From: Okeania sp. KiyG1
GTDB taxonomy: Bacteria > Cyanobacteriota > Cyanobacteriia > Cyanobacteriales > Microcoleaceae
Direction: 5' to 3'
NCBI RefSeq assembly: GCF_014132355.1
Contig: NZ_BLZO01000038.1
Coordinates: forward strand, 1-47,553
DNA length: 47,553 bases
Shown: piece by piece, positions 1-47,553 of the stretch
How the letters are laid out: the number at the start of each line of letters is the position of its first letter
Position numbering within the stretch: position 1 is the first letter of the stretch
Notes under the pieces: model-generated
Seen by the model: the letters and a program-made list of their open reading frames with translations, nothing else
Database searches by the model: none
What the model was told of the DNA's origin: nothing
Translations under genes and position numbers: made by a program

Positions 1-1
1 T

Positions 2-203
2 CAAGCATTTGAGACTGCATTTGGTGTGACTGGTAAGGTAACTGTGAGTTGTGTAAGTCCTAATCAAGAAAATCTAATAGACGAGTTACTAATCAGCTTA
101 AGGTGACATCAATTTAGAAACCGATCTTGCTGACCTTCTAGCGGCAGCACCTGATAGAAGTCCAGGATGCACCATAGGACAAGTGGACTCAGCAGATGAT
201 TAG
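2..203 (+). CDS. 3' end of an unidentified gene, cut by the window edge
   Basis: An open frame enters from the left edge and stops at 104-106 after 34 codons. A second frame overlapping that stop continues without interruption to TAG at 201-203 and would add about 33 residues ending in VDSADD. A strong terminator hairpin begins 13 nt after the second stop, which suggests the real gene ends there and that a frameshift lies near position 100. I do not recognise the family. Low confidence, because only a short tail is visible. Confidence 0.35.
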
Positions 204-216
204 CCTTTACTGATTT

Positions 217-258
217 AGAGCTAGACCTCGTGGAGGCCAAGCTCTATCCGAGTTTTTT
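217..258 (+). terminator. Rho-independent terminator
   Basis: The arms AGAGCT (217-222) and AGCTCT (240-245) enclose a second stem, CCTC/GAGG, and six T follow at 253-258. It closes the gene ending at about 203 and precedes the nuclease gene at 338. The remaining bases up to 337 show nothing else. Confidence 0.75.
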
Positions 259-337
259 ATTCTCTACAGAATTACTGACCAAAGTTCAGAACTTTGCGTA
301 GCAATAATGTTGTCCTTACTGATCATGGAGAAAATAG

Positions 338-1138
338 ATGAAATTTAGCAATACTACGGCCAGAGTGGCTGTCTGGAATATCGCTGGATTCAATTCCATC
401 GATGCAGAACGAACAAAACGGCAGGTAGAAGGGCTGGCATTGCTTGACGCAGAACTGGTTACGCTTGTGGAAGTTAAGCCATTCTCACATATGCAAGTCC
501 TGATTGATAGTCTTGCAGAAAAGGGATGTGTTTATGAGTCAGCTATGCTTCAGCAAGCCAGTGACCTAAATATCGGGGTTCTATTTAAAGAGGGTATTGA
601 GGTCTCAAACCTACGATTTATTGAGAACTCAGATCTAGGCGATCCGAGTCGGCGAAAAGCATTTGTTGCTGATGTTCGCATCGATAGATTTGATTTTATG
701 CTGATCGCAGTTCATTTAAAGTCTGGTCGAGGGCGTACTGAACAACAAATTCGAGATGAGCAGTGCAAAGTGATTGGCAAATTCATTACTGATCAACGCG
801 GTGAAAGTAGGGAAGACATCCTATTACTCGGTGACTTCAATATGATTCCAGGTGAAGATGTGAGCAATTTTCATTATTTAGGTGGAGATGACATTATGAA
901 CTTTCTATCTTCTTGGGATTTACAAACGCGATTCTCTCATATTTTGCCAGCAGGTAGAGCAAATTTACTAGATGGGTATGCCATCTCCAAGAAATTTTCA
1001 ACAGAGTACATCCGTGGCAGTCTTCAGCTTTTCCCAATGCATTGGGCGATGGATATGGGTAGAGAAAAATTTCGCAAAGAAGTTTCAGATCACCTACCTT
1101 TCGTTGCCTCTTTTCGCATTAGAAGAAGTCGAGATTAG
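338..1138 (+). CDS. Endonuclease/exonuclease/phosphatase (EEP) family protein
   Basis: This 266-aa protein has the metal-dependent EEP (DNase I-like) fold signature in order: VAVWNIAGFNS near the N-terminus (Asn), a Glu in VTLVEVKPF, HLKSGRGR in the middle, the LLLGDFNMIP block (Asp and Asn), and C-terminal SDHLPFVASF (Asp-His pair). The family hydrolyses phosphodiester bonds in nucleic acids or phosphoesters in small molecules; the substrate cannot be told from sequence. There is no signal peptide, so it is probably cytoplasmic. A GGAG sequence lies about 8 nt before the ATG. The next gene, 141 bp downstream on the same strand, is another nuclease, so the two may be functionally linked. Confidence 0.85.
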   Translation: MKFSNTTARVAVWNIAGFNSIDAERTKRQVEGLALLDAELVTLVEVKPFSHMQVLIDSLAEKGCVYESAMLQQASDLNIGVLFKEGIEVSNLRFIENSDLGDPSRRKAFVADVRIDRFDFMLIAVHLKSGRGRTEQQIRDEQCKVIGKFITDQRGESREDILLLGDFNMIPGEDVSNFHYLGGDDIMNFLSSWDLQTRFSHILPAGRANLLDGYAISKKFSTEYIRGSLQLFPMHWAMDMGREKFRKEVSDHLPFVASFRIRRSRD

Positions 1139-1279
1139 TTGTCTTTTTAAATGGCATTCAATTCCTTATCCTCAGAAAAGAGAGCCACAAATTTCTTACT
1201 CAATTTTTGTTTAATGCCTTGATTCTCCAAGCCAATTTCAAAAGCCGAATAAATTACACTCAATCTAAGATAAAAACTC

Positions 1280-2329
1280 ATGAAAACCGGAAAAATTATT
1301 AGCGCTATCGTAGTTGCATTTCTTTCCATTTGCCTGATGGTGGCTCCTGTATTTGCATTAGAGCTATCACCTGGAAATCGCGTCATCTTAAGGGCGAACA
1401 ATCGCCAAGGTGTTCCTCTCCATGAAACACCAGCACCTAGTTTGATTGAACGAGCAGCCACTGGAACAGTTGCCGAAGTATCAGGAAAATTGACCGATAC
1501 CAACTGGGTCGAGGTGAAATTACCTGATGGGGATAAAAGATGGGTGGTGGAACGATACATTGGAGAAGTGATTACAGCTATTCCAGATGACGAAACCTCT
1601 GGCGATGATGCTGATAGTAGAAATCCCAATGGGACTCTCTTTCCAAACTTAAGTGGCGAGGCCCTCAGCGATCAATTAGCTAAAGAATTTGATGTCGAAA
1701 ATAGTCTGGGGTATAACAAAGCTCGCGACTATATGTTTAGAGAGTTAGATAATGACAACGGAGTTGTTCGTGGTGTTTACTCGGGATTTGAATGGCCTAT
1801 CAGCCCTAATTCTGCGACACCTCGCCAGGATGCATATCAAAATGGAAGAGGCTTAAATACAGAACATTCATGGCCTCAGAGCAAAGGAGCCACAGGTGTT
1901 GCTAAAAGCGATTTACACCATCTGTTTCCAGCGCAAGTACAGGTTAATGGTCGCAGAGGAAGTTCGCCGTTTGCCGAAATCGATGATTCAAAAACAAGAT
2001 GGTGGTTTATTGATTCGGAACGGCTAAGTTCTATCTCTGGAACAAATATTGATGATTATAGTGAGGCTACAGCAGCAGCCTTTGAGCCGAGAGAACAGGT
2101 GAAAGGAGATATCGCCCGTGCTCAATTTTACTTTTACACCATTTATCGCGATCAAGCAGACGCTAGTTTCTTTAAGCAGCAGCAAGATACCTTATGTGCT
2201 TGGAATGAGCTAGATCCTGTTGACGAATCAGAAAAAAGACGCAGCCAGGCAATAGCAGTAAAGCAAGGTAATGAGAATCCCTTTGTGATTGATCCCAGCT
2301 TGGCTAACCGACTCTACTGTAATAACTAA
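1280..2329 (+). CDS. Secreted endonuclease I with N-terminal SH3-like domain
   Basis: The 349-aa protein begins with a clear Sec signal peptide (basic MKTGK, hydrophobic stretch, VFA cleavage region near residue 26). Residues about 30-95 look like a bacterial SH3 domain (RVILRANNRQGVPLHETPAP, then WVEVKLPDG and RWVVERYIG). From about residue 120 it is an endonuclease I (EndA/Vvn) domain, with NTEHSWPQSKG holding the catalytic His, DLHHLFPA, and VKGDIARAQFYFYTIY near the end. Known members are extracellular or periplasmic, Mg-dependent, non-specific nucleases. The SH3 part probably binds cell wall. Export and nutrient scavenging or biofilm-DNA turnover are inferred. Confidence 0.88.
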   Translation: MKTGKIISAIVVAFLSICLMVAPVFALELSPGNRVILRANNRQGVPLHETPAPSLIERAATGTVAEVSGKLTDTNWVEVKLPDGDKRWVVERYIGEVITAIPDDETSGDDADSRNPNGTLFPNLSGEALSDQLAKEFDVENSLGYNKARDYMFRELDNDNGVVRGVYSGFEWPISPNSATPRQDAYQNGRGLNTEHSWPQSKGATGVAKSDLHHLFPAQVQVNGRRGSSPFAEIDDSKTRWWFIDSERLSSISGTNIDDYSEATAAAFEPREQVKGDIARAQFYFYTIYRDQADASFFKQQQDTLCAWNELDPVDESEKRRSQAIAVKQGNENPFVIDPSLANRLYCNN

Positions 2330-2380
2330 ATAGTTAGCAGCATGTCTTAATCTTTTGGAAAACTACAGAGTAGAGAATTC

Positions 2381-3298
2381 ATGCGTATCCTCATTGTCAA
2401 CCCACCACACCCAGCTATTGGTAGCCGTATTCCACAGGAGCATCTCCCCCCTCTGGGGCTTTTGTGTGTTGGTGGGCCATTGTTGGATGCTGGCTACGAT
2501 GTGACTCTGCTTGATGCAGAACTTGGACCGCTCTCATACGATGAAATTGTTCGACAAGTTGTCACCCATCGCCCACAGGTACTTCTTATTGGCCACTCAG
2601 GCTCCACCTCAGCACATCCAATTGTTGTGGAACTAACTTGCCGATTCCGTAAAGAGTTGCCGGGGCTCAAAATTATCTATGGTGGAGTTTTCCCTACATA
2701 CCATTTTCAAGACATTCTCACACAGGAAGCTCAGATTGATGTGATTGTTCGCGGCGAAGGTGAGGACACTGTTCTTAAACTGATAGCAGCTATTGAAGCT
2801 AATGATGATCTTTCTATGGTAGAAGGTATTGCCTTCCGCTGTGGCGGCCGGATTATTGAAACCCCTCCAGCCCGTATGATCCACGATCTCGATGCTTATC
2901 GAGTTGGCTGGGAACTTGTTGACCTGAAGAAATATAGCTATTACGGCGGTAAACAGGCTGTTGTTATCCAGTTATCCCGAGGATGTCCACACCTTTGTAA
3001 TTATTGTGGACAACGTGGATTCTGGGCTCATTGGCGACATCGAAATCCAAGGACGCTTGCCAAGGAAATTGCCTGGCTACATCGTACTCATGGCGTTGAG
3101 CTATTCAACCTAGCCGATGAAAATCCAACAGTAAGCAAGGCAATTTGGCGTGAATTTTGTGAGGCAATCATTGCCGAAAATATACAAGTGACCATCATTG
3201 GTTCAACTCGTGCAGACGATATTGTAAGGGATGCAGACATCTTACATTTGTACCGAAAGGCTGGAGTCGAGAGGTTTCTGCTAGGGATGGAGTTTTGA
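2381..3298 (+). pseudogene. BchE-like B12/radical-SAM protein, 5' part (split by a TnpB element)
   Basis: The N-terminal two-thirds of a cobalamin-binding radical SAM protein resembling the anaerobic Mg-protoporphyrin IX monomethyl ester cyclase (BchE) family. Residues 1-130 are a B12-binding Rossmann-like domain. The radical-SAM cluster motif is GCPHLCNYC near residue 200, followed by FNLADENP and GSTRADDIV. The frame runs into TTT TGA right after GVERFLLGME, exactly where homologues continue with NTDE or TDE. That continuation is found at 4629, after a 1.3-kb TnpB element, so this is one interrupted gene. Native coding sequence probably ends near 3292. Whether the original enzyme made chlorophyll precursors is not provable here; related B12-radical-SAM enzymes act on other substrates. 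Confidence 0.8.
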
Positions 3299-4628
3299 CC
3301 TAGTTGAGAATTTACGTTATAACGCAGTATAATGAGATAGTTTTCTCTGGCAATTGAAAATACAGTCGTCAACTCAAAAAAGAGCATTGACGTAAATCAA
3401 ATAATAACTATATAATAACTTACACTCTCATAAACTTTAGGCAAACTCTTCTTACTCATACATGAAATCCATTAGAACCAAACTCAAATTAAATAATAAG
3501 CAAAAAACGCTTTTAGCCCAACACGCAGGTTATTCAAGGTGGGTTTATAATTGGGGTTTAAGTTTATGGAATGCAGCCTACAAAGATGGTTACAAACCGA
3601 ATGCCCGCAAACTTAGAGAAGTTTTTACCAATCACACAAAACCACTTTATCCTTGGATGAAAAACTTGTCTTCTAGAGTTTATCAATATGCTTTTATTAA
3701 CTTGGGTGAAGCATTTAAGAGGTTCTTTAAAGGGTTGGGAAAATACCCAAAGTTTAAAAAGAAAGGTAGGTCTGATTCTTTCACAATTGATAATTCTGGA
3801 AAACTAATAGAACTTGATGGTTGGTCTCATAAATTGCCTTTTATTGGTGTTGTGAAAACTTATGAACCAATTGAAGCAACAACTAAAAAAATAACTATTA
3901 GTAGACAAGCAGGTGATTGGTATCTCAGTTGTAGCTATGAATTTAATGGCATAACCACGGCTAAAAAAACTGATGTTATCGGTGTAGATCTAGGTGTAAA
4001 AACCTTAGCTACGTTAAGTGATGGCAAAGTATTTGACAGTGTGAGATCGTATCAGAAATTTGAAGCTAAACTCTCTAGATGTCAATACCGAAACCGGAAT
4101 AAAATTATTGGTTCTGCTAATTATAAAAAGGCCCAGTTAAAGATAGCCAAGCTACACAGAAAGGTAGCTAACATCCGTAGAAACGCACTTCATAAATTGA
4201 CAACTTACCTAGCTAAAAACCACGGCAGTGTTGTTATAGAAGATTTGAATGTCAGCGGTATGTTAGCAAATCATAAGCTGGCGAAATCTATAGCCGACCA
4301 AGGATTTTATGAGTTCAGGCGACAGCTAGAATACAAGTGCCAATGGTACGGTTCCGAGTTAGTAGTCGTTGATAGATTCTTTCCATCATCAAAAACTTGC
4401 TCGAACTGCGGTCATGTCCAAGATATGCCGTTAAATGTGAGAACTTATGACTGCGACTATTGTGGGGTATCTATAGACCGCGATCTGAATGCAAGTATAA
4501 ATTTAAGAAATGCGGTCGGCTTGACCGTTAATGCCTGTGGACGGAGTGCTGCCGACAGTTCCGGTGGAAGCAGGAAGTAAACATTAAAATGTCGCTATAT
4601 GACGTTTTATATCGGTTTTATGAAGCAG
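3293..4628 (+). mobile_element. IS200/IS605-superfamily element with tnpB only
   Basis: The segment separates two halves of a BchE-like gene that rejoin in frame (GVERFLLGME before it, NTDEITLKKIRKG after it). It contains one tnpB and no tnpA, the IS1341-like arrangement. No target duplication is seen, as expected for the single-strand mechanism of this superfamily. The exact ends are uncertain by several bases: the left end is near TTTTGACCTAG at 3293 and the right end lies before AATACGGATGAG at 4629. The ~48 bp between the tnpB stop and the right boundary could encode the 3' part of a guide-type (omega) RNA; that is inference from known TnpB systems. Confidence 0.75.
3462..4580 (+). CDS. 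tnpB: TnpB, RNA-guided nuclease-like protein of the IS element
   Basis: The 372-aa protein has a full set of TnpB features: N-terminal helix-turn-helix region (RTKLKLNNKQ, HAGYSRWVYNWGL), a RuvC-like core with Asp176 in GVDLGVKTLA, Glu260 in VVIEDLNVSGM and Asp341 in DRDLNASINL, and a zinc ribbon with Cys313, Cys316, Cys331 and Cys334 between the last two blocks. All catalytic residues are present and the frame is open, so it may be active. TnpB proteins are known to cut DNA at the vacated donor site using an RNA from the element's right end, favouring element retention. It sits inside the BchE-like gene. No tnpA is adjacent, so mobilisation would need one in trans. Confidence 0.9.
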   Translation: MKSIRTKLKLNNKQKTLLAQHAGYSRWVYNWGLSLWNAAYKDGYKPNARKLREVFTNHTKPLYPWMKNLSSRVYQYAFINLGEAFKRFFKGLGKYPKFKKKGRSDSFTIDNSGKLIELDGWSHKLPFIGVVKTYEPIEATTKKITISRQAGDWYLSCSYEFNGITTAKKTDVIGVDLGVKTLATLSDGKVFDSVRSYQKFEAKLSRCQYRNRNKIIGSANYKKAQLKIAKLHRKVANIRRNALHKLTTYLAKNHGSVVIEDLNVSGMLANHKLAKSIADQGFYEFRRQLEYKCQWYGSELVVVDRFFPSSKTCSNCGHVQDMPLNVRTYDCDYCGVSIDRDLNASINLRNAVGLTVNACGRSAADSSGGSRK

Positions 4629-5255
4629 AATACGGATGAGATCACACTTAAGAAAATCCGCAAGGGAAGTGCAACAAGCACTGATCGTGAGGCCATTCGT
4701 CTCCTGCGAAAGCATGGCATTCTTTCTCTAGCTACGTGGGTGACTGACTTCGAAGAGGTTAGCGATCGTGACTTTATTCGTTCTCTCAAACAATTACTCT
4801 GGTACGATCCTGACCAAATTATGTCGCTATATGTTACACCTCATCGCTGGACTGGATATTACCGGATTGCCTCTGAGAGACGTGTTATCCAACTTGACCA
4901 AAGTAAGTGGGACTACAAACATCAAGTACTCGAAGCAAAGTATATGTCTCCCTGGCGTATCTTTTTATGGGTAAAATGCATAGAGCTTATTTTGCAAGTT
5001 CGCCCCAGGGCACTATGGCGGTCATTTTTCCAATCTGACCAGGCTTCAAGGCATGGTATGAGTTGGTATATTCGTATGGGGCGTCGCGTCATAGCGCATG
5101 AATTGTGGAATTTCCTCTTGCACGATTTTCGGGTCAGTAACGGGCCAACATTAAGAGAATTTTGGGGTATGTCGCAAGATTACCAAGAGATCCCACTCCG
5201 CATAACATCCGCTAACGGGGCTAGTATGCAGAGCAAGATCGTGATCAAACCCTAG
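4599..5255 (+). pseudogene. BchE-like B12/radical-SAM protein, 3' part
   Basis: Native coding sequence resumes at about 4629 with NTDEITLKKIRKGSATSTD and runs to the stop at 5255. The block DREAIRLLRKHGILSLATWV, the DPDQIMSLYVTPHRWTGYYR segment and the WDYKHQVLEAKYM segment are the expected C-terminal part of the same BchE-like protein whose first part ends near 3292. The residues before NTDE (MTFYIGFMKQ) come from the IS end. Together the halves give about 510 residues, a usual length for the family, and the frame is otherwise undamaged, so the insertion is probably recent. Confidence 0.8.
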
Positions 5256-5482
5256 CTTAGGACCTTATCAAGATCTGAGTCTGTATAATATGCCACATCG
5301 GGGAGATAGACTGACTATGATCTGCATAACACTCTATTTTGGGGTGTTATCAAGACTTTATTCAGCCTAACGTCATTCATAGAGATGTTATCACGATCGC
5401 GATCAGTCTAATATCCCTAATTGAGGTAGTTAGACTGATTTAGATAGTAGAAAACATAATAAACAGTAGTTAAAAGAAAGGA
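5256..5482. repeat. Spacer with two inverted repeats
   Basis: The spacer after the BchE-like gene holds a hairpin ATAACAC/GTGTTAT at 5326-5350 and a perfect 10-bp inverted repeat, ATCAGTCTAA (5402-5411) with TTAGACTGAT (5430-5439). Neither is followed by a T-run, so they are not typical terminators. The second lies 43 bp before the next gene and could be an operator or an mRNA structure; this is inference. Confidence 0.5.
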
Positions 5483-6247
5483 ATGAAAAAAATAGTAATA
5501 GCGGGAAAAATAATTTTGCTGCTAGCGATCAATTACTTGGCGGCATTTATTCTTGCATTGGGTTTCCTGATTGGAATGTTCAGCAAAGATATTTTTTTAG
5601 GGGCGGCAATAGGTTCTATATCTCTTCCTGCCCTTCTTCTACAACCATGGTCTTTTTTTATTGTTCCTGCGCCCTCTGGTGTATTATGGGGGCCTCTTGT
5701 GACGACGGGAATCACGATTCTGCTCTACAACTTGGTTGGCAGATCGAAATTCCGGACACCAATCGACTTACTCTGCTCAACTACCCGTAGCCGAATTGGT
5801 AAGATCTGCTGGATATCTTTTGTGGTGGTGGCTTTGTCTCTTGGAGTTTCTAGGTTAGTAGATTTTCCACCCATAAGGAGCGGGATTCCAGAATCATATA
5901 TTGTGGAGAAAGCAGTTGAAAAAATCTCACCGATTGAAGATTCCAAATACTACAATAAAGCATCTTTTATAGACTCAGAATGGCTCTGGAAAGCAAAATT
6001 GGATGAAGAACAATTTTTTTCATTGATGTCAGACTTAGGTCTAGAGCCAAAAACCGGATTAACTGAGGAAAGTAATTTTTTTCAACAAGCCCCGTATTGG
6101 TGGGCTCCCAAGAGTTATGAAGGATCTATGGTCTATTCGACTCCTGAGTTTCCTGATAAAAATCGCGGCAATGATGGTTTCCATGCATTGGCATCATGGA
6201 GTCCAAATGACGAAATCATGTTTATGTGGATAAAAGATAATTTTTAA
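5483..6247 (+). CDS. Unidentified membrane protein with soluble C-terminal half
   Basis: The protein has 254 residues. The first 130 contain four hydrophobic stretches (about 8-32, 38-60, 68-85 and 108-125), so it is an inner-membrane protein. The C-terminal 125 residues are polar and Trp-rich (SEWLWKAK, PYWWAPKSYEG, FMWIKDNF) and probably fold outside the membrane. AGAAAGGA lies just before the ATG and supports the start. I do not recognise a family and there is no informative neighbour: an interrupted radical-SAM gene upstream and a convergent reverse-transcriptase fragment downstream. Confidence 0.65.
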   Translation: MKKIVIAGKIILLLAINYLAAFILALGFLIGMFSKDIFLGAAIGSISLPALLLQPWSFFIVPAPSGVLWGPLVTTGITILLYNLVGRSKFRTPIDLLCSTTRSRIGKICWISFVVVALSLGVSRLVDFPPIRSGIPESYIVEKAVEKISPIEDSKYYNKASFIDSEWLWKAKLDEEQFFSLMSDLGLEPKTGLTEESNFFQQAPYWWAPKSYEGSMVYSTPEFPDKNRGNDGFHALASWSPNDEIMFMWIKDNF

Positions 6248-6393
6248 CTTCCAACAAATCGCTGGTCGTGACGGTGACAGGCAGCTCGACATTGAGCCGA
6301 CAAATCTCACTCAGCAAATACGGCATAGATTTACAACCCTTAAGATCCACAAAAAACATAAAATCCAAGGGAGATGAACCTTGGGCATAAGGG

Positions 6394-6783
6394 TCATTTG
6401 GAGTAAGCGATCGCCCCCTTCAACCCACCATTCCCGGCTAAGTGAAAACACCGTGGAGAAAGGACAAGTTTCAAGTGTTCCGTCAAAACAATAGTCATCG
6501 CCTTTAATACCAAAGCATCCAAAGACGACCACCATTCGATTGATTTCTCCTCACCTCGAATCAAGCGTAACTCCCGAAATTGAAAATTCCCCGAAAGAAT
6601 TTGCGCCTGTAGGAGGGGCTTTTTCTCGTGCCACCATCGTCTGACCTGCCAGACATCGGCATTCGGATGATAATGTTGGCGTTTTTTACACAACCAGAGA
6701 TAAGCAGTATCGATCGCCTCGTCGGAGGCTATTTTTTCGAGAAGAGTGGACATTGATGTAAAAGTCGTGGGCTTTGTCGCCAT
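6394..6783 (-). pseudogene. Reverse transcriptase N-terminal fragment
   Basis: The frame gives 129 residues: MSTLLEKIASDEAIDTAYLWL at the start, then RELRLIRGEEKSIEWWSSLD, ALVLKAMTIVLTEHLKL, and LSPRCFHLAGNGGLKGAI. As I recall the family, this matches the start of cyanobacterial RNA-directed DNA polymerase proteins, where the last motif leads into the catalytic YxDD-bearing palm. Here the frame stops (YSK) right after GGLKGAI, before any catalytic Asp. The sequence on to 6250 in another frame (DPYAQGSSPLDFMFFVDLKG) is not reverse transcriptase. It is a truncated remnant with no polymerase core; the type of retroelement is uncertain. Confidence 0.6.
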
Positions 6784-6872
6784 ATATTGGTCAAGTGTAT
6801 TCCTGATAATAGGCCGAGTGACAAAAGAAGGCTAAAGACACTACTTTTGCCAACAGGCCAAACGCATACTAA

Positions 6873-7007
6873 TATCATGTCCGTTTGAATACTTATAAAT
6901 CAGGGAGTAGGGAGTAGGGAGTAGGGAGTAGGGTAGGGAAAATATAGAGATTTGCCCTGCAAGTGACAGGATAGTTTTTTTCATCACGCTCTTATCCGGA
7001 CATGATA
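6873..7007. mobile_element. MITE-like element A (TATCATGTCCG ends)
   Basis: TATCATGTCCG at 6873 and its reverse complement CGGACATGATA ending at 7007 bound 135 bp. The interior has four GGGAGTA heptamers. Flanking triplets are TAA on the left and TTA on the right, both of the TNA form seen at the other copies. There is no coding capacity. Confidence 0.75.
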
Positions 7008-7039
7008 TTACGCATAACCACCAAATATATTAGGGGTTA

Positions 7040-7281
7040 TATCAAATCCGGTAGCATCGGTGTAATTAGATGGGGAGATGGGGAGATGGGGGACCCACCC
7101 CTAACCCCTCCCTGGAGGGGAATGTGGGGATGGGGGACCCACCCCTAACCCCTCCCTGGAGGGGAATATGGGAGGATGGGGGGATGGGGACCCACCCCTA
7201 ACCCCTCCCTGGAGGGGAGAAATATTTGGTAATCGTTGAAGATGGAACATTTTTTACGTGCCGAATTAAACGGATTTGATA
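7040..7281. mobile_element. MITE-like element B (TATCAAATCCGG ends)
   Basis: TATCAAATCCGG starts at 7040 and CGGATTTGATA ends at 7281, with TTA target duplications at 7037-7039 and 7282-7284. The interior is three tandem copies of a unit holding the hairpin CCCCTCCCTGGAGGGG. The left end continues as GTAGCATCGGT, shared with element C at 15276, so both belong to one family. Confidence 0.8.
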
Positions 7282-7459
7282 TTAACGGCCGTTAACCCGT
7301 ACAAATGGTGTATAATTTTATCCTTTGCGTAATTCCTATTTAAGCGCAACTTCATAGAGAAGATGATTTTGTCGCCAGAGCAGAAATCATAATCCCCGTG
7401 TTGACCTGTCTCCGTGTCCCCGTGGAGCGCCGAAATCATCCCAGTATTCAGCAACGCCG

Positions 7460-7496
7460 AAAAAAAGAACCTCACCAGATATTTGGCGAGGTTCTT
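7460..7496 (-). terminator. Terminator of the psbD-psbC operon
   Basis: Read on the minus strand, AAGAACCTCGCCAA and TTGG-T-GAGGTTCTT (+ strand 7465-7496) form a long stem with a short loop, followed by seven T at 7466-7460. It lies about 41 bp after the psbC stop. No gene lies between 6784 and 7537 apart from the two MITE-like elements and this hairpin. Confidence 0.88.
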
Positions 7497-7537
7497 AGAT
7501 AAATTTAGCTATCAGTGAGCTACCTGGTAACTAGATA

Positions 7538-8920
7538 TTAGTCAAGGTTAGGCATAGATAGTACTGGCTCTGTTTCACGGTCGAGACCTTTCTCAAAACC
7601 ACCTTCAGCAGCACGAGCGCGTCCTGCGTGCCATAAGTGACCAATTAAGAAGAAAAAGCCAAGAATGAAGTGAGCTGCAGCTAACCAAGCACGAGGGTTA
7701 ACATAGTTGAACCCGTTAATATCAGTGATAATGCCACCTACAGAGTTGATGGAACCGTTAGGAGCATGAGTCATGTACTCAGCAGCACGACGTACTTGCC
7801 AAGGCTGAATATCGTTCTTTAATTTACTCAAGTCGAGACCGTTAGGACCACGAAGAGGCTCTAACCAAGGACCACGGAAGTCCCAAAAACGCATTGTTTC
7901 ACCACCGAAGATGATTTCACCAGTAGGAGAACGCATCAGGTACTTACCAAGACCAGTTGGACCTTGAGCAGAACCAATATTAGCACCTAACTTTTGGTCA
8001 CGGACTAAGAATACAAAAGACTGAGCTTGAGAAGCTTCAGCGTTAGTTGGGCCGTAGAATTCGCTAGGGTAAGCTGTGTTGTTAAACCATACGAAACAAG
8101 CAGCAATCAAACCCATTAGAGATAGAGCGCCCAAACTGTAGGAAAGATAAGCCTCTCCAGACCAGATGAAAGCACGACGTGCCCAACCAAAAGGCTTAGT
8201 TAGAATGTGCCAAACACCACCGAAGATACAAATCAGACCGATCCAGATATGACCGCCGATGATATCTTCCATGTTGTTAACACCGATGATCCAGCCTTCA
8301 CCACCAAAAGGTGCTTTGAGCAGATAACCGAAAATCACAGCAGGATCGAGAGTAGGGTTAGTAATTACCCTAACATCACCGCCACCTGGTGCCCAAGTGT
8401 CATAGACACCACCGAAGAACATGGCCTTAAATACCAACAACAGCGCACCACAACCTAATAGGATTAAGTGGTAACCGATGATGTTAGTCATCTGGTTCTT
8501 ATCTTTCCAGTCATATCCAAAGAAAGAAGAATATTCTTCGAGAGTTTCTGGACCACGAACGGCATGATAAATACCGCCTAAACCAAGAACAGCAGATGAA
8601 ATTAGGTGCAAAACACCTACTACAAAGTATGGAAATATATCTGTTACCTCACCACCAGGACCGATACCCCAGCCTAAAGTAGCAACGTGAGGCATTAGAA
8701 TCAAGCCTTGTTCGTACATTGGCTTTTCTGGTACAAAGTGAGCAACTTCAAATAAAGTCATTGCTCCTGCCCAGAATACGATTAGACCTGCGTGAGCAAC
8801 GTGAGCGCCTAGCAGTTTACCGGATAAATTGATCAGACGGGCGTTTCCAGACCACCAAGCAAAACCGGTGGACTCGATATCGCGACCTCCCATCATGGAA
8901 GAATTAGAGAGCGTTACCAC
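7538..8920 (-). CDS. psbC: Photosystem II CP43 chlorophyll-binding protein
   Basis: The 460-residue inner antenna protein of photosystem II is a six-helix thylakoid membrane protein that binds chlorophyll a and helps ligate the Mn4CaO5 cluster through its large lumenal loop. [14 protein letters not shown] holds the Glu and Arg known to contact the cluster. The start is GTG at 8920, as usual for psbC, overlapping the psbD stop by 17 bp. The overlap, the GAGGAGG Shine-Dalgarno at 8930-8936 inside psbD, and the family length (460-461) fix this start. It is co-transcribed with psbD and ends in a strong hairpin. Confidence 0.98.
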
Positions 8921-9962
8921 GTGGTAGAACCTCCTCAGGGAATATAAAGTTTTGATGTGGTTGGTCTTGAGGTGCCATCCATGCTCGGATACCCTCGTTC
9001 AACAAAATGTTTTTGGTATAAAATGTTTCAAACTCTGGGTCTTCTGCTGCCCGTAATTCTTGGGATACGAAGTCATAAGCTCGTAGGTTTAATCCTAACC
9101 CTACCACACCTATGGCACTCATCCACAATCCTGTTACTGGTACGAACAACATGAAGAAGTGTAACCAACGTTTGTTTGAAAATGCTATTCCGAAGATTTG
9201 TGACCAGAAACGGTTCGCTGTCACCATGGAATATGTTTCTTCTGATTGAGTAGGCTCAAATGCACGGAATGTATTGGCCTGTTCGCTATCTTGGAACAAA
9301 GTATTTTCTACTGTTGCTCCATGAATTGCGCATAATAATGCTCCTCCTAAGATTCCCGCTACTCCCATCATGTGGAATGGGTTTAATGTCCAGTTATGGA
9401 ACCCTTGGAAAAATAAGATGAATCGGAAGATTCCTGCTACTCCAAAGCTTGGTGCAAAGAACCAGCTTGATTGACCCAATGGGTACATTAAGAATACACT
9501 CACAAATACTGCTATTGGACCTGTGAAGGCAATGGCGTTATAAGGACGTATTCCTACCAAACGGGCAATTTCAATCTGACGTAGGCAGAAACCAATCAGA
9601 GCGAATGCACCATGAAGGGCTGTGAATGACCACAAACCACCGATTTGACACCAACGAGCAAAGTCTCCTTGAGCCTCTGGACCCCAGAGGAATAGTATGG
9701 AATGTCCCATGCTGTTGGCGGGGCTGCTGACGGCTACGGTGAGGAAGTTACAGCCTTCTAAGTAAGAACTGGCTAACCCGTGGGTATACCAGGAAGTGAC
9801 AAAGGTGGTTCCAGTTAACCATGCTCCAATGGCGAGGAAAGCACATGGGAACAAGAGTATACCAGACCAGCCTACAAATACGAAGCGATCGCGTTTCAGC
9901 CAGTCATCTAGGACATCAAATGGTCCTCTTTGACTCTGCGGGCGTCCGACTGCTACAGTCAT
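8904..9962 (-). CDS. psbD: Photosystem II reaction centre protein D2
   Basis: The 352-residue D2 protein forms the PSII reaction-centre heterodimer with D1 and binds P680 chlorophyll, pheophytin, the non-haem iron and QA. Visible blocks include [17 protein letters not shown] (region of redox Tyr-D), [20 protein letters not shown] (chlorophyll and iron/QA histidines) and [20 protein letters not shown] at the end. Its length equals the family norm. The 3' end overlaps psbC by 17 bp, the arrangement of psbDI/psbC operons. An AGAGGA sequence precedes the ATG. Only 27 bp of native sequence remain before the end of a degraded IS element, so the promoter is either inside that relic or beyond it. Confidence 0.98.
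8930..8936 (-). promoter_or_regulatory. psbC ribosome binding site inside psbD
   Basis: GAGGAGG on the minus strand lies 9 nt before the GTG start of psbC and inside the last codons of psbD. It decides the GTG start over the internal ATG codons (MMGGRD) and allows independent initiation in the overlap. Confidence 0.85.
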
Positions 9963-9989
9963 AACTACTTTTATATCCTCTTGCTTTTA

Positions 9990-10420
9990 TTGACATACTC
10001 CCGACGTTGCGCTTACGCGACACTGCGGGATTCTTCAACTCGCAAAGGAGTTGCTGTTTATACAGAGGTGATGCCTTCCCCCTGTTTTTTCTATGTTCCG
10101 TTCTACTAAACTTACCCAAACGACCCATACACGTTCGCATAGGTTTTGGAGCTAGCTTCCTGCTTCTGTGAGAACCACTGACCGCAGTCTGTAACTTATT
10201 CTCTCCACAGGCTTAAATTCGCTTGGAACTCAAGCTACTTATACACATAGTTTTTCAGGTTGACAGCAGCATTAAAATCTCTATCAGCCTCAAAACCACA
10301 TTCACTACACTCATAAGTCCTCAAGTGCAATGGCATTTTCTGTTGATGTCCACAGTTTGAACATATTTGAGAACTTGGATAATACCTATCCCCTTCGGGA
10401 GAGTGCGGGACTTCCCGCTG
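9990..10420 (-). mobile_element. Decayed IS605/TnpB element upstream of psbD
   Basis: The right end on the minus strand reads GAATCCCGC...CGGGAGTATGTCAA, a hairpin followed by TCAA at 9993-9990. The intact element at 44653 ends in the same way (CGGGGAGTATGTCAA). The relic holds the last third of a tnpB with frameshifts; the far end is not defined and lies near the GC-rich palindrome at 10391-10420. The stretch 10421-10700 up to ycf4 has no gene, only AT-rich sequence and two AACAGGGAACA repeats. Confidence 0.75.
10100..10400 (-). pseudogene. tnpB C-terminal remnant
   Basis: Minus-strand translation from about 10396 gives YYPSSQICSNCGHQQKMPLH, then TYECSECGFEADRDFNAAVN and LKNYVYK before a stop at 10235. 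These are the TnpB zinc ribbon (two CxxC) and the last RuvC Asp (DRDFNAA). After a frameshift, ACGENKLQTAVSGSHRSRK continues the usual TnpB tail. Everything N-terminal, including the first catalytic Asp and the Glu, is missing. It is non-functional. Confidence 0.8.
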
Positions 10421-10700
10421 TTTTTATTAAAAAGTTTGCTTCTTTAAGCAAGTTAACATAAGTATATATATATTTAATAAATTTTGCAATTATCTTTTTC
10501 AGTAGCTTAAATAAATTTAAGCTTTTCTTTATATTTTAGATAATAATATATTTTGGCTCTAAAAAATTTTATAGCAGGGAACAGGGAACACCTGAACAGG
10601 GAACAGTGGGAAAAGCTTTACAGTTCATCATTAACTATAAGTCAAATACCAACTCGTTCCTTGCTATAAAATGGAAAATTATGTAATAGGATGAGGATTT

Positions 10701-11264
10701 ATGACTACTCAAACTTTGATAGGCGATCGCTTACTGCGTAAAGAAATTATAGGGTCTCGTCGTCTCAGTAATTACTTCTGGGCTGTAATTGTCAGTATGG
10801 GAGGTATTGGTTTCCTCTTATCAGGGATATCTAGCTACCTCAAAGTTAATCTATTATTTGTTGCTGACCCTAGCCAACTTAATTTCTTACCCCAGGGAAT
10901 AGCTATGGGATTTTATGGTGTCCTTGGTACACTGTATGGACTTTTTTTGTGGTTAACTATTATTTGGGACATTGGTGGTGGCTACAATGAGTATAACCAA
11001 GAAAAAGGCCAGGTGATGATTTTTCGCTGGGGATTTCCCGGTAAGAATCGTAAAGTAGAATTTAGTTGTCCTATTGAAAATGTGCAATCTATTAAAGTAG
11101 ATATAAAAGAAGGTCTCAATCCCCGTAGAGCTATATATCTTCGTCTCAAAGACAGTCGGCAAATTCCCCTGACCCGTGTAGGTCAGCCATTGGCCTTGTC
11201 AACATTAGAAAATGAAGCGGCTCAACTGGCAAAGTTTCTTCAAGTTCCTTTGGAAGGGCTATAG
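10701..11264 (+). CDS. ycf4: Photosystem I assembly protein Ycf4
   Basis: The 187-residue thylakoid membrane protein acts as a scaffold in photosystem I assembly. It has the family layout: an N-terminal soluble segment (ending GSRRLSNYFWA), two membrane helices (about 25-45 and 66-88, GFYGVLGTLYGLFLWLTI) and a soluble C-terminal domain with YNEYNQEKGQVMIFRWGFPG and the conserved SIKVDIKEGLNPRR. Length agrees with the family. A GGATGAGGA sequence 5 nt upstream supports the ATG. It is divergent from psbD and separated by the IS relic, so it has its own promoter, which I could not pin down. Confidence 0.95.
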   Translation: MTTQTLIGDRLLRKEIIGSRRLSNYFWAVIVSMGGIGFLLSGISSYLKVNLLFVADPSQLNFLPQGIAMGFYGVLGTLYGLFLWLTIIWDIGGGYNEYNQEKGQVMIFRWGFPGKNRKVEFSCPIENVQSIKVDIKEGLNPRRAIYLRLKDSRQIPLTRVGQPLALSTLENEAAQLAKFLQVPLEGL

Positions 11265-11302
11265 TAGAAGTCAGACCGTTTCACTGAAGTCAAAAGTCAA
11301 AA

Positions 11303-11543
11303 GTCAAAAGTCAAAAGTTAGAAGTTAGAAGTTAGAAGTTATATTTGATCGACTAAAAACTTTGATCGGACTATAGTTTCGGGCAATTATTTGACATTTA
11401 AAGTTGGAAACTATTACTCAACTCAAAAGTCAAAAGTCAAAAGTTAGAAGTTAGAAGTTATATTTGATCGACTAAAAACTTTGATCGGACTATAGTTTCG
11501 GGCAATTATTTGACATTTTAAAGTTGGAAACTATTACTCAACT
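11303..11543. repeat. Two direct copies of a ~120-bp unit after ycf4
   Basis: Two nearly identical units (about 11303-11423 and 11424-11543) each begin with AAAAGTC and GAAGTTA heptamer runs and continue with TTTGATCGACTAAAAACTTT and a shared tail. The second differs by one extra T in a T-run. Further on, 11675-11701 is a CCCTATT heptamer run. No gene is visible between 11265 and 12310. Confidence 0.8.
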
Positions 11544-11824
11544 CAAAAGTCAAAAGAAGTAATCTCTAACTAGACATAGACGTGAAAATAAACTTGCCCT
11601 TTAGTTGCTATAAACTAGAGTGTAATAACTCAAAAAATCATTTTCCGTGTTTTTTTCCTAAAAAAATCTTCCCTATTCCCTATTCCCTATTCCCTATTCC
11701 CTTCTTTATGAAATGCCTAGCGTTGCGTCAGTCAAACAAGAATCTCCCATTATAGTTTTTAATTTATAGCAATGTGCGCTGGCTTATGTACAAATTGCAG
11801 GAATTGTCCAATAGCTAAAAGTCT

Positions 11825-12080
11825 TATAGAACCCCTGAGTGGATCTTTGGACGCGGTATGTGCTTTTGGCTTCCGTCCTCAGTCTGAGCGAGCCAGTGGA
11901 AATTCAGGAACGAGAATAGGGGAGGCCAGCGGATGGGACCCCGCGTCGCCCAATAGCACACCTGGTAGCTTCCCTTGCAGGTAGAAAAATACTCCCATCT
12001 CCCCATCTCCCCATCTCCCCATCCCCCATCCCCCCATCTCCTCCTCTATTTTTAAATAGATACCACTCAGGGGTTCTATA
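11825..12080. mobile_element. MITE-like element with 18-bp perfect inverted ends
   Basis: TATAGAACCCCTGAGTGG (11825-11842) and its exact reverse complement (12063-12080) bound 256 bp of non-coding sequence rich in CCCCATCT repeats. Flanks are TATA-like, so the duplication length cannot be resolved. No reading frame inside looks real. Confidence 0.65.
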
Positions 12081-12145
12081 TTATTCCAACGGAGATGCTG
12101 CGCAAACAGCTTTTTATTTCCCCTATTGCCTGTTGCCTCACAGGA

Positions 12146-12244
12146 GTGCGCATTCCCTCTCTTGGTCAGCATTCCGCAAGCGAGCTGGCGTCGTCGCGGG
12201 GTCTGACCGCTTGCGTCTGTCGCACCCTGCGGGGTCGCACCGCT
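12146..12244. repeat. GC-rich dispersed repeat, left arm
   Basis: This ~99-bp GC-rich sequence is the near-exact reverse complement of 13101-13198, so the pair brackets the cyclophilin gene. A shortened ~47-bp version sits inside the tnpB gene at 45664-45710. It contains internal palindromes (GCGAGC..GCTCGC-like). Confidence 0.8.
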
Positions 12245-12310
12245 GTTGCCTGTTGCCTGCGCGCAGCACTATAACGATGAGAGTATGAAAAAATCAACAT
12301 TGAATTGTGA

Positions 12311-13069
12311 GTGAAAATGCAAAGAAAAATTAGCCAGTTGTTATTGTCATTAATCATAGTAGTAACTTTGTTGGTTACAGGATGTACTGCCACCTCTGTT
12401 CCTAGTACGGAAGTTTCGACCCTATCAAGTCAAACAACATTAGATGCTAAGTACAACAGTTTACCTCAGCTTAACGGTAAAGCAACAGTAGTAATGACTG
12501 TGAATTCTTCTCCTATTACCATAGAAGTCGATGGTACAAATGCTCCGGTCACAGCAGGTAACTTTATTGATTTAGTTGAAAAAGGGGTTTATGATGGGTT
12601 AGTATTTCACCGAGTAGTGCGCGAACCTCAACCTTTTGTGGTTCAGGGTGGCGACCCTCAAAGTAAAAACCTCAATATACCCTTAAGTAATTTAGGTACA
12701 GGAGGTTTTATAGACCCCACAACCTCTAGAGAACGTTACATTCCTCTGGAAATTAAACCTCAAGATGCTTCTGAACCAGTTTACAGTAACACTTTAGAAG
12801 AAGCTGGTATTGCGCAACCACCTGTTTTGCCTCATACAAGAGGTGCTGTAGCTATGGCTCGTTCTCAATTTCCTGACTCTGCTTCATCCCAATTCTATTT
12901 TACTTTAACTGACCTGCCATTCTTGAATGGTAACTATGCAGTATTTGGGTATGTGACACAAGGGATGAAAGAAGTTGTTGATAATATTGAAGCTGGCGAT
13001 CGCATTGAGTCAGCTAAAGTTGTTGAAGGTCTGGAAAACTTAACTATACCCAATAGCAGCGAATCTTAA
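12311..13069 (+). CDS. Cyclophilin-type peptidyl-prolyl isomerase, lipoprotein
   Basis: The 252-residue protein carries a lipoprotein signal ([17 protein letters not shown] then lipobox TGC at about residues 24-26), so it is probably membrane-anchored at the periplasmic or lumenal side. The cyclophilin domain spans about 55-250: LVFHRVV (FHR active-site block), [16 protein letters not shown] and [22 protein letters not shown]. Cyclophilins isomerise X-Pro peptide bonds during folding. The start could be GTG at 12311 or ATG at 12317; the ATG is more likely. The gene is enclosed by an inverted pair of GC-rich repeats. Confidence 0.9.
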
Positions 13070-13100
13070 AGAAGTCAGAAGTCAGAAGTCAGAAGTCAGA

Positions 13101-13198
13101 AGCGGTGCGACCCCGCGTCGGCGACAGACGCAAGCGGTCAGACCCCGCGACGACGCCAGCTCGCTTGCGGAATGCTGACCAAGAGAGGGAACGCGCAC
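13101..13198. repeat. GC-rich dispersed repeat, right arm
   Basis: This is the reverse complement of 12146-12244 with few differences. It follows a GAAGTCA heptamer run directly after the cyclophilin stop. The pair could form a long inverted repeat around one gene, or invert it by recombination. Confidence 0.8.
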
Positions 13199-13300
13199 CA
13201 AGAGAGTCAGAAGTTATTTTTGTAACGGGGACTTGAGCTCCAAAAATATTTCGCCAATCAAGGCGGGGTTTTAGACCCTTATTATTTTGATAACTTAATT

Positions 13301-14449
13301 GTGGAAGTTGTAGTTACGGGTATCGGTCTCACTTCTGCCTTGGGGAACCTCGGTCAAAGTTGGGAAAAACTGTTGGAAGGTAAGTCTGCTATTGAGTTAC
13401 ATCAACCTTTTGCAGAGTTACCTCCCCTACCTTTGGGTTTAATAAATTTTCAACCTGTTAATTTAACTCAGTTAACTAAGGAAGTCGTAGAAACTGCTAT
13501 CAAATCTTCAGGTTTAACACTGCCCTTACCTGAATGTGGTGTAGTCATCGGTTCTAGTCGTGGCTATCAAGGATTGCTAGAAAAGTTGGCAAAAAAGCAG
13601 CTTATTGGAGATGGTCAGCAAAACGATCTGGAAAAAAATGACACTTCATTTATTAATTTGTTGCCCCATCAACCTGCTATTTTTGCTGCGAGTCAGATAG
13701 GTGCAAAGGGTACTGTTTTAGCTCCGATGGCTGCTTGTGCGACGGGGATATGGGCGATCGCTCGTGCTGTGGAGTTAATAGAAACGGGTCAATGTCAACA
13801 GGCGATCGCGGGTGCTGTGGAATCTCCTATTACACCTCTGAGTATAGCAGGATTTAGAAAAATGGGAGCTTTGGCTCAAACGGGTGCTTGTCCTTTTGAC
13901 CGCTGTCGGGAGGGGTTGGTTTTGGGGGAAGGAGCTGCTGTTTTGGTATTAGAGTCTGCTGAATTTGCACGACAAAGAGCAGCTAAAATTTATGGTCAAA
14001 TTCGGAGTTTTGGTTTGACAAATGATGCAAGTTATGGTAATGCACCGGATTTGAGTGGCAAAAGTGCAATGTTGGCGATCGCTCAATGTTTGGAAAGAAG
14101 CGGTTTATCTGCTGGAGATATTGACTATGTTCATGCTCATGGAACGGCAACTCAATTAAACGATCGCCATGAAGCTAATTTAATTGAGCAAATTTTTCCC
14201 CAGGGAGTGGCAGTTAGTTCGACAAAGGGAGCGACGGGTCATACATTGGGAGCATCTGGAGCATTGGGGGCAGCATTTTGTTTGATGGCGATCGAGCATC
14301 AGATTTTACCTCCCTGTGTGGGATTAGATGAGGCAGAATTTGATTTAGACTTGGTTAGGTATGGTCGTGAGTCTGAGGTGGAAAATGTTTTGTGTTTGAG
14401 TTTTGGGTTTGGTGGGCAAAATGCAGCGTTGGTTTTGAGTGGGGTTTAG
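13301..14449 (+). CDS. Beta-ketoacyl-ACP synthase (FabF-like)
   Basis: The 382-residue thiolase-fold condensing enzyme has the Cys-His-His triad: Cys146 in PMAACATGIWA, His280 in VHAHGTATQLND and His314 in SSTKGATGHTLGAS, followed by the C-terminal glycine loop LSFGFGGQNAAL. It would condense malonyl-ACP with an acyl-ACP in fatty-acid or lipid synthesis. It is shorter than canonical FabF (about 410), like a second cyanobacterial ketosynthase type. The start is GTG at 13301 (VEVVVTGIGLTSALG), where the family begins. Several HIP1 octamers lie in the gene. Its last 80 codons are duplicated at 17566. Confidence 0.9.
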   Translation: MEVVVTGIGLTSALGNLGQSWEKLLEGKSAIELHQPFAELPPLPLGLINFQPVNLTQLTKEVVETAIKSSGLTLPLPECGVVIGSSRGYQGLLEKLAKKQLIGDGQQNDLEKNDTSFINLLPHQPAIFAASQIGAKGTVLAPMAACATGIWAIARAVELIETGQCQQAIAGAVESPITPLSIAGFRKMGALAQTGACPFDRCREGLVLGEGAAVLVLESAEFARQRAAKIYGQIRSFGLTNDASYGNAPDLSGKSAMLAIAQCLERSGLSAGDIDYVHAHGTATQLNDRHEANLIEQIFPQGVAVSSTKGATGHTLGASGALGAAFCLMAIEHQILPPCVGLDEAEFDLDLVRYGRESEVENVLCLSFGFGGQNAALVLSGV

Positions 14450-14501
14450 CGATCGCTTTAGGAATTTGTTGTTAAAATAGGGAGTTATGAAGCATGGCAG
14501 T

Positions 14502-14518
14502 GGGAGCATCTTGCTCCC
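14502..14518 (+). terminator. Hairpin after the ketosynthase gene
   Basis: GGGAGCA-TCT-TGCTCCC forms a perfect 7-bp stem 52 bp after the stop, followed by a weak A-rich stretch. It may terminate or stabilise the transcript. A decayed MITE end (GCATTCCGCAGG...CTTAC, 14550-14571) follows. Confidence 0.5.
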
Positions 14519-14598
14519 TACAAAAAAATAGCTGACGGCTGTTAGCTCCGCATTCCGCAGGAAATACTTACCATATAATTATTCTTAAGGAGTCTGTA

Positions 14599-15162
14599 AT
14601 GTCTGTACAATTATTGCGACGACTATTTACTGTAGACGAGTATTATAAGCTGCTAGAAGCAGGAATATTAACTGAAGATGAACGAGTAGAACTAATACGA
14701 GGAGAAATTCTGAAAATGTCTCCTATTAGTCCTTCTCATGCAGGTTGTGTGAAACGTCTTGCCGAACTTTTCATTTTGGGTTTAGCAAAGACTGTTACTG
14801 TAGGAATTCAAGATCCTGTAAGATTGAACGATAATTCTGAACCAGAACCAGATATCGCTTTGCTGCAACGACGACCAGATTTTTATCGGACTCAACATCC
14901 TCAACCGGAAGATGTATTTCTCCTCATAGAAGTGGCAGATACAACAGTTAAATATGACAGAGAAGTAAAAATTCCCTTATATGCTGAGAATAATATTGTT
15001 GAAGTTTGGTTGGTGAATCTTCCTCAAAAATGTTTGGAAGTTTACCGACAACCTACAGGGAATGGTTATGAGAATGTGCAGACTTTTCAGAGCGGTGATA
15101 CTGTGACTATTCAAGCTTTGCCTAATGTAACTTTTACTGTTGATGAAATATTGGGAGATTGA
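14599..15162 (+). CDS. Uma2 family (DUF820) putative nuclease, copy 1
   Basis: The 187-residue Uma2/DUF820 protein has a PD-(D/E)XK-like fold: Glu31 and Glu36 in VELIRGE, Asp85 in EPEPDIALL, Glu111 in LLIEVADTTVKYD with Lys118, then YAENNIVEVWLVNL. The biological role of this very expanded cyanobacterial family is unknown; many neighbour mobile DNA. AAGGAG is 10 nt before the ATG. It differs from the other seven copies here at several positions (EPEPD not EPQPD, EVADTTVK not EVSDTTIK) and so is the most diverged. A DUF6883 tail and a broken DUF4926 gene follow directly. Confidence 0.85.
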   Translation: MSVQLLRRLFTVDEYYKLLEAGILTEDERVELIRGEILKMSPISPSHAGCVKRLAELFILGLAKTVTVGIQDPVRLNDNSEPEPDIALLQRRPDFYRTQHPQPEDVFLLIEVADTTVKYDREVKIPLYAENNIVEVWLVNLPQKCLEVYRQPTGNGYENVQTFQSGDTVTIQALPNVTFTVDEILGD

Positions 15163-15170
15163 TATAAATT

Positions 15171-15248
15171 TTGATAGTTGCTTGGATAATTCGTATAGGA
15201 GAAGATTTTCCTAGATTAACAAATTGTTATCCTGTTAGTAAGTTAGGT
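15171..15248 (+). pseudogene. DUF6883 C-terminal remnant
   Basis: The frame reads LIVAWIIRIGEDFPRLTNCY then PVSKLG, matching the last 25 residues of the DUF6883 proteins at 19398-19666 and 42150-42335. The original stop is lost (TGA to TTA), fusing it to the DUF4926 frame. The rest of the gene is absent. Confidence 0.75.
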
Positions 15249-15656
15249 ATGATTATGACTCAATTACAAGAATTATATCATGTCCGGTAGCATCGGTATT
15301 GTATAGCAAGAGTAGGGAACACCGGAGCTGGGAACAGGGAACAGTCAGGAATACCTAAGAGCAAGAAAAAAACTTAAATTTCTTGTAGATATTCACCTTT
15401 GGGTTTACACAAACGCGCCCCAGCGGACATGATATTAGATATAGTTGCATTAACTGAAGATAGACAAACAACTCATTTTGAAACAAGAGAACCCATTACT
15501 CTATATAAAGGACAAGTAGGAACAATTGTTATGGTATACGATAACAATGTTTTTGAAGTAGATTTTTCTGATAATGATGGAACAACTTATGCAATGGAAA
15601 CTATTTCAGGCGATCAACTAATGGTTACATTATTAATTGTAGAAGTTTTTGCTTAA
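15249..15656 (+). pseudogene. DUF4926 gene interrupted by a MITE
   Basis: The start MIMTQLQEL is separated from DIVALTEDRQTTHFETRE by a 159-bp element at 15276-15434. Removing the element and one TTA copy restores MTQLQELDIVALTEDRQTTH exactly as in the intact copies at 19670 and 42339. DUF4926 proteins are small (about 80 aa) and predicted beta-rich; they often follow DUF6883 genes and may be the antitoxin-like partner, which is inference. The C-terminus (MVTLLIVEVFA) also differs from the other copies, showing decay. Confidence 0.85.
15276..15434. mobile_element. MITE-like element C, inserted in a DUF4926 gene
   Basis: The left end TATCATGTCCGG and right end CGGACATGATA are inverted repeats, and TTA is duplicated at 15273-15275 and 15435-15437. 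The uninterrupted paralogues show the empty site (AATTAGATAT), so both ends and the duplication are certain. Confidence 0.92.
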
Positions 15657-15678
15657 GACTTGGAAAAACAATATCTCA

Positions 15679-15808
15679 TATAGAATCTGGTTATACAGTA
15701 TATGTGTATAATTCTATCCGCACTTTCTCGCCTTCAATCTGTCCACTTCCCCTTCTCCCCACACTTCCCACCCCCAAATATATGATAAGTATTCAACCGG
15801 ATTTGATA
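15679..15808. mobile_element. MITE-like element D (TCA duplication)
   Basis: TATAGAATCTGG at 15679 and CCGGATTTGATA ending at 15808 are imperfect inverted ends. TCA is duplicated at 15676-15678 and 15809-15811. The right end has AGTATTCAACCGG as in elements A and E. Confidence 0.75.
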
Positions 15809-15828
15809 TCAGGAGTCGCTCAATAACA

Positions 15829-15854
15829 AATCCCTCCAAATTAATGAAGGGATT
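15829..15854 (-). terminator. Hairpin downstream of the PEP-CTERM gene
   Basis: AATCCCT and AGGGATT (15829-15835 and 15848-15854) form a stem 25 bp after the stop of the minus-strand gene, extended by CAATAA/TTATTG. The T-run is on the opposite side, so termination is only probable. Confidence 0.5.
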
Positions 15855-15878
15855 ATTGTAATTTTTTATTGATGGTTT

Positions 15879-16697
15879 TTAGGAAATTTTTTCTAGTTCT
15901 TTTCCTGCATATTTAGAGGTCTTCAGTTTGCGCTTGAGGGTTGAGGTTGCGCCTAGTGTAGCGAGAGCTAGTAGACTGAAGATAGAAGAAGGTTCGGGAA
16001 TTTTATGATTCTCCATAACCATTGCTTCTCCTGAGTAAGTAACTGGATGCTCTGGATCTAATGGATCGCTTATTCCACCACTAGCAAATTGAAGTCCTAA
16101 TCCAAGCAATGCCTCACGTACTTCAGGATCGAAATCGATGTCAAAGAGCATAGTAAAAACTTCATTATCTCCTAGCGTAGGAGGGGTAAACGCTTCAACA
16201 TTTGCCCTAAAACCAAACCAGTTATCAGCATTATTAGAAATTGCTGAATAACCAATACTGGAATCTGGAGTAAACTCGTTATTAGCTAGTCCGTTGTCTA
16301 AAGAGGTGTCGCGTTCCATAGCAAAAATTGGATTGCCACCCATATCTACTAATTCTATAGATTCATTAGTTTTGGTATTTGTGATTGCAAATGTTACGTC
16401 ACTAACATCAAAGCTAGGTATTGAAGCAAGTATACTTTGTTGAGGATTTGTTTTGTCAAAGAGTGCTAGACCACATCCACAGTCAGTTGCTGTCGAAGGT
16501 GCAAATAGACCATTAAGTTGGACTCCAAATAAGGCAGCACCAGGATTTTCTGAGGAAAATTTAATCCAGGTTGGTGGTGGGTCTGGTGGCATATCCATTG
16601 GTGGAGGATCAAAAAATCCACAGGCAAAAGTTGGTTCAGCTATAAAAGCAAGAGCTGTTACAACAGAGATACTTGACCAGAATCGATTTTGACTCAT
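15879..16697 (-). CDS. PEP-CTERM sorted secreted protein
   Basis: The 272-residue protein has an N-terminal signal peptide (MSQNRFWSSISVVTALAFIA, cleavage near TFA) and a C-terminal PEP-CTERM tripartite signal: IPEPSS, hydrophobic IFSLLALATLGA, then basic KRKLK. Such proteins are recognised by an exosortase and placed on the cell surface or in the extracellular matrix. The mature region (about 27-230) is acidic, begins with a Pro-rich segment (PPPMDMPPDPPP) with Cys residues, and resembles no enzyme I know. The extension after the basic cluster (about 18 residues) is longer than usual. No exosortase gene lies in this window. Confidence 0.8.
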   Translation of the reverse strand: MSQNRFWSSISVVTALAFIAEPTFACGFFDPPPMDMPPDPPPTWIKFSSENPGAALFGVQLNGLFAPSTATDCGCGLALFDKTNPQQSILASIPSFDVSDVTFAITNTKTNESIELVDMGGNPIFAMERDTSLDNGLANNEFTPDSSIGYSAISNNADNWFGFRANVEAFTPPTLGDNEVFTMLFDIDFDPEVREALLGLGLQFASGGISDPLDPEHPVTYSGEAMVMENHKIPEPSSIFSLLALATLGATSTLKRKLKTSKYAGKELEKIS

Positions 16698-16865
16698 TTT
16701 ACTTAATCTTATTTCAGTTAATAATGTTTTCGCTTAAGAATAATTAAAAACAATCAAGTTTCCTTAATACTGAAAGCTGACTAGAATAATTAAATTTAAT
16801 TTCAGCTTTTTCTGACATCCATGATAATAATTTTATTTATTATTTATTAACTGGAAATCCTCTAA

Positions 16866-16993
16866 GATCATGTCCGGATAATTAGTGATAAAAAAACTTT
16901 TTCCTTCTCTTCTCCTTTCTTCCCTCCTGACTCCTGACTCCTAACTCCTGACTCCTCCGTCGTTTATTTATAACTGTTCAACCGGACATTATA
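16866..16993. mobile_element. MITE-like element E (TAA duplication)
   Basis: GATCATGTCCGG at 16866 and CCGGACATTATA ending at 16993 are near-inverted ends with TAA at 16863-16865 and 16994-16996. The interior has CTCCTGA heptamers. The rest of 16698-17562 is AT-rich and I see no gene in it. Confidence 0.75.
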
Positions 16994-17562
16994 TAACTCG
17001 ATCGATTTAAAATTATCTTTTCTTTGATTCCAAGTTAAGAATATTGAATACTAAAAAATAAAGCAATAGAAAATCCGGATATTTACTGAATCTTTATCTA
17101 GTAAATATATGTAAATATATGACTTTTTCTAATACGCCAAAACTACTAAAAAAACAATAGAATTTTCTATTTTCACACTAACTTTCAAATTAATATAATT
17201 ACTTATTAAGAAGACTTTTACAGATTTTTATGTTGAATACTTAGATGATCTATAGTCGTAATTTTAATCACAAAATAATATTTAGTTTTGTTTCGATCTG
17301 AAGAGGAAAAAACCGTATAATAACGGAAACACATTAGACTTATAAGTAAAATTTATAGTAAATTTACAGAGACACGAAGGTTTGTCTTCATCGAATCTTC
17401 ACAAAACTAGGCCACTGTAAACAAAATAGGCTGATGTTAATCTTGGAGATGGTAATTTTGACCCATGGAGATGGCCACCCTGATCATGGTAGAATAGCAA
17501 TTACTTTTGAGTTGTAGTAATTAGTTATTACTCTTGCTCTAACTCTAAAAATTTTTCCTCAC

Positions 17563-17808
17563 AAAGTGGCAGTTAGTTCGACAAAGGGAGCGACTGGTCA
17601 TACATTGGGGGTGTCTGGAGCATTGGGGGCAGCATTTTGTTTGATGGCGATCGAGCATCAGATTTTACCTCCCTGTGTAGGATTAAATGATCCAGAATTT
17701 GACTTAGACTTGGTGAGGTATGGTCGTGAGTCTCAGGTGGAAAATGTTTTATGTTTGAGTTTTGGGTTTGGTGGGCAAAATGCTGCGTTAGTTTTGAGTA
17801 GGGTTTAG
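17563..17808 (+). pseudogene. Duplicated C-terminal fragment of the FabF-like gene
   Basis: This encodes 80 residues almost identical to residues 303-382 of the ketosynthase at 13301 (VAVSSTKGATGHTLG with one Ala-to-Val change, same FGFGGQNAALVL end). It has the His of the GHTLG motif but no Cys or first His, so it cannot work. Similarity starts at about 17550 (AATTTTTCC) and stops at the stop codon. It shows that a segment carrying this 3' end was copied next to a DUF6883-DUF4926-Uma2 set. Confidence 0.85.
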
Positions 17809-17912
17809 CGCAGGAGAAATTGCTCTAATTAAATAGTTTTTAATTATGAAACTTCCCAATGGAATTAAAGCGGAATTAGGCGATCAAATTGAAAGTTATT
17901 TTCTTAATTTTA

Positions 17913-19394
17913 TATCAAATTGAATACCTATTATATAGTTTGGGCAGTAGGGGAGATTGAAGTCTAGATAAAATTATGAACATATATTTTATCTATCACC
18001 GAATTCTATGTCATCCAAAAATTTCAATAACTATAACGTTGCAGTTTAGGGTCTGACCCCTCCTATATGAAAAATTTCAATAACTATAACGTTGCAGTTT
18101 AGGGTCTGACCCTCCTATATGAAAAATTTCAATAACTATAACGTTGCAGTTTAGGGTCTGACCCCTCCTATATGAAAAATTTCAATAACTATAACGTTGC
18201 AGTTTAGGGTCTGACCCCTCCTATATGAAAAATTTCAATAACTATAACGTTGCAGTTTAGGGTCTGACCCCTCCTATATGAAAAATTTCAATAACTATAA
18301 CGTTGCAGTTTAGGGTCTGACCTCTGCTATATGAAAAATTTCAATAACTATAACGTTGCAGTTTAGGGTCTGACCTCTGCTATATGAAAAATTTCAATAA
18401 CTATAACGTTGCAGTTTAGGGTCTGACCCTCCTATATGAAAAATTTCAATAACTATAACGTTGCAGTTTAGGGTCTGACCCCTCCTATATGAAAAATTTC
18501 AATAACTATAACGTTGCAGTTTAGGGTCTGACCCCTCCTATATGAAAAATTTCAATAACTATAACGTTGCAGTTTAGGGTCTGACCCCTCCTATATGAAA
18601 AATTTCAATAACTATAACGTTGCAGTTTAGGGTCTGACCTCTGCTATATGAAAAATTTCAATAACTATAACGTTGCAGTTTAGGGTCTGACCTCTGCTAT
18701 ATGAAAAATTTCAATAACTATAACGTTGCAGTTTAGGGTCTGACCCCTCCTATATGAAAAATTTCAATAACTATAACGTTGCAGTTTAGGGTCTGACCTC
18801 TGCTATATGAAAAATTTCAATAACTATAACGTTGCAGTTTAGGGTCTGACCTCTGCTATATGAAAAATTTCAATAACTATAACGTTGCAGTTTAGGGTCT
18901 GACCTCTGCTATATGAAAAATTTCAATAACTATAACGTTGCAGTTTAGGGTCTGACCTCTGCTATATGAAAAATTTCAATAACTATAACGTTGCAGTTTA
19001 GGGTCTGACCTCTGCTATATGAAAAATTTCAATAACTATAACGTTGCAGTTTAGGGTCTGACCTCTGCTATATGAAAAATTTCAATAACTATAACGTTGC
19101 AGTTTAGGGTCTGACCTCTGCTATATGAAAAATTTCAATAACTATAACGTTGCAGTTTAGGGTCTGACCCCTCCTATACCAAAAATTTCAATAACTATAA
19201 CGTTGCAGTTTAGGGTCTGACCCCTCCTATATGAAAAAAATCAGAAAACATTATTCTAGGAGTTTGATCTCCAAACCCTCATATAAAATCAGGTTGAACA
19301 CTTAATTATTATTAATTCTATATTTGTGTGAGATTGAATATTGAAGTCTTATCGAGAATTATGAACATATATTATTATATAACCGGATTCTACA
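17913..19394. mobile_element. TNA-type element carrying a 53-bp tandem array
   Basis: It begins TATCAAATTGAATACC at 17913, ends ACCGGATTCTACA at 19394, and is flanked by TTA at 17910-17912 and 19395-19397. The right end matches the left end of element D when reversed (AGAATC(C/T)GGTTATA). The right end appears twice: a first copy (TTATGAACATATATTTTATC to CCGAATTCTATG, 17974-18010) is followed by gene-like TCATCCAAAA, then the tandem array, then the second copy. The array thus grew inside a duplicated element-gene junction. Confidence 0.8.
18020..19235. repeat. Minisatellite: 23 copies of a 53-bp unit
   Basis: The unit contains ATTTCAATAACTATAACGTT, then GCAGTTTAGGGTCTGACC and a variable CCTCCTATATG or TCTGCTATATG end. 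I count 23 occurrences of CGTTGCAG with spacing 52-54 bp. Two unit types (CCCCTCC and CCTCTGC) occur in blocks. There are no spacers, so it is not a CRISPR array. It has no long open frame. Confidence 0.95.
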
Positions 19395-19669
19395 TTAATC
19401 ATCAAAAAGGGAAAAATAAAGCCACCCTTTTTCAACAAAAGCTAGGAATAACCTTAGAAAATGTAGAAATTTTGAAAAGTGCTATTAAAAGAGCTGCTAT
19501 CAATGAATCGGTTATTATTCGTAAAGTAAATGAATATGGTACACACTATAATATGAAGTTCTTTCTCAAGACTAATATAGGAGAATCTCTGATTTTAGTT
19601 GCCTGGATAATTCGTACAGGAGAAGATTTTCCGAAATTAACAAATTGTTATCCTGTTAGTAAGTGAGTT

Positions 19670-19897
19670 ATGATTATGACTCAATTACAAGAATTAGATA
19701 TTGTTGCATTAACTGAAGATAGACAAACAACTCATTTTGAAACAGGAGAATCTATTATTCTATACAGAGGACAAGTAGGAACAATTGTTATGGAATACGA
19801 TAATAATGTTTTTGAAGTAGATTTTTCTGATAATGATGGAAGAACTTATGCAATGGAAACTATTCCAAGCAATCAAATAATGCGATTACATTATTAA
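19670..19897 (+). CDS. DUF4926 small protein (copy 2)
   Basis: The 75-residue protein begins MIMTQLQELDIVALTEDRQT (start ATG at 19670 or 19676) with the DUF4926 pattern: LDIVALTED, then LYRGQVGTIVMEYDNNVFEV and FSDNDGRTYAMETI. The function of the domain is unknown; the shape suggests a small beta-barrel. It ends early (MRLHY) compared with the 82-aa copy at 42339, because a 1-bp change puts the TAA in frame and removes ELVEVVA. It directly follows the split DUF6883 gene, three bases after its stop. Confidence 0.8.
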   Translation: MIMTQLQELDIVALTEDRQTTHFETGESIILYRGQVGTIVMEYDNNVFEVDFSDNDGRTYAMETIPSNQIMRLHY

Positions 19898-19946
19898 TTA
19901 GTAGAAGTTGTTGTTTAATGCTTGGGAAGCACACAAGGAGTGGGTA

Positions 19947-19961
19947 ATGTCTGTACAATAA
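19947..19961 (+). other. Micro-ORF MSVQ-stop in a duplicated Uma2 leader
   Basis: ATG TCT GTA CAA TAA follows AAGGAG with normal spacing and repeats the first four codons of the Uma2 gene that starts 49 bp later. The same leader (from ATGTCTGTACAATAAATTC on) is at 26074 before the second Uma2 array. It may be a decayed Uma2 start or a leader peptide. Confidence 0.45.
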
Positions 19962-19995
19962 ATTCATATAATTAATTATTCTCAAGGAGTTAGTA

Positions 19996-20559
19996 ATGTC
20001 TGTACAATTATTGCGACGACTATTTACTGTAGATGAGTGTTATAAAATGCTGGAAGTAGGAATATTAACTGAAAATGAACGATTAGAAATAATCCGAGGA
20101 GAAATTATCAAAATGTCGCCTATTAGTCCTCCTCATGCAGCTTGTGTGAAACGTCTTAATGAACTGTTTTTTTTGCGTTTAGCAAAAACCGTTACTGCGG
20201 GAATTCAAGATTCTGTAAGATTGAATGATAATTCTGAACCACAACCAGATATCAGTTTGTTGCAACGACGACCAGATTTTTATGATACTCAACATCCTCA
20301 ACCAGAAAATGTATTTCTCCTTATTGAAGTTTCAGATACAACTATTAAATATGACAGAGAAATAAAAGTTCCTTTATATGCTGAGAATAATATTGTTGAA
20401 GTTTGGTTGGTAAATTTGACTGAAAAATGTCTGGAAGTTTACCGACAACCTACTGGGAATGGTTATGAAATTGTGCAGACTTTTCAAAGGGGTGAAACTG
20501 TGACTATTCAAGCTTTGCCTGATGTAACTTTTACTGTTGATGAAATATTGGGAAATTAA
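19996..20559 (+). CDS. Uma2 family putative nuclease, copy 2
   Basis: The 187-residue protein starts MSVQLLRRLFTVDECYKMLE with the full Uma2 motif set (EIIRGEI, EPQPDISLL, LIEVSDTTIKYDREIK). The first Glu block is LEIIRGE rather than VELIRGE, shared with the copy at 27419, so these two form a subtype. AAGGAG lies before the ATG. It heads the first tandem block; the next copy begins exactly 648 bp later, including a conserved ~84-bp spacer. Confidence 0.85.
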   Translation: MSVQLLRRLFTVDECYKMLEVGILTENERLEIIRGEIIKMSPISPPHAACVKRLNELFFLRLAKTVTAGIQDSVRLNDNSEPQPDISLLQRRPDFYDTQHPQPENVFLLIEVSDTTIKYDREIKVPLYAENNIVEVWLVNLTEKCLEVYRQPTGNGYEIVQTFQRGETVTIQALPDVTFTVDEILGN

Positions 20560-20643
20560 CAGAAATTTTTAATTAGAATATTTAGAATAAATATAGTTTT
20601 TCAACCCATACAAATTCATGTAATTATTCTCAAGGAGTTAATA

Positions 20644-21429
20644 ATGGCTGTAGAATTATTGCGACAACTATTTACTGTAGACCAGTATTATAAAATGTTC
20701 GATGCAGGAGTATTTACTGGAAATGAACGAGTAGAACTAATCAGAGGAGAAATTATCAAAATGTCCCCGATGGGTATTCGTCACTCAGCTTGTGTGAAAC
20801 GTCTGAATCAACTTTTCTTTTTGCGTTTAGCACAAACTATTACTGTGGGAATTCAAGATTCTGTAAGATTGAATAATACTTCTGAACCACAACCAGATAT
20901 CAGTTTGTTGCAACGACGACCAGATTTTTATGAGACTCAACAACCTCAACCAGAAAATGTATTTCTCCTCATAGAAGTTTCAGATACAACTATTAAATAT
21001 GACAGAGAAATAAAAGTTCCTTTATATGCTGAGGTAAGCATTCAGCAGTCAGCCATCAGCTAGCCTCCTCCGGAGGAACTGCGGACTTCAGCTGTTACTT
21101 TTAGTTTAGGATAAAAGCAATATTTAATTGTCTTACGACAAAAGTTGCTTCCCTTCCTTGCCCTTAAAGTCAGTTGTTAATTTAAACACTGTCCTTAACA
21201 AGAGAATCTTGTTGCTGATAGCTGACTGCTAATAGCTGAATGCTTACATGCTGAGAATAATATTGTTGAAGTTTGGTTGGTGAATCTGACTGAAAAATGT
21301 CTGGAAGTTTATCGACAACCTACAGCGAATGGTTATGAAATTGTGCAGACTTTTCAAAGGGGTGAAACTGTAACTATTCAAGCTTTGCCTGATGTAACTT
21401 TTACTGTTGATGAAATATTGGGAGATTAA
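20644..21429 (+). pseudogene. Uma2 gene interrupted by a MITE, copy 3
   Basis: The frame is normal from MAVELLRQLFTVDQYYKMFD to IKVPLYAE and then enters a 214-bp element. After it, ENNIVEVWLVNLTEKCLEVY resumes and runs to the TAA at 21427-21429. Removing 21034-21247 and one copy of ATGCTGAG restores all 187 codons without other damage. Catalytic residues are in the first part, but the strand-rich C-terminal third is lost, so the truncated product is probably inactive. Confidence 0.92.
21034..21247. mobile_element. MITE with GTAAGCATTCAGC ends and 8-bp duplication
   Basis: Perfect 13-bp inverted ends, GTAAGCATTCAGC at 21034 and GCTGAATGCTTAC at 21247, are flanked by ATGCTGAG at 21026-21033 and 21248-21255. 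Seven other Uma2 copies give the empty site. The subterminal regions are runs of AGC(T/C)NNCAGC heptamers. There is no coding capacity. Confidence 0.95.
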
Positions 21430-21488
21430 GAGAATAGGGAATAGGGAAAAAGTATTTTGGTAAATATGAGATGCACCCAACCACGCTC

Positions 21489-22289
21489 CTAATTGCTAAA
21501 CTGTAAATTTGGCTCTAAATCTGAATATTCACCTAATTTATATTGTCTTTGTTTAATTAATTTCTCTAGTTTCTTGACACGCTTTTCTCCAGCAGGATGA
21601 CTAGAAAAAAAGTCCCAGTTTAATTTTTCTTGTTCTTTCAGGTTCTTAAAAAAATCCGTTGCTCCTGTTACATGACCATAGGTTTTATTTAATAGCATTA
21701 ATCCGAATTCATCTGCTTGATATTCTTGAGACTGGGAATAGCGAGTATTACTAATATTTTCTATAACAACTCCAACACTATTAGCTAAGGTTGCATTATC
21801 TCCAAAAATACTAGCGATCGCAACTCGAATAACTAAGGTTTTTCCTAAACTCCGCAGATGATCTCTATTGGCAAAATGTCCTAATTCATGACCTAAAATC
21901 ATCATCAATTCATTTTCTGATTTAACTTCTTTCACTAACCCTTCAAAAATACCAATAACATCCCCAGGAATGGCAAAAGCGTTAACGTTTTTTTCAGGAA
22001 TATAGATTACTCGATAATCCCTTTTTTCTGATAATTTATTATCTAGTTTAGACTCTAAACGATCTAAGAGATTATTTAAGATTTCTTGTTGAGGGGAATC
22101 TTTGGTTTTTTGTTCATAAACCGGGACAATTAATGCTCCTAACTTTTGTTCCCAACTAATAGGAATTTGAGTAATTGCCCAATCAACTAACATCGATACA
22201 CAGTTAATCATTATGACAATAATCGCTGTAAAAATTCCTAATATAATTAAAAGTTGACGATTAGTTGGTGGGGGATTGCGATCGCTCAT
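21489..22289 (-). CDS. M48 family zinc metallopeptidase
   Basis: The 266-residue protein has one N-terminal membrane helix (about 12-36) followed by a peptidase domain. The zinc motif HELGH is at His134-Glu135-His138 and the third ligand Glu189 is in SQEYQADEFG; NVNAFAIPGDVIGIFEGLV is the usual upstream block and SSHPAGEKRVKKL the usual end. M48 proteases of this kind (HtpX/BepA/Ste24-like) degrade membrane or periplasmic proteins. The helix predicts anchoring with the domain outside the cytoplasm. It lies convergent to the first Uma2 block and ahead of three AIM24-family genes on the same strand. Confidence 0.9.
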   Translation of the reverse strand: MSDRNPPPTNRQLLIILGIFTAIIVIMINCVSMLVDWAITQIPISWEQKLGALIVPVYEQKTKDSPQQEILNNLLDRLESKLDNKLSEKRDYRVIYIPEKNVNAFAIPGDVIGIFEGLVKEVKSENELMMILGHELGHFANRDHLRSLGKTLVIRVAIASIFGDNATLANSVGVVIENISNTRYSQSQEYQADEFGLMLLNKTYGHVTGATDFFKNLKEQEKLNWDFFSSHPAGEKRVKKLEKLIKQRQYKLGEYSDLEPNLQFSN

Positions 22290-22363
22290 AAATTTGATTA
22301 ATTATTAAGGAGTCAGGAGTCAGGAGTCAGGAGTCAGAATAAATGGGAATTATAGAGGAGTTA

Positions 22364-22560
22364 TACCAATTTGATAAATGTTTGTTACAAATGGATGGTA
22401 GAAGTAAGAAAGAAGGAAGAAGGAAGAAGGAAGAAGAGGTAAATATTTAAAAAAAGGGAAAAAAGATAGAGATAACTTTTTCAAATGAACTGGAGCAGCT
22501 ATTTTTAAGCATATCTGATCGATATTTACCTTTTTGTAGCATTCTTTTTTCAAATTGGTA
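22364..22560. mobile_element. MITE-like element (TACCAATTTGA ends), copy 1
   Basis: TACCAATTTGA at 22364 and TCAAATTGGTA ending at 22560 flank 197 bp; TTA is duplicated on both sides. It is about 85% like the copy at 23890, both with GAAGAAGG heptamers and a GAACTGGAGCAGCTATTTTT core. The rest of 22290-22920 has AGGAGTC repeats and a CCCCTCCCC segment, no gene. Confidence 0.85.
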
Positions 22561-22920
22561 TTATACCATTTCTCAAAAAGAATGCTATGTATGATTGGGT
22601 GGGGACCCACCCCTCGCCCCTCCCCCGACCGTGGAGGGGAAGTGTGGGAAGTGTGGGAAATGTGGGGAGGGGTTAAAAGTAGGAAAAATCTATACTAACC
22701 GACTAATAATTGTCAAAAAAATACTTTGAATCTTGGTAAATATTTGACTGTTGAAGTATAACTGAAGTATAGCATTGCTTTTGGGAATTGATATTAGTCG
22801 GAAAAATTATCCCTGGATTTTTCTGCCATAATTATCCCAAAATACTAACTTTTTGACCTTGTTCCACCAAAAATACTAAAGTCTGTATATGTCAATACTT
22901 TGAGAATAAATCAGCAAATC

Positions 22921-23619
22921 TTAATTACTACTTTTGGTAGGACGGAAAGGATTTAAAAAGTTTAATAGAGGATAAATGGCGCGACTTTGAATCCATAAAC
23001 TGCCTTGACCACTAAACCGACAAACCAACCCTTCACCCCCTAAAATTCCTGTTTTTAAACCTTTAAATGATAAACCTCCAATCATCTCGACATTATAATT
23101 TAGGGTATCTTCAAAAGCCACAATATAACTGGTATCTACTACATAATTTTCTTCCACAGGAATTTCTAAAATACCCCCATAGGAACTAAACCAAAAATCC
23201 CCCCTTCCAGTAGCTCTTAATAAAAACAAAGATTCTCCACTAAAAAAGCCTTTAAATCCTTGAAATTTGGTATCTATTTCTACAGTATCACTACAGGCAA
23301 CAAACCCTGATGATTGAACCAATAAACCACAACGATTCTCTATATAATAATGTTGAATATCTCCAGGGACACCTGGGGAAACATAGAGTTTTCCTGACTG
23401 GTTTTGAGCGGTGAATTCACTAATAAATAAGGATTCACCGCTCAACATTCTACCAACTCCTTTCATTAAGCCACCTTTGACCTTAGATTGCATTTTTATT
23501 GAGGTATCCATAGCTGCCATAGCTGAAGCTTCTACTAATACTTTTTGCTCCGGGTACAAATCAATAATTAATGAAGCATAAGCTGGAGAATGTTCAATTT
23601 TATAAGCAATTTTTGACAT
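22921..23619 (-). CDS. AIM24 family protein (TIGR00266-like), copy 1
   Basis: The 232-residue all-beta protein of the AIM24/TIGR00266 family has internal repeats each ending in a GES/GEG loop: LSGESLFISEF, FFSGESLFLLRATGRGDFWF and LGGEGLVCRFSGQGSLWIQS. The start MSKIAYKIEHSPAYASLIID fits the other copies. Function is unknown; mitochondrial AIM24 is an inner-membrane organising protein, but bacterial roles are not settled. It has no signal peptide. It is the last of three tandem paralogues, separated from the next by two MITEs. Confidence 0.85.
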   Translation of the reverse strand: MSKIAYKIEHSPAYASLIIDLYPEQKVLVEASAMAAMDTSIKMQSKVKGGLMKGVGRMLSGESLFISEFTAQNQSGKLYVSPGVPGDIQHYYIENRCGLLVQSSGFVACSDTVEIDTKFQGFKGFFSGESLFLLRATGRGDFWFSSYGGILEIPVEENYVVDTSYIVAFEDTLNYNVEMIGGLSFKGLKTGILGGEGLVCRFSGQGSLWIQSRAIYPLLNFLNPFRPTKSSN

Positions 23620-23730
23620 ATATACTCATCCTATTTTATTGGTAAATACTAAAGTTTAAAACAGAGAATAGGGAAGGTCATTTCAGTTATCAGTTATCAG
23701 TTATCAGTTGTCATTAAACAAAATAATTAA

Positions 23731-23883
23731 GAGGTTGTCTGAGAAGTCCCATTTGCGACATCGCTCGCCCCCTAAATCCCCCAATTTTGGGGGACTTTTA
23801 GAAGCAAATTGACTCTTGTCCCCCCCAATTTTGGGGGGCTAGGGGGGCAAAATTCACTATCAAAAAACTTTTCAGATATCCTC
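23731..23883. mobile_element. MITE-like element with CCCCCAATTTTGGGGG hairpins
   Basis: GAGGTTGTCTGAGAAG at 23731 and CTTTTCAGATATCCTC ending at 23883 are imperfect inverted ends with TAA duplicated on both sides. The interior has two CCCCCAAAATTGGGGG-like palindromes. Its right end and core are the unit amplified at 30618-31430. Confidence 0.75.
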
Positions 23884-23889
23884 TAATTA

Positions 23890-24082
23890 TACCAGTTTGA
23901 TAAATGTTCGTTACAAATGGTAGAAGTAAGAAAGAAGGAAGAGGAAAGAAGGAAGAAGGATTAAATTTTAAAAAAAAGGGGAAACCAATAGAAATAAATA
24001 TCTAAAATGAACTGGAGCAGCTATTTTTAAGCATATCCGAGCGAGGTTTACCTTTTTGTAGCATTCTTTTTTCAAATTGGTA
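23890..24082. mobile_element. MITE-like element (TACCAATTTGA ends), copy 2
   Basis: TACCAGTTTGA at 23890 and TCAAATTGGTA ending at 24082, with TTA on both sides. The left duplication touches the TAA of the preceding element, so two different MITEs sit back to back. The remaining spacer to 24335 has a CTCCCCTA run and no gene. Confidence 0.85.
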
Positions 24083-24335
24083 TTAGGGCTTGCAATTAAA
24101 TATCAAAGTATTGACAGATAAATAGTAAAGCCTTTTTTAGATAGAAAAAAATGCCTGATTTTCAGTATATTACGCTCAAAAAGTTGTCATAAGAGGCAGA
24201 ATAATTGCAGAAAAATAACTCTAACAAAATATCTGACTATCTCCTATATAACTCTCCGTTCCTCCTAACTACTCTCTACTCCCCCACTCCCCTACTCCCC
24301 TACTCCCCTACTCCCTAAAAATAAGCAAACCCTAA

Positions 24336-25013
24336 TTATCTAGGAGGCAATTGAGAACCAATAACAGATCCAAAACTCCCTGGGTTATGGGTTTGACAAT
24401 AAACTTTGCCTTGACCTTGGAAACGACAGACAAAACCTTCACCGCCAAAAAATGCTCCCAACCAACTAGAATTAGCTTTATCAATACGAAAATCTAAACT
24501 TCTTTCAAAGGCGACAATATGACCAGTATCCACAATATAATCACCGTTAACATCTATTTCATAAATTCCTCCGAAAGAGGTTAAAATTACCGGACCATAA
24601 CCTGTAACACTTAACCAAAAAATAGATTCTCCTGAAAATAAAGATTTCATCCCTTGAAACCCTAAATCAAGGTCTACATTGTTAGCAGAAGCAAGATAGG
24701 AAGCTGATTGGACGACTAATTCTTGACCCTTCATTTCATAAACCAGGATGTCTCCCATGAATTTAGGGGCGAGAAAAACTTGACCATCGGGGGTAGGGGA
24801 ACGAAAAACACTTAAAAAGAGAGATTCACCCCCTAACATTCGTTTAAATCCTCCCATAATTCCCCCTCCTTTTCCTTGTCTGAGGGTAGTACTACTATTG
24901 ACAAACCCACTCATAGCAACCATAGAACCTGCTTGGGCGATGATTTCTTCCCCTGCATTTAAGCTAACTTTGGCGATCGCATTATCGGGTTGATGTATTA
25001 GTTGAATATCCAT
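24336..25013 (-). CDS. AIM24 family protein, copy 2
   Basis: The 225-residue paralogue starts MDIQLIHQPDNAIAKVSLNA and keeps the GGESLFLSVF, FSGESIFWLSVTGYGPVILT and FFGGEGFVCRFQGQGKVY loops plus YIVDTGHIVAFERSLDF. Both the N- and C-terminus differ from its neighbours (ends SFGSVIGSQLPPR), so the three are old duplicates, not recent copies. It probably forms one transcription unit with the copy at 25165, 151 bp upstream. Confidence 0.85.
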   Translation of the reverse strand: MDIQLIHQPDNAIAKVSLNAGEEIIAQAGSMVAMSGFVNSSTTLRQGKGGGIMGGFKRMLGGESLFLSVFRSPTPDGQVFLAPKFMGDILVYEMKGQELVVQSASYLASANNVDLDLGFQGMKSLFSGESIFWLSVTGYGPVILTSFGGIYEIDVNGDYIVDTGHIVAFERSLDFRIDKANSSWLGAFFGGEGFVCRFQGQGKVYCQTHNPGSFGSVIGSQLPPR

Positions 25014-25164
25014 GATTTTTTGAACTTTTTAACTAGCTATCAGGTTCTATAACTTGGGTTTAAATCCCCGGTTGATATCAACCGGAAAGTGCGCGGAGGG
25101 GTAACATAACCCCTTCTAAACCTCTATTGCTGATTGCTGATGGCTGATTGCTTATTGCTTATTG

Positions 25165-25836
25165 TTAACGGACTTTGGGACTTAAGAATCTAACTAAACC
25201 CGCAACACTACGAGATTGTAAATAAATAACACCATTCCCTTTGAGTCGGTTAACTAATCCTTCTCCAGAAGTGACCGAACTAATTAAACCACCCGATAAC
25301 CCAACACTCATTTTAATATTGGAACTGTAAGCTACCAAATGGCTATTATCAACAATAAATTCCCCAGCAATATCTTGCTTACTCAATCCTCCATAGGCCC
25401 CAAAGAAAACTTTTCCACGGCCACTTACTTTTAACTTAAATAACCCTTCTCCCATAAACCAACTGGCAAATCCTGCCCATCTTACTCCTAGCTTAATTTT
25501 AGGGGTACTTGCAATGTAAGCTCCTGGTTGAAAACATATCTCATTTCCTGTTAATTCTAAAGACTCAATATCCCCAATAATTGATTGGGTTAACGTAACA
25601 CTTAAAGGTTCGGAGGTTTTGTTCTCAAAAACATTAACAAATAGGGATTCACCCCCTAAAAATTTTCTTAATAAAGCTGAGAAAAAGCCTCCAGAAAATT
25701 GTGTTTTCATGGACAAATTACCATCCATGCTGGTCATGGCTCCCGCTTCGGCTATAATGATCTCACCAGGATTTAAGGTGATGAAAATAGCAGCAAAGGC
25801 TGGTTTATATCTAATTTTATATTTCACTGCTGACAC
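25165..25836 (-). CDS. AIM24 family protein, copy 3
   Basis: From GTG at 25836 (VSAVKYKIRYKPAFAAIFIT) this gives 224 residues in line with its paralogues; GTG at 25827 is also possible. An open frame reaches back to 25911 but those extra residues (HFFSLIPNNSNILSNYYYV) have no counterpart. Loops GGESLFVNVF, FMGEGLFKLKVSGRGKVFFG and TSGEGLVNRLKGNGVIYLQS are present. It is the first gene of the minus-strand AIM24 trio. No clear Shine-Dalgarno marks the start. Confidence 0.8.
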   Translation of the reverse strand: MSAVKYKIRYKPAFAAIFITLNPGEIIIAEAGAMTSMDGNLSMKTQFSGGFFSALLRKFLGGESLFVNVFENKTSEPLSVTLTQSIIGDIESLELTGNEICFQPGAYIASTPKIKLGVRWAGFASWFMGEGLFKLKVSGRGKVFFGAYGGLSKQDIAGEFIVDNSHLVAYSSNIKMSVGLSGGLISSVTSGEGLVNRLKGNGVIYLQSRSVAGLVRFLSPKVR

Positions 25837-26122
25837 ATAGTAATAGTTGCTTAATATATTAGAGTTGTTGGGAATTAAGCTAAAAAAATGGCTAAAACCC
25901 TTATCAGTCAAAGTTTATAGCATTCTTGATTCCTAAAATCGTAAAAGCCTTATATGGTAAGCTTTTGAGCATTGTTCAACTTTTATTTCCCAACAACTCT
26001 ATTATTACCATAAAATGTAATTTTTGACCTTAATTTTCTATTAAACATCTCCAAAAATTAACAATAAAATCAAATGTCTGTACAATAAATTCATATAATT
26101 AATTATTCTCAAGGAGTCTGTA

Positions 26123-26686
26123 ATGTCTGTAAAATTATTGCGACGACTATTTACTGTAGACCAGTATTATAAAATGCTGGAAGCAGGAGTATTTAATGAA
26201 AATGAACGAGTAGAATTAATCAGAGGAGAAATTATCACAATGTCCCCTATGGGTATTTATCACGCAGTTTGTGTGGATATTCTTAACCGACTGTTTTTTT
26301 TACGTTTACCAACAACTGTTACTGTGAGAGTTCAAAATCCTATAAGATTGAACGATAATTCGGAACCACAACCAGATATAAGTTTGCTGCAAGGACAACC
26401 AAGTTTCTATCGGACTCAGCATCCTCAACCAGAAAATATATTTCTCGTCATTGAAGTGTCAGATACAACAATTAAATATGACAGAGAAGTAAAAGTTCCT
26501 TTATATGCTGAGAATAATATTGTTGAAGTTTGGTTGGTAAATCTGACTGAAAAATATCTGGAAGTTTACCGACAACCTACTGCGAATGGTTATGAGATTG
26601 TGCAGACTTTTCAAAGGGGTGAAACTGTGACAATTCAAGCTTTCCCTAATGTAACTTTTACTGTTGATGAAATATTGGGAGATTAA
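26123..26686 (+). CDS. Uma2 family putative nuclease, copy 4
   Basis: The 187-residue copy heads the second tandem block. It has a changed central loop (GQPSFYRTQHPQPENIFLVI instead of RRPDFY...FLLI) and RLPTTVTVRVQNPIRLND, so it is one of the more diverged members, while the last 70 residues are nearly the same as in its neighbours. The motif residues EPQPD, EVSDTTIK and YAENN are intact. It shares its leader, including the MSVQ-stop micro-ORF at 26074, with the gene at 19996. Confidence 0.85.
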   Translation: MSVKLLRRLFTVDQYYKMLEAGVFNENERVELIRGEIITMSPMGIYHAVCVDILNRLFFLRLPTTVTVRVQNPIRLNDNSEPQPDISLLQGQPSFYRTQHPQPENIFLVIEVSDTTIKYDREVKVPLYAENNIVEVWLVNLTEKYLEVYRQPTANGYEIVQTFQRGETVTIQAFPNVTFTVDEILGD

Positions 26687-26770
26687 CAGAAATTTTTAAT
26701 TAGAATATTTAGAGTAAATATAATTTTTCAACCCATACAAATTCATAGGATTATTTTCAAGGAGTTAATA

Positions 26771-27334
26771 ATGGCTGTAGAATTATTGCGACAACTATTT
26801 ACCGTAGACCAGTATTATAAAATGCAAGATGCAGGAGTATTTACTGGAAATGAACGAGTAGAACTAATCAGAGGAGAAATTATCAAAATGTCCCCTATGG
26901 GTATTCGTCACCCCGCTTGTGTGAAATGTCTTGCCGAACTTTTCATTTTGCGTTTAGCACAAACTGTTACTGTGGGAATTCAAGATCCTGTAAGATTGAA
27001 TAATACTTCTGAACCACAACCAGATATAAGTTTGCTACAACGACGACCAGATTTTTATCGGACTCAACAACCTCAACCAGAAAATGTATTTCTCCTTATA
27101 GAGGTGTCAGATACAACAATTAAATATGACCGAGAAGTAAAAGTTCCTTTATATGCTGAGAATAATATTGTTGAAGTTTGGTTGGTAAATCTGACTGAAA
27201 AATGTTTGGAAGTTTACCGACAACCTACTGCGAATGGTTATGAAATTGTGCAGACTTTTAAGAGTGGTGAAATGGTAGATATTCAAGCTTTGCCTAATGT
27301 AACTTTTACTGTTGATGAAATATTGGGAGATTAA
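26771..27334 (+). CDS. Uma2 family putative nuclease, copy 5
   Basis: The 187-residue copy begins MAVELLRQLFTVDQYYKMQD and is closest to the interrupted gene at 20644 (same VELIRGEIIKMSPMGIRH start and RLNNTSEPQPD). It lies 648 bp after copy 4, as copy 3 does after copy 2, so the pair 26123/26771 mirrors 19996/20644. It has KSGEMVDIQ rather than RGETVTIQ near the end. Motif residues are complete. Confidence 0.85.
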   Translation: MAVELLRQLFTVDQYYKMQDAGVFTGNERVELIRGEIIKMSPMGIRHPACVKCLAELFILRLAQTVTVGIQDPVRLNNTSEPQPDISLLQRRPDFYRTQQPQPENVFLLIEVSDTTIKYDREVKVPLYAENNIVEVWLVNLTEKCLEVYRQPTANGYEIVQTFKSGEMVDIQALPNVTFTVDEILGD

Positions 27335-27418
27335 CAGAAATTTTCAGTTAGAATATTTAGAGTAAATATAATTTTTCAACCCATACAAATTCATAGGATT
27401 ATTTTCAAAGAGTTGATA

Positions 27419-27982
27419 ATGTCTGTACAATTATTGCGACGATTATTTACTGTAGATGAGTGTTATAAAATGCTGGAAGCAGGAATATTAACTGAAAATG
27501 AACGATTAGAAATAATCCGAGGAGAAATTATCAAAATGTCGCCTATTACTCCTCCTCATGCAGCTCGTGTAAGCTGTCTTAGCGAACTTTTCATTTTGGG
27601 TTTAGCAAAAACTGTTACTGTGAGAGTTAAAAATCCTGTAAGATTGAATAATAATTCTGAAACATTACCAGATATAGCTTTGTTGCAACAACGACCAAGT
27701 TTGTATCGGACTCAACATCCTCAAGCAGAAAATGTATTTCTCCTTATAGAAGTTTCAGATACAACAATTAAATATGACCGAGAAGTAAAAGTTCCTTTAT
27801 ATGCTGAGAATAATATTGTTGAAGTTTGGTTAGTAAATTTGACTGAAGAATGTCTGGAAGTTTACCGACAACCTACTGCGAATGGTTATGAGATTGTGCA
27901 GACTTTTCAAAGGGGTGAAAATGTGACTATTCAAGCTTTGCCTAATGTAACTTTTACTGTTGATGAAATATTGGGATATTAA
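27419..27982 (+). CDS. Uma2 family putative nuclease, copy 6
   Basis: From ATG 27419 the protein has 187 residues (TTG at 27413 is in frame but too close to the ribosome site). It is of the LEIIRGE subtype like the gene at 19996, but with RVSCLSELFILGLAKT and ETLPDIALLQQRPSLY, where the usual EPQPD is ETLPD; the key Asp stays. The ribosome site is AAAGAG in place of AAGGAG. It starts 648 bp after copy 5. Confidence 0.85.
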   Translation: MSVQLLRRLFTVDECYKMLEAGILTENERLEIIRGEIIKMSPITPPHAARVSCLSELFILGLAKTVTVRVKNPVRLNNNSETLPDIALLQQRPSLYRTQHPQAENVFLLIEVSDTTIKYDREVKVPLYAENNIVEVWLVNLTEECLEVYRQPTANGYEIVQTFQRGENVTIQALPNVTFTVDEILGY

Positions 27983-28114
27983 TACAAATTTTCAACATTA
28001 ATTACTCAATATTATATAAATTTATTCTGTTCTGAGTATTAGTAAAAAAAGCTTTTATCCAAAACTAAAAAATAGCTGTTAACACTTAATATAATTATTC
28101 TCAAGGAGTTGGAA

Positions 28115-28678
28115 ATGTCTGTACAATTATTGCGACGACTATTTACTGTAGACCAGTATTATAAAATGCTGGAAGCAGGAGTATTTACTGAAAATGAACG
28201 AGTAGAACTAATCCGAGGAGAAATTGTCAAAATGTCCCCTATGGGTATTCGTCACTCAGCTTCTGTGAAATGTCTTGCCGAACTTTTCATTTTGCGTTTA
28301 GCACAAACTGTTACTGTGGGAATTCAAGATCCTGTAAGATTGAATAATACTTCTGAACCACAACCAGATATAAGTTTGCTGCAACGACGACCAGATTTTT
28401 ATGAAACTCGACATCCTCAACCAGAAGATGTATTTCTCCTCATAGAAGTTTCAGATACAACTATTAAATATGACCGAGAAATAAAAGTTCCCTTATATGC
28501 TGAGAATAATATTGTTGAAGTTTGGTTGGTGAATCTGACTGAAGAATGTCTGGAAGTTTACCGAAAACCTACAGCGAATGGTTATAAGATTGTACAGACT
28601 TTTCAAAGGGGTGAAACTGTGACTATTCAAGCTTTGCCTCATATAACTTTTACTGTTGATGAAATATTGGGAGATTAA
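28115..28678 (+). CDS. Uma2 family putative nuclease, copy 7
   Basis: The 187-residue copy (ATG 28115 after AAGGAG) has VELIRGEIVKMSPMGIRHSA and the full EPQPD/EVSDTTIK set. The spacer before it is longer (132 bp) and includes a remnant of the GTAAGCATT MITE (AAAAGCTTTTATCCAAAACT and TAGCTGTTAAC), also found in the next spacer. Its nearest relative is copy 8; the last duplication therefore included this MITE remnant. Confidence 0.85.
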   Translation: MSVQLLRRLFTVDQYYKMLEAGVFTENERVELIRGEIVKMSPMGIRHSASVKCLAELFILRLAQTVTVGIQDPVRLNNTSEPQPDISLLQRRPDFYETRHPQPEDVFLLIEVSDTTIKYDREIKVPLYAENNIVEVWLVNLTEECLEVYRKPTANGYKIVQTFQRGETVTIQALPHITFTVDEILGD

Positions 28679-28806
28679 CAGAAATTTTCAACATTAATTA
28701 CTTAATACTATATAAATTTCTGTTCTGAGTATTAGTAAAAAAGCTTTTATCCAAAACTAAAAAATAGCTGTTAACACTTAATATAATTATTCTCAAGGAG
28801 TTGGTA

Positions 28807-29370
28807 ATGTCTGTAGAATTATTGCGACAACTATTTACTGTAGACCAGTATTATAAAATGTTGGATGCAGGAGTATTTACTGAAAATCAACGAGTAGAAC
28901 TAATCAGAGGAGAAATTATCAAAATTTCCCCTATGGGTATTCGTCACTCAGCTTCTGTGAAATGTCTTGCCGAACTTTTCATTTTGCGTTTAGCACAAAC
29001 TGTTACTGTGGGAATTCAAGATCCTGTAAGATTGAATAATACTTCTGAACCACAACCAGATATAAGTTTGCTGCAACGACGACCAGATTTTTATGAGACT
29101 CGACATCCTCAACCAGAAAATGTATTTCTCCTCATAGAAGTTTCAGATACAACTATTAAATATGACCGAGAAATAAAAGTTCCCTTATATGCTGAGAATA
29201 ATATTGTTGAAGTTTGGTTGGTAAATCTGACTGAAGAATGTCTGGAAGTTTACCGACAACCTAAAGGAAATGGTTATGAAATTGTGCAGACTTTTCAAAG
29301 GGGTGAAACTGTAACTATTCAAGCTTTGCCTGATGTAACTTTTACTGTTGATGAAATATTGGGAGATTAA
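28807..29370 (+). CDS. Uma2 family putative nuclease, copy 8
   Basis: The last copy in the array, 187 residues from ATG 28807 after AAGGAG. It is almost the same as copy 7 from residue 45 on (SASVKCLAELFILRLAQTVT) and begins MSVELLRQLFTVDQYYKMLD. It starts 692 bp after copy 7, close to the 696 bp between copies 6 and 7. All motif residues are intact. It is convergent with the substrate-binding protein gene 46 bp downstream. Confidence 0.85.
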   Translation: MSVELLRQLFTVDQYYKMLDAGVFTENQRVELIRGEIIKISPMGIRHSASVKCLAELFILRLAQTVTVGIQDPVRLNNTSEPQPDISLLQRRPDFYETRHPQPENVFLLIEVSDTTIKYDREIKVPLYAENNIVEVWLVNLTEECLEVYRQPKGNGYEIVQTFQRGETVTIQALPDVTFTVDEILGD

Positions 29371-29416
29371 CAGAAACTTTCACCCTAATTATTAATTATT
29401 AATTGCTAACCCCTGC

Positions 29417-30529
29417 CTAATTTGCTCTTTCCCACAAACGCTTAATTTCTGTCAACACCTCTGCGTTAGGAGTGGACATAGTTTGCACTCCAGGATTCAT
29501 TTTGACTCCAGGGATATTTTGACTCCAGGGACTATTCGGTACACTCTGCAAATCCAAACTCTGGTCTATAGGACGAAAACCATACTGTACAAATAGTTTC
29601 TGCTGTTCTGGTTGTCTGAGAAAATCAATAAATTTTCTGGCTGCGTCAACCATACCACTACTAACATCACGCCTAGCGATCGCTGCTGTGGAAACTGTTT
29701 CAATGGTAGGATTGAGATAATAAATTTGATATGGTTGCCCTTGGGTAGTGCGAGACTGTTCCCATCGATGCAAGGCAATACTCTCATATACTGTTGCTAT
29801 ATCCGCATCATTTTCACCTTTGGCAATAAATTCTTGTAACAAAATATCGGTCGAACGTGGAGGCAAATAAACTGAACGCTTGACTAAACTAAATAAAGAT
29901 TTGACTGAGGAATTATTTAAACTTTGACTGGTGAAAGTTGCTCCTCCAATTTCTGATTTTGCCCATAAACTTAATGTTAATTGACCGCTATTGGAGCGAG
30001 TAGGGTTAGTAGTGAGAAAATCAAAACTACCCCACTGTGGTTTACCTCCAATTTTTTCCCAATTTCCAACTTCCATTGCTTGAGAAATTTTTTGCCAACT
30101 AAATTGATTATTGGGAAATAAAACTTGACCCCGTTCCGGCCAAGCGATCGCTACTAATATTGTTTTGGCAATTGGTTGTGGTTTGTCATAAAAAGGTTCG
30201 CTATTATTTTGTGCCTTCCATCTTGTTTCTAATTCTTCTAAAATTTCTCTATTAGCTGGAATTAAAACTGTGGGAGTAAAATCATTTTGGTCATCAACAT
30301 ATTTATTAATAATATCTTGGGAACCTTGATATTTTAGTTCTAAATTAATCTGGGGATATTTTTGTTCAAATTTAGTTTCTAATTCAGGAAGAATTTCTTG
30401 TAGTTCGGTGCCACTAACAACTACAATATTTTTTGAGATTTCTGGGAGTGGAATATATGTTAAACCCAGGGATGCTAAAATAATTCCTAAAGATGTAATT
30501 AGTGATTTTTTTCTGTTGGTAGGTTTCAT
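29417..30529 (-). CDS. Substrate-binding-protein-like, membrane-anchored
   Basis: The 370-residue protein has an N-terminal signal or anchor (KKSLITSLGIILASLGLTYI) and a type II periplasmic binding protein fold: NIVVVSGTELQEILPELETK at the start, TNPTRSNSGQLTLSLWAKSE (ligand-loop signature of the phosphate/molybdate/sulfate-like SBP class), ENDADIATVYES, and RKFIDFLRQPEQQKLFVQYG at the end. No ABC permease or ATPase genes are adjacent. The same TRSNSG(Q/L)QTL segment occurs in the SBP-VWA lipoprotein at 32960, so the two are paralogues and may act on one ligand or one complex. Confidence 0.8.
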   Translation of the reverse strand: MKPTNRKKSLITSLGIILASLGLTYIPLPEISKNIVVVSGTELQEILPELETKFEQKYPQINLELKYQGSQDIINKYVDDQNDFTPTVLIPANREILEELETRWKAQNNSEPFYDKPQPIAKTILVAIAWPERGQVLFPNNQFSWQKISQAMEVGNWEKIGGKPQWGSFDFLTTNPTRSNSGQLTLSLWAKSEIGGATFTSQSLNNSSVKSLFSLVKRSVYLPPRSTDILLQEFIAKGENDADIATVYESIALHRWEQSRTTQGQPYQIYYLNPTIETVSTAAIARRDVSSGMVDAARKFIDFLRQPEQQKLFVQYGFRPIDQSLDLQSVPNSPWSQNIPGVKMNPGVQTMSTPNAEVLTEIKRLWERAN

Positions 30530-30617
30530 GGTTTTTTTAGTTTGATTATAGAATTTTTCAGGTTAATGAAGGATATTAAAAAAGCGGTCAGCAGTCAGCA
30601 TTTAGTAGTAAACGTTT

Positions 30618-31430
30618 AGAGGATATCTGAAAAGTTTTTTGATACTGAATTTTGCCCCCCTAGCCCCCCAACTTTGGGGGGAACAAGAGTATATTTGTTT
30701 CTAAAGGTCCCCCAAAATTGGGGGGAACAAGAGTCAATTTACTTCTAAAGGTCCCCCAAAATTGGGGGATGCGCGGGGCTGAAAAGTTTTTTGATACTGA
30801 ATTTTGCCCCCCTAGCCCCCCAACTTTGGGGGGAACAAGAGTCAATTTACTTCTAAAAGTTCCCCAAAATTGGGGGATGCGCGGGGGCTGAAAAGTTTTT
30901 TGATACTGAATTTTGCTCCCTGGCCCCCCAAAATTGGGGGGAACAAGAGTCAATTTACTTCTAAAAGTTCCCCAAAATTGGGGGATGCGCGGGGGCTGAA
31001 AAGTTTTTTGATACTGAATTTTGCCCCCCTGGCCACCCAAAATTGGGGGGAACAAGAGTCAATTTACTTCTAAAGGTCCCCCAAAATTGGGGGATGCGCG
31101 GGGGCTGAAAAGTTTTTTGATACTGAATTTTGCCCCCCTGGCCCCCCAAAATTGGGGGGAACAAGAGTCAATTTACTTCTAAAAGTCCCCCAAAATTGGG
31201 GGATGCGCGGGGGCTGAAAAGTTTTTTGATACTGAATTTTGCCCCCTGGCCCCCAAAATTGGGGGGAACAAGAGTCAATTTACTTCTAAAAGTCCCCCAA
31301 AATTGGGGGATGCGCGGGGGCTGAAAAGTTTTTTGATACTGAATTTTGCCCCCCTGGCCCCCCAAAATTGGGGGGAACAAGAGTCAATTTACTTCTAAAA
31401 GTCCCCCAAAATTGGGGGATGCGCGGGGGC
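30618..31430. repeat. Tandem array of a ~108-bp hairpin unit
   Basis: Seven units start with GAAAAGTTTTTTGATACTGA at about 30629, 30781, 30890, 30998, 31107, 31216 and 31323. Each has CCCCCAAAATTGGGGG palindromes and ends ATGCGCGGGGGCT. The left boundary GAGGATATCTG is the end of the MITE at 23731, so this is an amplified form. Short open frames within it are artefacts. The flanks to 31519 hold decayed AGCTATTAGC and GCATTCCG repeats. Confidence 0.9.
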
Positions 31431-31519
31431 TTAAATCCAGAGCTGCTAAAAGCTGTTAACGCAGTTCCTCTGCAAGAGGCTAGCTGTTTGCGGAGCATTC
31501 CGTCAGGAAATGCTAAAAG

Positions 31520-32242
31520 CTAATAGCTAGTTAAGAAATCAATATTTTCTTGAAAACTGCGAAGTTCTTGAGATAGTGCCTGCAATTCTTGTTGTTGTTG
31601 ATAATTACTTAAATCAGCCATTCTTAGTTTATTTTGCATTTGTTGTAAAATGCCAGCGGACTCTTGAATCATAGTAGAAAGACTAATAACTTGTGCTTGT
31701 CTAGCATCTTGACCTTGATTTGCTAGTTGAATATTTCGCTGCAAACTTGTTGCTAATTTAGTTAATTGTTCTCTGGCAATACCTCTACTACTAGACATTT
31801 TTGCTTCAACTTCATTTAATTGTCTCTGGAGTTCCGAAGCGGATAATAAAGAATCATCTCCTTGTAAACGTTTTACCATTTTGTCAATTTTTATCGGAAG
31901 TTCGTAGGAGCGATCGCAAGCATATTGTACAAATCCTAATAGTTCCATTTCTGGTGTTCCAGTCAGAAGTTTTCCAGCTTCTTGGCGAAGATTATTTGCT
32001 TTTTCTGCTAATAAATTTGCCTGCTGTTTAACAGACTCTATTTCTTTGACTAAAGCTGGATTTTTTAGTTGTATTGATTCAGATTTTGGGGAATTTAATA
32101 ATGTTGCTCCAGCCGTGGAAATTAGGGCTGCAGTTGGTAACATAATTATGCTAGGTAAACGGGCAAATCTGACTCCTACAATTAAAGTAATGCCACCAAT
32201 TAAAATGGTAAGGGGATGATAAAGTGGGTTGACTAATTTCAT
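31520..32242 (-). CDS. Membrane-anchored coiled-coil protein
   Basis: The 240-residue protein has two hydrophobic stretches near the start (about 11-25 and 28-50, LPTAALISTAGATLL) and then almost continuous helix predicted to form coiled coils (VKQQANLLAEKANNLRQEAG and LSNYQQQQELQALSQELRSF). I do not recognise a named family. It lies between two SBP-like genes on the same strand. The last three codons (TSY) and the stop fall in an AGCTATTAGC repeat, so the original C-terminus may have been cut or changed. Function unknown; association with the SBP/VWA proteins at the membrane is inference. Confidence 0.7.
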   Translation of the reverse strand: MKLVNPLYHPLTILIGGITLIVGVRFARLPSIIMLPTAALISTAGATLLNSPKSESIQLKNPALVKEIESVKQQANLLAEKANNLRQEAGKLLTGTPEMELLGFVQYACDRSYELPIKIDKMVKRLQGDDSLLSASELQRQLNEVEAKMSSSRGIAREQLTKLATSLQRNIQLANQGQDARQAQVISLSTMIQESAGILQQMQNKLRMADLSNYQQQQELQALSQELRSFQENIDFLTSY

Positions 32243-32298
32243 AATTTAGTAAGCATTTAGCTATCAGTTATCAGCTTTCCTTCGTAAGCATTCAGCTA

Positions 32299-32823
32299 CT
32301 AGCTGTCAGCTCTCAGCTTTTTAATGAATGAAGCAAGCATTCGTTTTACTTCTACTACATTTTCAACCAGAGATTCGTACTCTGAAGCTTTGATAAAATT
32401 CAGGTCGCGAGCAAGTAAAAGATGATACTCAAGCTCACAGGCTGAACCCATAGCAATTTGAAGAAAACGACATAGTTCAGCATCTCCACTCCTACCACAT
32501 CCTTCTGCAATATTTGCAGGAATTGAAGCACAAGAGCGACGAGTTTGACTTGTCAACCCATACAATTCTGTGGTGGGAAATGTCGATGTAGCTTGATAGA
32601 CTGCTAAGGTTAAAGTAGCAGTCAGCACTCAGCTATCAGCAATCAGCTTTTCACGGTGTATAATGGGGGATTCAAACCCCCATTAACACGCACCACTAAT
32701 TTTTTCAAATACAGTGGGGGACTTAAACCCTCGAATTTCAAGCTGACAGCTAAATGCTGAAAGCTGATAGCTAGTTAAATGATGGGCTTTTACCCATACT
32801 TTTAATTCTTTGAAATCTTTCAA
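32299..32823 (-). pseudogene. Four-helix-bundle (S23/IVP-like) gene split by an insertion
   Basis: The 5' part starts at TTG 32823, 12 nt after AAAGGAG, and reads LKDFKELKVWVKAHHLT; the rest resumes at 32614 with LTLAVYQATSTFPTTELYGL and runs to KKLRADS. Removing 32615-32773 and one TTTAAC copy rejoins them into a protein of about 120 residues with the family landmarks FKELKVWxKAH, LTSQTRRS and SIPANIAEG. The family includes the 23S rRNA intervening-sequence proteins and resembles Avd of diversity-generating retroelements. The 3' part can still be read from a GTG given by the inserted repeat. Confidence 0.85.
32615..32773. mobile_element. Small insertion with TAGCTATCAGC ends
   Basis: This 159-bp insert starts (minus strand) TAGCTATCAGCTTTCAGC and ends GCTGAGTGCTGACTGCTAC, with TTTAAC on both sides. 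The interior holds two GGGGG(T/A)TT..AA(A/T)CCCCC hairpins. The ends are the heptamer-rich subterminal motif of the GTAAGCATTCAGC family, without the GTAAGC tip. Confidence 0.75.
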
Positions 32824-32959
32824 TTGTTTTTTTCTCCTTTAACTAGCTATTAGCTTTTAGCATTTCCTGACGGAATGCTCCGCAAACAGCTATCAGCTTT
32901 TAGAACTAGGGGTTGAATCTTACTACTGAATGCTGACTTGCTGAGTGCTGATTGCTTTT

Positions 32960-34675
32960 TTAAAACTCTACTTGTAAATCTAACATTAATTTAGAAATAG
33001 TTTCTGGGTTGCCCTTGCGATAATAACCAGCATTTAATTCCGCAATTTTTTCCAAAACATCAGAATTAAACTCTCCTTCTTTACCATATCCAACTGTGAA
33101 TAAAGCAATTCTTTGGTCGGAGTTAAAACCACTTTTTTGTAATTCATTTTTTAACTGATTTAACTTAATTTGAGAACCAGAATCTTCCCCATCAGTTAAA
33201 ATTAATATGGCATTAATAGCCTGATTTCTAAGATTTTGCTGTAACCAGTTACGAGCATAAAGGGTAGCATCATATAACATTGTGCCACCTTCAGCCTTCA
33301 AATTACTAATAAATTGTAGACCGCGATCGCGTCCCTCTGGAGTTCCATCAACTACCACTGGAGGCCGAATTTCACTATCAAAATCAATCAGAGCAATTTG
33401 GTTATTAGGTCCTAGACTATTAATATAAGTCTGTAAAGTATTCTGAACAGCAGGTAATTTCGCCCCCTGCATCGAACCTGATGAGTCAACTAATACTACG
33501 ACTAACGAAGGCTTTTTAGCATACACCTGCCAAGATTTTAACATTGCCTCTACTACCTCTGGTTTTGGTGGACGGTAGGAGTCATATTTAGCATCGGGGT
33601 CAACTCCAAAAGCCGCACTAATCTTCGCACCGAGGGGAATACCAGGTACAGCAGGGCGTAATCCTAAATCAGTGGCAATTTTTTGGACTTCTGGCGATCG
33701 CAAATATGCAATAATTTCTGTAGCAGCAGCTTTTTCTCCCTCACTTACCCATGGCGCATTAGCTACAATTGCTCTCATATTAGAAGTAAAAGTTGCTTGG
33801 GGATAAACTGCCCTGTATTTTGGTTGTCCTGGTTGCCGATGGGTATTAGCAGCAATTACCGAAGACTCATAAACTGAACCAATAGATGCCCAAAACGGCC
33901 CATTTTTGACCATTGATTTAGCTAGGGAACTGGTTGACTTACCGTAGCGAGTAATTTTACTTTGAATTTGTTGTACCTGATTTTGATAGCGGGTTACATC
34001 TGCCACTGTCATATTTTCTGGTCGCTTGTCAGATACTGATGCAAATTGAGATACAAGAGTTTGTAAACCAGAATTGGAGCGAGTGGGGGCGGTGTGAACG
34101 TAGTAAATAGGAGTTGGTGGTGCAGAAGAGTTGATGTCACGATGGGTTTTTGCTGTCACTAGAGGTTTAAATAAATCATCAACATTTTCTATAGCATTGG
34201 CAATGTCTTCTTGTGCCATAAAAACCATCGGACTATTTGTTAACATTGGTGCATCTGTAATTTCTGGAATATAGTTTTGCCCAGGAAATAATTGTTCCAT
34301 TCGATACTTCAATTGAGCATGATATATCTCACCATCCACAGAAATAATTGTGGGAAATTCAGGTGCATCAGCAGATAATATTCCGGTTTGAAATTGTTCT
34401 GCAAAAGACATGACTGTGGTAACTACATCCCCACTACCTTTAGCATCACAACTTATATAATAAGAAGTACCATCATTCAGTTTTGGTTGTTTTTGATTAA
34501 AACCTTCTGCTGCTTGTTCGCAAAAGTCTCCTAAAGCACTTCCCATTAATAGTTTAATTTCCAGACCTTGATTGTTTTTTGTGGTATTGGTATTGTCTGG
34601 TGTTGCACAAGCAGTTAACAGCATTAAGAGATAAATGCTCAGATATTTAATTTTTTGATTCTTTTTAGTAATCAT
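32960..34675 (-). CDS. Lipoprotein with substrate-binding and von Willebrand A domains
   Basis: The 571-residue protein has a lipoprotein signal (YLSIYLLMLL-TAC, Cys near residue 23). Residues about 40-350 are a periplasmic-binding-protein domain (LLMGSALGDFCEQAAEGFNQ; THRQPGQPKYRAVYPQATF; APTRSNSGLQTLVSQ). Residues about 385-571 are a VWA domain with a complete metal-binding MIDAS: DSSGSM, the Thr in EGGTMLYDA and the Asp in ILTDGEDSG. Such a fusion suggests a surface receptor that binds a ligand and then a protein partner. It shares the SBP part with the gene at 29417. There is no transporter nearby. Confidence 0.85.
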   Translation of the reverse strand: MITKKNQKIKYLSIYLLMLLTACATPDNTNTTKNNQGLEIKLLMGSALGDFCEQAAEGFNQKQPKLNDGTSYYISCDAKGSGDVVTTVMSFAEQFQTGILSADAPEFPTIISVDGEIYHAQLKYRMEQLFPGQNYIPEITDAPMLTNSPMVFMAQEDIANAIENVDDLFKPLVTAKTHRDINSSAPPTPIYYVHTAPTRSNSGLQTLVSQFASVSDKRPENMTVADVTRYQNQVQQIQSKITRYGKSTSSLAKSMVKNGPFWASIGSVYESSVIAANTHRQPGQPKYRAVYPQATFTSNMRAIVANAPWVSEGEKAAATEIIAYLRSPEVQKIATDLGLRPAVPGIPLGAKISAAFGVDPDAKYDSYRPPKPEVVEAMLKSWQVYAKKPSLVVVLVDSSGSMQGAKLPAVQNTLQTYINSLGPNNQIALIDFDSEIRPPVVVDGTPEGRDRGLQFISNLKAEGGTMLYDATLYARNWLQQNLRNQAINAILILTDGEDSGSQIKLNQLKNELQKSGFNSDQRIALFTVGYGKEGEFNSDVLEKIAELNAGYYRKGNPETISKLMLDLQVEF

Positions 34676-34981
34676 AATTGGTAAATTTACCTTATCAATA
34701 CTAAGTGTTAAAAATAGGTTTAAATAGCATCAAAAGCTATTGACTTAGGCAATAGTTCCATCAAAAAAAGCTGTCTATACCAAATATTTACAGCAAATTT
34801 AATCAGGCGTGAGGTACATCCTTCCTACCAACATCTTAGCGTTAATATTTGTATCTTATGTATCTTAATATATGACCGAATCTACTGTAAGCTATACAAA
34901 ATGCCTAAGAGCAGCAATAATTACAAAAATAAAAAGACTTTATCAATGGATAATGGATAATTGATAAGTAAGCATTTCCTG

Positions 34982-35235
34982 CGGAATGCTGCGCAAACAG
35001 CGGTCAGCTATTAGCTATCAGCTTTAGATGATAGTTTGTGGAGTATTACCCTATTACCCGCAGCAAAAAAAACAGAAGCAGATATGGCACAATACAATAG
35101 CTTACTTGAGGCTAATTCTAGTAGAAAATTAACAGAACATGAACAATTAGAGTTAAGCAAAATGTGGCGGGAATCAGACTTATTTATGTTGAAAAAAGCA
35201 CAGGCAGCAGCGTTACTTAACTGGCGGGGATATAA
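34982..35235 (+). pseudogene. Truncated conserved hypothetical gene between two MITE ends
   Basis: From about 35036 the frame reads LLPAAKKTEADMAQYNSLLE, then KLTEHEQLELSKMWRESDLF and MLKKAQAAALLNWRG. This resembles the C-terminal part of small cyanobacterial proteins with a (K/R)KAxAAxLLxWRG end. The 5' side begins in a GTAAGCATTTCCTGCGG-type MITE (from 34968) and the 3' side is cut by TATCAAATCCG at 35236 (after TAA). Both ends of the gene are missing. The remainder of 34676-35414 shows no other gene. Confidence 0.5.
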
Positions 35236-35404
35236 TATCAAATCCGTCTAATTGCACATAGATCCAATAACGTCATAATCAGTATTTTAAGCTATTAGAC
35301 ATCTCCAATAATAAAAAATCAAATCAATTATTGCAAATAAATTATCAATTCTTTATCCCTACTCCCTACTCCCTACTCCCTACTCCCTCTTTTCTGGAGA
35401 TGTC
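35236..35404. mobile_element. MITE remnant (TATCAAATCCG) and a TA-type MITE
   Basis: TATCAAATCCGTCTAATTGC at 35236 is a single left end of the TNA family, with no right end found. At 35298-35404 a separate 107-bp element has GACATCTCCA / TGGAGATGTC ends flanked by TA, as for IS630/Tc1-type elements; its interior is a CCCTACT heptamer run. Confidence 0.7.
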
Positions 35405-35414
35405 TATTGTAAGT

Positions 35415-35945
35415 TTAAGAAGATTTAGAATTCAGGCAACGAGTCAGTTCAACAAGCTGTTGATAAACTGATTCATGGGTATATTCATCATCGGGGTGAG
35501 CTGGCTCTCCCGGACGCTGAAAATAAGGTCGCTCATTATTTATTTTTCCCCAGAGCATATCGACCTGACGTACTAGCTCATGAAGAATTGGGGGATTCTC
35601 CAAAATGGACTTCAATAATCCCAATAAAGCTTGCAATGGCGAATCTAGATGTTTACTAATTCGGGCTGTATCTTCATCAACCCACCTATATAAAACTGCT
35701 TCTAAAACTCCTGAGACATCCCGCAAATTTTGGCTAATCAAAGTATTGATTTCAGCCTTGACCTGCACCAACTTCGGAACTGGAGATTCCCCTTTCATAA
35801 AACCACCACCTTCTTGACCAATAACATCAGCCAAGGTAAATTCCCGGCCTCTCAACAGTTCGCGTCGTATATCTTCCTCTTCTAGTTGATTCTGAGGTTT
35901 TTCTTTTGGGTGAGATTGTTCGGAGTTGGAGGAGTCTGAAGTCAT
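35415..35945 (-). CDS. Unidentified 176-aa protein downstream of the STAND gene
   Basis: The soluble protein starts with a charged, Ser/Gln-rich segment (1-30), then RRELLRGREFTLADVIGQEG, GGGFMKGESPVPKLVQVKAE and a helical domain (INTLISQNLRDVSGVLEAVL to HELVRQVDMLWGK). I do not recognise it. It is the third minus-strand gene after the CHAT protease and STAND-WD40 genes, 175 bp beyond the latter. It could be a component or regulator of that module, or only a neighbour. The TA-type MITE touches its 3' end. Confidence 0.6.
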   Translation of the reverse strand: MTSDSSNSEQSHPKEKPQNQLEEEDIRRELLRGREFTLADVIGQEGGGFMKGESPVPKLVQVKAEINTLISQNLRDVSGVLEAVLYRWVDEDTARISKHLDSPLQALLGLLKSILENPPILHELVRQVDMLWGKINNERPYFQRPGEPAHPDDEYTHESVYQQLVELTRCLNSKSS

Positions 35946-36120
35946 TACTTAATTAAGACTAAATTCTAATTCAGGGATTTTTCTTAAATTTTAATGGGCG
36001 ATCGGTAGTAACGGAACCAACTTGTAAGCTTTCTTATTAATATTTAAAATAAATAAACAAACAATATTTATCTTTTCCCTTATGGTTTTGCCAATGAGAG
36101 GAAATGATTAATTAATTGAA

Positions 36121-39100
36121 TTATCGCTTACAAGTCTGCTTTGCTTCCCAAGCGACATCATCAGGATCAGCTTCAACCAAGATACGATGATAGCGGAGTT
36201 TCTCACAAAGCCTACCCACTAACCCCTGAAACGAAATTTCCCACACCCGCACCCCGCCCTCTTGACTGCCAGAGACAATCTGTGTGCCATCATGGTTAAA
36301 TTCTACTGACATGACCATACCTTGATGCTGTAAAGCCTCGCCAATTTGCTTACCTGTGTTGGCATCCCACACCCGCACTGTGTTGTCACGACTGCCAGAG
36401 ACAATCTTTGTGCCATCATGGTTAAATGCCACTGAATTGACCGAATCCTGATGCAGTAGAGCCTCGCCAATTTGCTCGCCTGTGTTGGCATCCCACACCC
36501 GCACTTTGTTGTCACGACTGCCAGAGACAATCTTTGTGCCATCATGGTTAAATGCCACTGAATAGACCCAATCCTGATGCTGTAAAGCCTCGCCAATTTG
36601 CTTACCTGTGTTGGCATCCCACACTCGCACCGTGCCGTCGTGACTGCCAGAAACAATCTTTGTGCCATCATGGTTAAATGCCACTGACTCGACCCCACCC
36701 TGATGCTGTAAAGCCTCGCCAATTTGCTCACCTTTGTTGGCATCCCACACCCGCACCGTGCCGTCGTAACTGCCAGAGACAATCTTTGTGCCATCATGGT
36801 TAAATGCCACTGAATTGAACCTAACCGGATACTGTAAAGCCTCGCCAATTTGCTTACCTTTGTTGGCATCCCACACCCGCACCGTGCCGTCGTAACTGCC
36901 AGAAACAATCTTTGTGCCATCATGGTTGAATGCCACTGAATTGAATCTAACCGGATACTGTAAAGCCTCGCCAATTTGCTTACCTTTGTTGGCATCCCAC
37001 ACCGACACCTTGCCGTCTGGACTGGCCGAGACAATCTTTGTGCCATCATGGTTAAATGCCACTGAATTGACCCCAAGCTGTACCTCGCCAATTTGCTTAC
37101 CTTTGTTGGCATCCCACACCCGCACCGTGCGGTCGTGACTGCCAGAGACAATCTTTGTGCCATCATGGTTGAATGCCACTGAATTGACCGAATCCTGATG
37201 CTGTAAAGCCTCGCCAATTTGCTTACCTGTGTTGGCATCCCACACCCGCACCGTGCGGTCGTGACTGCCAGAGACAATCTTTGTGCCATCATGGTTAAAT
37301 GCTACTGACTTGACCCCACCCTGATGCTGTAAAGCCTCGCCAATTTGCTTACCTGTGTTGGCATCCCACACTCGCACTGTGTTGTCGTGACTGCCAGAGA
37401 CAATCTTTGTGCTATCATGGTTAAATGCCACTGACTCGACCCCAAACTGATGCTGTACCTCGCCAATTTGCTCACCTGTGTTGGCATCCCACACCCGCAC
37501 CGTGCGGTCGTGACTGCCAGAGACAATCTTTGTGCCATCATGGTTAAATCCCACTGACTCGACCCAATCCTGATGCTGTAAAGCCTCGCCAATTTGCTCA
37601 CCTGTGTTGGCATCCCACACTCGCACTGTGTTGTCACGACTGCCAGAGACAATCTTTGTGCCATCATGGTTAAATGCTACTGAATAGACCATACCTTGAT
37701 GCTGTAAAGCCTCGCCAATTTGCTTACCTGTGTTGGCATCCCACACCCGCACCGTGCCGTCGTAACTGCCAGAGACAATCTTTGTGCCATCATGGTTAAA
37801 TCCCACTGACCAGACCATACCTTGATGCTGTAAAGCCTCGCCAATTTGCTTACCTGTGTTGGCATCCCACACTCGCACCGTGCCGTCGTGACTGCCAGAA
37901 ACAATCTTTGTGCCATCATGGTTAAATGCCACTGAATAGACCAGATACTGATGCCCCTGCAATCTATTTCGCTCCCGGAGTGCCCGAAAAGAATCTAAGA
38001 TTGCCCCATGAGCACCAGGAGAAGCCCCACGATTAGGAAACTGAACTAGGGGAGATTGAGTTAGGCCAGCAGCAGCCAGGGCATGAACTGCCGCTTCAAC
38101 GGGATCGGTAGGAAGAGTCGCTTTCGCTGTTGCGACTAGTTGTTCCACTCGCTGACGTTCTGCCTTTTGCAGTTGCTGGAAAGCGAACCCAGCAAAAGTA
38201 ATTGCACCTATAGAAATAATGCTCAAGCCAAAAATAGCCCGCTTCTGAAATTTGAGAGCCTGCTTCTGAAAGAGTTGCTGCTGTCGCTCTTTCTCTTGGC
38301 GATTTTCCTCCGCTTGGCTAGATGCCTGAAAAAATTCCACCTGCAAAGGAGTCATATCTTTACTAAGTCGCTGATGATATTCCTGAAGCAACTCCAAATC
38401 AGGGGGTCGCCACAAATTCCCTTCTGGACGGTTATTTTCATTCCAATAATTTGCTGCCTCGTCTAAGCGCCTTTGAAAGCGAATATCTTCCCGACTGCCA
38501 TCTAGCCATTCCTGAAATTTTCCCCAATGCTCAAACAAGGCTTCATGGGTAACTTCAGCGGTTTCGCTGCTGCCTGTTGCGGAGAGGGTAATTAGTCGCA
38601 CTCCGGGCGCAGAAAATAAATTAACTACTCGTTTTAACTCTTCTGGCTGATTTTGATGAGACTCTAAACTATCTAGCAAAGCCCGACGCCGGGTGTCTTT
38701 CGTTCCCTCTCCCAGTTGTACTAATCCCAAAAATACTCGTCGGGCAATTTCCTGTTCCTCTGGTTTGAGGTTGTCATAAATGCGTTGAGCTTCTCCGGCC
38801 AAAGCTCCCCCCACACCACCAATGTCTTGGAGAGTCTGGGTTGGTTGTTTCCCCTCTAATAATCCTTCCCAAATCCGAGTTAGGGCAAACTGTAACAGTG
38901 GTAAGGCCCCTTCTCGCCCTTCGGTATCTTTAATTAATAAATTAATCGTGGCCTCATCCAAAGGATGTCCCGCCAACTCTGCGGGTTTAGCGATCGCCTG
39001 CTGTAATTCGGCTTCGTTCATGGCAGGTACTAAATAACCTTGCTGAGTAAACAGACGATTTAGTTGGGAATGTTTCTGAGTTTCCTCTAAAAAGTCACTG

Positions 39101-39876
39101 CGGAATGTGACAATCACTGTAACTCGTTTCGATTTATCTTGGGCAGCACAAAGCAAATTACCGACAAAAGCATCTCTTTGAGTTTGATTTTCACAAAGGG
39201 TATAAACTTCTTCAAACTGATCTACCAGGACAATTAATGGAGAGGTGGCGATGTGGGGAAATACATTAGCAATACGTCGCAACCCATCATATTCCCCACT
39301 TTCATTACTGTGCTTCAGCTCTCCTTCAAACTCCCGACTTTTGACAACCGGAGCCAAATCATTAGTGACAATTCTAGCCAATACTGTTGCTAATGCTTCT
39401 AAAGGATTAGTCCCTGGCACTAAAATCGCTACTCTAGCTGTATCGTACCCAGGTATTGGCCTTCGTGCCAGTTCTGGAATTAGCCCCGCCCTGGCCAAGG
39501 AGGATTTTCCCGAACCAGAAGGCCCATAAATTGGTAATAAACGAATTGCATCAGCAGATTCATATAAAGAGCGCAGTTTCTCCCACAAATCAGCAATCTG
39601 TGTTTCTCGGCCAAAAAAGCGATCGCCATCGGTTTCCTGAAATGCCAATAATCCTTTGTAGGGATTTTCACCAATAGCAGCTCCAGCCTTTTTCTGAGCT
39701 GACTCCTCTGCCTGGCCAGAAGTGGCTCCAAATATAGCTTGGCCACCACTAACATAGACCACCATGCCACCCAACACCTGACCGATGGACTGGTTGCGAT
39801 CGCCATGAATGTCTTGTTGAGTTTGCAGTTCAGGGTTTGGCAAATTGGGAACTTGAGACTCTTGGGAGGATGACAT
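36121..39876 (-). CDS. nSTAND ATPase with 14 WD40 repeats
   Basis: The 1251-residue protein is a STAND-type signal-transduction ATPase. Residues 24-50 hold GDRNQSIGQVLGGMVVYVSG, related to a motif in the neighbouring CHAT protein. NPYKGLLAFQETDGDRFFGR (71-90) opens the ATPase domain; Walker A GPSGSGKSS is 118-126 and Walker B LIVLVDQFEE 214-223. A hydrophobic helix (about 568-590, FGLSIISIGAITFAGFAFQQ) may anchor it to the membrane. From about 660 there are 14 WD40 repeats, enough for two seven-bladed propellers, nearly identical in sequence (FNHDGTKIVSGS(H/R/Y)D, VRVWDAN(T/K)GKQIGEAL). Repeats sense a ligand; the ATPase would oligomerise. It is 95 bp downstream of the CHAT gene on the same strand. 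Confidence 0.92.
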   Translation of the reverse strand: MSSSQESQVPNLPNPELQTQQDIHGDRNQSIGQVLGGMVVYVSGGQAIFGATSGQAEESAQKKAGAAIGENPYKGLLAFQETDGDRFFGRETQIADLWEKLRSLYESADAIRLLPIYGPSGSGKSSLARAGLIPELARRPIPGYDTARVAILVPGTNPLEALATVLARIVTNDLAPVVKSREFEGELKHSNESGEYDGLRRIANVFPHIATSPLIVLVDQFEEVYTLCENQTQRDAFVGNLLCAAQDKSKRVTVIVTFRSDFLEETQKHSQLNRLFTQQGYLVPAMNEAELQQAIAKPAELAGHPLDEATINLLIKDTEGREGALPLLQFALTRIWEGLLEGKQPTQTLQDIGGVGGALAGEAQRIYDNLKPEEQEIARRVFLGLVQLGEGTKDTRRRALLDSLESHQNQPEELKRVVNLFSAPGVRLITLSATGSSETAEVTHEALFEHWGKFQEWLDGSREDIRFQRRLDEAANYWNENNRPEGNLWRPPDLELLQEYHQRLSKDMTPLQVEFFQASSQAEENRQEKERQQQLFQKQALKFQKRAIFGLSIISIGAITFAGFAFQQLQKAERQRVEQLVATAKATLPTDPVEAAVHALAAAGLTQSPLVQFPNRGASPGAHGAILDSFRALRERNRLQGHQYLVYSVAFNHDGTKIVSGSHDGTVRVWDANTGKQIGEALQHQGMVWSVGFNHDGTKIVSGSYDGTVRVWDANTGKQIGEALQHQGMVYSVAFNHDGTKIVSGSRDNTVRVWDANTGEQIGEALQHQDWVESVGFNHDGTKIVSGSHDRTVRVWDANTGEQIGEVQHQFGVESVAFNHDSTKIVSGSHDNTVRVWDANTGKQIGEALQHQGGVKSVAFNHDGTKIVSGSHDRTVRVWDANTGKQIGEALQHQDSVNSVAFNHDGTKIVSGSHDRTVRVWDANKGKQIGEVQLGVNSVAFNHDGTKIVSASPDGKVSVWDANKGKQIGEALQYPVRFNSVAFNHDGTKIVSGSYDGTVRVWDANKGKQIGEALQYPVRFNSVAFNHDGTKIVSGSYDGTVRVWDANKGEQIGEALQHQGGVESVAFNHDGTKIVSGSHDGTVRVWDANTGKQIGEALQHQDWVYSVAFNHDGTKIVSGSRDNKVRVWDANTGEQIGEALLHQDSVNSVAFNHDGTKIVSGSRDNTVRVWDANTGKQIGEALQHQGMVMSVEFNHDGTQIVSGSQEGGVRVWEISFQGLVGRLCEKLRYHRILVEADPDDVAWEAKQTCKR

Positions 39877-39971
39877 AAGTTTTCAGATTTGTTTTTATTA
39901 GTAAAATAAACAGGACTTAGAGACTTTTTGTAACCGTACTATTTGATAAACTAGCTCTTAGATTTAGAAAA

Positions 39972-41057
39972 TTAGATAATTTTTCGTTCAATTATCGGGG
40001 TCAAATGTTCAGGAATACCTGCCATCTGAATCGCAGTACATCCCAGTTTATAAGCAAATTCAATGGACTCTCCAGAGGCGATCGCTTCGTAAAACCCAAT
40101 GGCAAATTCAATAGCAGCTTTATCCCCGACTGCCTTATTCATCCCAATCACATAAGGTATATGTTTAGCGATCGCTTTAGCCTGAACTTCTGAGTAACAA
40201 GCATTGAGGACAACACATTCTATTTGTGGACCAAACAATTCAAATAAGTTAAATAATGCCTCGGTACTCACAAGCTGCACCTCACCTGCATCATCTTCTA
40301 ATACTAACCCGTCTGCACCGCTACCATGTCCAGAAAAATGCACAATCTGGGGTTTGCAATCAAGTAATGCTTGGTAAACATCTCTAGGACGAACAGCCCA
40401 TTGTTGTTGTATAGTAAAAGCATCTTGGCGATGAGTGCGCTTCAGTCTCGATTGAATTTCCCGCACTTCTTCACTCAATCGTAGCTGAGATGTCCCAACA
40501 GGATTAGCTGCTAAAATCAGAATTGTTTTAACATTTTTTTGAGTGTTCGTTGCTGGTATTGTGGGTGGGGGTGTTTCCGCAACTTCACCTTGATTAAACT
40601 GCGAACCAAAAGTAATACTTCCCTGAAAATCCTTAAAAACCTGTCCCCCGGAAACTGCAGATACTTCTCCTCTAGAAACCGTACCAATAGTCTGATTGTG
40701 ATTACCTGCCACATTTTGAGTAACTCTGCTGCCAGAGTTGCCATTTGAAGAGCCTTCTTTGAGAATTTGGGCGATCGCTTCTGCTAAACTTGGGTTTTCT
40801 TGGAGTAAAGTCTCTAACTCTTCCTGAAACACGTCTTTACGAGCTTTACTTTCCGGCTTTGCTTCCAACTGTTGGGCTGCTATTTTAGCATCTTCTTTTG
40901 CTTCTACTTGAGGTTGCAACTTCTCCCAAATTTTTTGAGCCTTATTCCAAGTATCCTCACCAATTTTATTCGCAGCACTCTCGGCTGATTTCTCACCAAG
41001 TTTCAGCAAAAAAGGGAGACAAGGGCTAAGTAAACCCATCAGTCCTACAATGTCCAT
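39972..41057 (-). CDS. CHAT-domain caspase-like protease
   Basis: The 361-residue protein has a C-terminal CHAT peptidase domain (about 172-361) with the catalytic pair His244 in VHFSGHGSG and Cys287 in VVLNACYSE; LILAANPVGTSQLRLSEEVR opens it. Residues 1-100 are helical and charged (GLLSPCLPFLLKLGEKSAES, EDTWNKAQKIWEKL), like an effector-associated or adaptor region. Residues 112-150 hold VAGNHNQTIGTVSRGEVSAV and SGGQVFKDFQGSITFG. CHAT proteases in bacteria act in programmed death and type III CRISPR or STAND defence. The next gene is a STAND-WD40 protein with the related motif, so the two probably work together. Confidence 0.9.
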   Translation of the reverse strand: MDIVGLMGLLSPCLPFLLKLGEKSAESAANKIGEDTWNKAQKIWEKLQPQVEAKEDAKIAAQQLEAKPESKARKDVFQEELETLLQENPSLAEAIAQILKEGSSNGNSGSRVTQNVAGNHNQTIGTVSRGEVSAVSGGQVFKDFQGSITFGSQFNQGEVAETPPPTIPATNTQKNVKTILILAANPVGTSQLRLSEEVREIQSRLKRTHRQDAFTIQQQWAVRPRDVYQALLDCKPQIVHFSGHGSGADGLVLEDDAGEVQLVSTEALFNLFELFGPQIECVVLNACYSEVQAKAIAKHIPYVIGMNKAVGDKAAIEFAIGFYEAIASGESIEFAYKLGCTAIQMAGIPEHLTPIIERKII

Positions 41058-41166
41058 CTCGTTGACCTCTTTATAGTTTCTTTGTAGTTATAGTTACAGA
41101 TATTCCAATATCTTTCATTCTATCTGTTGTGTTTTCAGGAAAGTAATTGTTTGTGACAATTATTTA

Positions 41167-41370
41167 TACCAATTTCCTAAAGTCAGACTACACATACAGC
41201 GCTTCTCGTTGTTATGAGGTATACCCTGAAACGGGCAAGATGCCAGCACTAAAATATTTTCACCATTTAATCTGTACATCATTTGCCTGAAATATGCTGT
41301 AAATTGACATTTTGGCTTTCAAGGTTGATAGATACTTTTAAAAGTGTTGTTTAAGTTTATGAAATTGGTA
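41167..41370. mobile_element. MITE-like element (TACCAATTTC ends), copy 3
   Basis: TACCAATTTCC at 41167 and GAAATTGGTA ending at 41370 flank 204 bp, with TTA duplicated on both sides. The ends match the elements at 22364 and 23890 but the core is different. Apart from this, 41058-41634 holds nothing I can identify. Confidence 0.75.
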
Positions 41371-41634
41371 TTACATTTTGTCTGAATCTTAGCCATACCT
41401 CAGTTTCCTAACTAAATAAAAATACTTTATAATTTAATATATTGGTTTGTCTTTCAGTCACCTGAATGCTTATAGCAATTCCCAAAAAGCATGAGGTAAA
41501 AAATTCTAGTTTTGAGGGAACAGGGAACATGGAATAATAATAAAGATAACTGTACTTCACGAGCTTGAGAAACGCTATAGATACTAATCTAGATTGGCGA
41601 TAACAGTAGAAATTTCTGTAAAGAGTTTTTAATT

Positions 41635-42335
41635 ATGAAACTTCCCAATGGAATTAAAGCTAACTTAGGTGATAAAATTGAAAATTATTGTCTTAATTTT
41701 AATCATCAAAAAGGGAAAAATAAAGCCACTCTTTTTCAACAAAAGCTAGGAATAACATTAGAAAATGTAGGAATTTTGAAAAGTGCCATTAAAAAAGCTG
41801 TTCAACAATGAATAATGAATAATGAATAATGAATAATGAATAATTACCTCTCCTTGAAAAGAAGAGGATTGACAAAGAGATGAAAATTTTTCTTTATTAT
41901 CCCCTTAAAAGGGGAGGCGCATACCCACAATTTTTCGGTAAGCATTTCCTGCGGAATGCTGCGCAAACAGCCGTCAGCTATAAGCCAGCCTCCTATCGGA
42001 TGAACTGCGTTAACAGCTATTGTTTTTTTAGTTCTAGATAAAAGCTTTACTAATTGAGTAAGTATTAAATTTTACTATAAAAACTGCCTGAAATAGTCTG
42101 TATATTAAAATCCCTTTATCAGAGCTGAGAGCTGACAGCTAATAGCTGAATGCTTACAAAAGCTGTTATCAATGAATCAGTTATTATTCGTAAAGTCAAT
42201 GAATATAGTACACACTATAATATGAAGTTCTTTCTCAAGACTGATATAGGAGAATCTCTGATTTTAGTTGCCTGGATAATTCGTACAGGAGAAGATTTTC
42301 CGAGATTAACAAATTGTTATCCTGTTAGTAAGTGA
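41635..42335 (+). pseudogene. DUF6883 gene split by an insertion (copy 3)
   Basis: The start MKLPNGIKANLGDKIENYCL-NFNHQKGKNKATLFQQKL runs to KSAIKKAVQQ-stop at 41811. After about 344 bp of foreign DNA the frame returns at 42150 with KAVINESVIIRKVNEYSTHY and ends LTNCYPVSK at 42335. AAAAGCTGTT stands at both junctions. The insert ends in GCTGAATGCTTAC and includes a GTAAGCATTTCC end at 41938 plus an ATAATGA heptamer run and other sequence on its left, so it is composite. The gene order DUF6883 then DUF4926 is the same as in copy 2. Confidence 0.85.
41938..42149. mobile_element. MITE of the GTAAGCATT family in the DUF6883 gene
   Basis: GTAAGCATTTCC at 41938 and GCTGAATGCTTAC ending at 42149 bound 212 bp. 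Its interior (AGCCTCCTATCGGATGAACT, TTAGTTCTAGATAAAAGC) is like the MITE at 21034. The right flank AAAAGCTG also occurs left of the composite insert at 41793-41800. Confidence 0.8.
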
Positions 42336-42338
42336 GAT

Positions 42339-42587
42339 ATGATTATGACCCAATTACAAGAATTAGATATAGTTGCATTAACTGAAGATAGACAAACAAC
42401 TCATTTTGAAACAGGAGAACCTATTACTTTATATAAAGGACAAGTAGGAACAATTGTTATGGAATACGATAACAATGTTTTTGAAGTAGATTTTTCTGAT
42501 AATGATGGAAGAACTTATGCAATGGAAACTCTTCCAGGCGATCGACTAATACAATTACATTATGAATTAGTAGAAGTTGTTGCTTAA
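42339..42587 (+). CDS. DUF4926 small protein (copy 3)
   Basis: This is the only full-length copy here: 82 residues, MIMTQLQELDIVALTEDRQT to QLHYELVEVVA, with ITLYKGQVGTIVMEYDNNVF and DNDGRTYAMETLPGDRLIQL. Start ATG at 42339 or 42345. It lies three bases after the stop of the split DUF6883 gene, so the two were translationally coupled. Function unknown; a partner or immunity-like role toward DUF6883 is inferred from their constant pairing here (three times). Confidence 0.85.
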   Translation: MIMTQLQELDIVALTEDRQTTHFETGEPITLYKGQVGTIVMEYDNNVFEVDFSDNDGRTYAMETLPGDRLIQLHYELVEVVA

Positions 42588-42727
42588 TGCTTTAAAAAAC
42601 AATATCCAAAATGTCTATTAATAAGTAGAAAAATCAGTTTGAGTAGAATTAAAGTTAAAATAAAGCCAACTAACATAGCAAATTATATCCCATATAACTG
42701 GAAGCTTTTTTTACTGCTTTTATATAA

Positions 42728-44490
42728 ATGCAATCTAAAATTCAAACCTTACCTAAAGAAGTTGTCAATTTAATTGCCGCTGGAGAAGTGATTGATTCTT
42801 TAGCAGCAGTAGTACGAGAATTAGTAGAAAATTCTCTGGATGCTGGTGCAACTCGCATCATAATTTCGATTATTTCTGAACAGTGGCGAGTGCAAATTTC
42901 TGACAATGGTACGGGTATGAATTTAGCTAATTTAAAACAAGCAGCTAATCCTCATAGTACGAGTAAAATTACTAATTTTCAAGACCTAACAAAAATTACC
43001 AGTTTGGGATTTCGTGGAGAAGCACTTCATAGTTTAGCTAATCTCTCAAATTTAGAAATATTAAGTCGCCCTAAATCGCCTCTTTTAGAGAATGAAAATG
43101 AAGGTTGGCGAGTTGTTTATAACGAGCAAGGAAAGGCTGTTGAAGTTGAAAGAGTTGCTGTTGCTCCTGGTACTATTGTTAAAGTTTCTAATCTGTTTGG
43201 AAAATGGCCTGTACGTCGTCAAGGAATGCCTTCTTTGGCACAACAAATGCGAGGTATACAATTAGTTATTCAGCAAATAGCACTTTGTTATCCTGATGTT
43301 ACTTGGCAAGTTTGGCAGGGTAGTAAATTATGGATACAAATTAGTCCTGGTGCTACGGCAAAACAAATTTTACCTCAAATTTTATCGACGGTAAGATTGA
43401 GCGATTTACAGTATATTCAACAAGAAATTGATGAGCAAGAAGCAGAAGAATTAAATCTCAAAACATCAAATTTTTCCCAATATCAAGATTCTCAATTTTT
43501 GGATAGACAATCATTAGAATTAGTTTTGGGTTTGCCAGATAGATGTCATCGGAGACGACCTGATTGGGTAAAAGTTGCTATTAATGGAAGAGTGGTAAAA
43601 GTACCAGAATTAGAACAAAAAATTATTAGTTCTTTGGCACGGACTTGCCCTCGCGATCGCTATCCTATCTGTTTTATTCATTTCCAAATTTTTCCTCATC
43701 AAATAAATTGGAATCGTCATCCGGCAAAAACAGAAGTTTATCTTCATAACCTCAGTTTTTGGCAACAACAAATCGAGCTAGCAATTGCTAAGGCATTACA
43801 ATTTAGTATGGAAGTAATGCCGGAATTTCCTTTATCAGAAAGGGTAGAAAAAATCTTAAAAGTATCTGAAAATACAGGGAATTATCAAACTCGTCGGTCG
43901 ATACAAGTTTCTCCAGATAATACAGCAGAAAAAAGTCAAGAATTTGGATTGATAGAACTTAAGGCGATCGCTCAATTACACAATACTTATATAGTGGCTG
44001 AACATCCGACTGGCATTTGGTTAATCGAGCAACATATTGCCCATGAAAGAGTTTTATATGAACAATTATGTGATGCTTGGGAAATAATTTCTTTAGAGCC
44101 ACCAATTATTTTGCATAATTTATCTTCTGGTCAAATAGAACAACTTCAACGCTTAAATATAGAAGTAGAAATTTTGGAGATTTCCTTTGGGCAGCTCGTA
44201 CTGCTCCGGCAATTTTAGCAAAAAGAAATGACTGTGCTGAAGCTTTAATTGAACTGAGTAATGGTGGCGATTTAGAATCTGCTAAAGTAGCTACTTCTTG
44301 TCGTAGTGCTATTAGAAATGGAACTCCTTTAAGTCTGTCAGAAATGCAAAGTTTATTAAATCAATGGCAACTTACTCGTAACCCTCGTACTTGTCCTCAT
44401 GGCAGACCAATTTATTTATCTTTAGAAGAATCAGCTTTAGCTCGTTTCTTTAGACGACATTGGGTAATTGGAAAAAGTCATGGAATTTGA
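42728..44490 (+). CDS. mutL: DNA mismatch repair protein MutL (with a 1-bp frameshift)
   Basis: The N-terminal GHKL ATPase of MutL is clear: LIAAGEVIDSLAAVVRELVE with NSLDAGA (motif I), DNGTGM (motif II), TSKI and GFRGEALHSL (motif III). The C-terminal dimerisation domain follows (ELKAIAQLHNTYIVAE, LIEQHIAHERVLYE). The reading frame breaks in a T4 run at 44172-44175; with five T it would read EVEIFGDFLWAARTAPAILA and continue through CRSAIRNGTPLSLSEM and TCPHGRPIYLSLE to HWVIGKSHGI, stop at 44488-44490. AAGEVI normally carries an R/K after it in a conserved position; here it is DSLAAV. MutL works with MutS in mismatch repair. If the shift is real, repair would be defective, but a sequencing error in the homopolymer is as likely. 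Confidence 0.92.
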
Positions 44491-44652
44491 AAGTAGTTTC
44501 CTGATGCTCTTCTAAAAAATCAAAATCTGTTACTAAATTATTAACGTCTTCGACAATTTGATCAAAATATATAATTCTGAAACCATCTTGATTAGTTTGA
44601 GCGCTATAATCTAAACCATACATAGAGTCGTGACTAGCATCTATATAAAATT
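44491..44652 (-). pseudogene. DUF1963 (YwqG-like) gene, 3' part
   Basis: Minus-strand FYIDASHDSMYGLDYSAQTN then QDGFRIIYFDQIVEDV and TDFDFLEEHQETTF continue the DUF1963 protein whose start is at 46380. The first Gln comes back when the IS is removed (EIL-Q-FYIDA). The fragment ends at the mutL stop; the last third of the family domain is missing, so the gene was also truncated by an older rearrangement. Confidence 0.8.
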
Positions 44653-44782
44653 TTGACATACTCCCCGGCCTAAAAGCACGGGGATTCTCACGAAAAGTGA
44701 TTCTTTGCTCACCGACACAGCTTACTAAATCAAGTTGCCCATCATTAGCAGAGGCCGTTGTCTCCCAAAGCATTCCCTATTA

Positions 44783-45992
44783 CTAGGAGGTTCCCGTATG
44801 CCCTACGGTACCTTGATTCCACTCAACACCTACTATTTCTAATCCACGACTCAAGATGTTTCGTGCTGCATTTGTGTCACGGCATATTTCAGCATTACAA
44901 CTGGGGCAAACATGAGTACGAGTTGACAAAGTTTTCTTGACTCTATGCCCACAATTAGAACAATCTTGAGAAGTGAATTTGGGATTTACGGAGACAACTG
45001 CTTTGTCCCAAATTTTTCCATAATATTCCAGCCATTGAGTGAATTGATACCACGATGCGTCAGATATTGACTTTGCCAAATGATGGTTTTTGACCATGTT
45101 TTGTATCTTCAGGTCCTCATAGACGACAACATCGTTAGATGCCACTACGCACCGGGCTTGTTTAATGCTCCAGTCTTTACGCTGCCTACTCACCTTCAAG
45201 TGACATAACCCTAGTCTCTTTCTGGCCTTGTGATAATTGTTTGATTGAGGTTTTTTGCCTTTCACAAACTTCTTGCTTAATTGTCGTTGCCGACGCTTTA
45301 ATTTCTTCTCTGATTTTCTCAAATATTGAGGATAAACAACAGCATTATTGTTTTGGTCTTTGTAGAAATATTTCAATCCTAAATCAATGCCTATAACATT
45401 GCCAGTATAATTTCCTGGTTCCTTTCTATTAGCATCTAAACAAAATTGACAATAATAACCGTCTGCACGTCTAACTATTCTCACCCGATTAATTTTTGAC
45501 CTAAATAAATCTTCTCTTGTTTCTTTATTACAATACAGAGAAAACTTACCAGATTTAAACTTATCAGTAAAAGTTATAAACATACAATCATCTGATAATT
45601 TCCAACCAGATTGTTTATATTCTACAGACCGACAATGCTTTTTGAATTTAGGATATCCTCTCTTGGTGCGCGTTCCCTTGCGACTTTCGTCGTCGCGGGG
45701 TCGCACCGCTTTCTTTGGCTCCTTGTTTACAGCGACGATAAAAGTTACTAATCGAAGTCCAAGCTACTTCTACTGAGGCTTGTCTAGCTGATGAATTTAA
45801 TTTGTTTGCAAAAGCAAACTCACTAGCTAATTCTTTACTCAGTTTGTATAAACGCGACTTATCTACTCCTTGGTTGTCTATCCAGTATCTGACAGCTTTA
45901 TTTCTAATAAACTGTGCTGTTCTGATAGCTTCATCCAAGGATTTATATTGATTTGATGTCCCGTTTAATAACTTGGCCTCTCTTACTAACAT
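44783..45992 (-). pseudogene. tnpB: tnpB broken by a GC-rich repeat insertion
   Basis: The N-terminal part (MLVREAKLLNGTSNQYKSLD to SISNFYRRCKQGAK, 45992 to about 45711) and the main part (RGYPKFKKHCRSVEYKQSGW to the end at 44783) lie in different frames. Between them is a ~47-bp copy of the GC-rich repeat found at 12146 and 13101. The RuvC residues remain: Asp in VIGIDLGLKYF, Glu in VVVYEDLKIQN, Asp in CRDTNAARN; the zinc ribbon is CSNCGH ... CPSCNAE. Without the repeat the protein would be about 400 residues. As it stands, only a product from an internal start could be made. Confidence 0.88.
45664..45710. repeat. GC-rich repeat copy inside tnpB
   Basis: It shares GGTGCGCGTTCCCT and GTCGTCGCGGGGTCGCACCG with the arms at 12146 and 13101 but lacks their middle. 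Its length is not a multiple of three and it shifts the tnpB frame. Confidence 0.8.
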
Positions 45993-46115
45993 TGCAATAT
46001 TTTTGTTTCTATTCCATTATTTTATCATATATTTTTCCAGATAAAATAATTATTTGAAAAAAATATTGATGCAGAAAATCGCCCTAGAAAGGCGAGGCTT
46101 TAGGCCCATTTTTCG

Positions 46116-46380
46116 GTAAAATTTCTTGAGCAGGAAAATTCTCTAACCTAGGCATTTCTGAAAAGTTAAGTTGGGCTAATAACTTTAAATATTCACCATT
46201 TTTATTAGTGGGATAATCAATTGTTCGAGGTAAATAGGGAAGTCCTCCAAATTTACTTTGCCACCATTGGGTTGAACTAGGTTTAATATCAATTTTTAAA
46301 TAAGGTTTAATGGTATTAGCGATCGCTTCATGGTAAGGTTTTAATTCTTCAGGTAAATTGATATCAAGTGACGATTTCAT
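46116..46380 (-). pseudogene. DUF1963 (YwqG-like) gene, 5' part
   Basis: Minus-strand MKSSLDINLPEELKPYHEAI, then WWQSKFGGLPYLPRTIDYPT and YLKLLAQLNFSEMPRLENFP are the start of a DUF1963/YwqG-family protein (SKFGGxPYLP and LLAQxNFSE are its landmarks). The frame goes into the IS element after EIL. The second part is at 44652-44491. Function of the family is unknown. The gene is divergent from sirB1. Confidence 0.85.
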
Positions 46381-46468
46381 AATTAGGTCGTCCTATAGAT
46401 GATGTAGTGATAAAATTATAACCTACATTTCCAAGTCAAAAATAATTTTAATTATAATTAGGTCTAAT

Positions 46469-47289
46469 ATGAATTATTCATATCAACAGTTATTTTATTC
46501 AGAAATTAATCAATCTGATCAACAAATAGATTTAGCTAAAGCTGCTCTTTATTTGGCTTTAGAATATGAACCAGAATTTGACCCTGATGAATATCTGAAT
46601 GTTCTGGATACCATGGCAGATGAAGTTCGAGAAAAACTACCAGAAAAACTCTACCCCTTACAAATTATTAAAACTATTAATAACTATCTCTATGATGATT
46701 TAGGTTTTTCTGGAAATACAATTGACTATTACGATCCACAGAATAGTTTTCTGAATCAAGTAATAGAAAGACGTACTGGTATTCCAATTACTTTATCCCT
46801 AGTTTATCTAGAAATTGCTAATAGAATTAATTTTCCGATGGTTGGTATTGGAATGCCAGGGCATTTTTTAATTAGACCTGATTTTGAAGAAGCTGGCATA
46901 TATGTAGATGCTTTTAATAGAGGTGAAATTCTTTTTCCTCAAGATTGTCAAGAAAGATTGGCCAGTATTTATGGTCGAGGGGTAGAGCTACAACCTCAGT
47001 TTTTGGCAAAGGTAAGTAAAAAACAATTTTTAGCACGAATGTTGACAAATCTTAAAGGAATTTATTTGAACCGAAATGAAGGGTTAAAAGCTATTGCAGC
47101 TATCGACCGGATTTTATTATTATTTCCAGAGGCAATTGTAGAAAAGCGAGACCGAGGCGTATTATATTATCAGTTAAATTTTGGGCAGAAGCTCGTCAAG
47201 ATTTAGAGAGTTATCTAGTAAATCTTCCTCAAGCAGAGGATGCAGAGATAATTAGACAATTACTGGCTAGGATGAGTCAAGATTTATAA
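46469..47289 (+). CDS. SirB1 family protein (transglutaminase-like plus TPR), with a 1-bp frameshift
   Basis: SirB1/UPF0162 proteins have a transglutaminase-like core and TPR-like tail; in gamma-proteobacteria the gene lies beside prfA/prmC, role not settled. Landmarks: ALYLALEYEPEFDPDEYLNV, LGFSGNTIDYYDPQNSFLNQ, VIERRTGIPITLSLVYLEIA, VGIGMPGHFLI and YVDAFNRGEI. The frame breaks in a T4 run at 47179-47182; with five T it reads YQLNFWAEARQDLESYLVNL and AEDAEIIRQLLARMSQDL to TAA at 47287-47289, the expected C-terminus. As written the protein ends FGQKLVKI at 47206. Confidence 0.88.
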
Positions 47290-47299
47290 CTGAATATGG

Positions 47300-47470
47300 G
47301 TAAGAATTCAGCTATTAGCAGTCAGCTATTAGCTTTTTAAAATGAACCAAGTATTTGCTTAACTTTTACTATATTTTTGAACAAAGAATTGAAGCACAAG
47401 AACAACGAACTTAAATTGTCCACTAAAGGTAATAAAGCTGACCGCTGACCACTGACCGCTAAATGCTTAC
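47300..47470. mobile_element. GTAAGCATT-family element with a four-helix-bundle gene remnant
   Basis: GTAAGAATTCAGC at 47300 and GCTAAATGCTTAC ending at 47470 have one mismatch each from the family ends; flanks are GAATATGG and GAATATGA (7 of 8). Inside, 47331-47415 is a decayed minus-strand piece of the four-helix-bundle gene at 32299 (ACTTTTACTATATTTTT, AATTGAAGCACAAGAACAAC), with a large internal deletion. The remaining bases to 47553 show nothing further. Confidence 0.7.
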
Positions 47471-47553
47471 GAATATGACAGATTTGGGGAACCCAATATC
47501 TCATATTTCAGACCTTATATACAAGAGTGAAAATACATTGAATAAATGTAGTT

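Follow-up and report, generated by a model that had tools for sequence, protein, structure and literature searches.

A CHAT effector and a STAND-WD40 receptor encoded side by side in Okeania share a short motif: a putative Bell/BASS-type signalling pair

RESULTS

Genes and features of the locus

The window, i.e. the whole stretch of 47,553 nucleotides from Okeania sp. KiyG1 that was analysed, carries two adjacent genes on the minus strand with 95 bp between them, and the two open reading frames (39972-41057 and 36121-39876) are those given by an earlier, sequence-only reading of this DNA. One encodes an effector with a CHAT protease domain and the other a receptor with STAND and WD40 domains. 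Their features are as follows:

39972..41057, minus strand: effector gene, 361 aa, with Bell-like helical domain, motif and CHAT protease (ORF, Pfam, model)
40755..41057, minus strand: Bell-like domain, residues 1-101 (profile A1 match, model, hydropathy)
40635..40718, minus strand: effector copy of the motif, residues 114-141 (profile A2, E 9.6e-10, the window copies being among the A2 rows)
40062..40529, minus strand: CHAT domain, residues 177-332 (Pfam PF12770, E 2.4e-11; Foldseek 8tl0, E 2.1e-6, with a modest-confidence model)
40326..40328, minus strand: His244 of the predicted catalytic dyad (SGHG)
40197..40199, minus strand: Cys287 of the predicted catalytic dyad (NAC)
36121..39876, minus strand: receptor gene, 1251 aa, with motif, nSTAND1, transmembrane-like stretch and 14 WD40 repeats
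39736..39816, minus strand: receptor copy of the motif, residues 21-47 (profile A2, E 3.0e-10, the window copies being among the A2 rows)
38422..39663, minus strand: nSTAND1 NTPase, residues 72-485 (Pfam PF20703, E 2.7e-109)
38179..38238, minus strand: transmembrane-like stretch, residues 547-566, KD up to 2.07 (hydropathy only)
36208..37965, minus strand: 14 WD40 repeats (Pfam WD40, repeat comparison)

The receptor has an NLR-type architecture, that is, an NTPase (nSTAND1, matched with 366.7 bits against a cut-off of 27.1) plus repeats (WD40), with a Walker A sequence (GPSGSGKSS) at 118 and a Walker B-like one (LIVLVDQFEE) at 214. Mean pairwise identity among its WD40 repeats is 77% and variation lies mainly at five repeat positions, a pattern that has the look of a diversifying sensor. 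Promoter-like sites (19, against 15.2 in shuffles, sd 4.1) and terminator-like sites (6 against 7.0, sd 2.4) did not stand out.

In the effector, both residues of the His/Cys dyad are in place within the CHAT domain, and their earlier numbering as His244 and Cys287 is correct. Among solved folds, the effector model matches an activated SAVED-CHAT filament best, over its CHAT part; Pfam found CHAT alone and no SAVED sensor domain on this chain. PADLOC gave domain-level CHAT matches only for the effector, its SAVED_CHAT match spanning just residues 176-333, and nothing convincing for the whole two-gene system.

Residues 1-101 of the effector form a Bell-like domain, which the earlier reading had overlooked. 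They match no Pfam family and were recognised with profile A1, whose four rows are Bell-like domains and include the window effector itself as one row and G044a as another. The model of this domain (mean pLDDT 83) has six predicted helices, the first of them hydrophobic (residues 3-21, mean KD 1.76). When it was compared with solved folds the best E was 3.1, with no HeLo/MLKL likeness, and there were no convincing solved relatives for the domain or for the motif. The whole-chain effector model is less certain (mean pLDDT 61, and below 50 in the motif region); at this low confidence it draws short strands at 114-117, 123-128, 131-133, 138-142 and 148-152.

A segment shared by effector and receptor

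A segment of about 28 residues is common to the two proteins. The effector has GNHNQTIG from residue 118 and VSGGQVF from residue 135, and the receptor has GDRNQSIG from residue 25 and VSGGQAIF from residue 42. The matching segments had been located correctly before. Local alignment of the two regions scored 67, and the CHAT-side region, when shuffled 5000 times, never exceeded 53. The shared motif is real and beyond chance. It had been called N-terminal in both proteins, which holds for the STAND protein only; in the CHAT protein it directly follows the helical domain of about 100 residues and yet sits centrally, with CHAT coming after. By eye, G-x-x-N-x-x-I bears a loose likeness to the RHIM core, and we make no claim from it.

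For searches, a profile of 28 positions and 15 rows was built (A2), with both window copies among the rows. Within its own genome of 11 Mb, A2 had two matches, both in the window pair. In a phylum sample of 386 genomes, there were ten matches at E<=1e-8, which are five effector/receptor pairs, all of which had served to build A2. Among 389 genomes sampled from the order, 18 gave a total of 29 matches at E<=0.01. Of these, 27 belong to 18 loci in which a receptor has a Bell-like or CHAT effector close by, the remaining two (G431 and G512) being frames antisense to longer ORFs. The pairing of the motif in neighbouring effector and receptor genes recurs in these loci, and the motif did not turn up at random in unrelated proteins with no adjacency. 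We attribute two weaker matches, G096 (E 0.039) and G033 (E 0.016), to chance. Within the genus, one of six genomes carries the motif pair, namely the own one.

Seven of the 18 loci had been used for A2 (window, G013, G339, G377, one in G044, G450 or Argonema, and G534, which is the Chamaesiphon locus L067), and 11 had not (G437 twice, G464, G501, G460, G442, G488, G528, G594, G249 and the other in G044). A Bell-like domain is present in all 11, with the caveat that G044a had been an A1 row. Ten have an adjacent receptor of STAND, NACHT, NB-ARC or inactive-STAND class (inactive STAND in one). In the eleventh, G594, the adjacent motif ORF has 66 aa and is followed by what we named by eye as transposase-like frames and an iSTAND-like ORF. 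A2 itself (E<=1, fetched set) finds both partners in 8 of the 11, three of these with one side weak only (E 0.18, 0.93 and about 0.02); it finds the receptor only in G501 and the effector only in G249 and G044a.

Cognate partners match better as a set

Effector and receptor motifs were compared across hand-picked pairs. The summed local score of 21 true pairs was 1381, against a mean of 896.5 (sd 58) after permutation of partners; for the 18 pairs of the window motif type it was 1151 against 869.7 (sd 48.7), and for the 10 pairs not used for A2 it was 638 against 478.7 (sd 33.5). None of 100000 permutations reached the true score in any of the three sets, counts that overstate independence because the pairs were chosen by hand and some of them are related. 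Of the 21 effectors, 9 had their cognate receptor at the top of the ranking and 15 had it within the top two; G044a has its own receptor in 9th place, Argonema in 12th and G044b in 16th. Both window proteins also have a better foreign partner: the effector reaches 87 with the receptor motif ORF of G594, above the 67 of the cognate pair, and the receptor reaches 73 with the effector of Argonema, again above 67. The homotypic docking proposed from the sequence alone is supported in that the paired segment recurs and cognate partners match better as a set; this preference is statistical, and the window effector itself scores higher with the G594 ORF.

Bell-like relatives and reshuffled loci

The A1 domain occurs in at least 24 of the 386 phylum genomes, with up to 12 candidates scored per genome, and in 28 loci of a named-genome collection, where the titles are cyanobacterial. 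Most proteins of these 28 loci have about 130-160 aa and a G/N/Q-rich tail. Stand-alone Bell-like relatives carry the motif at the C-terminus with a STAND gene alongside, as in G013, where a 149-aa protein, 67% identical over the Bell-like region, ends in NEGQTIGQMTGGKAVGRIDGNIQGGVNF and its gene directly precedes a STAND gene whose product holds NNQGQVIAQMIGGFALGQL at its N-terminus. A similar pair came from a search with the first 176 residues of the effector: on a conjugative Acaryochloris plasmid, a Bell-like protein ending in ITQNVRGDKNIVIGQSSGGSFNIS adjoins a receptor with VTQSVIGDKNLAIG.

Full-length relatives of the effector were found in two of 389 genomes among the matches listed, one of them the own genome. 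Argonema antarcticum has a Bell-motif-CHAT effector 84% identical to that of the window, and its likely partner is a NACHT protein with QTQQELKGDRNQAIG at the N-terminus, 1.67 kb off and on the opposite strand. In related loci the motif is also found on NACHT, NB-ARC and inactive-STAND receptors. Domain order changes as well: a CHAT-Bell-motif protein adjoins a motif-STAND protein in G339, and a Bell-motif-nSTAND1 protein adjoins a motif-CHAT protein in G437.

A 176-aa protein had been put forward as a third component of the system. Relatives of it occur in 37 of 148 genomes, the own included; in G044, G249, G337, G404 and G488, which also have a Bell-type match, they are either on a different contig or separated by over 290 kb. 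Because its relatives lie apart from Bell-type matches, we reject this role and regard the protein as a bystander.

Other CHAT and caspase pairs

A wider survey took in 37 CHAT proteins. For many of them the flanking DNA was short, only about 1.5 kb, and 19 were set aside for want of enough residue flank, which left 18 for the test. Seven of the 18 had a top neighbour score equalled by at most one of about 90 null scores. Five of these pairs look real (window, L091, L092, L122 and L126), and the other two, L098 and L108, are short matches that resemble chance. The Argonema effector (L062) was not outstanding here (4 of 83), and the CHAT pair of G437 was missed by the survey, its CHAT match being split and its flank mis-set. 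L091 and L092 have one motif type in common, and the segments that these CHAT genes share with their neighbours are quite different from the window motif. In a caspase/STAND pair that we named C14-like by eye, the common segment is GGFNQ-x-x-W-x-V.

DISCUSSION

Bell/BASS signalosomes, with the motifs BASS1-10, were reportedly described by Dyrka et al. (2020, J Mol Biol). In published accounts of these amyloid NLR signalosomes of multicellular bacteria, effector and NLR genes are adjacent, and a motif of 20-40 aa stands at the NLR N-terminus and again in the effector, there at the C-terminus after Bell, a small helical bundle with a hydrophobic helix (PMC7889193, PMC9815663, PMC8086366); BASS motifs are described with CHAT and TIR domains less often (PMC7889193). 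For BASS3, GFP fusions in Podospora have been published (PMC9815663). We consider it likely that the window encodes a two-gene NLR-type signalling pair of this kind, templated by the motif, probably amyloid-like and leading to cell death or dormancy; the Bell identity of the domain and the BASS family of the motif are putative assignments that rest on layout. The shared segment is best read as the means by which the receptor recruits the CHAT effector homotypically.

In this pair, the WD40 repeats of the STAND receptor would sense a trigger and the nSTAND1 NTPase would oligomerise. The clustered N-terminal motifs of the receptor would then template the effector motif, and the structure so formed would most likely be a small, amyloid-like cross-beta core. 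On the effector chains so gathered, the Bell-like domain would act at the membrane and CHAT would be activated by proximity, leading to proteolysis. The outcome would be cell death or dormancy, probably against phage. Receptor-templated assembly is proposed for Bell/BASS and described as shown for HET-S-type systems (PMC7889193). Assembly-linked CHAT activity also has precedent, since the best solved fold for the effector is an activated SAVED-CHAT filament.

The same machinery could instead serve regulated development or stress-induced cell death and not phage defence, a role that we regard as rather unlikely. CHAT is spelt out as Caspase HetF Associated with Tprs (PMC7889193), the CHAT protease Csx29 is described to cleave a sigma-factor inhibitor (PMC10028731), and the lack of a convincing PADLOC system match would fit such a role. 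However, the distribution is patchy, with full-length effector relatives in the two of 389 genomes noted above among the matches listed and the motif pair in one of the six genomes of the genus, a related pair lies on a conjugative plasmid, and the WD40 repeats are near-identical and vary mainly at five positions. Patchiness, plasmid pair and repeat pattern would favour a role in conflict, short of proof.

The shared segment might also be a non-amyloid homotypic docking module, e.g. a short beta-hairpin or beta-roll with edge-to-edge pairing after receptor oligomerisation, and the short strands drawn in the motif region by the low-confidence model would suit it, as would the same genetic evidence of specificity and cognate matching. 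We think this rather unlikely; being short, G/N/Q-rich and linked to Bell in its layout, the segment resembles amyloid signalling motifs as these are described (PMC7889193, PMC8086366), although the tests made here suit both readings alike. A chance origin of the similarity, or a low-complexity pattern general to cyanobacteria, is effectively refuted by the counts: the motif is indeed short, with much G, N, Q and S, and weak matches (E below 0.05) lie outside such loci at G431, G512, G096 and G033, but no shuffle reached the score, the own genome has only the two matches of the window pair, and the strong matches of both samples all fall in effector/receptor loci.

Within the Bell/BASS-type reading, we tentatively propose, at somewhat less than even confidence, that one NLR would drive a single effector with two executioners, a membrane-targeting Bell domain and CHAT, flanking a signalling-amyloid motif in mid-chain. 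The two would be set off together on assembly, and CHAT might cleave the chain and in this way release or restrain Bell. A motif with no more than a loose RHIM likeness would work in a central position, and Bell, motif, CHAT and NTPase would be freely re-wired between loci. If so, Bell-like and caspase-like death domains would be united on one chain under one NLR, Bell-like domains being HeLo/MLKL-like only by published proposal. RHIM was suggested to be possibly special for working centrally (PMC7889193); candidates for a central motif besides RHIM are the effectors of the window and of Argonema and, in G437, the Bell-motif-STAND receptor. Moreover, the paired loci with their different receptor types, together with the unrelated motifs of other CHAT/STAND pairs, could be used to test motif insulation of parallel death pathways.

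Comparison with known systems

TPR-CHAT Csx29 with Cas7-11 resembles the window pair in that a CHAT protease is switched on by a sensor partner (PMC10028731). It differs in that activation is allosteric, on target-RNA binding by the Cas7-11 complex, and its description mentions no shared motif (PMC10028731). To the SAVED-CHAT protease (PDB 8tl0), the title of whose entry speaks of an activated filament, the window CHAT is related by sequence (E 3e-13) and by fold, although the window effector has no SAVED sensor domain that we could find.

In the fungal pairs NWD2/HET-S and PNT1/HELLP, as in the proposed mechanism, an N-terminal NLR motif templates a membrane-acting effector encoded by a neighbouring gene (PMC7889193). 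Their motif sequence is another one, however, the motif of HET-s, HELLF and HELLP is C-terminal, and as described they include no protease (PMC7889193).

Bell/BASS systems share with the window pair the adjacent genes, the motif at the NLR N-terminus and the motif directly after a small helical effector domain, and the six predicted helices of the Bell-like domain, the first of them hydrophobic, are consistent with the published description of Bell (PMC7889193). Motif pairing between effector and receptor, CHAT included, is thus already known in principle from this description, contrary to the earlier view that it was undescribed. Unlike in Bell/BASS, CHAT follows the motif here, so that the motif becomes central and two putative executioners lie on one chain. 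The window effector is the less usual Bell-motif-CHAT fusion with the motif mid-chain, its novelty and that of the motif being judged against the descriptions in one review (PMC7889193) and its follow-ups.

Further Bell-like and CHAT loci

Within the genome of Okeania sp. KiyG1 itself, another Bell-like protein (L003, contig C72) ends in a tail motif different from that of the window, and the neighbour of this second Bell-like protein carries a GIHIKDSHVESKNGHFVGRD segment of loose likeness. A decayed CHAT locus with a STAND-like fragment nearby was also seen in this genome (L002, contig C44), in which the CHAT gene has 52% identity over 177-357 and contains an internal stop.

Among Bell-type pairs of other genomes, that of G437 (L171) has a Bell-motif-nSTAND1 protein whose C-terminus is like a periplasmic-binding protein, and which adjoins a motif-CHAT protein. 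At the G594 locus (L179), transposase-like frames follow the motif ORF, and as these by-eye labels stand the receptor side appears to be broken up by them. One further pair was located on a plasmid, where the P-loop receptor is annotated as FxsT:

L199 4923-8783: Bell-like protein and adjoining P-loop receptor, conjugative plasmid pREC4 of Acaryochloris marina

Pairs with other common segments

At one G661 locus (L120 and L091) and in G644 (L092), the CHAT protein and neighbouring proteins have a common segment unlike the window motif, AQFGGGLVNADTVNA(G/E)QIGGNI versus SQF(A/G)GG(F/L)INAE(N/T)V. These segments seem to belong to a second family of paired motifs. In L122, LRQ-x-L plus GKYNVNIG-(Q/E)G is common to the CHAT protein and other proteins nearby; this stretch may be an effector-associated domain that carries a short motif of its own. 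In L012, L184 and L185, a C14-like caspase (labelled by eye) has a C-terminus that matches the start of the STAND protein encoded next to it; the caspase-side segment in L012 is ISGGFNQPGWKVGGDVIQ, and the matching STAND segment is ITGGFNQRTWEVNGNVIQ.

Other genes in the window

Labels of the first two features were given by eye:

2381-5255: B12-binding radical-SAM-like reading frame
3462-4580: TnpB-like gene
14599-29370, + strand: seven closely related genes, 187-189 aa

The radical-SAM-like frame stops at 3298 with an apparent continuation from 4599, and the TnpB-like gene lies between its two parts. The seven related genes (at 14599, 19996, 26123, 26771, 27413, 28109 and 28801) appear Uma2/DUF820-like.
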